From contig NZ_CANNGO010000001.1 of NCBI RefSeq assembly GCF_947504215.1, forward strand, positions 124,001 through 188,000: a stretch of 64,000 bases of DNA, given 5' to 3'. The stretch is from an uncultured Ruegeria sp. GTDB lineage: Bacteria; Pseudomonadota; Alphaproteobacteria; Rhodobacterales; Rhodobacteraceae. Both the position numbers and the translations under genes were made by a program. The stretch's first letter is position 1; each line of letters begins with the position of its first letter. Below, in pieces: positions 1 through 64,000 of the stretch. The notes under the pieces were generated by a model. It did no database searches. It saw nothing but the letters and a program-made list of their open reading frames with translations, and was not told the origin of the DNA.

Positions 1-2
1 TG

Positions 3-824
3 CGCAGACGCGGGATCGCCGTGGCGCTGGTGGCCAGTGGAAACTATCTGTCCGGGGCGATCTGGCCCACCATGCTGTCGGGTATCCTGGCGCGGGATGG
101 CTGGCAGCAGGTCTATCTGACACTGGCGGTACTGACGCTGGTTGTTGTCATTCCCCTGTCCCTGCTGTTGCGCCGGCAGGTCCCGGCCGAGGCGCACACA
201 ACCGCCGCTGCCACTGCAAAGATCAATGCGCGCAGTGTCGGAATCTCACCAAGGGCGTTGCAATACATTCTTGGACTGGCAGGCATTGGATGCTGCGTGG
301 CGATGTCGATGCCGCAGGTTCACATCGTGTCCTACTGCGTAGGTCTCGGCTATGGCCCCGCTGTCGGCGCAGAGATGCTGTCCCTGATGCTGCTGGGCGG
401 CGTGGTGAGCCGCATCGTTTCCGGCCTGGTGGCTGACCGGTTGGGTGGCGTCCATACACTGCTCATCGGGTCGATCCTGCAATGCATCGCCCTGTTCCTG
501 TTCTTACCTTATGACGGGATGGTCTCACTTTATGTCGTCAGCATGCTGTTTGGGCTGGCGCAAGGTGGAATCGTACCCAGCTATGCGCTGGTGGTCCGCG
601 AATACATGCCTCCGCAAGAGGCTGGTGCGCGCGTGGGTTTTGTCATGATGATGACCATTCTGGGCATGGCCTTGGGTGGGTGGATGTCGGGGTGGATCTA
701 TGACGTCACAGGCAACTACCAATTGGCATTCGTGAACGGGATTTTATGGAACGGTCTTAACATTGCCATCATCGTGATGCTTCTCAAAAGGTCTCGGCCC
801 CGCAGACAAGAGGCACTCGTATGA
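3..824 (+). CDS. MFS transporter, 5' end missing
   Basis: C-terminal 273 residues of a major facilitator superfamily permease; the frame is open to the left edge, so the true start lies outside the window. An internal GTG at 21 would begin inside a transmembrane helix and is not a convincing start. About eight hydrophobic helices remain. The loop with SGLVADRLGG (near residue 145) is the conserved MFS loop between helices 8 and 9, and the tail is basic. The overall look is that of monocarboxylate/oxalate-type porters, but the substrate cannot be read from the sequence. The stop overlaps the start of the YceI gene by four bases (ATGA), so the two are translationally coupled. Confidence 0.85.
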   Translation, partial: RRRGIAVALVASGNYLSGAIWPTMLSGILARDGWQQVYLTLAVLTLVVVIPLSLLLRRQVPAEAHTTAAATAKINARSVGISPRALQYILGLAGIGCCVAMSMPQVHIVSYCVGLGYGPAVGAEMLSLMLLGGVVSRIVSGLVADRLGGVHTLLIGSILQCIALFLFLPYDGMVSLYVVSMLFGLAQGGIVPSYALVVREYMPPQEAGARVGFVMMMTILGMALGGWMSGWIYDVTGNYQLAFVNGILWNGLNIAIIVMLLKRSRPRRQEALV

Positions 825-1417
825 CAACCCTATCGCGTCGCGGCGTTCTCGCAGGGCTCGCTGCCCTGCCCTTCGGCGATCCCGCGCGCGCAGCGCGAAA
901 GCCTTACGCCCTTTCGCCAGACGGCACCCATGTCAGCTTCATGTTTGACCTCTCGGGGATCGCGCAAACGGGGTCTATGCCGATCCGGTCTGCTGACGTT
1001 CAGATCGACACGCACAATTTACAAAACAGCGAGGTGGATGTGGTCCTGGATGTTGCGAAGGCAAAAACCCGGCTGCCATTTGCCAGAACGCCCATGCTCA
1101 GCCCTGGTGTCCTGAATGCAGAGCAGCATCCAACTATCCGGTTCTCCTCGACAAGTGTACAATTAGGGCCAACTGGGCGGATATCGGACGGCGCCCGCAT
1201 CACAGGAAACCTGACCGTGCGAGGTGTAACTCGGCCTATCACATTGAACGCCAGCCTGTATCGACAGGCGGGTACGGACGAGGATGATCTTGATCGTTTG
1301 TCCATCCGGCTGACAGGTGGGTTGAATCGCCACGACTTTGGGGCGTCCGGATACCCTGACCTGGTTCAGGAAACCGTAGGTCTGGACATTCATGCTGAAA
1401 TCATGCGTGTAACGTGA
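821..1417 (+). CDS. YceI family periplasmic protein
   Basis: 198-residue protein of the YceI-like lipocalin-fold family, whose members bind isoprenoid-type lipids in the periplasm. The N-terminus carries SRRGVLAGLAAL, a twin-arginine motif followed by a hydrophobic stretch and an ARA cleavage site near residue 24, so Tat export is likely. Family features follow: a beta-rich body with VSFMFDLSGIA, a central HPTIRF motif, and GNLTVRGVTRPI near residue 130. Length is normal for the family. It overlaps the upstream MFS gene by ATGA. The ligand is unknown; in this family roles range from quinone-related lipid binding to stress response, and nothing here decides between them. Confidence 0.85.
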   Translation: MTTLSRRGVLAGLAALPFGDPARAARKPYALSPDGTHVSFMFDLSGIAQTGSMPIRSADVQIDTHNLQNSEVDVVLDVAKAKTRLPFARTPMLSPGVLNAEQHPTIRFSSTSVQLGPTGRISDGARITGNLTVRGVTRPITLNASLYRQAGTDEDDLDRLSIRLTGGLNRHDFGASGYPDLVQETVGLDIHAEIMRVT

Positions 1418-1454
1418 TGCCAAATGGGTAAAAAACGACGCAATTGAGTCGAAT

Positions 1455-1468
1455 AGATGCGCGCATCT
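1455..1468. promoter_or_regulatory. 14-bp perfect palindrome upstream of MFS gene
   Basis: AGATGCGCGCATCT is a perfect 14-base palindrome lying 30 bases before the ATG of the MFS gene at 1498. It sits where an operator or the foot of a leader hairpin could be. No second copy was noticed nearby, so function is only inferred. Confidence 0.3.
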
Positions 1469-1497
1469 TGTGATGGCGTCGCCAATCTGGGACCACT

Positions 1498-2724
1498 ATG
1501 CGCACGATCATTTCTTTTGCCGCCCTTTTTCTTTCCGTCATTCTGCTGCAGCTTTCGACAGGCGGCGTTGGGCCGCTGGATGCAATCTCGGGCATAACAC
1601 TGAACTTCACGACCGAGCAGATAGGTATTCTGGGTTCGGCACATTTCCTAGGGTTTTTTATTGGATGCTGGTGGGCGCCCCGCCTGATGGGCAGTGTTGG
1701 GCATTCGCGCGCCTTTGCAGTCTGTACCGCGCTGGGCGCCATGGGGTTATTGGGCCACACCTTGACCGACAACCCGTATATCTGGGCCGCGCTGAGAATT
1801 GCGTCGGGTACATGTGTGGCCGGGTGTTACACGGTCATCGAGGCCTGGCTGAATGCCAAAGTCACTAATGAGACGCGCGGGCGCGCCATGGGCACCTATC
1901 GCATCGCGGATATGGGCGCGTCTTTGTGCGCACAGTTGATCATCGCTGTTCTGCCACCGGCCTCTTACGTTTCATACAACCTGTTAGCGATCCTGTGCTG
2001 CGCATCGCTTTTGCCACTTGCACTGACGCGGGCCAGCCAACCGAAAACACCCGACGCGCCTCGTCTGCGTCCGAAACTGGCCTGGCAAAGCTCTCCGTTG
2101 GCGGTTGCAGGCGTAATCGTGGCGGCGCTTAGCTCAGCCTCTTTCCGAATGGTTGGGCCGGTCTACGGACAAGGGGTCGGCCTGGGCGTGGATCAGATCG
2201 CCTTTTTCCTTGCTTCTTTCGTACTCGGCGGCGCGTTGGCGCAATACCCGTTGGGGTGGCTCGCAGACAAATACGACCGTCGCTGGGTTCTGATCTGGCT
2301 CTCTGCCGCCGCGGTGCTCAGTTGTGGTGTCACGATGGCGGCTAGCGGTGCTGGCACAATCGGAGTGATGCTGGCTGCCGGATTCTTTGGCTTGACGACA
2401 TTCCCGATCTTTTCTGTCTCATCTGCGCATGCCAACGACTTTGCGACCACCGAGCAAAGGGTCGAGTTGTCTGCTGCATTGATGTTCTGGTACGCGTTAG
2501 GGGCAATCGCGTCGCCCTATGTCTCATCAACGTTGATCCAGCAATTCGGACCAAGCGCATTGTTTGCCTTTGTCGCGGTGGGTCATTTCGCACTGATCCT
2601 GTTCGGTTTGGCACGGATGCGATCACGCCCGACACCGGATGAACGCACAAATTATGTCTATGCCCCACGAACTTCGTTCACTATTGGGCGCCTGCTGAAA
2701 CGGTCACGGGAACACGACGACTAG
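1498..2724 (+). CDS. MFS transporter, YcaD-like
   Basis: 408-residue inner-membrane permease with about 12 predicted helices. The start MRTIISFAALFLSVILLQLSTG and the overall layout resemble the YcaD/YfkF branch of the major facilitator superfamily. GWLADKYDRRWVL near residue 252 is the MFS signature loop after helix 8, and NETRGRAMGTYR near residue 125 fits the cytoplasmic loop of this branch. The C-terminal tail is charged and cytoplasmic. Substrate unknown. Its stop shares the palindromic CTAG at 2721-2724 with the stop of the convergent MarR gene, so the two transcripts overlap tail to tail without a terminator between them. Confidence 0.85.
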   Translation: MRTIISFAALFLSVILLQLSTGGVGPLDAISGITLNFTTEQIGILGSAHFLGFFIGCWWAPRLMGSVGHSRAFAVCTALGAMGLLGHTLTDNPYIWAALRIASGTCVAGCYTVIEAWLNAKVTNETRGRAMGTYRIADMGASLCAQLIIAVLPPASYVSYNLLAILCCASLLPLALTRASQPKTPDAPRLRPKLAWQSSPLAVAGVIVAALSSASFRMVGPVYGQGVGLGVDQIAFFLASFVLGGALAQYPLGWLADKYDRRWVLIWLSAAAVLSCGVTMAASGAGTIGVMLAAGFFGLTTFPIFSVSSAHANDFATTEQRVELSAALMFWYALGAIASPYVSSTLIQQFGPSALFAFVAVGHFALILFGLARMRSRPTPDERTNYVYAPRTSFTIGRLLKRSREHDD

Positions 2725-3161
2725 GCGCTTTGAAGCCCGTCCCTAAGCCGAAGCAGCAACTCTTGTAATCTCAATAGCTCAGCCTGGTCCAGTCCGGTGT
2801 CTTCAATCATGCAGGCGGTGATTCCAGGTGCTTCATTCCCAAGCGACGCCCCCTGATCTGTCAATGTAACATCAATCGCGCGCCCATCCGATTGGCTCCG
2901 CGTTCTAGTGACGTACCCCATGGTTTCCAACCGTTTGATCAAAGGGGTCATGGTGCTGGTTTCCATACCTAACTGTTGCGCCAGCTCATTTATGTTTTGC
3001 CCGTCCCTCTCCCATAGAAGGGTGAGCGTAATGTACTGAGGATAGGTCACCCCCAGCCGCTTCAGGTGCGGCGAGTAAGCACGATTGATCGCGTGCGACG
3101 CGGTGTAAACTCCAAAGCAGAATAGCTCGTTCGCTCGGGTCGGGATCTGGGTGATATCCAA
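2721..3161 (-). CDS. OhrR-like MarR family regulator
   Basis: Winged-helix repressor of the MarR family, 146 residues with the start used here. The stretch ELFCFGVYTASHAINRAY followed by LGVTYPQYITLTLLWE is the OhrR-type N-terminus; the cysteine in FCFGVY sits where OhrR has its peroxide-sensing cysteine. The helix-turn-helix covers NINELAQQLGMETSTMTPLIKRLE and the wing covers RTRSQSDGRAIDVTLT. I chose the TTG at 3161 because GGAG (3173-3170) sits eight bases before it and the length fits the family; longer frames up to 3281 would run into the divergent small gene. Probable role: sensing organic hydroperoxide and repressing a neighbouring gene. No ohr gene is present in the window. Confidence 0.75.
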   Translation of the reverse strand: MDITQIPTRANELFCFGVYTASHAINRAYSPHLKRLGVTYPQYITLTLLWERDGQNINELAQQLGMETSTMTPLIKRLETMGYVTRTRSQSDGRAIDVTLTDQGASLGNEAPGITACMIEDTGLDQAELLRLQELLLRLRDGLQSA

Positions 3162-3262
3162 ATTCTTGGCTCCAAATATATCGTGCACGATATTATTCTT
3201 GACTTCCAATCTCGCCTCGTCAACTCTGCATTTAGGTCGCACACGATATAATGGAGGGCAAG

Positions 3263-3484
3263 ATGTCCTGGCTACCCACACTCAAAACCGAAACACCTGA
3301 AGAGGGGTACGAGCTTGCCATCAAGCTTTCACGCATGGCCGTTAAACTGACGCAACCCGATGATGAGGCCCGAAACCGGATGCGCCCCGACTATGCAAAC
3401 AACGCCGACAGCCTGATTGGCGCATCCCAGGTCGTAGCGGTTAATTTTCAGACAGTTTCAAAGGCCAATAACTTCTGGATGTGA
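3263..3484 (+). CDS. Small protein of unknown function, divergent from OhrR-like regulator
   Basis: 73-residue acidic-to-neutral protein beginning MSWLPTLKTETPEEGYELAIKL. The ATG at 3263 has a strong GGAGGG five bases upstream; an in-frame ATG at 3251 lacks this. There is no signal peptide or membrane helix. The ending VVAVNFQTVSKANNFW loosely recalls the C-terminal helix of AhpD/carboxymuconolactone-decarboxylase proteins, but the catalytic CxxC is absent and the protein is about half the usual length. It is followed directly by a terminator, so it is a single-gene unit, probably controlled by the divergent regulator. Function not recognised. Confidence 0.6.
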   Translation: MSWLPTLKTETPEEGYELAIKLSRMAVKLTQPDDEARNRMRPDYANNADSLIGASQVVAVNFQTVSKANNFWM

Positions 3485-3518
3485 GTTCGGGCATCTTTAG
3501 CAAGCCGCTGAATTGAAA

Positions 3519-3540
3519 AGGGCCGGGAAAACCCGGCCCT
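3519..3540. terminator. Bidirectional intrinsic terminator
   Basis: Perfect nine-base stem AGGGCCGGG / CCCGGCCCT with an AAAA loop. It lies between the convergent small gene and the flotillin gene. A-rich sequence precedes it and a T-containing tract follows it, so it can end transcription from both sides. Confidence 0.85.
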
Positions 3541-3549
3541 GTCTTCGTC

Positions 3550-5220
3550 TTAGTGATCTGTCCGCGGTTCTTCTTCGATCGCGTCCACGTTTTCGGGCTG
3601 ATCTACAGTCGGCTCTAGTGCGCCGTTCACAACACCGCTGACACCATGCTCCATCGACAGACCCAGCTCTTCACCGAGCTTCTTGAGCGCGGGCATCTGA
3701 ACGGCCATCCCCATGATGGAATCCAGCGCCTGATTGACCACTGGCTTGTCACCTGTTGACGCACTGCCCCCATTGGCGCCACCGATACCACCAACCTGAT
3801 GGATCTTGATCGAGTCGATTTTCTCGGCAGGTTTGACCATCTCCGATATGATCGACGGCATGGCTTCAATCCGCGCCAGATCAACTTTCATGCGGATCTG
3901 ATCCACTGACAGAGCATTTTCGGACTCGACAATCGCACGTTTACCTTCCGCTTCGGCTAACATGTCGTTCTTCTTGGCCTCAGCCCGAATGTTCAGCGCA
4001 TCGGCTTCGGCCTGCGCCTCTTCGCGGCGGGCTTCGGCGCGGTCAACGGCGGCCTCTTTGTCGGCCTGCGCGGCCAGGCGGATCGCGGTCGCCTGACGTT
4101 CAGCTTCACGAGTTGCTTCAATCAGCACGATCTGCTTCTGACGCTCGGCTTCTGCCACCTGACGGGCGGTTGCCACTGCTTCGGTCGCTTTGGTCGCTTC
4201 GGCACGAGCCAAATCGGCAGAAGCACGCGCGCGGCTTTCCTCTTCGGATTTCTGCGCGATGATGATCTGGCGTTCCTGCTCGGCGACTTCCAACTCGCGC
4301 TCTTTCGAGATTTCGGCATCGCGGATCTTACGCTCACGCTCGATCTCTGCCGCACGGATGGCCTCTTCACGGGCGATGCGGGCGCGTTCGGTCTCACGCA
4401 CCGAATCTTCGGTCCGGGCCGCTATCTCGGCCTCCTGCGCCACGCGCAGAGTCTCAACCTGCTGCGTCTGCTCAATGCGCGCCTGTTCTTCATCCTTTTC
4501 GATCAACAGCTTCTGACGCTGTGCTTCCATCGAAGCGCGGCGCACTTCAACCTCGGCATCGGCGTCAATCTGGGCGCGCTCTTTCTTCGAGGTCGCAATC
4601 ACCTCGGCCAGCTTGCGCATACCAACTGCGTTAAAGGCGTTGTTCTCGTCGAGTGCTTCAAACGGTGTCTGGTCCAGGGCGGTGAGCGAGACGGATTCCA
4701 GCGACAGGCCGTTCTTCAGCAGGTCTTCGGACACTGCATTCTGCACCTCTTGCACAAAGTCAGCGCGGTTCTCGTGCAACCCGTCCATGGTCATCTGGGC
4801 AGCAACGGCACGCAGACCATCGATCAGCTTGCCTTCGATCATCTCGCGCAGTTGCTCGACATCAAATGTGCGATCACCCAACGTCTGGGCAGCGCGAGCG
4901 ATACCCTCTTCGGTGGCCATCACGGAAACGTAGAACTCCACTCCTACATCGACACGCATCCGATCCTTGGTGATCAAGGCGGCCTCGTCACTGCGCTGCA
5001 CTTCAAGGCGCAGGGTCTTCATGTTGACCGGGCTAACTTCATGCAGCAAAGGAACGATGATGACACCACCATCCATGATGACCTTCTTGCCGCCTGCGCC
5101 GGTTTTCACCAAGCTGACTTCGCGGGTGGCACGTCGATAGAGACGGCCAAGAACAAGGCCAATGAACAAGATTACCGCTAAAATAGTCACAACTGTGACG
5201 GCTAGGAATGTAAGTTCCAT
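3550..5220 (-). CDS. yqiK: Flotillin family protein (YqiK-like)
   Basis: 556-residue flotillin-type membrane scaffold protein. An N-terminal membrane helix (residues about 4-24, LAVTVVTILAVILFIGLVLG) is followed by an SPFH/band-7 domain to about residue 190. A long alanine/glutamate/arginine-rich coiled coil fills residues 210-440, and a glycine-rich tail follows. The ATG at 5220 is preceded by GGAGG and directly starts the membrane helix; the frame is open further upstream, but that extension is proline/cysteine-rich shadow sequence overlapping the yqiJ gene. It lies 34 bases downstream of the yqiJ-like gene, and the YqiJ-YqiK pair is conserved in proteobacteria. Expected role: organising ordered membrane microdomains. 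Confidence 0.85.
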   Translation of the reverse strand: MELTFLAVTVVTILAVILFIGLVLGRLYRRATREVSLVKTGAGGKKVIMDGGVIIVPLLHEVSPVNMKTLRLEVQRSDEAALITKDRMRVDVGVEFYVSVMATEEGIARAAQTLGDRTFDVEQLREMIEGKLIDGLRAVAAQMTMDGLHENRADFVQEVQNAVSEDLLKNGLSLESVSLTALDQTPFEALDENNAFNAVGMRKLAEVIATSKKERAQIDADAEVEVRRASMEAQRQKLLIEKDEEQARIEQTQQVETLRVAQEAEIAARTEDSVRETERARIAREEAIRAAEIERERKIRDAEISKERELEVAEQERQIIIAQKSEEESRARASADLARAEATKATEAVATARQVAEAERQKQIVLIEATREAERQATAIRLAAQADKEAAVDRAEARREEAQAEADALNIRAEAKKNDMLAEAEGKRAIVESENALSVDQIRMKVDLARIEAMPSIISEMVKPAEKIDSIKIHQVGGIGGANGGSASTGDKPVVNQALDSIMGMAVQMPALKKLGEELGLSMEHGVSGVVNGALEPTVDQPENVDAIEEEPRTDH

Positions 5221-5254
5221 GCAAAATCCTCCAGGTTTGGGGTTTGAAATTTGG

Positions 5255-5971
5255 TTAGTCTGACAAGCCGACCAGAACGAACCGGTCGCGCCGTCGGTCG
5301 CGTAGAACCAGCACATCTGTGCCCTGATCCAGCGCATCCTTGTCCTGCAGCGGCTCGGCGCGCAGGTAGTGGGTATTGCCAAAGCGATCCATGACCCGAA
5401 CCTCGGCCGGGCGGCCGCGTGACGCGGTGCCTTGGGTGATGACACCCCGGCGGCGGGCCAACATCCGCTCAGACATCGCCTCGGTCTCGGTCTTGGGCAG
5501 CAGGCGGGCAAAGACACCGCCAAAGCCACGGGCAAACCACAGGCCAAAGGCACCGGCTGGGATCACAGCCACCCAAGGCGGCAGATCAAAGCCCAGCACA
5601 TCGCGCAGCGCCAGTTGCAGGCCAATACCCGACAGGCCGAAGCCCGCCAGCAGAACCACAAGCCAGATCATGATGGGTATCTTTCCAACACCCAACCACG
5701 CCATTGGACCCGCCGCAGAGGTATCGGGCACATCGCTTTCGACCTCTGCCAGTTCGAAATCGCCCAGATCGACATCCGGGTCGATATCCAGACCTAAATC
5801 ACCAATGTCCAGATCGGGGGCATCCACCATATCCAGATCGATTTCCCCTTCGCCAGCTAGCAAGCTGCCACCCAAGACCAAAGCGATCAGTTCCACTGCC
5901 AAAAGGCCGAACAGAAGCGCAAGCGCCAGAGTAAAAGGCGCAAATGCACCCTCGAGTAGGAAGTCGAACAT
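5255..5971 (-). CDS. yqiJ: YqiJ family OB-fold membrane protein
   Basis: 238-residue membrane protein, the usual partner of YqiK flotillins. It has one N-terminal helix (residues 8-35), a very acidic linker with repeated Asp-Leu-Asp units (residues 40-80), and two central helices (about 95-150). The C-terminal soluble domain RRGVITQGTASRGRPAEVRVMDRFGN has the OB-fold seen in NfeD-like and YqiJ proteins. The ATG at 5971 is preferred over the TTG three bases upstream, with GAGGG about ten bases before it. It is first in a two-gene operon with yqiK. The Asp-rich linker is longer than I would expect and may bind cations or a partner. Confidence 0.8.
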   Translation of the reverse strand: MFDFLLEGAFAPFTLALALLFGLLAVELIALVLGGSLLAGEGEIDLDMVDAPDLDIGDLGLDIDPDVDLGDFELAEVESDVPDTSAAGPMAWLGVGKIPIMIWLVVLLAGFGLSGIGLQLALRDVLGFDLPPWVAVIPAGAFGLWFARGFGGVFARLLPKTETEAMSERMLARRRGVITQGTASRGRPAEVRVMDRFGNTHYLRAEPLQDKDALDQGTDVLVLRDRRRDRFVLVGLSD

Positions 5972-5992
5972 CAAGTATTAGCCCTCGCTTTT

Positions 5993-6011
5993 GTATACAT
6001 TAGTATACATT
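5993..6011. promoter_or_regulatory. Tandem GTATAC motifs upstream of yqiJ
   Basis: GTATACATTAGTATACATT holds two GTATACATT repeats, each with a GTATAC palindrome, spaced exactly ten bases apart (one helical turn). It lies 22 bases before the yqiJ start on the minus strand and 216 bases before metG. The arrangement fits a cooperative dimer-binding site; GTATAC cores are common in GntR-family operators, but no such regulator is adjacent. Confidence 0.4.
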
Positions 6012-6226
6012 CAATATGGGACGCCATAACGAGAATTCAAGAGGTTGTGAGGCGGCGCTCAACCTGCGGTTATTGAGAAGATCATGTCAGATACAATGCG
6101 AATTCCCGATTTTCCGTCTTTTTTCTGCTCGTAAGGTGCGAAAGTGACATCCATGCGACGGGCGGGCTTTTGCTGGCGGATTACATAAGGTAGACGGGCG
6201 CGCAGACAGATACGTGGAAACGCAAT

Positions 6227-7945
<1,719 letters not shown>

Positions 7946-7970
7946 AATCCCGCCAAGTTGCGTCATGACA

Positions 7971-7998
7971 ACGGAGGCCAAATCGGCCTCCGTTTTTT
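7971..7998 (+). terminator. Intrinsic terminator of metG
   Basis: Nine-base stem ACGGAGGCC / GGCCTCCGT with a five-base loop, followed directly by six T. Confidence 0.9.
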
Positions 7999-8096
7999 AG
8001 TTTGTTTTGCAGCATCCCCGCCCGTTGCTCAAAGCGCATCGACCTAAGTCAGCGAACTGACGAGATAATTTAGACTGCGCACCAGAAGCACTCGTA

Positions 8097-8111
8097 CTCA
8101 AGAAGCTTGAG
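8097..8111. promoter_or_regulatory. Inverted repeat upstream of RND pump (first)
   Basis: CTCAAG-AAG-CTTGAG is a perfect six-base inverted repeat with a three-base spacer, 102 bases before the adaptor gene start. It is a candidate operator for the efflux operon; no dedicated regulator gene adjoins. Confidence 0.35.
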
Positions 8112-8135
8112 ATATGGCAACAAAACCGCCATCCT

Positions 8136-8156
8136 GAGTCGGAATTCTATCGACTC
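8136..8156. promoter_or_regulatory. Inverted repeat upstream of RND pump (second)
   Basis: GAGTCG-N9-CGACTC is a perfect six-base inverted repeat with a nine-base spacer. It starts 39 bases after the start of the first repeat, in the same leader of the efflux operon. Candidate operator only. Confidence 0.35.
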
Positions 8157-8213
8157 GCCGCGGTGTCAGGTGTGCCCGGTCACTTAATCCTTAGTTTGAA
8201 CGAGGCATTTTCC

Positions 8214-9395
8214 ATGGCCCTTACACTTAAATCCGTTGACCTCAGCAATTGCGGACCCGCTTGGGCGATAGGCAAACAGTTTGCTTTGGTTTTCTGTCTG
8301 GCCATAGCGCAACCGTCTCTGGCGCAAGAAGGGCAAGGCGATGCAACGCCCCCCAAGGTTTCAATCGCGGCGGCCTATACGCAGGAAATCACGGATGAGG
8401 CGGTTTTCATTGGCCGTGCCGAAGCAATCGACAAGGTCGACATCGTCGCGCGGGTCAATGGGTTTCTGGATAGCCAGGATGTGGAAGACGGCGCTTTGGT
8501 CCAAAAGGACGACCTGTTGTTTACGATTGAGCCTGACCTCTACGAAGCCACGCTAGAGGCCCGCAAGGCTGATCTGGACCGCGCCGAAGCCAACCTTGAG
8601 CTGGCCAGGGTCGATTTGGCGCGAAAGGAAGAACTGTACAAACGCGATGCCACTCCAGAATCAGAACGTGACATCGCCCGTGCCAATGAGCTTGTCGCCG
8701 AGGCCGAAGTTAAAGCTGCCAAGGCTGCTATTCAACAGGCAGAGTTGGACCTGAGCTATACGCGAATTCAGGCACCATTCGCCGGGCGCATTGGTCGCGT
8801 GACCACGAGCGTTGGCGATGTTGTAGGGCCCAACAATCCCGCATTGGTCAATCTCGTCAGCGAAGCACCGATCTACGTCAACTTTTCCCTGAATGAAAAA
8901 CAGTTCACATCGATCCTCGAAACTTTTAACGAGAATGCGGCGTCGCTGTCGGAAAGCGAACAAAGCCCCAACGTGCACGTAACACTGCCTAACGGAACCG
9001 ATCTGGATGAAACCGGAAAAATAGTGTTTGTGGACAACCGCATCGATCCTTTAACCGGCGCGATAACCATGCGGGCCGAGTTCGACAATACCAAACGCCT
9101 GATCCTGGATGGTGCATTCCTGAGTGTTCACATCGAAGCGTTGGAGCCAACGCTGCAGGTTCTCATCCCGCAGGCGGCTTTACAGCGGGATCAACGGGGT
9201 GAATTCGTGCTGGTTGTCAATGACAAGCAGATGGTCGAACAGCGCTACATCACCACTGGCGACACAGTCGGCACGGCAATCATCGTTTTGGATGGGTTGC
9301 GCGAAGGTGAGAGTATCATTGTCGAGGGTCTGCAACGGGTACGCCCGGGCGTCGCCGTAGATGCGGTCGTCGCCTCTGAACAGCCGGGAGAATAA
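8214..9395 (+). CDS. RND efflux periplasmic adaptor subunit
   Basis: 393-residue membrane-fusion protein of the AcrA/MexA type. The N-terminal signal segment ends at SLAQ near residue 38. The order is then: first lipoyl half (DIVARVNGFL), a long alpha-hairpin of charged heptads (about 105-180), second lipoyl half (TRIQAPFAGRIGRV), and beta-barrel and membrane-proximal domains. There is no lipobox cysteine, so it is not a lipoprotein. The ATG at 8214 is preferred over an in-frame GTG at 8163, because the extension is not signal-like and GAGG precedes 8214. Three bases separate it from the pump gene. It links the inner-membrane pump to an outer-membrane channel. Confidence 0.9.
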   Translation: MALTLKSVDLSNCGPAWAIGKQFALVFCLAIAQPSLAQEGQGDATPPKVSIAAAYTQEITDEAVFIGRAEAIDKVDIVARVNGFLDSQDVEDGALVQKDDLLFTIEPDLYEATLEARKADLDRAEANLELARVDLARKEELYKRDATPESERDIARANELVAEAEVKAAKAAIQQAELDLSYTRIQAPFAGRIGRVTTSVGDVVGPNNPALVNLVSEAPIYVNFSLNEKQFTSILETFNENAASLSESEQSPNVHVTLPNGTDLDETGKIVFVDNRIDPLTGAITMRAEFDNTKRLILDGAFLSVHIEALEPTLQVLIPQAALQRDQRGEFVLVVNDKQMVEQRYITTGDTVGTAIIVLDGLREGESIIVEGLQRVRPGVAVDAVVASEQPGE

Positions 9396-9398
9396 CTG

Positions 9399-12300
9399 AT
9401 GTTCTCAGCCCTGTTCATCAGCCGGCCCAAGCTGGCGCTTGTCATCTCGCTTGTCCTGACAATTTTGGGCGGTATCGGATATATGGTCCTTCCGGTGGCG
9501 CAGTTCCCGGACATTACCCCCCCGGTGGTCAGTGTAACGGCCACCTATACCGGCGCCAATGCCGAAACCGTTGAAAACACCGTTGCCGCCCCGATTGAGG
9601 CGCAGGTCAACGGTGTGGACGACATGATTTACATGACGTCCACGTCATCAGATAACGGGTCCTACTCGCTGAACGTCACCTTTGAGGTCGGCACAGATCC
9701 TGATATCGCTTCCGTAAACGTGCAAAACCGCGTCGCGCAAGCGACCTCCTCCCTGCCGACCGAAGTTACGTCCTCCGGTGTTGTCACGCAGAAATCTTCG
9801 ACCAACATGCTGATGTTGGTCACACTGACCTCGCCCGAAGGCACCTATGACAGCGTTTTTCTATCGAACTACGCGTCGATCAATCTGCGCGATGCGCTGG
9901 CCCGTGTTCAGGGCGTTGGTAAGGCCGACGTTCTGACCAACTTGGAATACGCCATGCGGATCTGGATGGATCCCGATAAGATGGCGGCCCTGTCCATTAC
10001 GCCCGGCGACGTAATCAACGCCATTCGCGAACAGAATATCGAGGTGTCCGCCGGCTCCATTGGGTCCCCCCCGGTGCCCGAGGGGCAAACATTTCAATAC
10101 ACGATCAAATCCAAAGGCCGCCTGACGTCGGCCGAAGAGTTTTCCAATATTGTGATCCGCACCGGCGAAGCCGGTGCTATCGTTCGCGTCAAGGACATCG
10201 CCAGAACCGAGTTAGGGGCCCAGTTCTATTCGGCGTCCGGATATTTTCAGGCCGTTCCGGCCACCGTGATCGGCATCTATCAGGCCCCTGGTGCCAATGC
10301 GCTGGCCGTGTCCGAGCGGGTTCAGACTGAGTTGGAGCGCCTGTCACGCTCTTTCCCTACTGATGTGGAATACGATGTGCCCTTCAACACCACGGACTTC
10401 GTCGAAGCCTCTTTGAACGATGTGGTGTCAACGCTGATCCTGACTTTCATTCTGGTGATCTCGGTCGTGTTTGTGTTCCTAGGCAGTTGGAGAGCGACAA
10501 TCATTCCGGCAGTCGCAATCCCGGTCTCCCTGATCGGAACGTTCGCGTTCTTGCTGATGTTTGGCATGTCGTTGAACACGATTTCTCTGTTCGCGTTGGT
10601 GTTGGCTATCGGGATCGTGGTGGACGATGCCATCGTTGTTGTTGAAAACGTGGAACGCATCATTGCAGATGAAGGCCTTCCCCCGGCCGAGGCGACCCGA
10701 AAGGCAATGGGTCAGATCACAGGCCCCGTCATTGCAACCACCCTGGTTCTGCTGGCTGTGTTCGTTCCAGTGACCTTCATGCCCGGCATCACGGGGCGGC
10801 TTTATTCGCAGTTTGCCGTCACAATCTCGACCGCTGTCGTAATCTCGTCGATCAACGCGCTTACCCTTTCGCCTGCGCTCTGCGGCCTCGTGCTGCGCGC
10901 CCGGTCCGGCCCCCCCAAAGGAATTCTGGCCCTGTTCGAAAGGCTGATCGGCACGGTGCGCAGCGGCTATGTCGCCATTGTGCGCAAGCTGCTGATCATG
11001 CCAGTGATCGCACTGGGACTGATTGTGGCGCTGGGTATGGGCACCGGGACGATCATGTCCAACACATCAGCGGGTTTCATTCCGCTTGAGGACAACGGCT
11101 ATCTGTTCGTGGATGTGCAGCTGCCTGACGCAGCGACCCTGGAACGCACGGAAACAGTTACCAAACGTGTGGACGAACAAATTCGCGAAATCCCCGGGGT
11201 CGCCAGCACCGTTCTGGTTAACGGCTTTTCGATGCTCAATGGCACCATCACCAACGGCGCAGCGATTTTCGTCAATCTCGACAACTGGAGCGAACGGCAG
11301 GAAGATGACCTGAGTGCCGACGCCATCCTTGCCAAGATCCTCGCCATCGCCAACGGCGAGTCAGCAGCGTCTATACTGGCCTTTAACCCGCCACCCATTC
11401 AGGGATTGGGCATGTCGGCTGGCGTTGAGATGGAGGTTCAGCAAACCGGTGGTGGAACGCCGCAAGATCTGGCCTCAGCGGTCGGGTCCTTTGTGTATGC
11501 GGCCAATCAACGACCTGAAATCGCACAGTCTTACACGACATTCCGCGCAAACGTTCCGCAGCTGTTCGTTGATCTGGACAGGGAAAAAGCCAAAACTCTG
11601 CAAGTGTCCGTCTCAGAGGTTTTCCAGACGATGCAGGCTCAGTTGGGATCGTATTATGTGAACGATTTCAACCTGTTTGGTCGGGTCTATCGCGTGATGA
11701 TTCAGGCAGACGGGACATATCGCGACAATGTCGAAGACATCTCGAACCTCTATGTGCGATCCACCCAAGGTGACATGGTGCCGCTGGGCACGCTGATTGA
11801 TGTAGAAAACGTGTTGGGGCCGGTTTTGCTGAAGCGCCACAACCTTTTCCGATCCGCCACGGTGACGGCGGTTCCGGCGCCAGGACTATCCAGCGGGGAC
11901 GCGATCAATGTGATGACCGAGGAATCCGCGACCGCCCTGCCCCCGGGCTACGCGTTTGAGTGGACCGGAACGGCGCAGCAACAATTGGCATCGGGCAGCA
12001 TTGTGATCGTGATTCTGGGGCTCGCCATTCTGTTCGGCTATTTGTTCCTGGTTGGCCAATATGAAAGCTGGTCGCTACCGGTGTCTATCCTGCTATCGGT
12101 CGTCGTCGCCTTGTTCGGCGCGGTTGCTGCGGTGGCGATCGTGGGCAGCGATATCAACCTGTATACTCAGATCGGGATGATCATGCTTGTGGGCCTTGCG
12201 TCCAAGAACGGCATTTTGATTGTCGAATTTGCGATGGAACAACGCGCCAAAGGCCTTTCTATCAAAGAGGCAGCGGCAGAAGCTGCCCAACAACGGTTCC

Positions 12301-12536
12301 GGGCCGTGATGATGACAGCATTGTCCTTCCTGCTGGGCGTTGTCCCGCTGTTGGCGGCAAACGGTGCTGGCGCGGCCAGTCAAAAAGCCATCGGTGTCGC
12401 CGTGTTTGGTGGCATGCTCGCGGCAACTCTGGTTGGCGTTATCCTAGTGCCGGTCCTGTACGCCCTTATGCAGGGGCTCAGAGAATGGCTGAAGGGCAAC
12501 AAAAACGACCCGGGCACGCCAGAAGAAGCAACCTGA
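9399..12536 (+). CDS. RND family multidrug efflux transporter, AcrB type
   Basis: 1045-residue hydrophobe/amphiphile efflux (HAE1) pump with the usual size and 12-helix layout. The N-terminus [20 protein letters not shown] begins the first helix. The proton-relay aspartates in [16 protein letters not shown] are Asp409-Asp410, matching AcrB Asp407-408. Two large periplasmic loops (about 35-335 and 560-870) carry the porter domains; PGAN and [16 protein letters not shown] are in the expected places. The second membrane half includes [22 protein letters not shown]. The exact drugs cannot be told. No outer-membrane factor is in this operon, so the pump must borrow one, possibly the lipoprotein at 18440-20002. 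A terminator follows. Confidence 0.95.
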
Positions 12537-12560
12537 TCACTATAGTGATCGAACAAAAAA

Positions 12561-12588
12561 AGCCCCGCAGATACTGCGGGGCTTTTTT
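12561..12588 (+). terminator. Intrinsic terminator of RND operon
   Basis: Ten-base stem AGCCCCGCAG / CTGCGGGGCT with loop ATA, preceded by A-rich sequence and followed by a T tract. The A and T tracts allow action in both directions, so it may also serve the DUF2087 gene. Confidence 0.9.
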
Positions 12589-12635
12589 ACTTCTCAGAAA
12601 CTGATTGGAAAGTTCTGGACCGCTAAGTGCGCGCC

Positions 12636-13196
12636 CTATGTAAGAACTGCGCCTTCGGTTCGGGCCCGTCGAAGGGACGTTACCGTGTGGATCAACATTT
12701 CCGCTTCTGCGGGCGGGGCTTGCTCAACTCGTTTGTAGTCGGTTCCGTCGTTTTTCCGTGTCAGAAGGCCGCAAGAAATCATGCTCCGCCGCAAGATCGC
12801 CGGATCGCCGAACATGTGTTCACGGTTAAGATGCGCATTCACATCGCGCTCGCGAAGCGCCTCACCGGCAGGCAAAGCGGCCCACAGCGCCCAGAGCGCA
12901 AGCGTTTGCACGGACCGTTTCGATGGCCACTGGCGTAGACGCCCATGTTTGTCGAACTGCAACAATGCACGTTCGACAGAACGCATGTCGACAGGGGGTT
13001 TGTGTCTTTGCACCTCCAACCGCCGTTGGGCTGCATTTGCAGATCGCATATGCTGAACATTTTGAAACCCGGCTGCCCGAGCGATCATATTCATCAGCGT
13101 CAGATGCGGCGGGCTCGCTTCGGCAAGTTGCCCGGACAAGGACTTGGTAAACGCCGTCAGATCATCTGCGTGCAGGGGTAAAGAAGTTTTGGTCAT
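12636..13196 (-). CDS. DUF2087 domain protein
   Basis: 186-residue cytoplasmic protein. Residues about 75-160 match the DUF2087 pattern: a basic RLRQWPSKRSVQTLALWALWA helix, then RERDVNAHLNREH, then the arginine-rich ILRRSMISCGLLTRKNDGTDYKRVE. This resembles a winged-helix fold and is often found fused to regulators. The first 70 residues (MTKTSLPLHADDLTAFTKSL) form a separate helical segment with ARAAGFQNVQHMRS. The ATG at 13196 was chosen because upstream in-frame sequence is not conserved-looking; its ribosome site is weak. It lies alone between the RND pump and glpD. Function unknown; DNA or RNA binding is plausible from charge. Confidence 0.7.
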   Translation of the reverse strand: MTKTSLPLHADDLTAFTKSLSGQLAEASPPHLTLMNMIARAAGFQNVQHMRSANAAQRRLEVQRHKPPVDMRSVERALLQFDKHGRLRQWPSKRSVQTLALWALWAALPAGEALRERDVNAHLNREHMFGDPAILRRSMISCGLLTRKNDGTDYKRVEQAPPAEAEMLIHTVTSLRRARTEGAVLT

Positions 13197-13408
13197 CGTG
13201 CATCCATCGCGGGCGCTTTGCTCAATCGTCGGTCGCTGGCTTAACGAAACAACGCCCTGGTAATTGCGATGCCGTTTGAGAATGAAGAGCAGGTTTAGCA
13301 CTCTGGTTAAGAGCAGCGACGCCTCGGTGTCTGCCGACCGTGCCCGTTGGGTAGCACGACCGGAGACGAATTCAAAGCACCATTCAAACAGGACCTACAA
13401 AGCCCACG

Positions 13409-14998
13409 CTAAGCGGCGCTTTGGGTGTTTTGCCGTTCACCCATCCACTGGTCCAACCGGGCGATTTGATCCGCGGACAGGCGAAGCCCCAGCTTATTGC
13501 GACGCCAGACTACATCTTCCGCGTTGTGCGCATATTCCTTGTCCATCAGCCAAGTCACTTCGCGGGCACTCAGGGTCGCACCAAAATCCTCGCCCAGATC
13601 CGAAGCCTGATTGGCATCACCAAGCACCGCCCTGGCCTCGGTGCCATAGGCCCGGATCAGGCGTGCGGCCCAAGGTTGGCCGAGAAACGGGTAGTCAATC
13701 ATCAGCCGAGCGATCTGATCCTGCACACCGGTCACCGGGAATTCACCGCCCGGCAGGGCAACGCCTGCCGTCCAGGGACCTGGCAAATTCGGGAAATGCT
13801 CGGCAACTTTCTCCAGCGCGCTTTCGGCCAAACGACGATAAGTTGTGATCTTGCCACCAAACACGTTCAGCACGGGCGCTCCGCCCTGCGCATCAACTTT
13901 CAAAGTATAGTCCCGCGTTGCCGCGGTGGCACTGCTGGCCCCGTCATCATACAGTGGGCGCACACCGGAATAGGTCCATACGACATCGTCTCGGGTCACC
14001 GGCTTCTGAAAGTACTTTGAGGCAAAGGCACACAGATAATCTTGCTCGGCTACCGTGCACAAAGGAGGAACAGATGGATCGGAATGATCCTGATCAGTCG
14101 TGCCAATCAGGGTAAAATCCTGCTCATACGGGATCGCGAAAATGATGCGGCCGTCTTCGCCCTGAAAGAAATAGCACTTGTCATGATCATAAAGCTTGGG
14201 CGTAACGATATGGCTGCCGCGCACCAAACGCACACCTTCACGAGAGTTCACGCGGATCTTGGTCTGAATGATGTCGCCCACCCATGGGCCACCCGCGTTG
14301 ATCAACATCTTTGCCCGGATCAACCGGGTTTCGTCACTGTCTTTGTTCCGGATCGTGATATGCCACAGGTCGTCTACCCGCTCGGCCGAGCTGACCTCGG
14401 TCCGCACCATGATCTCTGCGCCCCGGGATTCCGCGTCCCGCGCGTTTAGAACAACCAGTCGCGAATCCTCGATCCAGCAATCGGAATACTCGTATGCTGT
14501 CTCAAACTTCTCCTGAAGGGGTTCGCCTTCGGGCGCTGTATCCAAGGTCAGTGAGGTCGTGCCCGGCAGGATCTTACGACCACCCAGGTGGTCATATAGG
14601 AACAATCCCAACCGGATCAGCCAAGCCGGACGACGCCCGCGCATCCACGGCATAACCGTGCTTAGCAGTTTTGACGTCGGCGTTTCAGCATCAAACCGCA
14701 TGTCTTCGTGATAGGGCAGCACAAAGCGCATCGGCCAACTTATGTGGGGCATCGCGCGCAGTAGGGTTTCACGCTCGATCAGAGCCTCGCGCACAAGGCG
14801 GATTTCGAAGTATTCAAGGTACCGCAATCCGCCGTGGAACAGTTTGGTCGACGCGGACGACGTAGCGGACGCGAGGTCGTTCATTTCGGCCAGCATGACC
14901 GATAATCCGCGACCGGCTGCGTCCCTTGCGATACCGCACCCGTTAATCCCACCGCCGATGATGAACAGGTCTGTGATCTGGCTGTCTCGCTTGTCCAT
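13409..14998 (-). CDS. glpD: Aerobic glycerol-3-phosphate dehydrogenase
   Basis: 529-residue FAD enzyme that oxidises glycerol-3-phosphate to dihydroxyacetone phosphate and passes electrons to quinone at the inner membrane. The FAD-binding motif LFIIGGGINGCGIARDAAGRG sits at residues 10-30. SSASTKLFHGGLRYLEYFE (about 50-68) and GVRPLYDD (about 330) are GlpD signatures, and the C-terminal GlpD domain contains the conserved EVTWLMDKEYAHNAEDVVWRR. The ATG at 14998 with an upstream AAAGGA gives the expected length; the frame extends upstream into non-conserved lysine-rich sequence. It is divergent from glpR, with repeated TTCGTTT motifs between, so repression by GlpR and induction by glycerol-3-phosphate are likely. 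Confidence 0.95.
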   Translation of the reverse strand: MDKRDSQITDLFIIGGGINGCGIARDAAGRGLSVMLAEMNDLASATSSASTKLFHGGLRYLEYFEIRLVREALIERETLLRAMPHISWPMRFVLPYHEDMRFDAETPTSKLLSTVMPWMRGRRPAWLIRLGLFLYDHLGGRKILPGTTSLTLDTAPEGEPLQEKFETAYEYSDCWIEDSRLVVLNARDAESRGAEIMVRTEVSSAERVDDLWHITIRNKDSDETRLIRAKMLINAGGPWVGDIIQTKIRVNSREGVRLVRGSHIVTPKLYDHDKCYFFQGEDGRIIFAIPYEQDFTLIGTTDQDHSDPSVPPLCTVAEQDYLCAFASKYFQKPVTRDDVVWTYSGVRPLYDDGASSATAATRDYTLKVDAQGGAPVLNVFGGKITTYRRLAESALEKVAEHFPNLPGPWTAGVALPGGEFPVTGVQDQIARLMIDYPFLGQPWAARLIRAYGTEARAVLGDANQASDLGEDFGATLSAREVTWLMDKEYAHNAEDVVWRRNKLGLRLSADQIARLDQWMGERQNTQSAA

Positions 14999-15033
14999 GG
15001 CAGGATGATCCTTTGTGTTTAAACTCGAGCGTG

Positions 15034-15071
15034 TTCGTTTAATGAACTTTTTCTTTCGTTTATATTCGTTC
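15034..15071. promoter_or_regulatory. TTCGTTT repeats, candidate GlpR operator near glpD
   Basis: TTCGTTT occurs at 15034-15040 and 15055-15061, and TTCGTTC at 15065-15071. They lie 35-75 bases before the glpD start in the divergent glpD-glpR region. DeoR-family regulators typically bind such TTCG-containing repeats. The short spacing is consistent with overlapping the glpD promoter. Confidence 0.5.
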
Positions 15072-15224
15072 GCCAGCGAAGACAACACCAAAGCAGGGCA
15101 TCCTTTGCAATATCAGATCAGGAAACGATTAAGTCATAGGTCGGGCCGACTAACGCGAGCATAGAAGACACTCACACTCACATCGAACAACGCGAGCCCT
15201 TGCAAATTTACCGAAAAAGAACAA

Positions 15225-15231
15225 AAACGAA
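15225..15231. promoter_or_regulatory. AAACGAA repeat before glpR, candidate operator
   Basis: AAACGAA is the reverse complement of the TTCGTTT unit near glpD. It lies 27 bases before the glpR start, where binding would autoregulate glpR. A partial copy (CGAACAA) is at 15184-15190. Confidence 0.4.
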
Positions 15232-15257
15232 CAAATCGAAGATCACCGGAGCCGCTC

Positions 15258-16019
15258 ATGTCGCTTTCTTTTCGCCAGTCCGACATTCTGAATATGGCCA
15301 AACAAAACGGCCGCGTGGCGGTCGACGATTTGGCCGCGAAGTTCGGCGTAACGGTCCAGACCATCCGCAGGGATCTGTCCGAACTGTCCGATATGGGCGA
15401 ACTGGATCGGGTGCATGGCGGCGCGGTTCTGCGGTCAGGCGTTTCGAACATCGGGTATGAAGACCGCCGCAGCCTAAACGAAGGCGCCAAAACCCAGATT
15501 GCACGAATCTGTGCCGCGGAGATTCCGGACGGTGCATCGGTGTTCATGAATATAGGAACGTCGACAGAGGCTGTTGCACGCCAGCTATTGACCCACAAGA
15601 ACCTCATGGTGGTGACCAACAACATGAATGTCGCCAATATTCTGGTCGAAAACCCAGAATGTGAGATCGTTGTCGCAGGTGGAATTCTACGCCGTTCGGA
15701 TGGTGGACTGATCGGCAACCTAACCGTTTCGACCATCAGGCAGTTCAAATTCGACTATGCAATTGTAGGATGTTCCGCGCTGGATACTGATGGCGATCTC
15801 TTAGATTTCGATTTCCAGGAGGTCCTTGTCAGCCAAACCATTATCGAACAGGCGCGACGAACTTTGTTGGTTGCGGATCACTCAAAGTTCCAGCGCTCTG
15901 CCCCGGCGCGCATCGCGTCACTGCGTGACATCGACTTCTTCTACACAGATTCTCCACTGCCTGAGGATCTGGCCCGAAAGTTGGTGGAGTGGGATACAGC
16001 ACTCCGCGTGTGTACATAA
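15258..16019 (+). CDS. glpR: DeoR family glycerol-3-phosphate regulator
   Basis: 253-residue DeoR-family repressor. The N-terminal winged helix has VAVDDLAAKFGVTVQTIRRDLSEL (about 19-42) and the family RVHGGA at the end of the wing. The C-terminal sugar-phosphate isomerase-like sensor domain includes NIGTSTEAVARQL and GGILRRSDGGLIG. It is divergent from glpD, which together with TTCGTTT repeats in the shared intergenic region supports GlpR identity and control of glycerol-3-phosphate use, with release by the substrate. Length and start (MSLSFRQSDILNMAKQNG) are typical. No glycerol kinase or transporter gene is in the window. Confidence 0.88.
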   Translation: MSLSFRQSDILNMAKQNGRVAVDDLAAKFGVTVQTIRRDLSELSDMGELDRVHGGAVLRSGVSNIGYEDRRSLNEGAKTQIARICAAEIPDGASVFMNIGTSTEAVARQLLTHKNLMVVTNNMNVANILVENPECEIVVAGGILRRSDGGLIGNLTVSTIRQFKFDYAIVGCSALDTDGDLLDFDFQEVLVSQTIIEQARRTLLVADHSKFQRSAPARIASLRDIDFFYTDSPLPEDLARKLVEWDTALRVCT

Positions 16020-16135
16020 GCCTCATCACATTTCGCTAAAAACGCGAATTCCTCTCGGTATCCTTGCAAGACAAGGTCGAGCCTGACAGTATCCCTAAAC
16101 ATTGCGATCGTAGCACGGAATGGGAGAACCGGGCC

Positions 16136-16291
16136 ATGATAGCGCTTTTATTTGCGTTACTTACAGCCACCATGGGGCTGAACTATTTCAAGATGACAAC
16201 GGCTGCCAACACGCTGTTTTTCATCACGCTGGCGTTGAGTGTTTACTGGCTGAAGTTCCACGCGACCAGCCAACTGACCATACAGCTTTAG
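16136..16291 (+). CDS. DUF5993 family small membrane protein
   Basis: 51-residue protein with two hydrophobic segments (residues 1-12 and 22-40, FFITLALSVYWLKFH) and almost no loops. It matches the DUF5993 family, which I know as a neighbour of disulfide bond protein B genes. The ATG at 16136 has GGGAG about ten bases upstream. The dsbB start lies nine bases after its stop, so the two are co-translated. A role as a small partner of DsbB is likely but untested. Confidence 0.75.
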   Translation: MIALLFALLTATMGLNYFKMTTAANTLFFITLALSVYWLKFHATSQLTIQL

Positions 16292-16300
16292 GTGGCCGTG

Positions 16301-16870
16301 ATGACATCTGAATTGTCCAGAACCCTGAATGCCTTTGGAATGCTGGCTGTCAGCTTAGTACTGGTATTGGCATTTTTCTATCAATTGAAACTCTATGAAT
16401 TGCCCTGCCCGCTTTGCCTGTTGCAGCGTGTTGGCTTCGTTGCCGTCGGTGTTGGTCTGGGCCTCAACCTGTTATACGGGCCACGCCCTCAGCATTATGC
16501 GATCATGTTGATCGCGGCGCTATATGGCGGCAGCGTTTCTGTGCGCCAGATTTTGCTGCATATCGTGCCGGGTACAGGGCACTATGGCTCACCCGTATTG
16601 GGCCTGCACTACTATACTTGGGCCGCGATCTGCTTTTTCCTGATCCTTCTGGGCACGTCAATCATGTTGATGTTTGATCGCCAATACGCAGACCGCACAG
16701 ACGCAACGGAAAGGTTTGGCGGCAGCTTACTTGCAAAGGTGGCTTTCTTCATCATGCTGGGCCTGGCGGCACTGAACGCCGTCTCGACATTGATTGAATG
16801 CGGGCCTGGCATCTGCGCCGATCCACCGACCAGCTACAAATTGATTGACGAATTAGGCACCAACAACTGA
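16301..16870 (+). CDS. dsbB: Disulfide bond formation protein B
   Basis: 189-residue four-helix inner-membrane protein of the DsbB/VKOR-like oxidoreductase family, which reoxidises a periplasmic thiol oxidase and gives electrons to quinone. The periplasmic motif CPLC is at Cys36-Cys39, next to LLQR, where DsbB has its quinone-facing arginine. A second pair, Cys167 and Cys172, is in ECGPGIC near the C-terminus and is placed for the second redox pair. The ATG at 16301 is chosen because AGGTGG sits five bases before it; a GTG at 16292 is possible. No DsbA partner is encoded nearby. It pairs with the DUF5993 gene. Confidence 0.88.
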   Translation: MTSELSRTLNAFGMLAVSLVLVLAFFYQLKLYELPCPLCLLQRVGFVAVGVGLGLNLLYGPRPQHYAIMLIAALYGGSVSVRQILLHIVPGTGHYGSPVLGLHYYTWAAICFFLILLGTSIMLMFDRQYADRTDATERFGGSLLAKVAFFIMLGLAALNAVSTLIECGPGICADPPTSYKLIDELGTNN

Positions 16871-16904
16871 GGATGGGACAACCGTCCTGAAACGAGGAAC
16901 GCGC

Positions 16905-17261
16905 ATGGGACTTTTGGGCCAGCCGCTGGGCTACTACGACTATCTGACATTTGTCGCACTGATCCTGCTTTTGGCGGCCGTGATGGGGCTGTTTCTGTTC
17001 ATCATGGGTCTGCCCGGACGGATCGCGATCAAGCGCAACCACCCGCATGCCGAGGCCGTAAAGATAATGGGTTGGATGGGCTTTTTGGCCGTCGTGCCTT
17101 GGGTACATGCCTTTATGTGGGCGTTCCACGACGGCATGACCGTCGACATTCGCCGCCTGCCCGAGGACGAACGGGACGCCATCCGGAAAGAGATCGAACG
17201 GTTAGGCGGCACGGTCAAAGAAGAGTATCAGTCCCAGACCGACGAGACGCAGAAAAGCTAA
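16905..17261 (+). CDS. DUF3302 family inner-membrane protein (YibI-like)
   Basis: 118-residue protein with two membrane helices (about 12-36 and 50-72) and a charged cytoplasmic tail rich in Glu, Asp and Arg. It matches DUF3302, the family of E. coli YibI, which is encoded beside the HlyD-like YibH. Here too it comes directly before an HlyD-family gene, 21 bases away. GIAIKRNHPHAEAVKIMGWMG is the conserved interhelical loop. The role is probably as a small accessory of the adaptor protein; no enzyme function is known. Confidence 0.8.
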   Translation: MGLLGQPLGYYDYLTFVALILLLAAVMGLFLFIMGLPGRIAIKRNHPHAEAVKIMGWMGFLAVVPWVHAFMWAFHDGMTVDIRRLPEDERDAIRKEIERLGGTVKEEYQSQTDETQKS

Positions 17262-17282
17262 GGCCGAAGGAAACAAAACACT

Positions 17283-18428
17283 ATGTTCGTCGCACTCGGC
17301 ATTACGCTTTTTTACATCATTTTCGTCTGGTTCATTTTCTTCAAGGCGCAATGGCTGAAATTCAACATCACCTGGGGGATTGTTTCGTTCTGGGTCGGCG
17401 CGCATTTGCTGCTGATCTTTCTGGTCGCGCTGCGGTTTTTCCAGCCCTTCTCCGTCGACAGCCATGTGGTGCGCTCAACAATCCAGATCGTGCCAAAATT
17501 GACCCAGCCGACAATTCTGACCGAAGTGCTGGTGGAACCAAACACACAAGTCACCAAGGGCGATCCACTGTATCGCTTTGACGACACGATCTTCTCGCTT
17601 GCGGTCGACAACGCCAATGCCCAGTTGGTTGCGGCGGAACAAAATGCCAAGATTCTTGAACAGGACGTGATCGCCTCGACAGAATCGGTCGAACGGGCAA
17701 ATGCGCAGCTTGCTTACGCCCTGACGCAAAAAGCGCGTTACGAAAACCTGGTCCCTGCGGGCGGTGCGCGGCAGGACGAACTGGATCGCTGGAATGAGCA
17801 AGTCACCGAGGATCAGGCATCGGTCAAACAAGCCGAAGCAAATCTTCAGAAAGCACAGCTGGCTTTGGAATCGCAAATTGACGGAGTCAACACAGGTATC
17901 CTTCAGGCACAAGCCCAGTTGGCCGAGGCCGAGTACTTCCTGGAAAATACGACCATCTATGCCCCCGAGAACGGCATGATCGTTTCGCAACAGGCACGCC
18001 CCGGATTGGTTGTAGGAGACGTCCGGTTGGGTGCCATTGCCAGCTTTGTGACCGAAGACAGCCCCTATATTCTGGCGACGTTTCGACAGCAGAACCTAAA
18101 ATTTGTTGAACCGGGGCAAGAGGTTGAGGTGGCTTTGGACCTATACCCGGGCGAAATTCTGCCCGGCAAGGTCGAGGCGATCTGGTGGGCCACCCGCCAG
18201 GGGCAGTATCTGCCATCAGGCCGCCTGCCCGGTTTTGAGCTGCCAAAGCTGCCTGGCCGGATCGCGGTTCAGATCACCGTAGATGTCCCCGAAGAACACA
18301 CATTCCCTGCAGGTGGCCATGCGGCGGTCGCGATTTACACCGGCCAGGGTAAAACCTTTGAGTTTCTGCGACGCATCAACATCCGCCTCTACTCATTCGC
18401 CAACTTCATCCGACCGCTGGATATTTAA
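17283..18428 (+). CDS. HlyD family adaptor protein (YibH-like)
   Basis: 381-residue membrane-fusion protein with two N-terminal helices (about 3-22 and 36-58) rather than a cleavable signal; this is the YibH/EmrA-like layout. The lipoyl half TEVLVEPNTQVTKGDPLYRFD is at about 82-102, the long coiled-coil hairpin at about 105-215, and the second lipoyl half TIYAPENGMIVSQQARPG follows. It lies between the DUF3302 gene and the outer-membrane lipoprotein gene, so this is a three-gene efflux or secretion unit. There is no inner-membrane pump of the MFS or RND type in the unit; the RND pump at 9.4 kb is a possible partner. Confidence 0.85.
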   Translation: MFVALGITLFYIIFVWFIFFKAQWLKFNITWGIVSFWVGAHLLLIFLVALRFFQPFSVDSHVVRSTIQIVPKLTQPTILTEVLVEPNTQVTKGDPLYRFDDTIFSLAVDNANAQLVAAEQNAKILEQDVIASTESVERANAQLAYALTQKARYENLVPAGGARQDELDRWNEQVTEDQASVKQAEANLQKAQLALESQIDGVNTGILQAQAQLAEAEYFLENTTIYAPENGMIVSQQARPGLVVGDVRLGAIASFVTEDSPYILATFRQQNLKFVEPGQEVEVALDLYPGEILPGKVEAIWWATRQGQYLPSGRLPGFELPKLPGRIAVQITVDVPEEHTFPAGGHAAVAIYTGQGKTFEFLRRINIRLYSFANFIRPLDI

Positions 18429-18439
18429 GGACACGCATC

Positions 18440-20002
18440 ATGACACGGGCCAAATCCTTTCGCAGATTGATGGGGACTGCCCTTTGCGCCGCCGCGCTTG
18501 TTGCGTGCACCCCTGTCGGCCCCGATTTCGTCCAGCCGAATTCGCCCGTCGTCAAACAGTGGATCGAGGTGAACAGCCCCAGTGTCGGCCAAAGCGGGCT
18601 GACTTCGCGCAGTGCACCGGTAGTCAAATGGTGGGAGACGTTCAACGATCCGACCCTGAACAAGCTGATCGCCGAAGCTTATGCGCAAAACCTGACTTTG
18701 CAGGTGGCTGGTGCCCGTGTGCTGCAGGCGCGCGCGCAACTGGGCATCGCATTCGGAGAGCTCTACCCTCAGTCACAAGCGATCGGCGGATCGCTGGAAC
18801 GGCGACAGATCAGCGATAACCTTGCCCCTGTCGCAGACATCAACCGGATCATCCCATTGGATACCGAGTTTTCCACGTCGCAGGTTGGATTTGATGCGCA
18901 GTGGGAACTGGATGTCTGGGGCGCACAGCGGCGCGGTGTTCAAGCTGCCCGGTCGAACCTGGCCTTGCAGGTAGCCAATTATGACGACGCGCTGGTCACA
19001 CTGACCGGCGATGTAGCAGCCCTGTACGTCAATATAAGGGCCTTGCAGGAGTCGCTGTTCGTTGCCCGCGACAACATCAAGCTGCAACAGGAATCCGCAG
19101 ACCTGACCCAGCTTCGTTTTGACAATGGTGTCACGACCGAGCTGGACGTGCAGGAATCCAAGGCGCTGTTGAACAATACCAAAGCTCTGGTGCCCGAGTT
19201 GGAAAGCGATTTGCAGCAAACCAAGAACGCATTGGCAGTTCTGCTGGGTGCCACCCCATCACGTATGACCAGTTTGCTGGGCAACTCGGGACGGATTCCA
19301 TCGGCCCGGTCCAATGTCTCGGTGGGTGTTCCAGCCGAGTTGCTGCGCCGGCGTCCAGATGTGCGCGCGGCTGAGTTGGCCGCTGCCACGCAATCGGCAC
19401 AGGTCGGGATCGCCATGGCGGACCTGTATCCGCAGTTTGTGCTGTCTGGATCTATCGGCTTGCAGGCCTCGGGCGGACGCGACCTGTTCAGCTCAAACAG
19501 CACCACCGGGCTAGCAAGCGCGGGCGTTGTTTGGAACGTGTTGAACTACGGGCGGATCAAGAACAATGTGCGCGCGCAAGACGCCGCCTATCAAGCGCTG
19601 ATCGCCAATTACCAGAACACCGTTCTAACAGCCTATTCCGAGGTTGAAAGCGCCATGGTTGCCTATGCCCAAGCGCTCAAACAGGTCGGATTCTATCAAC
19701 AGAGCGTGGACGCGTCGCGTAAGGCCGCTGACATTGCCGTCAGTCAGTACAGGGATGGGATCGCCAGCTATTCGCGCATCCTGAACACACAAACTGCTCT
19801 TTTGCGGTCGCAGGCCAATCTGATCCAGGCGCGCCAACAGGTCTCGAGCAATCTGGTCGCAGTTTACAAAGGCTTGGGTGGCGGCTGGCAGATCCGTCAA
19901 AATCAGGAATTCCTGCCCGAAACGGTGTTGGCTGAAATGGCATATCGGACCGACTGGGGGGACCTGCTGGAACAGGCCCCAACACGCGCCAGCCTGAACT
20001 GA
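18440..20002 (+). CDS. Outer-membrane efflux lipoprotein, NodT/OprM family
   Basis: 520-residue outer-membrane channel protein of the TolC-like NodT family. The signal peptide ends in the lipobox LVAC with Cys23 as the lipidated residue. Two repeats of the OEP domain follow (about 75-275 and 300-490), with LDVWGAQRRGVQAARSNL and the conserved RRRPDVRAAELAAA at about 299-313. It lies 11 bases after the adaptor gene, so it should form the outer-membrane part of that exporter, and may also serve the RND pump, whose operon lacks one. It converges with the MprF-like gene with only three bases between stops. Confidence 0.9.
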   Translation: MTRAKSFRRLMGTALCAAALVACTPVGPDFVQPNSPVVKQWIEVNSPSVGQSGLTSRSAPVVKWWETFNDPTLNKLIAEAYAQNLTLQVAGARVLQARAQLGIAFGELYPQSQAIGGSLERRQISDNLAPVADINRIIPLDTEFSTSQVGFDAQWELDVWGAQRRGVQAARSNLALQVANYDDALVTLTGDVAALYVNIRALQESLFVARDNIKLQQESADLTQLRFDNGVTTELDVQESKALLNNTKALVPELESDLQQTKNALAVLLGATPSRMTSLLGNSGRIPSARSNVSVGVPAELLRRRPDVRAAELAAATQSAQVGIAMADLYPQFVLSGSIGLQASGGRDLFSSNSTTGLASAGVVWNVLNYGRIKNNVRAQDAAYQALIANYQNTVLTAYSEVESAMVAYAQALKQVGFYQQSVDASRKAADIAVSQYRDGIASYSRILNTQTALLRSQANLIQARQQVSSNLVAVYKGLGGGWQIRQNQEFLPETVLAEMAYRTDWGDLLEQAPTRASLN

Positions 20003-20005
20003 CAG

Positions 20006-22615
20006 CTATTTCGTCAGTCCGCGCAACCCGCCCGAGATCAGAATGTTTACCTCATACAGAATCCGCGGTGCCGCAAGACCGCCGGGGCTGGCTAAGTAAT
20101 TTGGGCTCCATTCCGGGTCGAATTTTTGCTTGAACGATCGCAGCCCTTCGAAGTGATAGAACTGCTCACCATGTTCATAGACGAACCCACCGATCTTGTT
20201 CCAAATCGACGCAAGCTGACGGTTTTCGATCCCCGAGAAAGGCGCCGCGCCCAATGAGAACCAGTGAAATCCCTGCTCGGCCCCCCATGCCATCATTTCT
20301 GCAAAAAGCGCATCCATGACAAAGCTGGGGCTGTCAGGCTCATACCGCATAAGATCCAGCGAAAGCTCGGATTTATTGCCGCCCTGGAACAGATTGGCAA
20401 AGGCCATGATCTTGCCTGTTTCGCCATCTCTCAGCACTGCATGGTCGAAGTAAGACAGGTAATCGTCGTCGAACCCGCCTAGGGCGAACCCCTTCTCGGC
20501 CCCGGCCTTCTTTTCCAACCAGCGATCTGAAATCTGACGCAGTTCCGGCAGCACAGGCGCAAGTTCTTCCTTGGGTATAATCTCGAACACATACCCTTCT
20601 CGCTCGGCCCGGTTCTTGGCTTGCCTAAACCGCTTGCGGGGCTTTCCATCCAACGAGAAATCTTCCAATGGCACGCGCGCGACCTCTCCGATTTTCAGGA
20701 TCGAAAGGCCAAGATCCAGAAACGTGGGCAGGTACTTGGTCGAAACACTGTAGAATGCACAGAGCTTCCCTTCACGGTCTGCCATCTCACGCAATTGCCA
20801 GATCAGCTGCTGTCCAGCCGTTTCATCTCCAACAGGTTCACCTTTTGAGATAATGGCGTTTCCAGTATCGGCATATGCGATAAAGGCAGACTCGTCCGGC
20901 GATATCAGAAACTGCTTGTCACCCGTCAGGGAAATTTGGGACTCGGTGTCCTCACTTTCCATAGCAAGCTTTTCAACCGCCTCGGGGATGCCGACGCGCG
21001 CTGGCGCAGGGATTTCACGACCAAAGAGTGAGGTCACCGCGACGACGCCAAGGATGACAGCCACCACAAGGCTGGACCGCAGAAAGCGTGATGCATCGCC
21101 GTTCCACGCAAACTCCCACCACAAGGCGTTTTGATACTGAACATGAGAATAGGCAAACAGGCCGACCCAGAAGATGACCGCCAGCAAGGCGATAACGCTG
21201 ACCAGCCACGGGACGTTCAGCCTAAAGATCGACGCACCGCTGACGCGGTAAAATGCACCTCGGAACGTGGCAAGTAGCGCAATCGTACCCAACATGCTGA
21301 TCGCTTCGTGAGTGTCCAAACCTTTGGCCAAGGAGGCCACGAAGCCCGCCACCATCAGCAGCATGGCGACAGCCCATGCGCGATAGAGTTTGCGGAACAA
21401 GCCGCGCGACACCAGGATGAGCAAAACGCCCACGACGCTGCCGGCCAGATGCGACGCCTCGACAAAGGACAGGGGCAGAAACTCGCGCAAGACGCCCAGG
21501 TTCTGGCTATCGGATGGTAATGCACCCGAGACCAGCAGGATCACACCGGCGATAGCCGCCACGCCTGCTGCAACCATTGGCACGATCGGTCGGATAACGC
21601 GATAGACCCATGTCGCCGCCCCGCCGATCCGGCGGCGTTGGGTCAGGGCCGAAGCCACACCGATGGACACGCTGGCAATTCCAAAGGGTAGGAAGGTGTA
21701 AACTACACGGTACAGCAGTAGCGCAGCGATCACGTCAGACCGGCCCGACGCACCGAGACCGGCAATCAGTGTCGCCTCGAATACACCTATACCGCCGGGT
21801 GCATGGCTTAGGATTCCGACAGCAATCGCCGCCACGTAGACTGTAAAGAAATACGGAAATCCGACGCCCAGATCATCTGGCATCAGAACGTACAGCGCCA
21901 TGGATGCACCAAACAGGTCACCAAGCGCGGCCAGTGTCAGTAGGCTGGCTAGTCTGCCTCCGGGTAGATCAAACCCGACCCCGGCAAAAGCCAACCGGCG
22001 CCCACCGCTGGATAACCAGATGAACAAAACCACCAAGCCGGCCAGCATGGAAAGCCCGATGATAGTTTCGGTCGTTTCGCTGATTGGCATCACCTTGGAA
22101 ATTCCTTCAGGGTGCAGCGTCAGCAGCACACCCAAAATCAGAACCAATCCCATCCAGAAGGCGACCCAGGACGTGGCAATCACCCCGGCCACACGCCCCA
22201 GATCCAGCCCTAGCGATGCGTAGATCCGATACCGTATCGCAGTTCCAGTGATGTACGAAAACCCGAGGCAGTTGGAGACTGCGTACCCACTTGCACCCGC
22301 CATACCGGCTACAGGCAATGGCACCTTGCCACCTGCAACGCTTTGAACCGCAAAGACGTCATAAAAAGACAGAGAAACAAAGCTGAATGCGGTCCAGCAA
22401 AGGGCGAAGAACATCAACTTCCATGAGGTTGCCGCAATGTCGGTTTGCACATCTGACCATTTCACATGCGCAGACAGATCATGCAAAATCGTCAACGCCA
22501 TGAGTGTGACAAAAACCGGTATCGCGATCCGTACCCAAGGCTTTTCAATAAGCGCCGCGAGCTTTTCCGCCCAGTTCTTAGCGTTGGAGTCTGCGCCTTG
22601 ATCTTGCGTCGTCAT
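20006..22615 (-). CDS. mprF: MprF-like phosphatidylglycerol aminoacyltransferase/flippase
   Basis: 869-residue bifunctional membrane protein. The N-terminal part (about 20-520) has some 14 helices and includes the flippase-type region with SYITGTAIRYRIYASLGLDLGRVAGV and LSHAPGGIGVFEA. The C-terminal cytoplasmic domain (about 545-860, DUF2156) has the GNAT-like synthase fold with FSLGAAPFSGIENR and KFDPEWSPNYL. MprF transfers lysine or alanine from charged tRNA to phosphatidylglycerol and flips the product outward, lowering surface charge and giving resistance to cationic peptides. Which amino acid is used cannot be told. The ATG at 22615 follows a GGGTGG ribosome site. It is a single-gene unit. 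Confidence 0.9.
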   Translation of the reverse strand: MTTQDQGADSNAKNWAEKLAALIEKPWVRIAIPVFVTLMALTILHDLSAHVKWSDVQTDIAATSWKLMFFALCWTAFSFVSLSFYDVFAVQSVAGGKVPLPVAGMAGASGYAVSNCLGFSYITGTAIRYRIYASLGLDLGRVAGVIATSWVAFWMGLVLILGVLLTLHPEGISKVMPISETTETIIGLSMLAGLVVLFIWLSSGGRRLAFAGVGFDLPGGRLASLLTLAALGDLFGASMALYVLMPDDLGVGFPYFFTVYVAAIAVGILSHAPGGIGVFEATLIAGLGASGRSDVIAALLLYRVVYTFLPFGIASVSIGVASALTQRRRIGGAATWVYRVIRPIVPMVAAGVAAIAGVILLVSGALPSDSQNLGVLREFLPLSFVEASHLAGSVVGVLLILVSRGLFRKLYRAWAVAMLLMVAGFVASLAKGLDTHEAISMLGTIALLATFRGAFYRVSGASIFRLNVPWLVSVIALLAVIFWVGLFAYSHVQYQNALWWEFAWNGDASRFLRSSLVVAVILGVVAVTSLFGREIPAPARVGIPEAVEKLAMESEDTESQISLTGDKQFLISPDESAFIAYADTGNAIISKGEPVGDETAGQQLIWQLREMADREGKLCAFYSVSTKYLPTFLDLGLSILKIGEVARVPLEDFSLDGKPRKRFRQAKNRAEREGYVFEIIPKEELAPVLPELRQISDRWLEKKAGAEKGFALGGFDDDYLSYFDHAVLRDGETGKIMAFANLFQGGNKSELSLDLMRYEPDSPSFVMDALFAEMMAWGAEQGFHWFSLGAAPFSGIENRQLASIWNKIGGFVYEHGEQFYHFEGLRSFKQKFDPEWSPNYLASPGGLAAPRILYEVNILISGGLRGLTK

Positions 22616-22757
22616 GCTTAAACCACCCACTCGAACCTTTGTCGCCCGTAACATTCGCGCCTGCCGATCTGCAGACGAGGCTTACGTCACCCTCATTGAA
22701 ATTCTGTCACGATTTCCTTCAAACTCAAAGCATTACAAGAACCCTGAGCGACCAGGT

Positions 22758-23186
22758 CTAAAACCGGCCCTTGCGTGTTGAAAGCAACAGGTTCGTTTCG
22801 GATCGGTTTATGCCTTCCATCCGTCGGATTTGAAACAGCACTTCGTCAAGCTCTGCCAGAGTTTCCGTGCCGATCTCGGCGATAAGATCCCAGCTTCCGT
22901 TTGTCGAATGCACCGCGCGGACCTGCCGCATAGCTGCAATTCTGGCCATGGTTCTTTCCGTGCCTCGACCTTCGATTTCCAACATCATCAGACCACGCAC
23001 AGGGCTTTGCGCCACATCACGGCGGGTCAGAACGGTAAAGCCAACAATCTCACCCGATTGCTTCAATCGTTGCAGCCTGCTGCGCACCGTCGTCCGGGTC
23101 ACACCAAGGATTTCGGCAAGCTCGGACAAAGATGCCCGGGCATCTCTGTGTAGGGCGCTCAGCAAGCGAGTGTCCAAATCGTCCAT
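22758..23186 (-). CDS. Lrp/AsnC family regulator
   Basis: 142-residue Lrp/AsnC regulator. It begins MDDLDTRLLSALHRDARASLSELAEILGV, the typical first helices; the DNA-reading helix is VTRTTVRSRLQRLKQSG. The C-terminal RAM domain (about 65-140) holds VHSTNGSWDLIAEIGTETLAELDEVL, which forms the effector-binding ferredoxin-like fold. The ATG at 23186 has GGGA before it; one at 23219 would add eleven basic residues and is less usual. It is divergent from the arginase-CtlX-cyclodeaminase operon, 86 bases away, so it most likely controls that operon in response to arginine, citrulline or ornithine. Confidence 0.88.
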   Translation of the reverse strand: MDDLDTRLLSALHRDARASLSELAEILGVTRTTVRSRLQRLKQSGEIVGFTVLTRRDVAQSPVRGLMMLEIEGRGTERTMARIAAMRQVRAVHSTNGSWDLIAEIGTETLAELDEVLFQIRRMEGINRSETNLLLSTRKGRF

Positions 23187-23272
23187 ATTTCGTTCCCATT
23201 TCGGATTTCTTGTTTTCATTTTGAACAATTTGCTTTCTTCACGCAAGACGCATCGACAGGCTAAATGAGCAC

Positions 23273-24193
23273 ATGGATATGAAAGACATAATACTGATCG
23301 GCGCACCCATGGACGCCGGGAAACGCCGACAAGGTTGCCGTATGGGCCCGGACGCTTACCGCGTCGCCGGTCTGCAAAACGCACTAACGGACCTTGGTCA
23401 TACCGTAGCCGACCGAGGGAACGTTCACCCCGAAGACGTCGATGTGCCCGAACACTCACACTTGTACTCGCTACCCGAATGCATCGGCTGGACACGGGCC
23501 TTGAGCAAGGCGGCACAGGACGCAGCACCCAACGGCGTTCCGATTTTTATGGGCGGCGATCACGCCTTGTCGATGGGCACTGTTGCCGGGATGGCCGCCC
23601 ACGCCAAGCAGATCAGACGCCCGTTATTCGTGCTCTGGCTTGATGCGCACAGCGATTTTCATACACCCAACAGCACAGGCAGTGGCAACTTGCACGGCAC
23701 GCCTGTCGCCTATTTCACCGGCCAATCCGGTTTTGATGCTTTCCCGCCCCTGCCCGATGTCGTCCCGACAGACCGGGTTGGCATGATCGGGTTACGTTCG
23801 GTCGATCCGGCAGAACGCGCCGAGCTTGAGCAAGAGCGCGCCATGCTGGCCGACATGCGCAGCATCGACGAGAACGGCATCAAGGCCCCGCTCATGGCGT
23901 TTTTGGACCGTGTAAAGGCTGAGAATGGTATCCTGCATGTCTCACTGGACGTCGACTTTCTTGACCCTGCCGTCGCCCCTGCTGTCGGCACCACCGTTCC
24001 CGGCGGTGCAACCGAGCGTGAGGCGCATCTGGCCATGGAATTGCTACATGAAAGCGGATTGGTCTGCTCGTTGGATCTGGTCGAACTGAATCCGTTCCTG
24101 GATGAGCGTGGACGGACCGCCAAACTGATGGTCGACCTGGCCGCCTCGTTGATGGGCCGCCGTATCTTTGACCGTCCGACGCGGAGCTTTTAA
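23273..24193 (+). CDS. rocF: Arginase
   Basis: 306-residue ureohydrolase that splits arginine to ornithine and urea with a two-manganese centre. The metal ligands are all present: His97 in GGDHALSMG, Asp124, His126 and Asp128 in DAHSDFH, and Asp226 and Asp228 in SLDVDFLDP. SRTG-type guanidinium-recognition loops are represented by NSTGSGNLHGTP at about 133-144. It could in theory be another ureohydrolase, but the ornithine-linked neighbours favour arginase. The start is at 23273 or the ATG two codons later. It is first in a three-gene operon and overlaps ctlX by one base (TAATG). Confidence 0.93.
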   Translation: MDMKDIILIGAPMDAGKRRQGCRMGPDAYRVAGLQNALTDLGHTVADRGNVHPEDVDVPEHSHLYSLPECIGWTRALSKAAQDAAPNGVPIFMGGDHALSMGTVAGMAAHAKQIRRPLFVLWLDAHSDFHTPNSTGSGNLHGTPVAYFTGQSGFDAFPPLPDVVPTDRVGMIGLRSVDPAERAELEQERAMLADMRSIDENGIKAPLMAFLDRVKAENGILHVSLDVDFLDPAVAPAVGTTVPGGATEREAHLAMELLHESGLVCSLDLVELNPFLDERGRTAKLMVDLAASLMGRRIFDRPTRSF

Positions 24194-25113
24194 TGCTATC
24201 CCTGCAAGCCCCTTCTGCGGTCGTTATGATCCGCCCTCATGCCTTTGCCTCTAACCCAGAGACACGGGATGACAACGCCTTTCAAACTTTGGCCAACCGG
24301 TCAGCGGCGGCAACATCCGCCGCCGCGCGGAACGAGCATGACAAGGCTGTCGCGCAATTGCAGACCGCCGGGGTCACTGTTCATGTCTTTGATGACCATG
24401 GCGATCTGGACACCCCGGACAGTGTTTTTCCGAACAATTGGTTTTCCACCCATCCTGGTGGTCACGTGGCGATCTATCCGATGTTTGTGCCGTCCCGTCG
24501 GCGCGAACGCCGCGCGGATGTGATCGAATTGCTGAAGCAGGAATACCGGGTTCAGGACGTTATCGACTACTCTGGTCTTGAACAGGACAACCTCGCGCTC
24601 GAGGGGACCGGGGCGATGGTTCTCGACCATGTCGGTCGCATTGCCTACACCGTCAAATCCAACCGCGCCGATCCTGTTCTGTTGGAAAGGTTTTGCACCC
24701 ACTTCAACTATGAACCGATTGCATTCGAAGCCCGCGACGCAGCCGGTCGGGACGTGTATCATACCAACGTATTGATGGGGATCGGCACGCATTACGCGTT
24801 GATCTGCTTGGACATGATCCCGGACGCCGAACGGCGCGCCACAGTCCGGGCGCGACTGGAAGAATCCGGGCGGGCGGTCATTGATCTGTCTCATGGCCAG
24901 ATCGCTGAATTCGCCGGCAACGCAATCGAACTCTTGGGAGACGACGGCTTGGTTCTGGCCTTATCCAGCAGGGCGCTCGCCTCTCTGACGCCCGACCAAA
25001 TCAAGAAAATCGAAGCCAGCGCAAAGCCGCTACCGCTGTCGGTTCCCACAATTGAAACAGCCGGTGGATCGGTGCGCTGCATGATTGCTGGCGTTCACCT
25101 GTCCCGCCGATAG
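24193..25113 (+). CDS. ctlX: Citrulline hydrolase, CtlX-like (amidinotransferase fold)
   Basis: 306-residue member of the guanidino-group modifying enzyme superfamily, close to CtlX, which releases ornithine from citrulline. Substrate-binding PNNWFSTHP is at about residues 80-88, the acidic residues follow in LALEGTGAMVLD, the catalytic histidine is in VYHTNVLMGIG (about 187), and the nucleophile Cys296 is in SVRCMIAGVH near the C-terminus. It sits between arginase and ornithine cyclodeaminase, which fits feeding ornithine to the latter. A dimethylarginine hydrolase role is the main alternative and would yield citrulline. It overlaps the arginase stop by one base. Confidence 0.85.
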   Translation: MLSLQAPSAVVMIRPHAFASNPETRDDNAFQTLANRSAAATSAAARNEHDKAVAQLQTAGVTVHVFDDHGDLDTPDSVFPNNWFSTHPGGHVAIYPMFVPSRRRERRADVIELLKQEYRVQDVIDYSGLEQDNLALEGTGAMVLDHVGRIAYTVKSNRADPVLLERFCTHFNYEPIAFEARDAAGRDVYHTNVLMGIGTHYALICLDMIPDAERRATVRARLEESGRAVIDLSHGQIAEFAGNAIELLGDDGLVLALSSRALASLTPDQIKKIEASAKPLPLSVPTIETAGGSVRCMIAGVHLSRR

Positions 25114-25122
25114 GAGCGCGAT

Positions 25123-26163
25123 ATGAAACCTTCTGATAAGGCCCTGGTGCCCTTTGTTTCTGTCGACAACATGATGCGGCTTGTTCACCACATCGGTGTC
25201 GAACAGATGATCACGCAGATTGCTGCGCAGATCGAATCCGATTTCAAGCGATGGGAGAGTTTTGACAAAACCCCCCGCATTCCAGCGCATTCCCCCCATG
25301 GTGTGATCGAACTGATGCCAACCTCGGATGGTGAGGCCTATGGTTTCAAATACGTCAACGGCCACCCCAAAAACACCTCCGAAGGGCTGCAAACCGTCAC
25401 GGCGTTTGGGTTGTTGGCAGATGTTTACACCGGTTACCCCACCCTTTTGACCGAAATGACAATGCTGACGGCGCTTCGCACGGCCGCAACATCCGCTCTG
25501 GTTGGAAAATACCTGGCACCCAAGAATGCATCCACTATGGCAATGATCGGCAATGGCGCTCAGTCTGAGTTTCAATGCTTGGCCTTCAAGGCCATGTGCG
25601 GGATCGACACCGTTCGACTATATGACGTTGATCAGAACGCCACAGCCAAATGTGCAGCGAACCTTCAGAACAAAGGTTTGACCGTGGTGGCGTGCAAAAC
25701 GCCCGAGAACGCGATCGAAGGTGCACAGATCATCACCACCTGCACGGCAGACAAAAAATATGCAACGATCCTGACCGATAACATGGTTGGCCCCGGCGTT
25801 CACATCAACGCCATCGGCGGCGACTGCCCGGGCAAAACCGAATTGCATCGGGACATTCTTCTGCGGTCAGAGATTTTCGTCGAATACCCCGAACAAACCC
25901 GCGTCGAGGGGGAAATTCAGGCGCTGGACGCAGATCATCCGGTAACCGAGATGTGGCAGGTGATGACCGGGCAAGCGAAGGGTCGCAACGATGACCGCCA
26001 GATCACTCTGTTCGATAGTGTCGGGTTCGCGATCGAGGATTTTTCGGCGCTTCGTTACATCAAGAATGCCATTGAGAGCACTGATTACTTTGAACCTTTA
26101 GACATGCTCGCAGATCCAGATGACCCTCGCGATCTGTTCGGAATGTTGATGCGGGCACAATAA
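25123..26163 (+). CDS. ocd: Ornithine cyclodeaminase
   Basis: 346-residue member of the ornithine cyclodeaminase/mu-crystallin family, which converts ornithine to proline and ammonia using bound NAD. The substrate-binding part has GFKYVNGHPKNTSEGLQTV (about 68-86) and the arginine in LTALRTAATSALVGKYLA (about 118). The dinucleotide fold has MIGNGAQSEFQ (about 145). The C-terminal half carries NAIGGDCPGKTELHRDIL with the expected catalytic aspartate region. It is the last gene of the arginine operon, closed by a terminator, and makes proline the end product of the pathway. Length and start are typical. Confidence 0.93.
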   Translation: MKPSDKALVPFVSVDNMMRLVHHIGVEQMITQIAAQIESDFKRWESFDKTPRIPAHSPHGVIELMPTSDGEAYGFKYVNGHPKNTSEGLQTVTAFGLLADVYTGYPTLLTEMTMLTALRTAATSALVGKYLAPKNASTMAMIGNGAQSEFQCLAFKAMCGIDTVRLYDVDQNATAKCAANLQNKGLTVVACKTPENAIEGAQIITTCTADKKYATILTDNMVGPGVHINAIGGDCPGKTELHRDILLRSEIFVEYPEQTRVEGEIQALDADHPVTEMWQVMTGQAKGRNDDRQITLFDSVGFAIEDFSALRYIKNAIESTDYFEPLDMLADPDDPRDLFGMLMRAQ

Positions 26164-26186
26164 AGAACCCGCAACATCACCCTACT

Positions 26187-26214
26187 CACCCCGGTTTTCG
26201 CCGGGGTGTTTTTT
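26187..26214 (+). terminator. Intrinsic terminator of arginine operon
   Basis: Eight-base stem CACCCCGG / CCGGGGTG with a six-base loop, followed by six T. The T tract touches the stop codon of the convergent dctM gene. Confidence 0.88.
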
Positions 26215-27616
26215 ATCCGGCCAATGACGGCAAGTAGAGCACGATGCCTGGAAACGCCACCAACAAGGCAATCGTCACTGCATCAGCGATGAAAAAGGGC
26301 GTCACGCCTTTAAATACATCCTGCACACTAAGATCCGGACGCACCCCGGCCACCACAAAACAGTTCAGACCAATGGGCGGCGTGATCAGACAGAACTCGG
26401 CCATTTTCACGACCAGAATGCCGAACCAGATGGCACACATGGGGCCAGACATGCCAAATGCGCTTTCGGCAGCGCTGACGGCCTCTCCTCCGTTCAAAGC
26501 CATTACGGCAGGATAAACCACCGGCAGTGTCAGAAGAAGCATACCGATCGCGTCCATAAACATGCCCAGAACGGCATAGGCCAACAGGATACAGATCAGG
26601 ATCAGCATGGGCGACATTTCCAACGACGTGATCCAGTCTGAAAATGCACCAGGCAAGTCCGCAAACCCCAGGAAACGCACGTAAATCAGGACACCCCAGA
26701 TGATCGAGAAGATCATGGCCGTCAGTTTAGCGGTTTCCAGCAGGGCTGATTTGAATTCGGGCCACCGCATCCCGTGGAACAGGGCGAAACAGAACACGAT
26801 GAACGCGCCAATCGCACCGCCTTCTGTCGGAGTGCCCCAGGCTTTGTCTCCAAACGGGTTATAGACAAAGCATATGATGATCAGAATGACCGCCACGATG
26901 GGCAGCGCACCAGGAAGCGCGGTGAAACGTTCCTTCCATGTAAACCCCGTCACAGGGGGGCCGACATTCTTGAAAACAACGGCGATGCCAACAATCAGCA
27001 ATCCGTAAACAAGTGCGGAAAACGCGCCCGGTATGAACCCAGCCAGCAGTAGCTTGCCGACATCCTGTTCAACGATAATGGCGTAGATCACCAGAATCGC
27101 GGATGGCGGGATCAGCGAGGCCAACGTGCCCCCTGCCGCCACAACCCCTGCAGCAAAACGTTTGTTATACCCGACGCTCAACATCTCGGGGATCGCGATG
27201 CGGGCGAAGACGGCTGATGTTGCTACCGACGCTCCGGACACAGCTGCAAACCCAGCCGTTGCGAAAATCGTGGAAACGGCCAACCCGCCAGGAACCCAGG
27301 CGATCCAACGTTTGGCTGCCTCAAACAACGCTCGGGTCAGACCGGCGTAGTAGGCAAGATACCCGATCAGGATAAACGTTGGGATCAGGCTGAGCGTATG
27401 TGAGGCAACCTTGGAGTGCGGCACCTGTCCGGCTGTTTTCACGGCAACGGTCAGAGCCTTGCCAAAACGATCAGGGTCATAGCCGAACTTTGCCCAGAAA
27501 ATCCAGACGAGCCCGATCAGCCCGGTCAGAGCGGCTGCAAAGGCCACGCGCATGCCTGTAAGCACCAGAACAAGCAGACCGCCTGTCACCCACAGGCCAA
27601 TTTCAATCGTGTCCAT
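26213..27616 (-). CDS. dctM: TRAP transporter large permease DctM
   Basis: 467-residue inner-membrane protein of the TRAP large-subunit family with about 12 helices. Typical are GGTLASLIPPSAILVIYAIIVEQDVGKLLLAGFIPG (about 158-194) and LGMFMDAIGMLLLTLPVVYP (about 355). It drives uptake with the sodium gradient, fed by the binding protein dctP. It lies three bases after dctQ in a dctPQM operon. The substrate is unknown: typical ligands are carboxylates or other small anions. The position next to an arginine operon on the other strand does not show a link, since a terminator separates them. Confidence 0.92.
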   Translation of the reverse strand: MDTIEIGLWVTGGLLVLVLTGMRVAFAAALTGLIGLVWIFWAKFGYDPDRFGKALTVAVKTAGQVPHSKVASHTLSLIPTFILIGYLAYYAGLTRALFEAAKRWIAWVPGGLAVSTIFATAGFAAVSGASVATSAVFARIAIPEMLSVGYNKRFAAGVVAAGGTLASLIPPSAILVIYAIIVEQDVGKLLLAGFIPGAFSALVYGLLIVGIAVVFKNVGPPVTGFTWKERFTALPGALPIVAVILIIICFVYNPFGDKAWGTPTEGGAIGAFIVFCFALFHGMRWPEFKSALLETAKLTAMIFSIIWGVLIYVRFLGFADLPGAFSDWITSLEMSPMLILICILLAYAVLGMFMDAIGMLLLTLPVVYPAVMALNGGEAVSAAESAFGMSGPMCAIWFGILVVKMAEFCLITPPIGLNCFVVAGVRPDLSVQDVFKGVTPFFIADAVTIALLVAFPGIVLYLPSLAG

Positions 27617-27619
27617 GTG

Positions 27620-28249
27620 CTAGTCCTGCCCTTCGAACTGCTCGGCCTCGGCAGCCGCTAAGGCTGCGGCATCCTGAATCAAAGGGACGGCGACTGGCGT
27701 TGTCAGCCCCAGCACAAAAGCCCGCCCATAGCCCCAAACCTGCAGGGCCAGCCGTAGACACAAAACCGCGAATGCGACCGGTGCCAACAATTTGGCAGGC
27801 CAAAGAGGGATACCGATGTCAATGGAGCTATCCCTGCTCCACAGCGGGGCACCAAAATCAAAGGACCGGTCGAAATGGGACCAACTGCCCCAAACCAGCG
27901 CGAGCATCAGGACAAGGATCAGGATCACCGAAATCAGCTCGAACAACCACAACGCCCTGCCACGCAGGCGCGAGATGACGATATCCATCCGAATATGCCC
28001 ACCGTCGCGCTGAACGTATGAGATGCCCAAGAAAGCGATCAACGGCATGGCTTGTTCGATCCAGTCAACATAGCCGGGCAAAGGCGCGTTTAAGGCGTTG
28101 CGTCCACCGACGGACACAACGGCCAACACCATCAATCCAAAGACCGCCATCCCGCTGATCAGCGCCAGAAATTTTTCTGCGCGCAGCAAATGCTGATCCA
28201 ACTGGCTGAGGCGACTGCCGTCTTCCAGCACCGTGGCTTGTCCTGCCAT
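27620..28249 (-). CDS. dctQ: TRAP transporter small permease DctQ
   Basis: 209-residue protein with four helices, typical of TRAP small subunits. The conserved pair RNALNAPLPGYVDWIEQAMPLIAFLGISYVQRDGGHIRMDIV lies at about 51-92, with the DGGHI motif. The N-terminal 20 residues are cytoplasmic and charged, and the C-terminus is long and acidic (about 180-209). It is the middle gene of dctPQM, with 62 bases between it and dctP. Confidence 0.9.
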   Translation of the reverse strand: MAGQATVLEDGSRLSQLDQHLLRAEKFLALISGMAVFGLMVLAVVSVGGRNALNAPLPGYVDWIEQAMPLIAFLGISYVQRDGGHIRMDIVISRLRGRALWLFELISVILILVLMLALVWGSWSHFDRSFDFGAPLWSRDSSIDIGIPLWPAKLLAPVAFAVLCLRLALQVWGYGRAFVLGLTTPVAVPLIQDAAALAAAEAEQFEGQD

Positions 28250-28311
28250 TCCGGTGATCCCCTATTCTTGAAAAAATCCGGGCGCCCTATAGAGACGCCC
28301 GGTCGCTGAGA

Positions 28312-29328
28312 TCAGTTGCCGCCGCGCTGCTGCTTCAGCGTCAACTGCACCAGATCGTATAGGTCCTGCCCAGGCAGACCTTGTGCGGTCATGTCTGCAA
28401 TCCACTGCTCACGGATCGGATCAGCAGCTGTGGTGCGGAATTCATCGATCACGGAATCGTCGATCATGACCTTCTGAACACCCTTCTCTTCCAGAACACT
28501 GTCCCATTGTTCAAGCAGGCCGCCATAGTTCGCCAAATAGTGATCAATGGCCTCATCGATGGAGCTGTTCAGCGCTTCGCGATGTTCAGCAGGCAGCGCT
28601 TCGTAAGCGTCGATGTTCACCACAACCGGGCAATTGACCGTTCCGGGGTTCAGGTTGGCGGTCCACCAATCGGCTTCGTTGATTGTGCCAAAGGACAGAT
28701 GCGCGTGCTGGGCAAAGGCCACAGTATCGACGACACCGGATTCCATTGCGTTATAGGCTTCGGTCGCCGGAACGGATGTCGGCACACCACCAACGGCCTC
28801 GAAAGCCTGGCCAAGACCACCTGTGGCCCGGACGCGCATTCCGTCGAAATCAGCCAACTCATCACGTGGCTCGCCCGTTCCGACGATATTATACTGAGGC
28901 ATGGGCGACGTCATGATGATGCGCGCATTCCATTGTGCCATCTCGTCCTTAACGGCAGGATGATCATAGACGGCGTGGCTAACTGCGACTTCTTCGTTCA
29001 GGTTGTTGACGCCAAGGAACGGCAATTCCAGAACAGTAATCGCACGGTTTTTGTCCCGGTGATAACCCGCACAGAACTGAGCCATCTCGAAGGCACCAAT
29101 TTCGATGCCATCCAAGTTTTCCTTGGGTTTGGACAATCCGCCGTAGCTGACGTTGATCGTAAAATCTCCGCCGGTTTTTTCGCTGACCAACTCGGCCAGT
29201 TTCTCGACATGCTCGGTAAAGGCGCGGCGTTTGCCCCAAACGGACGCGTTCCATTCGGTGGCTGCGGCTTCGGATGCGAAGGCAACGCCAAGGGCGGCGA
29301 CAGCTGCACCGCTCAACATCTTTTTCAT
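28312..29328 (-). CDS. dctP: TRAP transporter substrate-binding protein DctP
   Basis: 338-residue periplasmic solute-binding protein. The signal peptide ends near AAATEW (residue 22). The DctP fold shows GAFEMAQFCAGYHRDKN (about 80), the conserved arginine region FDGMRVRATGGLGQAFEAVGGVPTSVPATEAYNAMESGVVD (about 150-190) that anchors a carboxylate, and WWTANLNPGTVNCPVVVN. The ATG at 29328 follows GGAGAA; an upstream in-frame ATG would add a non-signal leader. It is first in the operon. The ligand is not identifiable; the arginine suggests an organic acid. Confidence 0.92.
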   Translation of the reverse strand: MKKMLSGAAVAALGVAFASEAAATEWNASVWGKRRAFTEHVEKLAELVSEKTGGDFTINVSYGGLSKPKENLDGIEIGAFEMAQFCAGYHRDKNRAITVLELPFLGVNNLNEEVAVSHAVYDHPAVKDEMAQWNARIIMTSPMPQYNIVGTGEPRDELADFDGMRVRATGGLGQAFEAVGGVPTSVPATEAYNAMESGVVDTVAFAQHAHLSFGTINEADWWTANLNPGTVNCPVVVNIDAYEALPAEHREALNSSIDEAIDHYLANYGGLLEQWDSVLEEKGVQKVMIDDSVIDEFRTTAADPIREQWIADMTAQGLPGQDLYDLVQLTLKQQRGGN

Positions 29329-29757
29329 CGTAAGTTCTCCCATTGGTGCGCCCCTTCCCGAGGCGCTTGCAAAAGAAGCTAGCGCCAACATTCGGATGTG
29401 CCAACCCTGGATAAAGGCGGGCAGATCAAGGACCGGTTCGGTCAGGTGTTCTTTTCCAGACTGGTCAGGTCTGATGAGAAACCGCTTCCAGGTGCTGCCT
29501 GCACATTCACACGCAAAGACTCGTTACATTCAAACATTTGTATTATTTGTAAATTTTCCACGCCTGAAAAATTTATTAACAGCGACTGTCAACGACGAGA
29601 AATTTATTTACAAACAAATCCAAGGATTCCTGCTATTTATTTATTTCTTTTCTGAACCCCGTATTATTCCGATCGGGGAGGAACGGGATCGACATTGCCC
29701 GATCGATTGGCAACAAAGATCCTAATTTAGTCCAGTCCAGAGGGAGGAGCCTCAAAA
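29329..29757. other. AT-rich divergent intergenic region dctP/acs
   Basis: 429 bases without a gene. The stretch 29521-29660 is much richer in A and T than its surroundings and should hold the promoters of both dctP (leftward) and acs (rightward). It contains the inverted repeat noted separately (29545-29614). No credible small gene is seen. The acs ribosome site GAGGGAGGAG lies just before 29758. Confidence 0.6.
29545..29614. promoter_or_regulatory. Spaced inverted repeat ATTTGTAAAT ... ATTTACAAA before acs
   Basis: ATTTGTAAAT at 29545-29554 and ATTTACAAA at 29606-29614 are reverse complements over nine bases, about 51 bases apart. TTTGTAAA differs by one base from TTTGCAAA, the half-site known for the RamB/ScfR (PccR-type) short-chain acyl-CoA regulators of corynebacteria and Rhodobacterales. 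This makes an acetate- or propionate-responsive site a reasonable guess. Confidence 0.35.
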
Positions 29758-31722
29758 ATGACAACCGCTGCCCAGGCAGATGCCAAGACATATCCGCCAT
29801 CCGCAGAAACTGCTGCCCGCGCACATGTTGACGCTGACAAGTATGCCGACATGTATGCCGCCTCGATCAAAGATCCTGATGCTTTCTGGGGTGAGCAAGG
29901 CAAACGCATTGACTGGATCAAACCGTTTTCCCAGGTCAAAGACGTCAGTTACGATTTTGGCGCCGTCAAAATCAACTGGTATGCAGATGGCACGTTGAAC
30001 GTGTCGGCCAATTGTCTGGACCGCCACTTGAAAACGCGTGGCGACCAAACCGCCATTATTTGGGAACCGGACGATCCAAACGAGGCTGCACAGCATATCA
30101 CCTATGCCGAGCTGCATCGCCGTACCTGCCGGATGGCCAATATTCTGGAATCTCTGGGCGTACGTAAGGGCGATCGCGTTGTCATCTACATGCCGATGAT
30201 TCCCGAAGCTGCCTATGCCATGCTGGCTTGCGCGCGGATTGGCGCAATTCATTCGATCGTGTTTGCTGGCTTCTCACCCGATGCTTTGTCGGCACGGATC
30301 AACGGCTGCGACGCAAAAGTCGTCATTACCGCTGACGAGGCCCCGCGCGGAGGTCGCAAGACTCCGCTGAAGTCCAACGCGGATGCAGCCCTGCTGCACT
30401 GTAAAGACACGGTGAAATGCCTGGTGGTCAAACGCACTGGCGGCCAGACCACTTGGATCGACGGTCGCGATTTCGACTATAACGAAATGGCGCTGGAGGC
30501 CGATGACTACTGCGCCCCTGCTGAAATGAGCGCCGAAGATCCGTTGTTCATTTTGTATACGTCCGGTTCAACCGGTCAGCCAAAAGGCGTCGTACACACA
30601 ACTGGCGGCTATCTGGTCTACGCCGCGATGACCCATGAAATTACATTCGATTACCATGAAGGTGATGTGTATTGGTGTACCGCTGACGTGGGCTGGGTCA
30701 CCGGGCACAGCTATATCGTATACGGTCCGCTGGCCAATGGGGCGACCACGCTGATGTTCGAGGGCGTTCCAACCTATCCGGATGCGTCCCGCTTTTGGCA
30801 GGTCTGCGAAAAGCACAAGGTCAACCAGTTCTATACGGCCCCCACAGCTTTGCGCGCCCTGATGGGGCAAGGCAACGAATGGGTCGAGAAATGCGACCTA
30901 AGCGATCTGCGAACCCTTGGCACCGTCGGCGAGCCGATCAACCCTGAGGCCTGGAACTGGTACAATGAGGTTGTCGGCGGTGGACGCTGCCCCATCGTAG
31001 ATACTTGGTGGCAGACTGAGACCGGCGGTCACCTGATGACCCCACTGCCTGGCGCACACGCGATGAAGCCCGGCTCGGCCATGAAGCCCTTCTTCGGCAT
31101 TGAACCGGTAGTTCTGGATCCGCAATCGGGCGTCGAAATCAATGGCAATGGTGTCGAAGGCGTTTTGTGCATCAAGGACAGCTGGCCCGGTCAGATGCGG
31201 ACCGTCTGGGGCGATCATGAGCGGTTCGAGAAGACCTATTTCTCGGATTACAAAGGTTACTACTTTACCGGTGACGGTTGTCGCCGCGACGAAGACGGCG
31301 ACTATTGGATAACCGGCCGTGTCGACGACGTGATCAACGTCTCGGGTCACCGCATGGGCACCGCCGAGGTCGAAAGCGCGCTGGTAGCGCATTCCGCCGT
31401 GGCAGAGGCCGCAGTGGTTGGCTATCCCCACGACATCAAAGGGCAAGGCATATACTGCTACGTCACGCTGATGAACGATCGTGAACCCAGTGATGAGCTT
31501 ATGAAAGAGCTGCGCACCTGGGTCCGGACCGAGATTGGCCCGATTGCATCCCCGGATGTGATTCAGTGGGCCCCCGGCCTGCCTAAGACACGGTCTGGCA
31601 AGATCATGCGCCGTATCCTGCGCAAAATTGCCGAGAACGACTTTGGATCACTAGGTGATACTTCCACCCTTGCGGATCCGTCGGTGGTTGAAGACTTGAT
31701 CGAAAACCGGGCGAGCAAGTGA
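29758..31722 (+). CDS. acs: Acetyl-CoA synthetase
   Basis: 654-residue AMP-forming acetate:CoA ligase; acetate plus ATP plus CoA gives acetyl-CoA, AMP and pyrophosphate. The A3 phosphate loop is [11 protein letters not shown] (about 264-274), the A5 motif is [10 protein letters not shown] (about 415), and the A10 lysine is in [11 protein letters not shown] (Lys615), the residue acetylated to inactivate Acs in bacteria. The start is canonical ([14 protein letters not shown]) after a very strong purine-rich ribosome site. It leads an acetate module: adk starts seven bases after its stop, then DUF4212 and a symporter. Length matches the family exactly. Confidence 0.97.
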
Positions 31723-31729
31723 GGGTGTG

Positions 31730-32413
31730 ATGGATACAGCCACGACTACCTCACCCGCCGTTCTTATCCTTCTCGGCCCTCCGGGCGCCGGGAAGGGAAC
31801 GCAAGCCCGCATGCTGGAAGACAAATTCAGCCTGATTCAGCTGAGCACGGGCGACCTGTTGCGGGCGGCTGTTGCTGCCGGAACCAAAGCTGGCAAAGCT
31901 GCGAAGGCCGTGATGGAGGCTGGCGATCTGGTCAGCGACGAGATCGTCATTGCAATCCTGCGCGACCGTATGGCCGAGCCGGATTGTGCCAAGGGCGTTA
32001 TTCTGGATGGCTTTCCGCGCACAACGGTTCAGGCCGAGGCGCTGGATGGGTTGCTGTCTGAAAACGATCAAAAGATCAGCGCAGCTATCAGTCTTGAAGT
32101 TGAAGACGCAGAAATGGTGATCCGCATCTCAGGCCGCTACACCTGCGCAGGTTGTGGCGAAGGGTTCCATGATCAGTTCAAGCAACCAGCTGTTAAAGGC
32201 AAATGTGACAAATGCGGTCACACCGAATTCAATCGACGTGCCGATGACAACGCCGAAACTGTGGCTTCGCGGCTTGAGGCATATCACGCCCAAACCGCAC
32301 CGCTGATCAATTACTACGAAACACACGGCGTCCTGCAACGCACGGATGCCATGGGGAAAATCGATGACATCGCCAGTGATCTGGAAGGGATCGTCAGCGA
32401 CGCAATGAGCTAA
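31730..32413 (+). CDS. adk: Adenylate kinase (zinc-LID type)
   Basis: 227-residue nucleoside monophosphate kinase converting AMP plus ATP to two ADP. The P-loop GPPGAGKGT is at about 16-24, the AMP-binding LSTGDLLRAAV at about 38-48, and DGFPRTTVQAEAL at about 88. The LID carries four zinc-type cysteines, CAGC and CDKC (about 140-163). The start at 31730 is chosen over the overlapping GTG because of GAGGG before it. Its place directly behind acs, away from the ribosomal-protein operon where adk usually lies, suggests a job in recycling the AMP made by Acs; a second, housekeeping adk may exist elsewhere. Confidence 0.93.
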   Translation: MDTATTTSPAVLILLGPPGAGKGTQARMLEDKFSLIQLSTGDLLRAAVAAGTKAGKAAKAVMEAGDLVSDEIVIAILRDRMAEPDCAKGVILDGFPRTTVQAEALDGLLSENDQKISAAISLEVEDAEMVIRISGRYTCAGCGEGFHDQFKQPAVKGKCDKCGHTEFNRRADDNAETVASRLEAYHAQTAPLINYYETHGVLQRTDAMGKIDDIASDLEGIVSDAMS

Positions 32414-32550
32414 GGGGGAGGAGACAAGCCCAAGGGCTTTGATCCTGAAACAGAATACTTCAATGGACCCGCCTTGGCGGACCAGAGAGGTTTTGCCTGA
32501 CACCAGCCGGTGCTTGGCACAATCGAGATGCGGCCCCCGGCGCTAGAGGT

Positions 32551-32571
32551 GTTGGGCACGGGTCGCCCAAC
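32551..32571 (+). promoter_or_regulatory. Leader hairpin before DUF4212 gene
   Basis: GTTGGGC (32551-32557) and GCCCAAC (32565-32571) form a seven-base stem with a seven-base loop, 23 bases before the DUF4212 start and just ahead of its AAGGAGG ribosome site. There is no T tract, so it is not a terminator; it may stabilise the message or separate symporter from adk expression. Confidence 0.35.
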
Positions 32572-32594
32572 GAGCAAGCGAAGGAGGAACCGCA

Positions 32595-32876
32595 ATGGCG
32601 GATCAATCATCTAACTCCGCGCAGACTGCCGAGTCCGATAAGGGCTATTGGCAGGCCAACCTGCGCCTCATCTACATCAGCCTCGCGATTTGGGCGCTGG
32701 TGTCGTTTGGATTCGGCATCCTGCTGCGTCCGATGCTGTCGGGGATCGCCGTTGGCGGTACCGATCTGGGCTTTTGGTTCGCGCAGCAGGGATCGATCCT
32801 GGTCTTTCTGGTGCTGATCTTCAACTACGCCTGGCGCATGAATAAGCTGGACGCCGAATACGGCGTTGAGGAGTAA
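32595..32876 (+). CDS. DUF4212 small subunit of sodium:solute symporter
   Basis: 93-residue protein with two helices (about 26-46 and 60-81). It matches DUF4212, the small membrane protein always found next to a particular subfamily of sodium:solute symporters, in the position that YjcH holds next to ActP. The conserved YWQANLRLIYISLAIWALVSFGFGILL and QQGSILVFLVLIFNYAWRMNKLD are visible. It starts after an AAGGAGG ribosome site and precedes the symporter by five bases. It is probably a stabilising or regulatory subunit of the symporter. Confidence 0.9.
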   Translation: MADQSSNSAQTAESDKGYWQANLRLIYISLAIWALVSFGFGILLRPMLSGIAVGGTDLGFWFAQQGSILVFLVLIFNYAWRMNKLDAEYGVEE

Positions 32877-32881
32877 ACCCC

Positions 32882-34666
32882 ATGGATCAGTTTACCATCA
32901 ACCTGCTGTTTGTTGGCGCGTCCTTTGCGCTTTACATCGGCATCGCGATCTGGGCCCGTGCGGGTTCCACATCGGAATTCTACGCCGCTGGTCGCGGCAT
33001 TCACCCAGTCACCAACGGTATGGCGACGGCGGCTGACTGGATGTCAGCGGCTTCGTTCATCTCGATGGCGGGCCTGATTGCCTTTACCGGCTATGACAAC
33101 TCGACCTTCCTGATGGGGTGGACCGGTGGCTACGTGCTACTGGCACTGCTGCTGGCGCCGTACTTGCGCAAGTTCGGCAAATACACCGTGTCGGAGTTCA
33201 TCGGCGACCGCTTCTACAGCCAGACAGCCCGTATCGTTGCGGTGATCTGTCTGATCGTTGCGTCGGTGACTTACGTGATCGGTCAGATGACCGGTGTGGG
33301 CGTGGCCTTTGGCCGCTTCCTTGAAGTGTCAAACACCACCGGTCTGCTGATCGGCGCGGGCGTTGTGTTTGCCTACGCGGTGTTTGGTGGGATGAAAGGC
33401 GTGACCTACACGCAGGTCGCTCAATACTGCGTGCTGATCACCGCCTACACCATCCCGGCGATCTTCATCTCGCTGCAGCTGACCGGCACACCTGTTCCGG
33501 CGCTGGGTCTTTTTGGCGACACTGCAAGTGGTGAGCCACTGTTGACCAAGTTGGATGCGATCGTGACCGAGCTGGGCTTTAACGAGTATACAGCCCACCA
33601 CTCGAACACGTTGAACATGGTATTGTTCACGCTGTCGCTGATGATCGGTACGGCCGGCCTACCGCACGTCATCATGCGATTCTTCACAGTACCGAAAGTA
33701 TCTGACGCGCGCTGGTCCGCCGGTTGGGCGCTGGTGTTCATCGCACTGCTGTACCTGACCGCCCCTGCGGTTGGCGCCATGGCACGCCTGAACATCAGTG
33801 ACATGATGTGGCCAAATGGTGGCATCGAAGGTGGCGCAGTTTCGGTCGAAGAAATCGACAACGATCCACGCTATGACTGGATGGCAACTTGGCAGAAAAC
33901 CGGTCTGCTGGACTGGGAAGACAAGAACGGCGACGGCAAGATCCAGTACTACAATGACAAGTCCGAAGCCATGACTGCCATCGCGGAAGAAAAGGGCTGG
34001 GTCGGTAACGAACTGACCAACTTCAACCGTGACATCCTGGTTCTGGCCAACCCAGAGATCGCCAACCTGCCCGGTTGGGTGATCGGTCTGGTCGCTGCTG
34101 GTGGTCTTGCAGCTGCTCTATCAACCGCTGCGGGCCTGCTGTTGGCGATCTCGTCAGCTGTGTCCCACGACCTTGTCAAAGGGGCCATCAACCCGCAAAT
34201 CTCGGAAAAAGGAGAGCTGCTGGCGGCGCGGATCGCAATGGCCGTTGCCATCGTCGTGGCTACCTATCTTGGTCTGAATCCACCGGGCTTTGCGGCGCAA
34301 ACCGTGGCCTTGGCGTTTGGTCTGGCAGCAGCCTCGATCTTCCCGGCGCTGATGATGGGGATCTTCTCGACCCGCATCAACAACACCGGCGCGGTTGCTG
34401 GTATGCTGGCAGGTCTGACCGTTACGCTGGTCTACATCTTCCTTCACAAGGGCTGGCTGTTCATTCCGGGCACCAACTCATTCACCGATGCTGATCCGCT
34501 TCTGGGTCCGATCAAGTCGACGTCGTTCGGTGCCATCGGTGCAATGATCAACTTTGGGACTGCCTACGTTGTCGCAGGCATGACCAAAGAGACCCCGCAG
34601 GAGATCAAAGATCTGGTCGAAAGCGTTCGCATTCCCCGTGGTGCGGGTGCAGCTCAGGATCATTGA
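32882..34666 (+). CDS. Sodium:solute symporter, probable acetate transporter (ActP-like)
   Basis: 594-residue SSS-family permease with about 13-14 helices. The characteristic AAGRGIHPVTNGMATAADWMSAASFISMAGLIAFTGYD lies at about 34-72, and the LPHVIMRFFTVPKVSDAR loop at about 258-275. Unlike E. coli ActP it has a roughly 70-residue polar insert (about 310-385, WQKTGLLDWEDKNGDGKIQYYNDKSEAM) containing the EF-hand-like DKNGDGKIQ. The acs-adk-DUF4212 context makes acetate or another short-chain acid the likely substrate. A terminator follows before the DUF294 gene. Confidence 0.92.
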   Translation: MDQFTINLLFVGASFALYIGIAIWARAGSTSEFYAAGRGIHPVTNGMATAADWMSAASFISMAGLIAFTGYDNSTFLMGWTGGYVLLALLLAPYLRKFGKYTVSEFIGDRFYSQTARIVAVICLIVASVTYVIGQMTGVGVAFGRFLEVSNTTGLLIGAGVVFAYAVFGGMKGVTYTQVAQYCVLITAYTIPAIFISLQLTGTPVPALGLFGDTASGEPLLTKLDAIVTELGFNEYTAHHSNTLNMVLFTLSLMIGTAGLPHVIMRFFTVPKVSDARWSAGWALVFIALLYLTAPAVGAMARLNISDMMWPNGGIEGGAVSVEEIDNDPRYDWMATWQKTGLLDWEDKNGDGKIQYYNDKSEAMTAIAEEKGWVGNELTNFNRDILVLANPEIANLPGWVIGLVAAGGLAAALSTAAGLLLAISSAVSHDLVKGAINPQISEKGELLAARIAMAVAIVVATYLGLNPPGFAAQTVALAFGLAAASIFPALMMGIFSTRINNTGAVAGMLAGLTVTLVYIFLHKGWLFIPGTNSFTDADPLLGPIKSTSFGAIGAMINFGTAYVVAGMTKETPQEIKDLVESVRIPRGAGAAQDH

Positions 34667-34720
34667 GCCTGATGCGGTCGTTGGATAACCTCTAAAGGCC
34701 GCGTCTTTCGACTTACTGTT

Positions 34721-34751
34721 CCCGCCCGGCATACCACCGGGCGGGATTTTT
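34721..34751 (+). terminator. Intrinsic terminator between symporter and DUF294 gene
   Basis: Nine-base perfect stem CCCGCCCGG / CCGGGCGGG with a seven-base loop and five T after one A. It ends the acs-adk-symporter transcript only 24 bases before the next gene, so either read-through or a promoter inside the hairpin region must express the DUF294 gene. Confidence 0.85.
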
Positions 34752-34775
34752 CTAAAAGAAACCCGGAGGCAACTG

Positions 34776-36599
34776 ATGACATTGTCGCAAAGTCGGATCA
34801 TCCGGTTTCTGAAATCCGTTCACCCCTATGACGCCCTGCCCGACCCTGAGATGAACGATCTCGCACAAAAGATCCAAGTGCATGAGATCGAAGAGAACTC
34901 TGCCGTTTACGAACTGGGCCAGGAATTGCCCGGGGTGTACATCATCTACGAAGGACAGGTCGAAATCACGGATGAGAACGGCGCCGTCGTATCTCATCTG
35001 GGATTGCGGAACTCCTTTGGCGAGCGTGGTCTTCTGAAAGACGGGATCGCCCTTACCAACGCCCGCGCGCATATACCAACTGTGCTTTTCGTCGTGCCGA
35101 CCGGGATGTTTTATTCTTTGGTCAAAGAATATGACATTGTATCCCGGTTCTTTAACCGAAAACGGGCCAGCCGTACGGGCCCTCAAAGCCTTGCCACCAC
35201 GGCAATCGACGTGCTGATGGCGCCTGCCCCAGAAACATGTGACGCATCCATCCCTGTGCAGAAGGCCGCGCAGATCATGCGGGACAAGCGTATATCTTCC
35301 CTTTGCGTGACAGAGGGCGACAGCCTGGTGGGCATCGCGACCCTGCGCGATATCTCAAGCAAGTTCGTGGCCAACGCCATGCCCGACACCACCACGATTT
35401 CCAAGATTATGACGCCCGATCCCATCACCTTGTCACCTAGCGACATCGGCTCGGATGTTCTCCACGTAATGATGGAACGCGGGATCGGCCATATCCCGAT
35501 CTGCGAAGGTGGGCATCTGATTGGCATTGTGACGCAAACAGACCTAACCCACTATCAGGCCGTCAATTCCGCTGAGATGGTGCGCCGGATCGCCCGCGCA
35601 AAATCGGCCGAAGAGATGGCCCTGGTCACCGCAGAGATCCCGCAGCTATTGGTACAGCTCGTGGCCGGCGGAAACCGGCATGAGATCGTCACGCGCTTAA
35701 TCACTGATATCGCCGACACAGCCACCCGTCGCCTTTTGGCCCTGGCCGAACAGAAACTAGGGTCAGCGCCTGCCCCTTATCTGTGGCTGGCCTGTGGCTC
35801 TCAAGGTCGGCAGGAACAGACCGGTGTGTCGGATCAAGACAACTGCCTGATGCTGGATGACAGTGTGACGGATGCCGACCTACCCTATTTTCATGAACTG
35901 GCCAGATTTGTCTCAGACGGGTTGGATACGTGCGGATACTTCTATTGCCCCGGTGACATGATGGCGACCAATCCGCGCTGGTGTCAGCCCGTTCGGGTCT
36001 GGCGCGATTACTTCCGAGGGTGGATCGCAAAACCAAATCCCGAAGCACAAATGCTGGCCTCAGTCATGTTCGACCTGCGGCCCATCGGTGGCCAGTTCGA
36101 GCTTTTCGAAGACCTGCAGGCTGATACGCTGAGTGCCGCCAACGCGAACTCGATCTTTGTGGCCCATATGATTTCCAATTCTTTGAAACACACGCCGCCG
36201 CTTGGGCTGCTGCGGGGATTTGCGACGATCCGATCCGGTGAACATCGCAACACGTTGGATCTAAAACACAATGGCGTTGTACCGATCGTTGATCTGGCCC
36301 GGATCTACAGCCTTCAGGGACAATTGACCGAAGCGAACACCCGAGCCCGCCTGAAAGCTGCAGAATCCACGGGCCTCCTCAGCCCATCTGGTGCCCGGGA
36401 TCTGCTGGATGCCTATGATCTGATCGCAGAAACGCGGCTGGAACATCAGGTCAGGCTGGTCAAATCCGGCGAAAAGCCAGACAACTACCTACCGCCGTCG
36501 GATTTGTCCGACTTTGAGCGAAGTCATCTGCGAGATGCGTTTGTTGTCGTAAAAACGATGCAATCGGCGGTTGGTCATGGCAAGGGAATGCTGAGCTGA
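34776..36599 (+). CDS. Cyclic-nucleotide/CBS/DUF294 nucleotidyltransferase-like protein
   Basis: 607-residue cytoplasmic signalling protein with four parts: a cNMP-binding-like domain (about 15-130, GVYIIYEGQVEI and SFGERGLL), a CBS pair (about 150-265), a DUF294 nucleotidyltransferase-like domain (about 290-430), and a helical DUF294 C-terminal domain (about 460-600). The nucleotidyltransferase signature reads GSQGRQEQTGVSDQDN, with the GS, GR and DxD residues seen in GlnD-type enzymes, so catalysis is possible. Such proteins recur next to the DUF4212 symporters and DEDDh exonucleases. The substrate, which might be the symporter, is unknown. Confidence 0.88.
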   Translation: MTLSQSRIIRFLKSVHPYDALPDPEMNDLAQKIQVHEIEENSAVYELGQELPGVYIIYEGQVEITDENGAVVSHLGLRNSFGERGLLKDGIALTNARAHIPTVLFVVPTGMFYSLVKEYDIVSRFFNRKRASRTGPQSLATTAIDVLMAPAPETCDASIPVQKAAQIMRDKRISSLCVTEGDSLVGIATLRDISSKFVANAMPDTTTISKIMTPDPITLSPSDIGSDVLHVMMERGIGHIPICEGGHLIGIVTQTDLTHYQAVNSAEMVRRIARAKSAEEMALVTAEIPQLLVQLVAGGNRHEIVTRLITDIADTATRRLLALAEQKLGSAPAPYLWLACGSQGRQEQTGVSDQDNCLMLDDSVTDADLPYFHELARFVSDGLDTCGYFYCPGDMMATNPRWCQPVRVWRDYFRGWIAKPNPEAQMLASVMFDLRPIGGQFELFEDLQADTLSAANANSIFVAHMISNSLKHTPPLGLLRGFATIRSGEHRNTLDLKHNGVVPIVDLARIYSLQGQLTEANTRARLKAAESTGLLSPSGARDLLDAYDLIAETRLEHQVRLVKSGEKPDNYLPPSDLSDFERSHLRDAFVVVKTMQSAVGHGKGMLS

Positions 36600-36665
36600 T
36601 CGCAGCGCGATCGGCTGAGGTTCAGAACACTGCGGGCGGCATTGTCCGAAGAACGGAGAGACGAG

Positions 36666-37184
36666 ATGTTTCTGGAATTGATCGGCACAGTCTTTGCAGG
36701 CATTGCGTTTGCGGGCGTTGTGATGGCGCTCAACAAACTCAGCGGCGGCCGTCTGCCCCGCTGGGCGGCACCGGTTGCTGCGGGTGTGGGCATGATCGGG
36801 GTAACCGTCGCCAGCGAGTACTCGTGGTACAACCGACAGCTCGAAAGCCTGCCCGAGGAATTGGCGATCATTCAGGAAGTGGAAAGCCGCGCCTTCTATC
36901 GTCCGTGGACCTATGCGGTGCCCTTCGTGGATCGTTTCGCCGCCATCGACACAGTGTCCGTGCGCACCAATGATCAAGTGCCGGACCAACGTCTGGTCGA
37001 TCTGTATTTCTTTGGCCGCTGGGCTCCGGTCTCGAAAATGCCCGTGGCTGTAAACTGCGCCGAAAACCGCCGCGCCAATCTGGCGGATGGTGCCGAATTC
37101 GCCGATGATGGGCGCCTGTTGAACGCAGATTGGTTCACCGCCGGATCAAGCGACCCCATCATCGAGGCCACTTGCGGAGTGTAG
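36666..37184 (+). CDS. Membrane-anchored protein of unknown function
   Basis: 172-residue protein with two N-terminal helices (about 2-22 and 32-52) and a C-terminal soluble domain of about 115 residues, probably periplasmic. The middle PEELAIIQEVESRAFYRPWTYAVPFVDRFAAID looks conserved. Two cysteines occur late (in AVNCAENRR and EATCGV). The ATG at 36666 follows GGAGAGACGAG. It lies 66 bases behind the DUF294 gene and two bases before the exonuclease gene, so it belongs to that unit. Function not recognised. Confidence 0.75.
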   Translation: MFLELIGTVFAGIAFAGVVMALNKLSGGRLPRWAAPVAAGVGMIGVTVASEYSWYNRQLESLPEELAIIQEVESRAFYRPWTYAVPFVDRFAAIDTVSVRTNDQVPDQRLVDLYFFGRWAPVSKMPVAVNCAENRRANLADGAEFADDGRLLNADWFTAGSSDPIIEATCGV

Positions 37185-37186
37185 TT

Positions 37187-38599
37187 ATGCTGACCCGTCT
37201 GAGCCTACGGATCAGAATTTTCTTGTTCTTCTGCTTGCTTGCCTTGGGCGGGTTGGTTGTCAGTTCCGTCGCGCTTTGGGTCAGTTATGTCCGGTTGGAC
37301 AATCCTGAACTGCTGACCGCCTTTGTGTTTGCTGAAATTCTGATCGGATTCGGAATGCTGGCAATGGTTGCCGGGGTTTGGCTTTTGTTTGACGACAACA
37401 TAGCCAAGCCTATTGAACGACTTTCCGCCGAACTGCGTGCCCGGGCGCATGCCGGGGTTAGTACGGATATGGACCTGCAAGCCGCCAGATATCTGGGCGA
37501 TCTGGCCCCCGCTGCGGCAGGTCTGGCTGATCAGCTTTCTGACAAGACCCTCAACATCGCCGAGGCGGTCGCCGTTGAAACCGCACATTTAGCAGCTGAA
37601 AAGCAGCGATTGACGGCCCTTTTGACCGAGATCCCGGTGGCCATGTTGCTGGCCAGCCCGACCCATAAGATCGTCCTGTATGATGCGCAGGCTGCCGAAG
37701 TTCTGGCTCAGATCTGCCACCCCCGCCTAAACGCTTCGCTGTTTGAGTACCTGAAACCGGGACCGTTAGAGGACGCCTATTCCAAACTGGTGAAAACCGG
37801 GATGGACGTGGAATGCAAGCTTATCAGCATTGACGAAAACCAGAGCTATTCGGCACGCATGAAACCACTGGGTGATGCGCCAGGATACATGTTGATTTTC
37901 GAAGACAGCACCGCGCGCATCTCGCCCGATGCCGCGCGCCCACTGGTTTATGATTTTGAGCTTCTGCACACGGCAGCAGAGGACGCGTTAGAAAACCGCG
38001 CCTTGCCCGATTTGTGTTTTGTTGTCTTCGACACCGAAACCACCGGCTTGCTACCGCACAAAGACGAAGTTGTCCAAATCGGCGCGGTGCGGGTCATCAA
38101 GGGTCGGATCGTTGACTCGGAACAGCTGAATATGCTGGTTAACCCGGGCATTCCGATCCCGGCCGCCTCGACCAAAGTACATAAAATCAATGATCGGATG
38201 GTACAGGGTGCACCAGATATTGCCAAAGCCGGAAAGGTGTTTCATCAGTTTGCACGCGACGCGGTGATCGTCGCGCATAATGCACCTTTTGATATGGCTT
38301 TTCTGCGGCGGCACGCCGATGACATGGGCGTCGAATGGACCCATCCCATTCTGGATACGGTCTTGCTATCGGCGGTTTTGTTTGGCGCCAGCGACACGCA
38401 TACGCTGGATGCGCTATGCGAACGGCTGGACATCACCATTCCTGACGCGTTGCGCCACACAGCGCTGGGGGATGCCCTTGCGACGGCCGAAGCTTTGGTC
38501 AAGATGCTGCCCATTCTGCAAGCCCGAGGCATGACCACATTTGGCGCTGTCTTAGTTGAAACGCGCAAGCATGGACGGTTGCTGGAAGACCTGAACTGA
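37187..38599 (+). CDS. Membrane-anchored PAS/DEDDh exonuclease
   Basis: 470-residue protein: two N-terminal membrane helices (about 9-30 and 42-68), a HAMP-like linker (about 70-120), a PAS-like segment (about 140-250) and a C-terminal DnaQ-type 3'-5' exonuclease domain (about 275-455). The DEDDh catalytic residues are visible: DTETTGL (ExoI), NAPFDMAFL (ExoII) and HTALGDALATAE (His and Asp of ExoIII). The ATG at 37187 has GGAG eight bases upstream. A receptor-like N-terminus on an exonuclease is unusual; the partner DUF294 protein suggests a nucleotide-based signal. Alternatives are RNA or DNA turnover at the membrane. Confidence 0.88.
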   Translation: MLTRLSLRIRIFLFFCLLALGGLVVSSVALWVSYVRLDNPELLTAFVFAEILIGFGMLAMVAGVWLLFDDNIAKPIERLSAELRARAHAGVSTDMDLQAARYLGDLAPAAAGLADQLSDKTLNIAEAVAVETAHLAAEKQRLTALLTEIPVAMLLASPTHKIVLYDAQAAEVLAQICHPRLNASLFEYLKPGPLEDAYSKLVKTGMDVECKLISIDENQSYSARMKPLGDAPGYMLIFEDSTARISPDAARPLVYDFELLHTAAEDALENRALPDLCFVVFDTETTGLLPHKDEVVQIGAVRVIKGRIVDSEQLNMLVNPGIPIPAASTKVHKINDRMVQGAPDIAKAGKVFHQFARDAVIVAHNAPFDMAFLRRHADDMGVEWTHPILDTVLLSAVLFGASDTHTLDALCERLDITIPDALRHTALGDALATAEALVKMLPILQARGMTTFGAVLVETRKHGRLLEDLN

Positions 38600-38688
38600 T
38601 CCCGGCGACTTTGCGGACGCTGTCAGCTTTCCATGGACAATCTCTTCGGGTCATGGCACCTGATGCGCGAGCACAGAACGAGCGCGTC

Positions 38689-39189
38689 ATGACCGAAAGA
38701 ACCTTCTCACCCGGCCCGGATCAAAGCGGCGCGTTCCGCGAGGCATTGGGATGTTTCGGCACCGGCGTAACCGTTATCACGACAGATACCGGAAACGGCC
38801 CGCGCGCGATTACCGCAAACTCGTTTTCGTCGGTGTCGCTTGATCCGCCTTTGGTCTTGTGGTGTCTCGCCAAAGACTCCAACCGCTTTAATGCGTTCAG
38901 TAAGTGCCAACACTATTCCATCCATGTCATGGCGCAGGATCAACAGGATCGCGCCTTGAAATTCGCCCGCGACGGAACAGATTTCTCGCACGCTGAATGG
39001 CGAACGGATGACGCCGGACGTCCGCAATTGACCAATTGCCTGGCGCGGTTTGATTGTCACCTGCACGCCCGACACGAGGCAGGTGACCACCTGATTGTGG
39101 TCGGCCATGTGGACCAGGTGATGTATCGCACCGGCAAAGGTCTGATCTTCAAGCGCGGCCAGTTCGGTGGCTTTGTCGACTTGATCTAA
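38689..39189 (+). CDS. Flavin reductase family protein
   Basis: 166-residue flavin reductase domain protein of the FMN-binding split-barrel type. The conserved start FREALGCFGTGVTVITT, then ITANSFSSVSLDPPLVLWCLAKDSNRF (about 45-72), bind FMN; the end GLIFKRGQFGGF is typical. It would supply reduced flavin to a monooxygenase, none of which is in the window. The ATG at 38689 gives the family length; an ATG at 38653 is an alternative and neither has a strong ribosome site. Its stop overlaps that of the convergent DUF6505 gene by four bases. Confidence 0.88.
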   Translation: MTERTFSPGPDQSGAFREALGCFGTGVTVITTDTGNGPRAITANSFSSVSLDPPLVLWCLAKDSNRFNAFSKCQHYSIHVMAQDQQDRALKFARDGTDFSHAEWRTDDAGRPQLTNCLARFDCHLHARHEAGDHLIVVGHVDQVMYRTGKGLIFKRGQFGGFVDLI

Positions 39190-39665
39190 TCGTCCAGCGA
39201 GCCGTGAACGGCCAACGCCTCCAATTCGGCCTCTTGCGGGGTGATCACCCGAAACGCTTCGCGTACACCTGTGTCCGTCAACTCACGTGCAACTGTCAGC
39301 AATGTATTTGGATCGTGGTCATCGCAAAGCTCTGACATATGGTCAATTTCAGCTTGCGCGACGCCCATTGCGGCCTCGGCTGACGGTGCGCCATAGAATT
39401 GCACAAAATGCTCGGCCAGGTTCTGTTTTGCCCGTTCGATTTCCGCTGGTTCAATCTGTGTCACGGCCACGAAGGTGACGCGCCCGAAAGTGTCCAGACC
39501 CAGCCAGCCGTTGGCGAAAGCCTGACGTGGCTTTCCTTCCAGATCCCCCGGGCCCCAGTTGGAAAACTCGAACCCGCCCGAGATGCACCATTCACCCGTG
39601 CGTGCAGGAGAGTGAAAGACGTTCATATCACTTTCATCAAAGTGAATAGCACGGGCCAATTTCAT
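39186..39665 (-). CDS. DUF6505 family protein
   Basis: 159-residue soluble acidic protein beginning MKLARAIHFDESDMNVFHSPARTGEWCISGGFEF. I recognise the pattern as DUF6505, a family of unknown function in alphaproteobacteria, with WGPGDLEGKPRQAFANGWLGL in the middle. It overlaps the stop of the upstream ligase-like gene by four bases (ATGA) and so is translationally coupled to it and probably to the Mrp gene. No catalytic motif is evident. Confidence 0.7.
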   Translation of the reverse strand: MKLARAIHFDESDMNVFHSPARTGEWCISGGFEFSNWGPGDLEGKPRQAFANGWLGLDTFGRVTFVAVTQIEPAEIERAKQNLAEHFVQFYGAPSAEAAMGVAQAEIDHMSELCDDHDPNTLLTVARELTDTGVREAFRVITPQEAELEALAVHGSLDD

Positions 39666-40360
39666 CGGTCAGTCTCCAGCAATTGTGTGAGAGGGCGCAG
39701 ATGCGTGTCTGATCCATTCCGGATGAGCATTCCAAACCGCTCATCCGTTCCTAGAAAGACACCCTCTTCTCCCAGCGGTTCTCCGACGCCTTGCAGCAAT
39801 CCCAGCCATTCGCTGTGCAAAGGTGCATTGCCATCCTGTTGCCAGCGGTTCAGCCAGGTCAGCATGTGGCGTGACCAGCTTTCGACCAGCTGTGAGGCCG
39901 ACACATCTGCGCATCCCTCGTCATAAAGCGCTGTGACGTCCGGCGTATCTCCGGGGGCATCACTGGTCTGCAACAAGGACAGTTCCCACCCCACAACAAG
40001 CCAATCGGGAAAATCTGTCGGCTCGGTCGTGGACGCTGCAACATCGAACTGCCCACATTTGGCACCGTTCACGCAGATCAGCCCGTCCCACCCAAGATGC
40101 ACTGCAACTTCGGGTGGGGCCAAAGCGCCCAGCGCGTTCTGAAACCCTACTGCGCATAAGGGCAACATCGCCATCGCATCCTGCAAGGAAACCTCGGGGG
40201 CGAACACGATGGCTACACGCAGCCTGTCAGCCTGGATGTTGTAAACAACGGCCCCTGCATCGCACCCGAGTGCGGCCATTGACTGCGCGCGCTCAAAGGG
40301 GTCTTCCCCTCCCTGCACAGGGTGGCCTGACAGCAATGGCGGGAAGACGAGCTCGCTCAT
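39662..40360 (-). CDS. Biotin/lipoate protein ligase-like protein (DUF4444)
   Basis: 232-residue protein of the biotin/lipoate ligase superfamily with a C-terminal DUF4444-type domain (about 180-228, GVFLGTDERFGMLIRNG). The central core EVAVHLGWDGLICVNGAKCGQFDVA keeps the NG-K-G pattern around the catalytic-loop lysine but reads WDG in place of the usual WPND. The N-terminal GRGRxGR substrate loop is missing. It may therefore have a changed or lost ligase activity. It sits between Mrp and DUF6505, overlapping each by four bases. Confidence 0.72.
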   Translation of the reverse strand: MSELVFPPLLSGHPVQGGEDPFERAQSMAALGCDAGAVVYNIQADRLRVAIVFAPEVSLQDAMAMLPLCAVGFQNALGALAPPEVAVHLGWDGLICVNGAKCGQFDVAASTTEPTDFPDWLVVGWELSLLQTSDAPGDTPDVTALYDEGCADVSASQLVESWSRHMLTWLNRWQQDGNAPLHSEWLGLLQGVGEPLGEEGVFLGTDERFGMLIRNGSDTHLRPLTQLLETDR

Positions 40361-41418
40361 GCAACGCCTTTTGTGATCAGATCGCGCGCAATTTTTCGGA
40401 ACGCTTCGGCCTGTTGGCTGTCAGGCTTGCTGACCACGATTGGTGCGCCACCGTCCGCGGCAACGCGGATATCCAGATGCAGTGGGATCTCTCCCAATAA
40501 CGGAACGCCCAGCGTTTCGGCCTCTGATGCAACGCCGCCATGGCCGAACACATGCTCTTCGTGCCCACAGTTCGAGCATATGTGCGTGGACATGTTCTCG
40601 ATCATTCCGACGATTGGTGTCTTGAGCTGGTTGAACATGTCGATCCCCTTACGAGCGTCGATCAACGCTACATCCTGCGGGGTTGAAACCACAATGGCAC
40701 CATCCACTTTGAACTTTTGGCTCAGCGTCAGTTGCACGTCGCCGGTCCCGGGCGGCAGGTCCACGATCAGAACGTCCAACGCGCCCCACTGGACCTGGCT
40801 CATCATTTGTTGCAAAGCGCCCATCAACATAGGTCCCCGCCAGACAACGGCCTGCCCTTCGTTGGTCATCAGCCCCATCGACATCATTGTGACGCCATGA
40901 TTGCGCAGCGGCAGGATTGTCTTGCCATCCGGGCTGGCTGGACGACCAGAAACCCCCAACATCCGGGGTTGCGACGGGCCATACACGTCAGCATCCAACA
41001 GACCGACACGACGTCCTTCTGCGGCCAGTGCACAGGCGAGGTTGGCTGAGACAGTAGACTTGCCCACACCACCCTTGCCAGAAGCTACGGCAATGATCCG
41101 ATCTACGCCGGGCACGGCTTGCGGACCAGTTTCCGACGGCCGAGGCTTGGGCTTCAATTCAGGCGGCGCCTTGTCCGAATGCGCCGTCATCATCGCCGAC
41201 ACGTTACCAACACCCTCAACCATCTGTGCGGCCTGTTCGGCGGCAGCACGCACTGGCTCCATCCGTTCGGCCTGCTTGGGATCGACCTCAAGCACAAAGC
41301 GGACGGTATCGCCTTCAACATTCAACGCGCGCACCACGCCAGCGCTGACAATATCCTGCCCGGATACGGGGTCGGTGATCTTTTTCAGGTTCGCAAGAAC
41401 CGCATCGCGGACACTCAT
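40357..41418 (-). CDS. apbC: Mrp/NBP35 family iron-sulfur carrier ATPase
   Basis: 353-residue P-loop ATPase of the Mrp/ApbC family, which carries and inserts Fe-S clusters. An N-terminal MIP18-like domain (about 1-80) is followed by the deviant Walker A GKGGVGKST (about 112-120). The switch DADVYGPSQPRML and VDLPPGTGDVQL are family signatures. The cluster-binding CSNC motif (about 283) is present. It leads a three-gene operon with the ligase-like and DUF6505 genes. The nearby formate dehydrogenase with many Fe-S clusters is a possible client, though Mrp is generally housekeeping. Confidence 0.93.
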   Translation of the reverse strand: MSVRDAVLANLKKITDPVSGQDIVSAGVVRALNVEGDTVRFVLEVDPKQAERMEPVRAAAEQAAQMVEGVGNVSAMMTAHSDKAPPELKPKPRPSETGPQAVPGVDRIIAVASGKGGVGKSTVSANLACALAAEGRRVGLLDADVYGPSQPRMLGVSGRPASPDGKTILPLRNHGVTMMSMGLMTNEGQAVVWRGPMLMGALQQMMSQVQWGALDVLIVDLPPGTGDVQLTLSQKFKVDGAIVVSTPQDVALIDARKGIDMFNQLKTPIVGMIENMSTHICSNCGHEEHVFGHGGVASEAETLGVPLLGEIPLHLDIRVAADGGAPIVVSKPDSQQAEAFRKIARDLITKGVA

Positions 41419-41526
41419 GCCTCAATCCCTTTGAACTGCGCCACCGTGTGGTTGCTTTTCATTGCATGTGTCTCCGTCTTTAACCGTTCATTTGACGCAT
41501 TTGCCCCTTGCCCGTTAGGCTTGGTC

Positions 41527-42255
41527 ATGCGCTTTGTCCTTTTGTGCCTGAGCCTGACGCTCACCGCCAGCCCCTCTTGGTCGCAAGAGGCAATTGGCCT
41601 CGCCGCCCCGGCCGAGGTTTCGGGATCTGGCCTGTTGCAACATATTCTGCCCCGCTTCTCTCTCAAGACCGGCATACGCGTGATCGCAGATGAATCCGGT
41701 ACAATGTCCATTACGACTACACCATCCGGAAACCCTGTCTTTGCCCGTGACGGGATTATCTACCACCTGAACATTGACGACGATCCCCGTCAGGATCGGT
41801 TCCGCGAGTGGATGCTGTCCGATATCGGCAAGCGTACAATCGAAAGCTATGCGCCCCCTCAGGGCTCGGCGTTCAGCGCGAGTTTTGAAATCATTGCAAC
41901 AGAAGAAACCACGACCTTGGATGGTGACGCTGTATTGGGCGAGAAGCTGTCGATGACCCATTGCGGGCGATGCCATGTGATCGGACCCAAAAACCGAATG
42001 AACGGTTTGGGTTCGACCCCGTCTTTTGCCGTGTTGCGCGCCATGCCGGATTGGTCGGATCGATTTGAAGCGTTCTTTGCATTGAACCCCCACCCGGCGT
42101 TTACGCAAATCGACGGGATCACGCCTCCTTTTGACCCGGAACGTCCCTCGCCCATTTATCCGGTTGAAATGTCGGTGGACGATCTTGAGGCGATCCTCGC
42201 CTTTGTCTCGGTCATCAGCGCAGCCGATCTGGGCGCGCCTTTGCAGCATCAGTGA
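41527..42255 (+). CDS. c-type cytochrome fused to a reduced TupA-like binding domain
   Basis: 242-residue periplasmic protein. The signal peptide ends at SWSQ (residue 20). Residues 34-52 (SGLLQHILPRFSLKTGIRV) closely match the start of the TupA tungstate-binding protein at 53638-54456 (SGLLDFILPGFEAETGIEV). Residues 71-108 (FARDGIIYHLN ... RFREWMLSDIGKRTIESY) match TupA's end. About 145 residues that form most of both lobes in TupA are missing. A class I haem site CGRCH follows (Cys146, Cys149, His150). The ATG at 41527 starts the signal; the frame is open upstream but over the divergent Mrp gene. Its stop overlaps that of the convergent polyferredoxin gene. Confidence 0.85.
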   Translation: MRFVLLCLSLTLTASPSWSQEAIGLAAPAEVSGSGLLQHILPRFSLKTGIRVIADESGTMSITTTPSGNPVFARDGIIYHLNIDDDPRQDRFREWMLSDIGKRTIESYAPPQGSAFSASFEIIATEETTTLDGDAVLGEKLSMTHCGRCHVIGPKNRMNGLGSTPSFAVLRAMPDWSDRFEAFFALNPHPAFTQIDGITPPFDPERPSPIYPVEMSVDDLEAILAFVSVISAADLGAPLQHQ

Positions 42256-44204
42256 TCTTTCCGTTTTGAAAGATAATCGTCTGTCGTGACGACACGTGGC
42301 TTTGGTTTGGATTGAAACGGATTATCCTTAAGCTGAAACTGCGCATTCACCCTGCAATCATCGCACATCTGGATCATGCGCGCCTGCTCGGACGTGGCAA
42401 ACATCGGGTGTGTTCCTGACAGCTTGTCCATAATGCGCTCGACCGTCGACTTGACCCCAAACAAAGCGCCGCATTCGACACAGGCAAATGGTTCCTCTTC
42501 ATTCAGCACTTGCTGTGACAAGGCCGCATCACTCAGATCAAATTGGGGAACCAGGGTTATGGCAGTCTCGGGGCAAATCGTCCGGCACAGCCCACATTGC
42601 AGGCACGCGTCTTGCTGAAAGTTCAGCTGCGGCGTGTCCGGATTATCGATCAACGCACCCGAAGGGCACAGCGATACACAGCTGAGGCACAATGTGCAGG
42701 CGTCAGTATCTACCGCAACGGCCCCATAGGGCGCATCTTTCGGCAGTGGCAGCGGGGCCTCGGCCTGTGGGTTCAACGCTTGTGCAGCAAGCCGTGCGAT
42801 CTGTCTGCGATTGCCCAGCGGTAACACCGGATCGGCCAACGGGGCCGGAACCATTTGGTCATAAAGACGGTCAGACATTGCATCGGGATCGGCGTCATCA
42901 ATCAGGCCCAATCCAGCGTCTCCGGCGATGGCCTGCGCCAGCTCAAGCTCACGATCCAACGCATCCCGTTCGGTTGTTGGCGACAACAGGACATCGACCC
43001 GCGCAAACCCATGCGCTAAAGCGGCGAGCATCTCGGCATGGCCAAATCCTGAAATCACGCCAAGCTCCAAGGGGATGACATCCGCTGGCAAGCCCCGTCC
43101 AAAGCGGGCGGCCAGGCGGATCTTCTCGGCCCCATTTGCATCATGCACCAACAAACGCGGTGCGACACCGCCCGCGTGGCGGTAACTGCGGGCCAGAATG
43201 TGCATCCGTGACAGCAGCGCCGATACCGGAGGATCTTCATATGTGATTGCGGTTGAAGGGCAAATCGCAGCGCACGCTCCGCACCCGGCGCAAACCATTG
43301 GATCGATTGAGACATGTTCACCCGCGGGTGTGATCGCCCCAGTTGGACAGATATCCAGACAGTTCGTGCAAGCAACCTGTTCGGCCCGGGAATGAGCGCA
43401 CAAGGTTTCTTCCATGCGGACGTATAAGGGTTTCTCAAAAGTTCCGACCAGTTGCGCCGCTTCAAACGCCAAACGTTCAACTGCAATTGTATCTCGGGGG
43501 TCGGCGCGCAAATAGCCTTCGCGTTTGGCCGGGGCCGACACAAAAGCCTTTCCCCCGGTTAGGTCTATCAGGATGTCACAAGACGACCGTGCACCGTCCC
43601 TAGGGTCGGTCCAGCCAAACGGGCCACGCCCACCAGGTTCAAGTTGTTGCAACGCATCCAGATTGATCAAAAAACCACCCAATGCGCCTTGGACCGCCCG
43701 AACCTGGCCGCGGACCACGTCATAAACGCGCGAAACAGGCTGAGAGTCATCTGAAACCACGACCGTGACAGCCAGCGTTGCAGACAGCCGCTCTGCCAGG
43801 TCAAACGCCACATCTCCAGGACCGATAATACAACAGGTGCCTTCGCTCATCACATCTACGCTTTGTGTGACCGGCAGCGGTAAAAGGGCCTCGGCAGCCA
43901 GGGCGGCCATCTTCGCGGACGCATCCTGCCCTTGTTCCGACCATCCCGCGCGGTCGCGCAGATCGACAAAAGCTGGGGTTTCCATGTCCAGATCTGCAGC
44001 GAGATCGCAAAACACATCCTGTTCCTGACCACAGGCGATCAGAACGGCTTCGCCATCTTTCATAAGCTCAGCAGCGGTGCTCATTTCGCGAGTACACAAA
44101 GCGGTATGGACCTTCGAGCAAGCGACATCACAGGCTAAAGCGATCTGGTCCGCATCCAGTGATTGCGTCCCCTCGCAATCACAGAGCAATAGTTTGGTTA
44201 CCAT
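42249..44204 (-). CDS. Polyferredoxin of the formate dehydrogenase locus
   Basis: 651-residue soluble protein with at least four 4Fe-4S sites in two pairs. The first pair includes CTNCLDICPTGAI and CAGCGACAAICPSTAI (about 280-325); the second includes CTLCLSCVSLCPSGAL and CLQCGLCRTICPETAI (about 515-565). The C-terminus has a CVEC ... CDDC zinc-ribbon-like pair, and the N-terminus LLLCDCEGT has further cysteines. This family accompanies alphaproteobacterial formate dehydrogenases with DUF3305/DUF3306. The ATG at 44204 follows GGGGGAGGG. It is divergent from the DUF3305 gene, with the fdh promoter region between. It may carry electrons for cofactor assembly or sulfur handling; function is not known. 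Confidence 0.85.
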   Translation of the reverse strand: MVTKLLLCDCEGTQSLDADQIALACDVACSKVHTALCTREMSTAAELMKDGEAVLIACGQEQDVFCDLAADLDMETPAFVDLRDRAGWSEQGQDASAKMAALAAEALLPLPVTQSVDVMSEGTCCIIGPGDVAFDLAERLSATLAVTVVVSDDSQPVSRVYDVVRGQVRAVQGALGGFLINLDALQQLEPGGRGPFGWTDPRDGARSSCDILIDLTGGKAFVSAPAKREGYLRADPRDTIAVERLAFEAAQLVGTFEKPLYVRMEETLCAHSRAEQVACTNCLDICPTGAITPAGEHVSIDPMVCAGCGACAAICPSTAITYEDPPVSALLSRMHILARSYRHAGGVAPRLLVHDANGAEKIRLAARFGRGLPADVIPLELGVISGFGHAEMLAALAHGFARVDVLLSPTTERDALDRELELAQAIAGDAGLGLIDDADPDAMSDRLYDQMVPAPLADPVLPLGNRRQIARLAAQALNPQAEAPLPLPKDAPYGAVAVDTDACTLCLSCVSLCPSGALIDNPDTPQLNFQQDACLQCGLCRTICPETAITLVPQFDLSDAALSQQVLNEEEPFACVECGALFGVKSTVERIMDKLSGTHPMFATSEQARMIQMCDDCRVNAQFQLKDNPFQSKPKPRVVTTDDYLSKRKDH

Positions 44205-44464
44205 ATCCCTCCCCCGGACAGCTTCCATTCTAACAGGACATTAGGCTGTACCCCCCCAGACGCAATGTAAACCCTGCGGGCCACGTCGTTTTCAACAACC
44301 CGACACATCGTTAACACCTAAAAACAGGGGCGTCCGACAACAAGATCACGAATACGTAACCACTTCTAAGACTAAGGTCGTACACTGCGGGCTTGGCACG
44401 AGGCCATTTTGTGTACCATAGTGGACGCAGGGGAAGGCTGGGGAGAGCCTTCCGGGGAGGACGC

Positions 44465-45019
44465 GTGGCAAAAGCCGCAAGCCAAATCGAAATGCCTGTT
44501 GGCGTAATCGTGCGCAAGACACCCGGCGTGACCCGTTGGGCAAAATGGTGCTGGCGCGCGGTTGCCGCCTTGCCCGGTGCCGGACCCGCCGATTGGCAGG
44601 AGTTGCGGCGCGAAGGCGACGCCATCGAATACCATGCCGCCACACTGCCCCTGGTGCTTTGGGCTGACGAGGCTGAGGCCTATATGGTCAACCTTTCTGA
44701 CGGGCAGCCTTCGATCTATCTGGTCCTGCGGGATGAGATAAATGGTGAGCGACCGATGGACGCTGTTTTGATCACAGCCTCTCCGTTCGAAGGTCAGGAT
44801 TATGCTGATACCGGCGAAGAGATTGTAGAGAAGATCCCGATGTCCGAAGGCCTGATCGCCTGGGTTCGGGATTTCGCCTTGGAACATCATCGTGATGAGG
44901 TTTTCGTCAAGCGCCGTCGCGACAAGAAACGGACGGACCTTGTTGAAGACGGCAAAGGCGACGCACGCATCCGGCAAGACTCGGACGTGTACCGCGCCCC
45001 GCGGAGGGTCGTGCAATGA
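44465..45019 (+). CDS. DUF3305 family protein
   Basis: 184-residue soluble protein beginning at a GTG, which has GGGGAGG directly before it; upstream frame is not conserved. It matches DUF3305: IEMPVGVIVRKTPGVTRWAKWCWRAVAALPGAG near the start, LWADEAEAYMVNLSDGQPSIYLVLRD in the middle, and the tail KRRRDKKR with an RAPRRVVQ end. Such proteins are coded next to formate dehydrogenase genes; their role, presumably enzyme maturation, is unproven. It overlaps the DUF3306 start by ATGA. Confidence 0.85.
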   Translation: MAKAASQIEMPVGVIVRKTPGVTRWAKWCWRAVAALPGAGPADWQELRREGDAIEYHAATLPLVLWADEAEAYMVNLSDGQPSIYLVLRDEINGERPMDAVLITASPFEGQDYADTGEEIVEKIPMSEGLIAWVRDFALEHHRDEVFVKRRRDKKRTDLVEDGKGDARIRQDSDVYRAPRRVVQ

Positions 45020-45594
45020 GCGAAGCCCGCGATTTCTGGTCCCGCCGCAAAGCCGCCGTTCAGGCCGAGGTTGACGCCGAGCACGCAGCTGTCGAGGCAC
45101 AGGTTGTCGCCGCGCAGCAGGCTGAGCTTGAAGAAAAGACCGATGCCGAGATACTGGCAGAGCTCGACCTGCCCGATCCGGACGAGTTGCAAGCAGGTGA
45201 CGATGTCTCAGGCTTTATGGCCAAAGCAGTGCCTGACCGCCTGCGTCGCCGCGCATTACGCCGGTTGTGGCGGCTAAACCCTGTTCTGGCCAATGTGGAC
45301 GGGCTGGTGGATTACGGTGAAGATTACACTGACGCCGCCTGCGTAGTCGAAAACCTGCAGACCGCCTACCAGGTTGGCAAGGGAATGCTGGCTCATATCG
45401 AAGCTTTGGCTGCCGCCGAAGACAAAAGCGAACCCGAGGTGGAAGCTGAACCCGAGCCGCTGGAGCCAGAAGAAGAGACGACCCCAGACCCTGCGCCACC
45501 TGCGCAGACCGTCGAATTGGCGCACGCGGACGAGGTTGAAGAAGCCGAAATTGCCCCTGCTCCGCGTCGTATGACATTTGAATTTGAAGGATAA
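45016..45594 (+). CDS. DUF3306 family protein
   Basis: 192-residue protein, the regular partner of DUF3305. It starts FWSRRKAAVQAEVDAE and has the conserved PDRLRRRALRRLWRLNPVLANVDGLVDYGEDYTD (about 75-108). The last 55 residues are a Glu/Pro/Ala-rich tail of low complexity ending in RRMTFEFEG. It is translationally coupled to DUF3305 and followed four bases later by the TorD-like chaperone. A function in formate dehydrogenase maturation is inferred from context only. Confidence 0.85.
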   Translation: MSEARDFWSRRKAAVQAEVDAEHAAVEAQVVAAQQAELEEKTDAEILAELDLPDPDELQAGDDVSGFMAKAVPDRLRRRALRRLWRLNPVLANVDGLVDYGEDYTDAACVVENLQTAYQVGKGMLAHIEALAAAEDKSEPEVEAEPEPLEPEEETTPDPAPPAQTVELAHADEVEEAEIAPAPRRMTFEFEG

Positions 45595-45598
45595 CGAA

Positions 45599-46210
45599 AT
45601 GGCCGCAAACAACGCACAAAATCTGGAGGTTTCGGCCGAGGATCGCCTGCGCGCGGATTTCTACAATTTTCTCGGATTGCTGCTCTCAGGTCCGCCCGAT
45701 CAGATGTTGCTAGATCAGATGCGCGGGCTGTCGGGGGATGAAACAGATTTGGGACAGGCCATCCAGGCGATGGCCCGTGTTGCCAAGGTGACCAAACCGC
45801 CAGCGGCTGACCGCGAGTTCAACGCCCTTTTCATCGGCCTTGGACGCGGAGAGCTTCTGCCTTACGCCAGCTTCTACCTGACAGGGTTCCTGAACGAAAA
45901 GCCATTGGCGCAGTTGCGCAACGATATGGCCGCGCGCGGCGTGACGCGCGCCCAGAATGTGTTCGAACCCGAGGATAACATCGCCTCGCTGATGGAGATG
46001 ATGGCCGGAATGATCGTGGGCCGATTTGGCGCTCCCGCTTCGTTGGATGAGCAAAAAGAGTTCTGGAACAAGCACATCGGCCCGTGGGCCGCGCATTTCT
46101 ATTCGGATTTGGAAGCCGCTGAAAACTCGGTTCTCTATGCCTCGGTCGGTACGGCCGGTCGGGTCTTTATGGAGATCGAACGTGAAGCGTTTCGAATGAC
46201 GGCGGCCTAG
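45599..46210 (+). CDS. TorD family chaperone of formate dehydrogenase
   Basis: 203-residue all-helical protein of the TorD/DmsD chaperone family. It shows DRLRADFYNFLGLLLSGPPD near the start and the family motif EFNALFIGLGRGELLPYASFYLTGFLNEKPLAQLRNDM (about 75-113), where the P-Y-S-Y type segment reads PYASFY; EPEDNIASLMEMMAGMI follows. Such chaperones bind the Tat signal of the molybdoenzyme subunit until its cofactor is inserted. The ATG at 45599 follows AAGGA and is preferred over one at 45578. It precedes the small Tat peptide and fdhA, its likely client. Confidence 0.9.
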   Translation: MAANNAQNLEVSAEDRLRADFYNFLGLLLSGPPDQMLLDQMRGLSGDETDLGQAIQAMARVAKVTKPPAADREFNALFIGLGRGELLPYASFYLTGFLNEKPLAQLRNDMAARGVTRAQNVFEPEDNIASLMEMMAGMIVGRFGAPASLDEQKEFWNKHIGPWAAHFYSDLEAAENSVLYASVGTAGRVFMEIEREAFRMTAA

Positions 46211-46267
46211 CCCGCCATTCACCGGTACCCGACGGGTGCCACACCGCAAATGGGAAAGGAGACCCCC

Positions 46268-46456
46268 ATGAGCAAGACCAAGGAAGAAGGTGCCACGCGC
46301 CGCGACTTCCTCAAACTGGCCGGAACCGCAGCGCCCGCTGCCGTTGCCGCAGTCAGCCTGAGCGGAGAGGCCGAAGCAGCAGAGCTGCCGACGGATGAGA
46401 CCCGCATGCAGGACACCGCGCACACGCGCGCATACCTGGACAGCGCCCGGTTCTAA
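46268..46456 (+). CDS. Small twin-arginine signal peptide protein
   Basis: 62-residue protein, essentially a Tat signal plus a short tail. The motif RRDFLKLAG at about 13-21 is followed by an alanine-rich stretch (APAAVAAVSLSG) and AEAAELP. Only about 30 residues would remain after cleavage. GGAG precedes the ATG at 46268. It lies between the TorD-like chaperone and fdhA and is recognised as a small protein typical of formate dehydrogenase loci. It may escort a subunit through the Tat system or bind the chaperone; it is not a broken gene as far as can be seen. Confidence 0.8.
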   Translation: MSKTKEEGATRRDFLKLAGTAAPAAVAAVSLSGEAEAAELPTDETRMQDTAHTRAYLDSARF

Positions 46457-46561
46457 ACCGGACGGCGTCATACCCGACAGACGGTTGCGATTGGCCCTGA
46501 CGTCGGTTTCGAGAAGTACCAAGCCAGCCATGGCTTACATGGCCAGCAAGGGAGGAAAGAA

Positions 46562-49456
46562 ATGCTTAGGAAAAAGACCAACGGGGTTGCGAGACGCCCC
46601 CAGCGGACAAGTATCCTGTCCCAGGTCGGCGAGAAAACCGTCGATCGCCGCGCGTTCCTGCGTGGCTCGGGCCTGACGATCGGCGGCCTTGCCGCGATCA
46701 GCGCTACGGGTGGAACCGTGACGCCGGCCAGCGCCCAGACAGCGGCCAATCAGGCCGTCGAAAACATCAAATCAGTCTGCACCCACTGCTCAGTGGGCTG
46801 TACCGTCGTTGCCGAAGTGCAGAACGGCGTCTGGATCGGGCAGGAACCCGGCTGGGACAGCCCCTTCAACCTGGGTGCGCACTGCGCCAAGGGGGCCTCG
46901 GTCCGCGAGCACGCCCATGGCGAACGCCGTCTGAAGTATCCGATGAAAAAGGAAGGCGGCGAGTGGAAGCGCATCAGCTGGGAAGAGGCGATCAACGAGA
47001 TCGGCGACGGCATGATGTCTATTCGTGAAGAATCCGGCCCTGACAGTGTCTATTGGCTAGGATCCGCGAAGCATAACAACGAACAGGCTTATCTGTTCCG
47101 CAAATTCGCCGCCTATTGGGGCACGAACAACGTGGATCATCAGGCCCGTATCTGCCACTCGACCACCGTTGCGGGTGTTGCGAACACATGGGGCTACGGC
47201 GCCATGACCAATTCGTACAACGACATCCATAACTCCAAAGCCATCTTCATCATCGGCGGCAACCCGGCCGAGGCGCATCCGGTCTCACTGCTGCACGTTC
47301 TGCGCGCGAAAGAGCAGAACAATGCACCGCTGATCGTCTGCGACCCGCGCTTTACCCGCACCGCAGCGCATGCAGATGAATATGTCCGCTTCCGCCCCGG
47401 CACCGATGTGGCGCTGATTTGGGGGATGCTGTGGCATATCTTCGACAACGGCTGGGAGGACAAAGAGTTCATCCGCACCCGTGTCTGGGGCATGGATCAG
47501 ATCCGTGAAGAGGTCGCCAACTGGACGCCGGAAGAGACCGAGCGCGTCACCGGCGTACCGGGTTCACAGCTGAAACGCGTGGCGCGGACTATGGTCAACA
47601 ACCGCCCCGGCACCGTGATCTGGTGTATGGGTGGCACCCAGCATACCAATGGCAATAACAACACCCGCGCCTATTGCGTGCTGCAGCTTGCGCTTGGCAA
47701 CATGGGCACCTCGGGTGGTGGCACCAACATCTTCCGCGGCCATGACAACGTGCAGGGCGCGACAGATCTTGGTGTTCTGTCCCATACCCTGCCCGGGTAT
47801 TACGGCCTGTCGAAGGGCGCATGGGGCCATTGGGCACGCGTTTGGGGCGAAGAACCCGATTGGCTGGCTGGTCAGTTCGCCACGATCAAGGACAAGGAGG
47901 GCAAGGACAAACCGCTGCAAAATGAGCGCGGCATCCCGGTCTCTCGCTGGATCGATGGTGTTCTGGAAGACCCCGGAAATATGGATCAGGACAACAATGT
48001 CCGCGCCATGGTTCTTTGGGGGCACGCACCGAACTCGCAAACGCGCGGGACGGAAATGAAGACGGCGATGGAAAAGCTGGACATGCTGGTCGTTATCGAC
48101 CCGTACCCGACTGTTTCTGCCGTTATGCATGACCGCACCGATGGCGTTTATCTGCTGCCGGCCTGTACGCAGTTCGAAACCCGTGGCTCGGTCACGGCCT
48201 CGAACCGCTCGCTGCAGTGGCGCGATAAGGTGGTCGATCCGCTGTTCGAAAGCCTGCCGGACGAGGTCATCATGGCCAAGTTCGCCAACAAGTTTGGCTG
48301 GGCCGACCGCTTCTTCCGCAATATCGAGATGGAAGACGCCGAGACCCCGAATGTCGAGAGCATCACGCGCGAGTTCAACTCGGGCCTCTGGACCATCGGC
48401 TATACCGGTCAGTCGCCGGAGCGTTTGAAAAGCCATATGGCCAACCAGCACACGTTTGACAGAACCACGCTGCAGGCGATTGGTGGCCCGAACGACGGCG
48501 AATACTACGGCCTCCCCTGGCCTTGCTGGGGTACGGCAGAGATGGGTCATACAGGGACACCAAACCTCTATGACATGTCGAAACCGGTGGCCGAAGGTGG
48601 TCTGACCTTCCGCGCCCGTTTTGGCGTGGAACGGGACGGTGACAACCTGCTGGCTGAAGGGGTCTATAGCGTCGGATCGGAAATTCAGGATGGTTATCCC
48701 GAATTCACGATGCAGATGCTGATGGACCTTGGCTGGGACGGAGGCCTAACGTCCGAGGAACGCGCGGCAATCGACGCCGTTGCGGGGCCGGAAACCAACT
48801 GGAAAACCGACCTGTCCGGCGGCATCCAGCGGGTTGCAATCGAGCATGGCTGTGCGCCCTTCGGGAACGCCAAGGCCCGCGCGGTTGTCTGGACCTTCCC
48901 GGATCCAATCCCACTGCATCGCGAACCGCTCTACACGAACCGGCGCGATCTGGTTGAGGACTATCCGACCTACGAGGACCGTCAGGCCTATCGCCTACCC
49001 ACGCTTTACGCATCGATTCAAAAGAACGACTTTTCAAAGGATTATCCAATAATCCTCACGTCTGGTCGTCTGGTCGAGTATGAGGGCGGCGGCGATGAGA
49101 CACGGTCAAACCCGTGGCTGGCTGAACTGCAACAGGACATGTTCGTCGAGATCAACCCGCGCGATGCCAACAATCTGGGCATTCGTGACGGGGCACAGGT
49201 CTGGGTCGAAGGTCCCGAGGGCGGCAAGGTCAAGGTAATGGCGATGCTGACCAACAGGGTCGGTGCCGGCGTGGCCTTCATGCCGTTCCACTTTGGCGGC
49301 CATTTCCAGGGCGAGGACCTACGGGACAAGTACCCCAAAGGCGCCGACCCCTATGTACTGGGTGAAGCTAGCAACACCGCCCAGACCTATGGCTATGATT
49401 CAGTGACCCAGATGCAGGAGACCAAAGCCACTCTCTGCAAGATCTGGTCAGCGTAA
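46562..49456 (+). CDS. fdhA: Formate dehydrogenase alpha subunit
   Basis: 964-residue molybdopterin (Mo or W) oxidoreductase that oxidises formate to CO2. A Tat motif VDRRAFLRGSGL (27-38) is followed by the signal to about residue 59. The first 4Fe-4S site is Cys73, Cys76, Cys80 and Cys108. The metal-ligand cysteine is Cys198 in RICHS, beside His199, so this is the cysteine, not the selenocysteine, form; the codon is TGC. The body contains the bis-MGD binding regions (IFIIGGNPAEAHP and the C-terminal LTSGRLVEYEGGGDETRSNPWLAELQQDMFVEINP). AAGGGAGG precedes the ATG. It is exported with the Fe-S subunit. Confidence 0.96.
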   Translation: MLRKKTNGVARRPQRTSILSQVGEKTVDRRAFLRGSGLTIGGLAAISATGGTVTPASAQTAANQAVENIKSVCTHCSVGCTVVAEVQNGVWIGQEPGWDSPFNLGAHCAKGASVREHAHGERRLKYPMKKEGGEWKRISWEEAINEIGDGMMSIREESGPDSVYWLGSAKHNNEQAYLFRKFAAYWGTNNVDHQARICHSTTVAGVANTWGYGAMTNSYNDIHNSKAIFIIGGNPAEAHPVSLLHVLRAKEQNNAPLIVCDPRFTRTAAHADEYVRFRPGTDVALIWGMLWHIFDNGWEDKEFIRTRVWGMDQIREEVANWTPEETERVTGVPGSQLKRVARTMVNNRPGTVIWCMGGTQHTNGNNNTRAYCVLQLALGNMGTSGGGTNIFRGHDNVQGATDLGVLSHTLPGYYGLSKGAWGHWARVWGEEPDWLAGQFATIKDKEGKDKPLQNERGIPVSRWIDGVLEDPGNMDQDNNVRAMVLWGHAPNSQTRGTEMKTAMEKLDMLVVIDPYPTVSAVMHDRTDGVYLLPACTQFETRGSVTASNRSLQWRDKVVDPLFESLPDEVIMAKFANKFGWADRFFRNIEMEDAETPNVESITREFNSGLWTIGYTGQSPERLKSHMANQHTFDRTTLQAIGGPNDGEYYGLPWPCWGTAEMGHTGTPNLYDMSKPVAEGGLTFRARFGVERDGDNLLAEGVYSVGSEIQDGYPEFTMQMLMDLGWDGGLTSEERAAIDAVAGPETNWKTDLSGGIQRVAIEHGCAPFGNAKARAVVWTFPDPIPLHREPLYTNRRDLVEDYPTYEDRQAYRLPTLYASIQKNDFSKDYPIILTSGRLVEYEGGGDETRSNPWLAELQQDMFVEINPRDANNLGIRDGAQVWVEGPEGGKVKVMAMLTNRVGAGVAFMPFHFGGHFQGEDLRDKYPKGADPYVLGEASNTAQTYGYDSVTQMQETKATLCKIWSA

Positions 49457-49471
49457 GGAGGAATAGAGAAA

Positions 49472-50068
49472 ATGGCAGCAAGAGCAAAATTTCTCTGCGA
49501 CGCCGAACGCTGCATCGAGTGCAATGCCTGCGTCACCGCGTGTAAGAACGAGCACGAGGTGCCGTGGGGCGTGAACCGCCGCAGGGTGGTGACGATCAAT
49601 GACGGTGACCCGGGCGAACGCTCGATCTCGGTGGCCTGTATGCATTGCTCGGACGCGCCTTGCATGGCGGTGTGCCCGGTCGACTGCTTCTATCAGAACG
49701 AGGAAGGGGTCGTCCTGCATTCCAAGGACCTGTGCATTGGCTGTGGTTATTGCTTCTATGCGTGCCCGTTTGGCGCGCCGCAATACCCACAGGCGGGCAA
49801 CTTCGGATCACGCGGCAAGATGGACAAATGTACCTTCTGCGCCGGCGGCCCTGAAGAAACGCACTCGACCGCAGAGTTCGCCAAATATGGTCGCAACCGG
49901 ATCGCCGAGGGCAAACTGCCCATCTGCGCCGAGATGTGTTCCACCAAGGCCCTGCTCGCCGGTGACGGCGATGTTGTCTCGGCAATCTACCGCGAGCGCG
50001 TCGTCGCGCGCGGGTTTGGTTCGGGCGCTTGGGGCTGGGGCACCGCCTACGATCAGAAAGACGGCTAA
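49472..50068 (+). CDS. fdhB: Formate dehydrogenase iron-sulfur subunit
   Basis: 198-residue ferredoxin-like subunit with four 4Fe-4S sites: [11 protein letters not shown] (14-24), [26 protein letters not shown], and CTFC with the later CAEMC. It passes electrons from the active site in FdhA to the cytochrome b subunit. It has no signal of its own, so it should ride through the Tat system on FdhA. There is no C-terminal membrane helix of the FdnH type. It lies 15 bases behind fdhA, and a strong hairpin separates it from the cytochrome gene. Confidence 0.95.
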
Positions 50069-50088
50069 GACCGCTTTCATTGACCAAA

Positions 50089-50116
50089 CAGGCGACCCGC
50101 AAACGTGGGTCGCCTG
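50089..50116 (+). promoter_or_regulatory. Strong intercistronic hairpin between fdhB and fdhC
   Basis: Ten-base perfect stem CAGGCGACCC / GGGTCGCCTG with an eight-base loop, 20 bases after the fdhB stop and 25 bases before the fdhC start. No T tract follows, so it is not a normal terminator. It is probably a processing or stability element that keeps more fdhAB than fdhC message. Confidence 0.7.
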
Positions 50117-50141
50117 ATCTGGAATTTTGACCGAGGTTCAG

Positions 50142-51350
50142 ATGTTCCGCTTACTCATCGCATTTCTGTTCACCGTTGGATTGACTCAGAGCGCTATTGC
50201 GCAATCGAGCGACAATGAAGTCGTCACACAGACCGACGAACGCACCTCGACCGGAGGCGCGACGACGTTGGAAGACATTCTCGCGCGGCAACGTGGCGAG
50301 AAGGTGGACAACAGTTACCGTTCCGAGAACACCGGGCAAGGCAATGTCGAAGGCCTTATGGGTCAGTTTGGCGCCCGTGGTGTGGCGTCGGACAGCGATG
50401 TCTATCGGGCGCTTCGTTATGGATCGGCTGATGTAACCGTGTCATCCCGAGGGCCCGCCGATAGCGTTTTGATTCAGGATGGCGGTATGTGGTGGCTGAG
50501 CTTTCGCACTGGCCCCTTGCGTGACTACGGAACTTATATTCTCGGCGGTATGCTCGTTGTCTTGCTGTTGTTTTTCCTGATCCGTGGGAAAATCAGAATT
50601 GATGGCGAGAAAACGGGGCGGACCGTGACCCGCTTTAACGGCTTCGAACGGTTCGGCCACTGGCTGTTCGCCGGGTCGTTTCTTGTATTGGGCGTTACCG
50701 GCCTGCTGACACTTTATGGCCGCGACTTCCTGATCCCTATCTTCGGAAAAGAAGCCTTCGCGATGATCGCCCAAGGGTGCAAGTGGCTGCACAACAACCT
50801 TGCCTGGGCATTCATGCTGGGCCTGGTGATTGTCACCGTGAACTGGATTGCGCATAACATACCCAACCGCACAGACCTGAAATGGCTGGCCGCCGGCGGC
50901 GGGTTGTTCACCAAGAACAGCCATCCCCCAGCCAAGAAATTCAATGCCGGGCAAAAGATCATTTTCTGGCTTTGCATTCTTCTGGGCGTATCGATCAGCC
51001 TGTCGGGCCTCTCGCTGCTGTTTCCGTTCGAGATGCCGCTGTTTGCTAAGACGTTCTCAATTGCCAACTCAACCGGCCTGCCCCAGATGCTGGGCCTGAG
51101 CCTTCCCGCGCAGATGTCACCTCAGGAAGAAATGCAGTATGCCCAGCTCTGGCACGTGATCGTGGCCTATGCGTTCATCGCGATCATCCTTGCACACATC
51201 TATCTTGGATCAGTGGGCATGGAAGGTGCGTTTGATGCCATGGGCACCGGCGAAGTCGAAGAACAATGGGCCCGCGAACATCATTCGCTATGGCTTGAAG
51301 AAGTTCAGGAAAAAGAGGCCAGCAAGGCATCGGCCTCACCCGCCGAATAG
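50142..51350 (+). CDS. fdhC: Formate dehydrogenase cytochrome b subunit
   Basis: 402-residue membrane cytochrome. A signal peptide (to AIAQ, about residue 21) leads a 115-residue periplasmic domain (about 22-135) that is absent from E. coli FdnI. Five hydrophobic segments follow: one at about 132-150 and four in the cytochrome b561-type core, with FNGFERFGHWLFAGSFLVLGVTGLL, CKWLHNNLAWAFM and LWHVIVAYAFIAIILAHIYLGSVGMEGAFDAM holding the haem histidines. It should pass electrons to quinone. The ATG at 50142 follows GAGG. The stop touches the start of the WD40-cytochrome gene with no gap. Confidence 0.93.
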   Translation: MFRLLIAFLFTVGLTQSAIAQSSDNEVVTQTDERTSTGGATTLEDILARQRGEKVDNSYRSENTGQGNVEGLMGQFGARGVASDSDVYRALRYGSADVTVSSRGPADSVLIQDGGMWWLSFRTGPLRDYGTYILGGMLVVLLLFFLIRGKIRIDGEKTGRTVTRFNGFERFGHWLFAGSFLVLGVTGLLTLYGRDFLIPIFGKEAFAMIAQGCKWLHNNLAWAFMLGLVIVTVNWIAHNIPNRTDLKWLAAGGGLFTKNSHPPAKKFNAGQKIIFWLCILLGVSISLSGLSLLFPFEMPLFAKTFSIANSTGLPQMLGLSLPAQMSPQEEMQYAQLWHVIVAYAFIAIILAHIYLGSVGMEGAFDAMGTGEVEEQWAREHHSLWLEEVQEKEASKASASPAE

Positions 51351-52607
51351 ATGCGGGGATTGGTGCTGGTCCTGGCGCTGCTGCCCCTGCCCTCCTGGGC
51401 AGAGTTCTTTACTCTGAAAGGGCATGGCGGACCGATCATGGGGATCGCCACTGCACCTGATGGACGCATTGCAACTGCCAGTTTTGACAATTCCGTCGGA
51501 CTGTGGACCGGGCAGACCCCGGAATGGCTGGAAGGGCATGAGGCCGCGGTGAACTCGGTCGCCTTCAACGGCACCGCGATCTACTCTGCAGGGGACGATT
51601 TCACCCTGCGCCGTTGGCCCGGTGGTGGGATCGTCGGTCAACATAAGGGCAAGATTGTCGGTTTGGCCGCCTCGAAAACCCATGTCGCCACTGCAAGCTG
51701 GGATGGAACGATTGGTCTTTGGCCGGTGGATGGGTCCGATCCACAAACGCTTGGCCCAACCGGCAGTGGCGTCAACGCTGTGGTGTTTTCGCCCGATGGG
51801 TCAGAACTCTATTCAGCGGGAATGGACGGAGCCTTGCGCATTTGGGATGTGTCCAACGGACAGGAAACAAACCGATTGGTGGAACATGGATTCGGCATCA
51901 ATGAGCTTATTTTAAACGCGCAAGACAATTGGATCGCGTATGGCGCAGTCGATGGCGTGACCCGCATTCTAGACCTGGAAACCGGGGAAGAGCGCGACTT
52001 CACATTGGACCGACGCCCGATCCTGGCGCTTGCCCTCAGCCCTGACCGAAGTCTTTTGGCCGTTGGGGATGGCGAAGGCTACATCATGGTCATCGACACC
52101 GCCGAATGGCGCATCGCTCAGGATTTCCGGGCAACCTTGCGTGGACCGGTTTGGGCGCTGGCTTTTTCGGTCAATGGCGAGAATCTTCATGCAGGCGGCA
52201 TTGATGAGGCTATGTACAGCTGGCCGGTTACCGCCTTATCAGATCAGAAACAAATGGCGGCAGCGGAACCAAGCTTTCTGAAAAACCCTGAAAAAATGGG
52301 GAATGGGGAACGGCAGTTTTCCCGAAAATGCTCGATCTGTCATAGTCTAACGCCAGATAGTGTGCGACGCGCTGGCCCAACCCTTCATGGCATCTTTGGG
52401 CGATCTGCTGGAACGCTGCCGGGATATTTGTACTCGGATACGCTGCAAGACTCTGATATCATTTGGAATGACGAGACGATAAATGCCCTTTTCGACGAGG
52501 GCCCAGACCACTACATTCCGGGATCGAAAATGCCGATGCAAAGGATTGCCCAACCGCAGGACCGAGCCGATCTGATCGCCTTTCTGCGCCGTGCAACGGC
52601 AGACTAA
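51351..52607 (+). CDS. WD40-repeat c-type cytochrome
   Basis: 418-residue periplasmic protein. The signal peptide ends at SWAEFF (residue 17). WD40 blades fill about 20-300, with repeated SPDG and (A/G)LRIWD-like ends such as GALRIWDVSNGQE and DGTIGLWPVDG. A class I cytochrome c domain fills about 312-415: the haem site CSICH has Cys327, Cys330 and His331, and Met394 in GSKMPMQ is the probable distal ligand. It starts at the base after the fdhC stop. A beta-propeller docked to a haem domain suggests an electron acceptor or a protein-binding sensor on the formate dehydrogenase complex. Confidence 0.9.
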   Translation: MRGLVLVLALLPLPSWAEFFTLKGHGGPIMGIATAPDGRIATASFDNSVGLWTGQTPEWLEGHEAAVNSVAFNGTAIYSAGDDFTLRRWPGGGIVGQHKGKIVGLAASKTHVATASWDGTIGLWPVDGSDPQTLGPTGSGVNAVVFSPDGSELYSAGMDGALRIWDVSNGQETNRLVEHGFGINELILNAQDNWIAYGAVDGVTRILDLETGEERDFTLDRRPILALALSPDRSLLAVGDGEGYIMVIDTAEWRIAQDFRATLRGPVWALAFSVNGENLHAGGIDEAMYSWPVTALSDQKQMAAAEPSFLKNPEKMGNGERQFSRKCSICHSLTPDSVRRAGPTLHGIFGRSAGTLPGYLYSDTLQDSDIIWNDETINALFDEGPDHYIPGSKMPMQRIAQPQDRADLIAFLRRATAD

Positions 52608-52626
52608 AACTGAACCGGAGGAGATC

Positions 52627-52752
52627 ATGAAAGCCTATCTCACCGCAATCGCGGCGATGGTCGTCATCACAGTTGCAGCACCGTTTGTGCTGGATCAGAT
52701 CGGGTTTAGTGCCGCAGATGCGGGCTCTGGCTCTGCCGTGCGTCTCGACTGA
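52627..52752 (+). CDS. 41-residue membrane peptide of the fdh locus
   Basis: Begins at ATG 52627 after GGAGGAG, a strong ribosome site. It encodes MKAYLTAIAAMVVITVAAPF and then VLDQIGFSAADAGSGSAVRLD, ending at TGA 52750-52752, with the next ATG at 52753. One hydrophobic helix (about 4-24) spans the membrane, followed by a small polar tail. It is in frame and precisely packed between the WD40-cytochrome and regulator genes. It may be a small accessory subunit of the formate dehydrogenase, like small subunits of other respiratory enzymes; this is inferred. Confidence 0.75.
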   Translation: MKAYLTAIAAMVVITVAAPFVLDQIGFSAADAGSGSAVRLD

Positions 52753-53625
52753 ATGTCCGAATATCTGACCACCCGGGAACTGGCCGATCTTCTGCGCATT
52801 GGCGAGCGGAAGGCCTATGACCTTGCTTCATCCGGCGAGGTCCCTTGTGTCCGCGCCATGGGGAAGCTGCTGTTTCCCAGAGCCGAAGTCATCGCCTGGC
52901 TCAATGCCTCACGCTCGGGTCCGCAGGTGGCGGAACCGCCTCTGCCCCCGATCGTCGCAGGCAGCCACGACCCTTTGCTGGACTGGGCGCTGCGAGAAAG
53001 CGGATCAGGTTTGGCCACCTATTATGACGGCTCATTCGACGGGCTAAGCCGCCTTGGCGCCCGCACGGCTCAGGCTGCCGCCCTGCATATCCACGAGGAA
53101 CACGGGTTCAACACGCAATCCTTGCGCGATGCGCTCGGCGAAGCGCCGGTGGTTCTGTACGAAGTGTCCCGAAGAGAACGCGGATTGCTGCTGGCACCCG
53201 GTATCTCGGATATCGCGGGGTTCGACGACCTCAAAGCCCGTCGGGTCGTCTTGCGCCAAAACAGCGCCGCCAGCCAGCGGCTGTTTGATGCGCAGCTTGA
53301 GGCGCATGGAATGACCAGAGACGATCTGGAGACCCTACCCACCTGCGCCCGTACCGAAGAAGAACTTGCCGTCGCCCTTTACGACAGCAAAGCTGATGCT
53401 GGATTTGGCTTGGGTGCGTTAGCGGGGCTGTACGGGTTGGGCTTTGTGCCCACCCACACTGAACGGCTTGACCTGGCGATCTGGCGACGCGCCTATTTTG
53501 ATCCGCCGATGCAGAAGCTGTTACGCTTCATGCAGTCTGATCGGTTTGCACAAAGATCCGCTGAATTTGGCGGCTATGATCTGGCGCAGATGGGAAGCGT
53601 TCACCACAATGGCGCCAGCGGATGA
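52753..53625 (+). CDS. HTH regulator with molybdate-binding-like PBP domain
   Basis: 290-residue cytoplasmic regulator. The N-terminal excisionase/MerR-like helix-turn-helix is EYLTTRELADLLRIGERKAYDLASSGEVPC, followed by MGKLLFPRAEVIAWL. The rest (about 75-285) is a PBP-like domain of the COG1910 type, found in proteins that sense molybdate or tungstate, with LLDWALRESGSGLATYYDGSFDGL and ADAGFGLGALAGLYGLGFVP. There is no signal peptide, so binding is intracellular. It directly follows the 41-residue peptide and converges with tupA. It is the probable oxyanion-responsive regulator of fdh or tup genes. Confidence 0.82.
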   Translation: MSEYLTTRELADLLRIGERKAYDLASSGEVPCVRAMGKLLFPRAEVIAWLNASRSGPQVAEPPLPPIVAGSHDPLLDWALRESGSGLATYYDGSFDGLSRLGARTAQAAALHIHEEHGFNTQSLRDALGEAPVVLYEVSRRERGLLLAPGISDIAGFDDLKARRVVLRQNSAASQRLFDAQLEAHGMTRDDLETLPTCARTEEELAVALYDSKADAGFGLGALAGLYGLGFVPTHTERLDLAIWRRAYFDPPMQKLLRFMQSDRFAQRSAEFGGYDLAQMGSVHHNGASG

Positions 53626-53637
53626 GCACAGCGCTGT

Positions 53638-54456
53638 TCATTCACCGGCGTTTGGGAAGAAAACCTGCTGCCCATCCAACATGTAGGACGCGATCGCCGC
53701 TTGCCCGTCCGGTCCGATCAGCCAATCAATAAACCGCTGCCCGGCATTTGCCCGCACGTGCGGGTGAGTTGTTGGGTTGACCAGGATGACGCCATATTGG
53801 TTGAACAGGCGCGTGTCTCCTTCGACGAGTACCTCAAGGCTGCCTTTGTTGCCGAAGGACAGCCATGTTGCCCTGTCGGTCAGGGCATACGCATCCATTC
53901 CGCTGGCAACATTCAACGTGGCACCCATGCCGGATCCGGTTTCCCGGTACCACGTGCCTGATGCGTCTGTTGGGTCAACACCAGCAGCGCTCCAATGGCC
54001 CATCTCGGCCTTGTGCGTTCCGCTGTCGTCCCCGCGCGAAACAAACGGCGCTTCGGCTGCTTCGATGGCGGTCAATGCAGTCAATATGTCAGCCCCTCCC
54101 CCAACCGCAGCCGGATCGGACTTAGGTCCAACCAGAATGAAGTCGTTGTACATGAGGTCAAACCGCTCGACCCCCCAGCCGTCGGCGACAAACTTTTCTT
54201 CATCAGGCTTGGAATGGACCATCAAGACATCACCGTCACCGTTGACGGCATTTCTGATGGCCTGACCCGTTCCCACTGCGACTACACGCACTTCGATCCC
54301 GGTTTCCGCCTCAAACCCTGGCAGAATGAAATCCAACAGGCCCGAGTTCTGGGTCGAGGTTGTGGATTGAACCACTATGAAAGGCTCCTCGGCCCAAGCG
54401 GGTCCAACCACCAGCCCAAGGGTCACCAATGCCGCCAGAATGCAATCCCGGAACAT
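53638..54456 (-). CDS. tupA: Tungstate ABC transporter binding protein TupA
   Basis: 272-residue periplasmic protein of the TupA family. The signal ends at AWAEE (residue 23). The binding loop VVQSTTSTQNSGLLDFILPGF (about 28-48) has the TTST motif of TupA, and GTGQAIRNAVNGDGDVLMVHS follows. SRGDDSGTHKAE (about 145) and the ending RFIDWLIGPDGQAAIASY are typical. It takes tungstate with high affinity, which fits a formate dehydrogenase using tungsten. The ATG at 54456 is used over a TTG three bases upstream. It is last in the tupBCA operon and converges with the regulator gene. Confidence 0.93.
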   Translation of the reverse strand: MFRDCILAALVTLGLVVGPAWAEEPFIVVQSTTSTQNSGLLDFILPGFEAETGIEVRVVAVGTGQAIRNAVNGDGDVLMVHSKPDEEKFVADGWGVERFDLMYNDFILVGPKSDPAAVGGGADILTALTAIEAAEAPFVSRGDDSGTHKAEMGHWSAAGVDPTDASGTWYRETGSGMGATLNVASGMDAYALTDRATWLSFGNKGSLEVLVEGDTRLFNQYGVILVNPTTHPHVRANAGQRFIDWLIGPDGQAAIASYMLDGQQVFFPNAGE

Positions 54457-54477
54457 CAAATTCTCCGTCTCTTTGTT

Positions 54478-55212
54478 TTAAGTAATCAATCCGCCTGCCA
54501 AATAACGGCGCGATGCTTCGGTTTTTGGCGCAGTCAATACCTGTCTCGCTGGGCCATGTTCAACGACATTCCCGGCCTGCATCATCACCACATCCGACGC
54601 CAAACGGCGTGCCTGTCCGATATCATGAGTCACCATCACGATCCGCACACCCTTTTTCGACGCGCGCAGAACCATCCGTTCGATCATTTGCGTGGCACCC
54701 GGATCAAGCGCACTTGTGGGCTCGTCCAGCAGCAGAGTTTCCGGGTTCAGAGCCAGTGCGCGTAATATAGCAAGTCGCTGCGCTTCACCGCCAGAAAGAG
54801 ACCGGGCAGACTGTCGCGATTTGCCTTCCAGGCCACCCTCGCCCAACAGCTCAACAATCCGTCGCTTGCGGTTCGTCCAACCAACCCCCTGCCGCCTGAG
54901 AACAAAGTCCAGATTGGCCGCCACCGACCGCCGCAACAACACCGGCTGTTGAAATACCATGGCCTGACGGGCCTTGTGATCCGAATTCAGCGAGGTGCCA
55001 TCCTGCGTCACTTGCCCCCGGTTCGGAGTGATCAACCCATGCAGACAGCGCAACAAAAGGCTTTTTCCAGATCCGTTGGGACCCAAAATCAGAGTGGGGC
55101 CCGGACCGTCCAGTATCAGTTCGGGAACATCCAGCAGCGTTTTTCCGTTGCTCTGAACTTGTAACTCTCGCGCTTTCAGACACGTTGTCATTTCCGACAC
55201 CAGGTCACGCAT
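54478..55212 (-). CDS. tupC: Tungstate ABC transporter ATPase TupC
   Basis: 244-residue ABC ATPase. Walker A is GPNGSGKS (about 45-52), the Q-loop is MVFQQPVLLRRSV, the signature is LSGGEAQRLAI (about 145) and Walker B is LLLDEPTSALD (about 169). It overlaps tupB by eight bases; an ATG at 55191 is an alternative start without overlap. Its compact size, without an OB-fold C-terminal extension like that of ModC, fits TupC. It works with tupB and tupA. Confidence 0.92.
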   Translation of the reverse strand: MRDLVSEMTTCLKARELQVQSNGKTLLDVPELILDGPGPTLILGPNGSGKSLLLRCLHGLITPNRGQVTQDGTSLNSDHKARQAMVFQQPVLLRRSVAANLDFVLRRQGVGWTNRKRRIVELLGEGGLEGKSRQSARSLSGGEAQRLAILRALALNPETLLLDEPTSALDPGATQMIERMVLRASKKGVRIVMVTHDIGQARRLASDVVMMQAGNVVEHGPARQVLTAPKTEASRRYLAGGLIT

Positions 55213-55918
55213 GACGCAATCCTTCCTGCTCGGCCCGCAGGCTCAGCGTGCTGACCATGGCGTTCACGGCCACGGCAATGCCAATCAGGATCGCACCTAG
55301 GGCCAACGCGAGCGCCAGATTGCCCTTCGAGGTCTCCAACGCAATGGTCGTGGTCATGACACGCGTGACGTGGTTGATATTGCCGCCGACGATGATCACC
55401 GCTCCGACTTCGGCAATAGCGCGTCCGAAACCAGCCAATAGAGCCGTTACCAGCGCAACGCGTGCGTCCCATAACAACACAGGGACAGAGGACAATCGGG
55501 ACACTCCCAAAGACCTGAGTTGCTCGGAATATTCCTCGGCCAACATCTCGGTCACTTGTCGCGTTAACGCAGCGATGATGGGCGTGACCAGAACCACTTG
55601 AGCGAGGATCATAGCGTTTGGTGTGTATAACAGTTCAAGCACACCCAACGGCCCAGAACGCGACAGCATAAGATATACCAGCAGGCCCACAACCACGGGC
55701 GGGAGCCCCATCAGAGCGTTCATCAACACAATCATCACCCGTCGGCCCGGAAACCGTGCAACAGCCAACGCCGCCCCAACAGGCATACCGATAATCGCAG
55801 CGATCAACACGGCAAACATAGAAACACGCAGAGACAAGAGCACGATTGCCCAAAGCTCTGAGTCTCCTTCGAAGATCAAAGAAAGGGCCTTGCTGAATTC
55901 TGATGCAAAATCATGCAT
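55205..55918 (-). CDS. tupB: Tungstate ABC transporter permease TupB
   Basis: 237-residue permease with about five to six helices. It shows the ABC inner-membrane EAA-like loop ALTRQVTEMLAEEYSEQLRSLGVSRLSS (about 118-145) and GFGRAIAEVGAVIIVGGNINHVTRVMTTTIALE, which is very typical of TupB. It starts the tupBCA operon. A divergent promoter lies in the 154-base gap toward the pyrimidine importer. It shares eight bases with tupC. Confidence 0.93.
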   Translation of the reverse strand: MHDFASEFSKALSLIFEGDSELWAIVLLSLRVSMFAVLIAAIIGMPVGAALAVARFPGRRVMIVLMNALMGLPPVVVGLLVYLMLSRSGPLGVLELLYTPNAMILAQVVLVTPIIAALTRQVTEMLAEEYSEQLRSLGVSRLSSVPVLLWDARVALVTALLAGFGRAIAEVGAVIIVGGNINHVTRVMTTTIALETSKGNLALALALGAILIGIAVAVNAMVSTLSLRAEQEGLRHA

Positions 55919-56019
55919 TTTCTACGCGCTGAACCTCATATCGTATGAAATGCTTGTAATTTCACTGAAATACTACCGCAATTCCCACTCAAGTACAGTT
56001 ACGAATCCGACATCGTGAA

Positions 56020-56049
56020 CGAAAAACGCGGCCCGGATTGGACCGCGTT
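56020..56049 (-). terminator. Terminator of the pyrimidine operon
   Basis: Seven-base stem AACGCGG / CCGCGTT; on the minus strand it is followed by TTTTT. It lies 24 bases after the stop of the binding-protein gene. Confidence 0.8.
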
Positions 56050-56072
56050 CATCTACGTTACTAAGGGGTGCT

Positions 56073-57068
56073 TTAGTTCAGGGCCGCATCCGTGATTTGA
56101 TGGGTCCAGGCACCGTCGGGCTGCTGGGTGATCACCGGATCCGAACCACCTGCAAGCAATGTGCCTACCGTGCGCTCAAAATCTGCAGGATCCAATGCAC
56201 CGTTTGAGCCTGCCGTCAGCTTAGCAATTTCACCCATCATGCGTTTCTGATGCTCTTCGGTCTGTGCGCCGGTTTCGTCATTCTCCAGCACAATATCAGC
56301 CGCTTCATCCGGGTTTTCTTCGGCGTATTTCCACCCCTTCATCGAGGCACGGACGAAGCGCTCCATCTTGTCGACAAAGGCTGCATCGCTCAGGTTTTCC
56401 TCAAGCACATACAAGCCATCTTCCAGTGTCGCCACGCCCTGGTCCTCGTATTTGAAGGTCACCAGTTCTTCCGGAGCAACACCCGCGTCGATGACCTGCC
56501 AGTATTCGTTATAGGTCATGGTACTGATGCAATCGGCCTGACGCTGTAACAGTGGGTCAACGTTAAAGCCCTGCTTCAGTACCTCGACACCGCTTTCACT
56601 CTTGCCGCCGGTGTCGATGCCCAACTGGCTCATCCAACTCATGAACGGGAATTCATTGCCGAAGAACCAAACGCCCAGCGTGCGGTTCTTGAGGTCCGCA
56701 GGTTCGGCAATGCCAGCATCTTTCCAGCAGGTCAGCATCATACCCGAGCTTTTGAACGGCTGCGCGATGTTAACCAAAGGCAGGCCTTTTTCCCGTGCGG
56801 CCAAGGCTGCTGGCATCCATTCGACAGTCACGTCGGCCCCGCCCCCCGCGATCACCTGTGTCGGTGCGATGTCGGGACCGCCGGGCAGAATCGTGACATC
56901 CAGACCCTCTTCTTCGTAAAAGCCTTTGTCCTTGGCCACGTAGTAGCCTGCGAACTGCGCTTGTGTGACCCACTTGAGCTGTAACGTCACCTCATCCGCA
57001 GCAAGCGCTGCGCTGGCGGCCAGGCTAAAGGCGGCAACCGCCCCGCTGAGTAGCTTATTCATCTTCAT
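56073..57068 (-). CDS. ABC transporter binding protein, NMT1/ThiY-like
   Basis: 331-residue periplasmic binding protein. The signal ends at AALAADE (about 24). Then comes VTLQLKWVTQAQFAGYYVAKDKGFYEEEGLDVTI (25-58), the start of NMT1/THI5/ThiY-like proteins that bind pyrimidine-like ligands, and GNEFPFMSWMSQLGI later. It is the last gene of the minus-strand cluster that holds dihydropyrimidinase and beta-ureidopropionase, so uracil, thymine or dihydropyrimidine uptake is likely. A hydroxymethylpyrimidine role cannot be excluded. Confidence 0.88.
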   Translation of the reverse strand: MKMNKLLSGAVAAFSLAASAALAADEVTLQLKWVTQAQFAGYYVAKDKGFYEEEGLDVTILPGGPDIAPTQVIAGGGADVTVEWMPAALAAREKGLPLVNIAQPFKSSGMMLTCWKDAGIAEPADLKNRTLGVWFFGNEFPFMSWMSQLGIDTGGKSESGVEVLKQGFNVDPLLQRQADCISTMTYNEYWQVIDAGVAPEELVTFKYEDQGVATLEDGLYVLEENLSDAAFVDKMERFVRASMKGWKYAEENPDEAADIVLENDETGAQTEEHQKRMMGEIAKLTAGSNGALDPADFERTVGTLLAGGSDPVITQQPDGAWTHQITDAALN

Positions 57069-57124
57069 TTCTCCTAGTTGCTAATTGCGCCCCGTTCACG
57101 GGGTCTGTTGAAGTATTTCCTTTG

Positions 57125-57970
57125 TTATCCGCGTTGCGATGGGTGCCAGAACGTCACCGCTTTTTCGATCATCGCGACCAATCCGTAAAACGCTGTACCA
57201 GCCAGCGCGGCCACAACGATCTCGGCCCAGACCATATCGAGCGACAATTGCCCGACGCTGGTCGATATCCGAAACCCCATGCCCAAAGTGGGCGAGCCAA
57301 AGAACTCTGCCACGATAGCGCCGATCAACGCCAGAGTGGTGGAAATCTTCAACCCGTTGAAAATGAATGGCATCGCGGCAGGCAGACGTAGCTTCAGGAA
57401 GCTTTGCCAATAACTCGCCGCGTAGGTCTCCATAAGATCACGCTGCATGGCTGTGGCCTCGCGCAGCCCGGCGACGGTGTTCACCAACATGGGAAAAAAG
57501 ACCATAACCACCACGACGGCCGCCTTGGAATGCCAGTCAAACCCGAACCACATCACCAGAATGGGCGCGGTCCCAACAATCGGCAAAGCCGCCACGAAAT
57601 TGCCAACCGGCAACAGACCAAGGCGCAGAAAATCCCAGCGATCCACCGCAATCGCCATCAGGAAAGCCGCGCCACACCCAAGGATGTACCCGCTGAGTGC
57701 CCCCTTGATGATGGTCTGAACAAAATCTGCCCACAGGATGGGTAAGCTGTCGGCAAAACGCACAGCGATCACAGATGGCGCGGGCAGAATGACCAAAGGC
57801 ACTTCGAGCCCGCGCACCAACAACTCCCATATCCCAATGATTGTCAGACCAAAGATCAACGGGGCCAGAAACCGGACCATACGCGTGTCGGCTTGCGGTC
57901 CGCTGGCCAGACGACTGTTCAACCACCAGCCAAGAAGCCAAAGACCGAATGCAAATAGCACCAACATCAT
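57125..57970 (-). CDS. ABC transporter permease (second)
   Basis: 281-residue permease of the SsuC/TauC/ThiX type with about six to seven helices. The EAA loop REATAMQRDLMETYAASYWQSFLKLRLPAAMPFIFNGLKIS (about 155-195) is clear. It overlaps the stop of the first permease by four bases (ATGA). The N-terminal LASGPQADTRMVRFLAP is a cytoplasmic segment. With the first permease it probably forms a heterodimer. Confidence 0.9.
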   Translation of the reverse strand: MMLVLFAFGLWLLGWWLNSRLASGPQADTRMVRFLAPLIFGLTIIGIWELLVRGLEVPLVILPAPSVIAVRFADSLPILWADFVQTIIKGALSGYILGCGAAFLMAIAVDRWDFLRLGLLPVGNFVAALPIVGTAPILVMWFGFDWHSKAAVVVVMVFFPMLVNTVAGLREATAMQRDLMETYAASYWQSFLKLRLPAAMPFIFNGLKISTTLALIGAIVAEFFGSPTLGMGFRISTSVGQLSLDMVWAEIVVAALAGTAFYGLVAMIEKAVTFWHPSQRG

Positions 57971-58884
57971 TGCGCCATCCCCATCCTCTTAAGCACTGAT
58001 CGCTCCATCAGGCCAAGTAGCCCGACGAGACACGCAGCCAGAATGGCAGCCGCAAACAGAGCCGACCAGATCTGGACCGTTTGACCGTAATAGCTGCCCG
58101 CCAACAGTCGCGCACCCAATCCAGCGACCGCGCCAGTTGGCAACTCTCCGACAATTGCGCCGACCAGCGACGCGGCGATACCGATCTTGAGCGACGTAAA
58201 CAAGTAAGGCATCGATGCAGGCAGACGCAGTTTCCAAAACCCCTGCCCCCTGGTTGCGTTGTAGCTCTGTAGAAGGTCAAGCTGCATCGCATCTGGGCTG
58301 CGCAGGCCTTTGACCATCCCAACGACGACAGGGAAAAAACTCAGATAGGCCGAGATCACTGCCTTGGGAATAATCCCCTGAATGCCCACCGAATACAGAA
58401 CTACAATGATCATCGGTGCCAACGCGATGATCGGAATGGTCTGACTGACGATGGCCCAGGGCATGACCGACAGATCCATCACCCGGCTATGCACAATCCC
58501 AACGGCCAACAGAATGCCCAGCCCTGTGCCAATCGCAAATCCCAGCATTGTCGCGCTGAGCGTGACCCAGGCGTGATAGATCAAGGACCGTTTTGAGGTG
58601 ATCTTTTTGAGAACAGTCGTTTCCCACAGCTCTACCGCGACCTGATGTGGCGCGGGCAGACGAGGACGGTCCTGTGCCCATGTGGCCGGAATGGCAAAGC
58701 TGTTGTCCAGTGTCAGGCCGATCTCGCTCATATCCCGACGGTCTTTGGCCGACGGGGGCTGTACTTCGGCCCCGGCGCGTTCCTGTTCGGTCAGAACGCC
58801 TTTGATGTTCATTGGAACACAGGCGGCGTACCAAAGCACGACAATCGCGGCGATCACGGTCAGGATTGCAAAAACCTGCTTCAT
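57967..58884 (-). CDS. ABC transporter permease (first)
   Basis: 305-residue permease of the same class. It has an extra N-terminal loop (about 25-85) containing LTEQERAGAEVQPPSAKDRRDM before the transmembrane core. The EAA loop is LRSPDAMQLDLLQSYNATRGQGFWKLRLPASMPYLFTSLKIG (about 195-236). The ATG at 58884 makes a four-base overlap (ATGA) with the acetyltransferase gene, better than the ATG at 58893, so translation is coupled. Confidence 0.9.
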   Translation of the reverse strand: MKQVFAILTVIAAIVVLWYAACVPMNIKGVLTEQERAGAEVQPPSAKDRRDMSEIGLTLDNSFAIPATWAQDRPRLPAPHQVAVELWETTVLKKITSKRSLIYHAWVTLSATMLGFAIGTGLGILLAVGIVHSRVMDLSVMPWAIVSQTIPIIALAPMIIVVLYSVGIQGIIPKAVISAYLSFFPVVVGMVKGLRSPDAMQLDLLQSYNATRGQGFWKLRLPASMPYLFTSLKIGIAASLVGAIVGELPTGAVAGLGARLLAGSYYGQTVQIWSALFAAAILAACLVGLLGLMERSVLKRMGMAQ

Positions 58885-59312
58885 GCCCGCCACTCCATCC
58901 GGATTACCGGCAAAGTCTCGGGCGGTGTCGGCGGTTCCATTCCCGTTGCCTCAAACCCTTCGCGCCGATAGAATTTTTGTGCGGATTTGTTTGGCTCATG
59001 CGTCGTCAGCCAAAGGTAGTCGCGACCTGTCTTGGCTTTGTCTAACAATTGCTTCCCGATCCCTTGTCCGGTTCGCAGACAGTACAGGGCACCGACTTTG
59101 TTTTCTTTAGGGTCAACGGACATGTAACAATCCACCGGGTCGCCGGCGACCCAGATTTCCCGGCTTGGGAAAGCTTCGCGGATCAAGGCCGTCATCACTT
59201 CTTCCGGCAGCTCGTCCGGCATCCAATCAGTCTGGGTCGCCCATGTCGAAATGACATGCCCACAGGCCGAAATGTCATCCTGCGTTGCTCTTCTTATGTC
59301 GGCGCCCGCCAT
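58881..59312 (-). CDS. GNAT family N-acetyltransferase
   Basis: 143-residue GNAT-fold acetyltransferase. The acetyl-CoA loop reads LRTGQGIGKQLLDKAK (about 84-99), the family Q/R-x-x-G-x-G/A pattern. The C-terminal WLTTHEPNKSAQKFYRREGFEATG holds the conserved end of the fold. It sits inside the importer operon, overlapping the ATPase gene by one base (TGATG) and the permease gene by four, so it is clearly co-expressed. Its substrate is unknown; beta-alanine or a 3-aminoisobutyrate-type product of pyrimidine breakdown, or a detoxified intermediate, is conceivable. Confidence 0.87.
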   Translation of the reverse strand: MAGADIRRATQDDISACGHVISTWATQTDWMPDELPEEVMTALIREAFPSREIWVAGDPVDCYMSVDPKENKVGALYCLRTGQGIGKQLLDKAKTGRDYLWLTTHEPNKSAQKFYRREGFEATGMEPPTPPETLPVIRMEWRA

Positions 59313-60109
59313 CAGACGTCATCTCCGTGCCCGGCCCGCAAACCCTCGCGGACGCGGTGAGCGACTTCGATAAACTCTGGCGTATCACGGATGTCCAGCG
59401 GTCTTTCCTTGGGCAACGGGCTGTCAATCACATCGGTGATCCGCCCGGGCCTGGGGCTCATCACCACAATCTTGGTGCTCAGATAGACCGCCTCTGGGAT
59501 CGAGTGCGTTACAAAGCCAATGGTCTTTTCCGTGCGCGCCCAAAGGGCCAACAGTTGTTCATTCAGATGATCCCTTACGATCTCATCCAGCGCACCAAAC
59601 GGCTCGTCCATGAGAAGAATGTCTGCATCAAATGCAAGTGCTCGCGCGATGCTTGCACGTTGCTGCATACCCCCCGAAAGCTGCCAAGGGAATTTCCCAC
59701 CGAACCCTTCGAGATCAACGAGTTCCAGGACGTTTCTGACCCGCTCCGCTTGCTCTGCAGCCGAGTAGCCCATGATCTCAAGCGGCAGTTTGACGTTTTT
59801 TGCAATGGTCCGCCACGGGTAGAGACCCGCAGCCTGAAACACATAGCCATAAGCGCGGTTCCGACGCGCTTCATCAGGGGTCATACCATTTACGGTAAGT
59901 GTCCCCCCGGTCGGCGCTTCAAGCGCCGCGATACAGCGCAAAAAAGTGGTTTTGCCACAGCCCGAGGGCCCGATGAAACTAACGAACTCACCCTTGTTGA
60001 TCGTCAGGCCTACATCTTTGAGCGCATGAATAGGTCCGTCATTTGTCTGGAAAGTGAGGTCCAGCTGCCTTGCCTCGATAACGGGCTGGGTCGTGCTTTC
60101 AGTATTCAT
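59312..60109 (-). CDS. ABC transporter ATP-binding protein
   Basis: 265-residue ATPase of the SsuB/TauB/ThiZ type. Walker A is GPSGCGKTT (about 47-55), the signature LSGGMQQRASIA (about 144), and Walker B ILLMDEPFGALD (about 166). The ATG at 60109 is used because a longer frame would start inside the intergenic region after the dihydropyrimidinase stop. It lies 55 bases after the hydA stop. It energises the two permeases. Confidence 0.92.
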   Translation of the reverse strand: MNTESTTQPVIEARQLDLTFQTNDGPIHALKDVGLTINKGEFVSFIGPSGCGKTTFLRCIAALEAPTGGTLTVNGMTPDEARRNRAYGYVFQAAGLYPWRTIAKNVKLPLEIMGYSAAEQAERVRNVLELVDLEGFGGKFPWQLSGGMQQRASIARALAFDADILLMDEPFGALDEIVRDHLNEQLLALWARTEKTIGFVTHSIPEAVYLSTKIVVMSPRPGRITDVIDSPLPKERPLDIRDTPEFIEVAHRVREGLRAGHGDDV

Positions 60110-60164
60110 TCCATTGCCTTGAAAAGAGTTGGCATTGGGCCGCAAGATAGGCGACCCGTGCACG

Positions 60165-61619
60165 TCATACGCCCGTCGCCGGTATACCCGACCGCTCAAC
60201 CGGCCGCGGCGCTGTCAGCTCTTTCCACGTACTCAGCGCTTTGTTGACATGGCTGTTCGGTTTCCGCGCAACAAAGTCGCCATGACCTTCCTGCGTTCGG
60301 ATTTCGCCGTCATGCACCGCTACCTGACCTCGTGTGAGTGTGAAGCGCGGCAACCCTCTGACCTCTTTCCCCTCAAACACATTATAGTCGATGGCAGATT
60401 GCTGGCTGTCAGCGCTGATCGTCTTGGATTTCTCCGGATCCCAGACAACGATGTCCGCATCCGCACCAACCAAAATTGCCCCCTTTTTAGGATAGCAATT
60501 CAATATCTTGGCAATGTTTGTTGAAGTGACCGCAACGAACTCGTTCGGAGTTAAACGTCCAGTGCCCACACCGTTGGTCCATAACATCGGCATCCGGTCT
60601 TCCAGCCCCCCTGTACCGTTGGGAATCTTGGTGAAATCCCCAACGCCATAGCGTTTTTGCTCGGTCGTAAAGGCACAGTGGTCAGTCGCCACAACGCTTA
60701 GTGAGCCTGATTGTAGACCAGCCCACAGGCTGTCTTGATGCTGCTTGTTACGGAAGGGCGGGCTCATGACACGGCGCGCAGAATGGTCCCAGTCAGGGTT
60801 GAAATACTCGCTCTCATCCAGCGTCAGGTGCTGGATCAAAGGTTCGCCCCAGACCCGCTTGCCCTGCATCTTGGCGCGACGGATCGCCTCGTGCGCCTCT
60901 TCGCAGGACGTGTGGACGACATAAAGCGGTACACCCGCCATATCGGCGATCATGATCGCGCGATTCGTGGCCTCTCCTTCAACTTGCGGTGGACGGGAAT
61001 AGGCGTGTGCCTCCGGCCCAGTATTGCCCTCAGCCAGCAGCTTGGCGCTTAGTTCGGCGACCACATCACCATTTTCGGCATGCACCATTGCGACACCACC
61101 AAGTTCGGCCAACCGCTTGAACGAGGAAAACAACTCGTCATCATTCACCATCAGCGCGCCCTTGTAGGCCATGAAGTGCTTGAATGTGTTGATGCCGCGT
61201 GTTTCGATCACCGTCTTGATGTCGTCAAACACCTGTTCGCCCCACCAAGTGACAGCCATGTGAAACGAATAATCGCAATTCGCACGCGTCGATTTGTTGT
61301 CCCAGCGCTTCAGCGCGTCCAGCAGGCTTTCACCCGGGTTCGGCAAAGCGAAATCGACCACCATCGTGGTCCCGCCCGCCAGCGCTGCTCGCGTACCGCT
61401 TTCGAAATCATCACTGGAATAAGTGCCCATAAACGGCATTTCCAGATGCGTATGCGGGTCGATCCCGCCGGGCATCACGTAACAGCCGGTGGCATCCAGT
61501 TCCTTGTCGCCTTTAAGATCCAGACCGATCTCGGTGATGACACCGCCTTCGACCACAACATCCGCCTTGTATGTCAGATCAGCGGTAACGACTGTTCCGT
61601 TCTTGATCACAGTGCTCAT
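60165..61619 (-). CDS. hydA: Dihydropyrimidinase
   Basis: 484-residue cyclic amidohydrolase that opens dihydrouracil or dihydrothymine. The metal motif DPHTHLEMPFMG (about 55-67) is followed by the zinc ligands; the carbamylated lysine lies in FKHFMAYKGALMVND (about 147), and TSCEEAHEAIRRAK and ATDHCAFTTEQK carry further histidine and aspartate ligands. The ATG at 61619 follows GGGAG; a TTG two codons earlier is less likely. It is preceded by the ureidopropionase gene and followed by the importer genes. Confidence 0.95.
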   Translation of the reverse strand: MSTVIKNGTVVTADLTYKADVVVEGGVITEIGLDLKGDKELDATGCYVMPGGIDPHTHLEMPFMGTYSSDDFESGTRAALAGGTTMVVDFALPNPGESLLDALKRWDNKSTRANCDYSFHMAVTWWGEQVFDDIKTVIETRGINTFKHFMAYKGALMVNDDELFSSFKRLAELGGVAMVHAENGDVVAELSAKLLAEGNTGPEAHAYSRPPQVEGEATNRAIMIADMAGVPLYVVHTSCEEAHEAIRRAKMQGKRVWGEPLIQHLTLDESEYFNPDWDHSARRVMSPPFRNKQHQDSLWAGLQSGSLSVVATDHCAFTTEQKRYGVGDFTKIPNGTGGLEDRMPMLWTNGVGTGRLTPNEFVAVTSTNIAKILNCYPKKGAILVGADADIVVWDPEKSKTISADSQQSAIDYNVFEGKEVRGLPRFTLTRGQVAVHDGEIRTQEGHGDFVARKPNSHVNKALSTWKELTAPRPVERSGIPATGV

Positions 61620-61680
61620 TTTCAACTCCCTGATGCGGTCTTCGCCGCTTGCTTCATCTGGCCAGAAATATCCCGGGGGA

Positions 61681-61712
61681 GTCGCCCAACGGGCGACGGG
61701 GGCAGCGCCCCC
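61681..61712. repeat. Tandem intergenic stem-loops, probable dispersed repeat
   Basis: Two GC-rich hairpins side by side: GTCGCCC-AAC-GGGCGAC (61681-61697) and GGGGGC-AGC-GCCCCC (61698-61712). They lie in the 93 bases between hydA and the ureidopropionase gene, with GGCCAGAAATATCCCGGGGG just before them. I associate this wording with a common intergenic repeat of Roseobacter genomes; that recollection needs checking. Confidence 0.5.
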
Positions 61713-62963
61713 CTATCCCACAATCTCTGCCGTTTCGACAACGGCATGCAACAGAACATCCGCCCCTGCTGTGGCCCAGTCTTTGCTGATCTCTTCAGCT
61801 TCGTTGTGACTGAGCCCATCAACACAGGGGCACATGACCATGGCCGTCGGCGCCACCCGGTTGATCCAGCAGGCATCATGCCCTGCGCCCGAGATGATGT
61901 CGGTATGGGAATAACCCAACCGCTCGGCAGCGCTGCGCACTGCAGCAACGCAGGCCACGTCGAATGTTACAGGATCAAACCCGCCAACTTTCTCGAACTC
62001 GATCTGCAGACCCATTTCTTCGACAATGTCTTCCGCTGCAACACGCAGGCGGTTTTCCATATCCGTGATCACGTCCAGATCAGGTGATCGCAGATCGACC
62101 GTGAACACCACCTTGCCGGGGATGACGTTGCGAGAGTTCGGATAGACATCGATATGCCCCGCCGCACCAACCGCATGTGGCGCGTGGGACCATGCGATTT
62201 CATCCACTTTTTCCAAGACCCGCGCCATCGCCAGCCCGGCGTTCTTGCGCATCGGCATCGGGGTTGACCCGGTATGCGCATCCTTGCCGGTTATGGTGAT
62301 TTGCGTCCAGCTTAGGCCCTGCCCGTGCGTGACGACGCCGATATCCTTTTCTTCGGCTTCAAGGATTGGTCCCTGTTCAATGTGCAGCTCGAAAAAAGCG
62401 TGCATTTTGCGTGCGCCAACCTCTTCATCGCCGCGCCAGCCGATCCGGTTTAACTCATCGCCGAACTTTTTCCCCTCGGCATCCTCGCGGTCATAGGCCC
62501 AATCCTGCGTGTGCATGCCGGCAAAGACACCCGAGGACAACATGGCCGGGGCGTAGCGCGTGCCTTCTTCATTGGTCCAGTTGGTCGCTATTATCGGGTG
62601 TTTCGTTTTGATGCCCAAATCATTCAGGGTACGGATAATTTCCAATCCGCCTAACACCCCCAGCACACCATCGTATTTGCCGCCGGTCGGCTGCGTATCC
62701 AGATGCGATCCGACATAGACCGGCAAGGCCTCAGGCTCGGTGCCCTCGCGCCGGGCAAACATGTTGCCCATCTGGTCCAGTCCCATTGTGCATCCAGCAT
62801 CCTCGCACCACTTTTGAAATAGGGCACGCCCCTCGGCGTCATCATCCGTCAAGGTCTGGCGATTGTTGCCACCCGCAACACCAGGACCGATCTTGGCCAT
62901 CTCCATCAGACTATCCCATAGCCTATCGCCATTAGTCCTGAGATTTTGCGCCGGAGCTGCCAT
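61713..62963 (-). CDS. hyuC: Beta-ureidopropionase/N-carbamoyl amidohydrolase
   Basis: 416-residue metallopeptidase-family M20 amidohydrolase that hydrolyses N-carbamoyl-beta-alanine to beta-alanine, CO2 and ammonia. The metal ligands are in GSHLDTQPTGGKYDG (about 85-99), ATNWTNEEGTRYAPA (about 126-140, Glu pair), FFELHIEQGPILE (about 190) and the late SGAGHDACW. It is the first gene of the minus-strand hydrolase-transporter operon and faces rutR across the RutR operator. It forms the third step of the reductive pyrimidine pathway after PreA and HydA. Confidence 0.92.
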   Translation of the reverse strand: MAAPAQNLRTNGDRLWDSLMEMAKIGPGVAGGNNRQTLTDDDAEGRALFQKWCEDAGCTMGLDQMGNMFARREGTEPEALPVYVGSHLDTQPTGGKYDGVLGVLGGLEIIRTLNDLGIKTKHPIIATNWTNEEGTRYAPAMLSSGVFAGMHTQDWAYDREDAEGKKFGDELNRIGWRGDEEVGARKMHAFFELHIEQGPILEAEEKDIGVVTHGQGLSWTQITITGKDAHTGSTPMPMRKNAGLAMARVLEKVDEIAWSHAPHAVGAAGHIDVYPNSRNVIPGKVVFTVDLRSPDLDVITDMENRLRVAAEDIVEEMGLQIEFEKVGGFDPVTFDVACVAAVRSAAERLGYSHTDIISGAGHDACWINRVAPTAMVMCPCVDGLSHNEAEEISKDWATAGADVLLHAVVETAEIVG

Positions 62964-63011
62964 AGTCTTTCCCCTGTTGCTTGCGATTTGGCTCGCTTTT
63001 GGTGTCTTGAT

Positions 63012-63027
63012 TTGACCATCTGGTCAA
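63012..63027. promoter_or_regulatory. RutR operator
   Basis: TTGACCA-TC-TGGTCAA is a perfect palindrome identical to the RutR consensus known from E. coli (TTGACCAnnTGGTCAA), with flanking T and A extending it by one base each side. It lies 49 bases before hyuC and 107 bases before rutR, so it can govern both. Confidence 0.9.
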
Positions 63028-63133
63028 ACTCACGCTATCACGGGTTCGACATCAGTCAAGAAATTGCGCGACACAGCCGAGATTTTCGGCGTATTTCGCA
63101 CCTGCTTGACGGAAAAAGAGACACGCTGGAAAC

Positions 63134-63742
63134 ATGCCCAAAGACCGCGCACCGACCCGAATACAGAAAAAGAATCGCGCTGCGATTATCGAGGCCGCCC
63201 TGAACGTGTTTTCAGCGCATGGATTTCGCGGTGCAACCGTGGATCAGATTGCGGCCGAGGCAGGCCTGAGCAAGCCAAACCTTTTGTATTACTTTCCGTC
63301 GAAAGAGGCGATCCACACGGCATTGCTGTCCGGCTTGCTCGACGTCTGGCTTGCCCCGCTACATGATCTGGACGAAACCGGAGACCCCCTGCAGGAAATC
63401 CTGTCCTATGTTCATCGCAAGCTTCAGATGAGCCGCGAGTTACCAAGGGAAAGCCGCCTGTTCGCCAACGAGTTGGTGCAGGGCGCGCCGCGCATTCACC
63501 AGGCATTGTCGAATGACCTGAGGGTTTTGGTCGATGAGAAGTCCGAAATTTTAACACAATGGATGGACCAGGGAAAGATTGCGCGTCTTCATCCCCACCA
63601 CCTGATCTTCTCGATCTGGGCGTTGACGCAGCATTACGCTGATTTTGACGTGCAAGTTCGGGCAATCCTAGGGGATGAAGATCCCTTTGAAGGTGCTGAA
63701 CCATTCATTGATACGCTGTATCGGAAGCTTCTTACTCCATAA
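63134..63742 (+). CDS. rutR: RutR-type TetR family pyrimidine regulator
   Basis: 202-residue TetR-family regulator. The helix-turn-helix ATVDQIAAEAGLSKPNLLYYFPSKEA (about 33-58) and the following LLDVWLAPL match RutR, as do LSNDLRVLVDEKSEIL and HPHHLIFSIWALTQHYADFDVQV near the C-terminus, which form the uracil/thymine pocket. The ATG at 63134 has only a weak GGAAAC before it. It is divergent from hyuC with the RutR palindrome between, so autoregulation and uracil-relieved repression are expected. A terminator follows. Confidence 0.93.
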   Translation: MPKDRAPTRIQKKNRAAIIEAALNVFSAHGFRGATVDQIAAEAGLSKPNLLYYFPSKEAIHTALLSGLLDVWLAPLHDLDETGDPLQEILSYVHRKLQMSRELPRESRLFANELVQGAPRIHQALSNDLRVLVDEKSEILTQWMDQGKIARLHPHHLIFSIWALTQHYADFDVQVRAILGDEDPFEGAEPFIDTLYRKLLTP

Positions 63743-63770
63743 AAAAGGGCCATGAACCGGCCCCTTTTTT
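63741..63770. terminator. Bidirectional terminator between rutR and preA
   Basis: GGGCC / GGCCC stem with A6 before and T6 after, readable on both strands. It lies directly after the rutR stop and 25 bases from the preA stop. Confidence 0.85.
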
Positions 63771-63794
63771 GCGAGTTATCTAACCTGTATTCCG

Positions 63795-64000
63795 CTATTC
63801 AGCCGCTTTGGCCATTGGGTTGTTGGGATGTGTTGTCCAGTTGGCATATTCTTTCTGCACAACGGTGCCCGTTCGCGGATCCACTTCACCGGCGTCCATC
63901 GGCACCATCGAGATGCACCCCTCAACCGGGCACACATCTACGCAGAGGTTACAGGCGACGCATTCTTCGTCGATCACTTCGAATACACGGTCAGGCGTCA
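63795..64000 (-). CDS. preA: Dihydropyrimidine dehydrogenase subunit PreA, C-terminal part
   Basis: Last 68 residues of a protein whose start lies beyond the window. The frame is open to the right edge. The 4Fe-4S motif CVACNLCVDVCPVEGCISM is followed by the tail GEVDPRTGTVVQKEYANWTTHPNNPMAKAAE; this is the ferredoxin-like end of PreA, which with PreT reduces uracil to dihydrouracil with NADH. It is the first enzyme for the hydA and hyuC steps in the same cluster. Convergent with rutR. Confidence 0.85.
   Translation of the reverse strand, partial: TPDRVFEVIDEECVACNLCVDVCPVEGCISMVPMDAGEVDPRTGTVVQKEYANWTTHPNNPMAKAAE

Follow-up and report, generated by a model that had tools for sequence, protein, structure and literature searches.

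The gene at 41527..42255 (+ strand) of the window, by which we mean the whole 64,000-nucleotide stretch of uncultured Ruegeria sp. DNA that was analysed, encodes a 242-residue protein in which a single predicted lobe of the tungstate-binding protein TupA is fused to a cytochrome c. The gene counts as a component of the locus of the formate dehydrogenase FDH3, with which it is linked in a conserved manner and co-occurs. On balance we favour the view that its product is an FDH3-linked periplasmic cytochrome c, possibly bis-His, in which the lobe A module is a docking surface and not a tungstate sensor.

Architecture of the fusion protein

The ORF opens with a putative signal peptide (residues 1–20, 41527..41586), assigned by eye and of low confidence in the structural model. 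The TupA lobe A domain that follows (residues 21–118, 41587..41880) is delimited by hhalign, a PDB profile search, matches in its own genome, an AF2 model and structural superposition; it contains helix alpha-1 (residues 35–49, GLLQHILPRFSLKTG, 41629..41673), which stands out by its conservation and its low pN/pS. A fast-evolving linker (residues 119–132, 41881..41922) leads to the mono-haem cytochrome c domain (residues 133–242, 41923..42252), with the haem-binding motif CGRCH at residues 146–150 (41962..41976) and an invariant histidine, H189 (42091..42093), as candidate distal ligand; all these features are on the + strand. Database annotation of five plasmid records that carry the fusion reads hypothetical protein in four cases and c-type cytochrome in one. 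For the window protein NCBIfam reports nothing, and Pfam reports a sub-threshold match of the cytochrome c part and no name for the N-terminal part, as would be expected of an ordinary cytochrome c that is extended at its N terminus by an unrelated stretch, whose likeness to TupA is due to chance or to an annotation artefact.

Homology of the N-terminal domain to TupA

A full-length relative of the N-terminal domain is encoded in the same window (TupA, 53638..54459, − strand; PF12849, E 7e-46). It scores 209.7 bits with NF041772, the TupA equivalog, under the cut-off of 400; the fusion protein has zero NCBIfam matches up to E 10, hence none to NF041772. The sequence-only reading had proposed that residues 34–52 and 71–108 of the ORF parallel the two ends of TupA, and both stretches are present as it described them. 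Residues 34–52 are identical at 12 of 19 positions to the TupA stretch SGLLDFILPGFEAETGIEV, which covers residues 39–57 when counted from the first start codon and 38–56 from the next ATG. The gap between the two arms, put at about 145 residues in that reading, comes to about 142 in our alignment, where, as we anchored the arms, 14 residues of the fusion protein take the place of about 156 of TupA.

These similarities were evaluated with alignments of 74 family members from the loci of relatives, 69 of them with the full fusion, and of 64 TupA proteins; L080, L081, L117, L118 and L123, which lack the complete fusion, do not enter the counts over 69 members. In hhalign, the domain profile of 69 sequences (68 used) matches the 64 TupA sequences end to end across all 102 columns, with a global P of 4.2e-12 and a local P of 1.4e-8. 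The N-terminal half of the domain scores 44.2 and the C-terminal half 55.6, while the best of 200 column shuffles reach 18.7 and 22.4, respectively. A blind search of 177,635 PDB sequences with the same domain profile places TupA relatives at ranks 1, 2, 3, 5 and 6 (3muq, E 3.9e-5; 5my5, 5e-4; 3cvg, 1.5e-3; 3lr1, 0.02; 3kn3, 0.11), rank 4 being taken by an unrelated chain, 4g23 (E 0.0056). When its own genome is searched blindly in six frames, the domain finds itself, followed by TupA, which is hit at each of its ends (E 3e-4 and 2e-3), and nothing further before E 0.89. Across nine genomes, the non-family matches of this search up to E 0.1 are all TupA, bar a scar of the family gene in genome G436; both TupA ends are recovered in eight of the nine, while G824 yields just the C-terminal ends, from two copies of TupA. 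TupA-homologous sequence is therefore present at both chain ends of the lobe domain, as judged from hhalign and from the own-genome search, and on the strength of these profile comparisons we regard the similarity as homology. The concern that it might be confined to short chance matches is answered by the scores of both halves, which exceed all 200 shuffles, and by the TupA relatives found in the PDB; the sequence-only reading was right about a TupA ancestor, the loss of its middle and its joining to a haem domain next to a formate dehydrogenase.

The TupA proteins of Rhodobacteraceae form two clades: a window-like one (at least 59% identity), which includes the window's own copy at 53638–54459, and one with 45–53% identity that is often upstream of the FDH3 locus (for example at L131 and L138, upstream of DUF6505). 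Over 70 proteins in total, the domain profile gives 36–49 bits on window-like TupA and on TupA from outside the family, and 9–31 bits on the upstream clade. The tupBCA copies upstream in many roseobacters had been considered as a nearby source of the lobe; in view of these scores they were rejected, and the better donor is the window-like clade.

A single lobe without the tungstate ligands

In the AF2 model of the fusion, pLDDT by block is 90–95 over residues 21–120; the leader is of low confidence and the cytochrome part is poor. The model and its structural superposition display the lobe A alpha/beta fold of type II periplasmic binding proteins, so that the structural check set by the sequence-only reading itself is passed, but the domain is not the collapsed remnant that it envisaged: it is a well-predicted single lobe, and the two lobes with a cleft that are found in type II binding proteins are not present. 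On its own, no Foldseek match reaches E 0.001, yet its top two rows are structures of the TupA type. The clear Z value comes from VIA-align, which re-aligns the 1000 top-ranked chains of Foldseek, is thus no independent search, and gives the first and last aligned residues only. Together, the N- and C-terminal TupA arms are predicted to restore the greater part of lobe A; lobe B is missing. Chance similarity is ruled out by hhalign and by the blind PDB, own-genome and nine-genome searches, and is contradicted also by the structural superposition; we give practically no credence to an unrelated extension.

The residues with which TupA holds tungstate have not been retained. The TTTS motif is lost in 69 of 69 members, none of which has S or T at all three aligned positions (28–30). 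According to PMC5517513, the tungstate ligands of TupA include H59, in lobe A, and R118, T124 and D170; in our alignment the stretch with these four residues is deleted from the fusion domain. With lobe B and R118/T124/D170 gone, a two-lobe cleft cannot form, and we infer that the lobe no longer binds tungstate in the manner of TupA. The sequence-only reading had entertained an oxyanion or cofactor sensor, that is, a remnant that still binds tungstate, molybdate or a cofactor and signals through the haem. Descent from a tungstate-binding protein and the adjoining Mo/W enzyme speak for such a sensor, yet given the loss of TTTS and of the named ligands we consider it very unlikely, and tungstate sensing was dropped as the lead reading.

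The cytochrome c domain

The match to PF00034 (residues 136–228, E 0.0073) reaches 18 bits, below the cut-off of 21.3, and a profile of the cytochrome part finds nothing significant in the PDB, the two matches that span positions 5–98 of 113 having E values of 0.098 and 0.13. The CxxCH haem motif is nevertheless carried by a protein that appears to be exported, its leader being judged by eye, and C146, R148, C149 and H150 are found in 69 of 69 members. H189 is likewise present in 69 of 69 fusions, there is no invariant methionine, and the single-domain relatives, 13 of 13, have a PH pair 42–43 residues past the first cysteine of CxxCH: for these reasons H189 is the likely distal ligand. On sequence grounds, the haem is probably ligated by H150 and H189, and the domain is possibly a bis-His cytochrome c.

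Selection on the fusion gene

The pN/pS values come from 48 distinct sequences that share 66% identity or more, K38-bearing members included. The lowest value among the regions measured in the protein, 0.026, is that of helix alpha-1 (residues 35–49); the haem stretch 146–167 has 0.034, the cytochrome domain 0.138 and the linker 119–132 0.565. For the whole lobe domain (residues 21–118) the ratio is 0.278, and thus outside the helix the lobe is not strongly constrained. Within the helix, P42, R43 and F44 occur in 69 of 69 members and K47 in 99%; at the positions equivalent to R43 and K47 TupA is not strongly conserved, the commonest residue accounting for 23% and 58% of 64 proteins. The matching TupA stretch 38–56 has a ratio of 0.075/0.750, about 0.10 (24 Ruegeria genomes), and the segments of TupA with the lowest pN are 57–68 (GTGQA; 0.007), 141–152 (with R118 and T124; 0.009) and 27–38 (TTTS; 0.011). 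It can be seen that the strongest constraint is on helix alpha-1 in the fusion and elsewhere in TupA. Part of the constraint on the helix may act on the DNA or on codon use, because in codons 35–49 pS is low as well (0.32 vs about 0.6). Since the lobe is without the parts that grip tungstate and one of its helices is very strictly kept, it has probably been given a new use in docking.

Synonymous divergence, calculated with 37 sequences, is also low in codons 1–18 (41527–41580; pS 0.14–0.16) and 37–48 (41635–41670; 0.31). Codon use, or signals that control the divergent mrp gene, may be the reason.

The locus

The fusion gene is alone on its strand, outside the fdh operon. On one side it has a divergent mrp/NUBPL-type Fe-S carrier (40357..41418, − strand; PF10609), on the other a convergent polyferredoxin with Fer4 domains (42249..44228, − strand). 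Next comes the FDH3 cluster (44393..51350, + strand), with DUF3305, DUF3306, a TorD-like protein (PF02613), a small TAT-leader ORF, FdhA, FdhB (NF038355) and FdhC; the small ORF, of 68 residues and with a TAT-type leader (TRRDFLKLAG), is just upstream of fdhA (46250–46456). A WD40 propeller fused to a cytochrome c (51351–52607) is the second haem protein of the cluster, and is found downstream of fdhC in many, not all, of the mapped loci of relatives. Between the FDH3 and tup genes there is a regulator with HTH_17 and PBP_like (PF12727) domains (52753–53625), the latter being another binding-protein-type domain in the neighbourhood. DUF6505 and a biotin/lipoate-ligase-like gene with DUF4444 (39186–40360) accompany mrp at all 53 mapped fusion loci.

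In these 53 loci, which include one interrupted fusion gene, the divergent mrp always adjoins the fusion gene, at a distance of 68–576 bp. In 48 loci the mapped gene that follows is the polyferredoxin that opens the FDH3 cluster, and in 46 of these it is no more than 158 bp away; of the five without this neighbour two are at contig ends, and in L121, L122 and L126 it is absent though the DNA continues. In a locus from the sister family (L227) mrp is kept and the polyferredoxin is absent, although the DNA continues. FDH3 loci without the fusion gene have a gap of 111–391 bp between mrp and polyferredoxin (19 loci, from 20 minus the rearranged L193). Two such loci, L194 and L195, are from genomes that carry a single-domain cytochrome elsewhere; at L186 an out-of-frame ORF heading towards the polyferredoxin gene bears C..CH, which we attribute to chance. 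In L082 (about 9741–10277) and L115 (about 8570–10423) a scar separates the fusion gene from the WD40-cytochrome gene, apparently the result of an excision that removed the FDH3 cluster and left tup in place.

Distribution and linkage to FDH3

Order-wide, 139 of 390 genomes were matched, 7 of them by TupA only, which leaves 132 family-positive genomes. The fusion is found in 129 of these; G360 and G250 have the cytochrome part only, and in G337 the gene is interrupted. FDH3 beta scores over its curated cut-off in 131 of the 132, vs 70 of the 258 other genomes, and the sole family-positive genome without FDH3 is G337, where the gene is near a contig end. Conversely, 70 of 201 FDH3 genomes, about a third, are without the family. 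In the genus of the window the gene is present in 53 of 54 genomes searched; the 54th, G038, has a stop-ridden scar only, kept its tup genes, and has no FDH3 over the cut-off. G436 likewise has a scar of this kind next to tup, in addition to an intact copy at another place.

This distribution also bears on the possibility that the protein is a redox-linked regulator of tungstate uptake, whose lobe docks on the permease TupB and so ties import to the redox state of the haem. Lobe A of TupA is thought to dock on TupB, the domain derives from TupA, TupA is present in 132 of 132 family-positive genomes, and in the mapped loci tup genes are often near the fusion gene. However, TupA is also found in 200 of 201 FDH3 genomes, so that the primary link of the family is to FDH3, and 127 genomes have TupA without the family. 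Furthermore, G038 lost both FDH3 and the fusion gene while retaining tup, and the conserved R43 and K47 sit at positions where TupA has no strongly conserved residue. We ranked control of tungstate uptake low, as the gene tracks FDH3 rather than tup, and regard it as quite improbable.

Origin of the fusion and single-domain relatives

Class-wide, 19 of 385 genomes gave matches at E 1e-8 or better, two of these matches being TupA. Among the 385 class genomes the full fusion is confined to Rhodobacteraceae and a sister family, f80; the others are single-domain cytochromes. All searches together yielded 13 single-domain cytochromes, of which 7 (L217, L218, L219, L220, L221, L224, L081) are in or near FDH3/tup genes, that of L217 in the same slot between mrp and polyferredoxin. 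For the other six (L080, L117, L118, L222, L223, L225) no FDH3/tup gene was seen in the sequence stretch examined. On the cytochrome tree (midpoint root, rough bootstrap, few columns, sixteen close Ruegeria rows left out) the fusion requires three changes, and one gain followed by two losses would fit; the cytochrome thus appears to have received the TupA arms probably once, in Rhodobacteraceae and one sister family. No relatives were found in viral contigs.

Proposed function

According to the reading that we favour, the lobe would act as a docking module through helix alpha-1 and the new R43 and K47, placing the cytochrome on a partner, which we guess to be most likely the FDH3 complex, and the haem, probably through H150/H189, would take or give single electrons. 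The fusion would be an accessory part of the FDH3 system, because many FDH3 genomes are without the gene and some have a lobe-less relative of the cytochrome. Several observations count against this proposal: the gene is off the fdh operon, it is missing from 70 of the 201 FDH3 genomes, some loci are without the polyferredoxin, and FDH3 has a cytochrome b subunit of its own and therefore does not need a cytochrome c to reach quinone. The weak constraint on the lobe beyond helix alpha-1, the low pS within that helix and the poor model of the cytochrome part count against it as well.

Alternatively, the lobe might recognise FDH3 during assembly in the periplasm, as an aid to maturation of the kind proposed for XoxJ and XoxF, the haem being secondary. 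FdhA bears a TAT-type leader, and therefore its cofactor is probably inserted before export; this, the invariant haem motif and the existence of lobe-less relatives all argue against such a role. In its favour there are the strong linkage to FDH3 and the precedent of XoxJ: according to PMC8170126, this relative of binding proteins is proposed to assist the insertion of PQQ into XoxF, and some Methylacidiphilum have it joined to the cytochrome that goes with it. We judge an aid to maturation unlikely. In a wider formulation, half of a binding protein would have become an adaptor: a stable, ligand-free lobe serves as recognition module and brings a bis-His cytochrome c into contact with FDH3, or with the tungstate permease, tying the redox state of the haem to the maturation, activity or metal supply of the enzyme. 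This is conceivable, if rather doubtful.

Comparison with known systems

The TupA of TupABC systems (PF12849; PDB 5my5, 3lr1, 3muq) has lobe B, a central strand and the named ligand residues, all missing from the fusion, which adds the conserved R43 and K47 and a cytochrome c. The single-domain relatives share with it CxxCH, a motif resembling GSTPSF, and PH, all at an almost constant spacing, and differ by having no TupA lobe. With class I cytochromes c (PF00034) it has in common CxxCH and the weak match over residues 136–228, unlike them being sub-cut-off and having an invariant histidine and no invariant methionine. Cytochrome c550 of photosystem II and cytochrome c549, which are bis-His, give weak profile matches (positions 5–98 of 113) that are not significant and come from a different system.

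The modelled domain appears to be a clear example of a two-lobe binding protein of which a single lobe has persisted by itself as a folded unit; one of its helices is strictly conserved, and it has probably taken on another role. In addition, a widespread cytochrome of Rhodobacteraceae gains a family identity, a likely home in formate oxidation by FDH3 and a candidate contact surface. The sequence-only reading knew of no described family with this design: our literature searches, in which subscription papers were outside scope, likewise found no paper on the fusion family, but a fusion of cytochrome and binding-protein relative is in print, namely the XoxG/J fusion of Methylacidiphilum, in which XoxJ is joined to cytochrome cL (XoxG) and serves methanol dehydrogenase (PMC8170126). 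As described there, the two designs are alike in that a binding-protein-like part and a cytochrome c accompany a C1 dehydrogenase; they differ, in this comparison by description, in that ours has a single TupA lobe and stands beside a formate dehydrogenase. The idea of a binding-protein relative paired with the cytochrome of a C1 dehydrogenase thus already exists for XoxG/J, and its TupA-lobe version is new; if separate origins are assumed, the two cases together suggest that the joining of binding proteins to C1-dehydrogenase cytochromes may have recurred.
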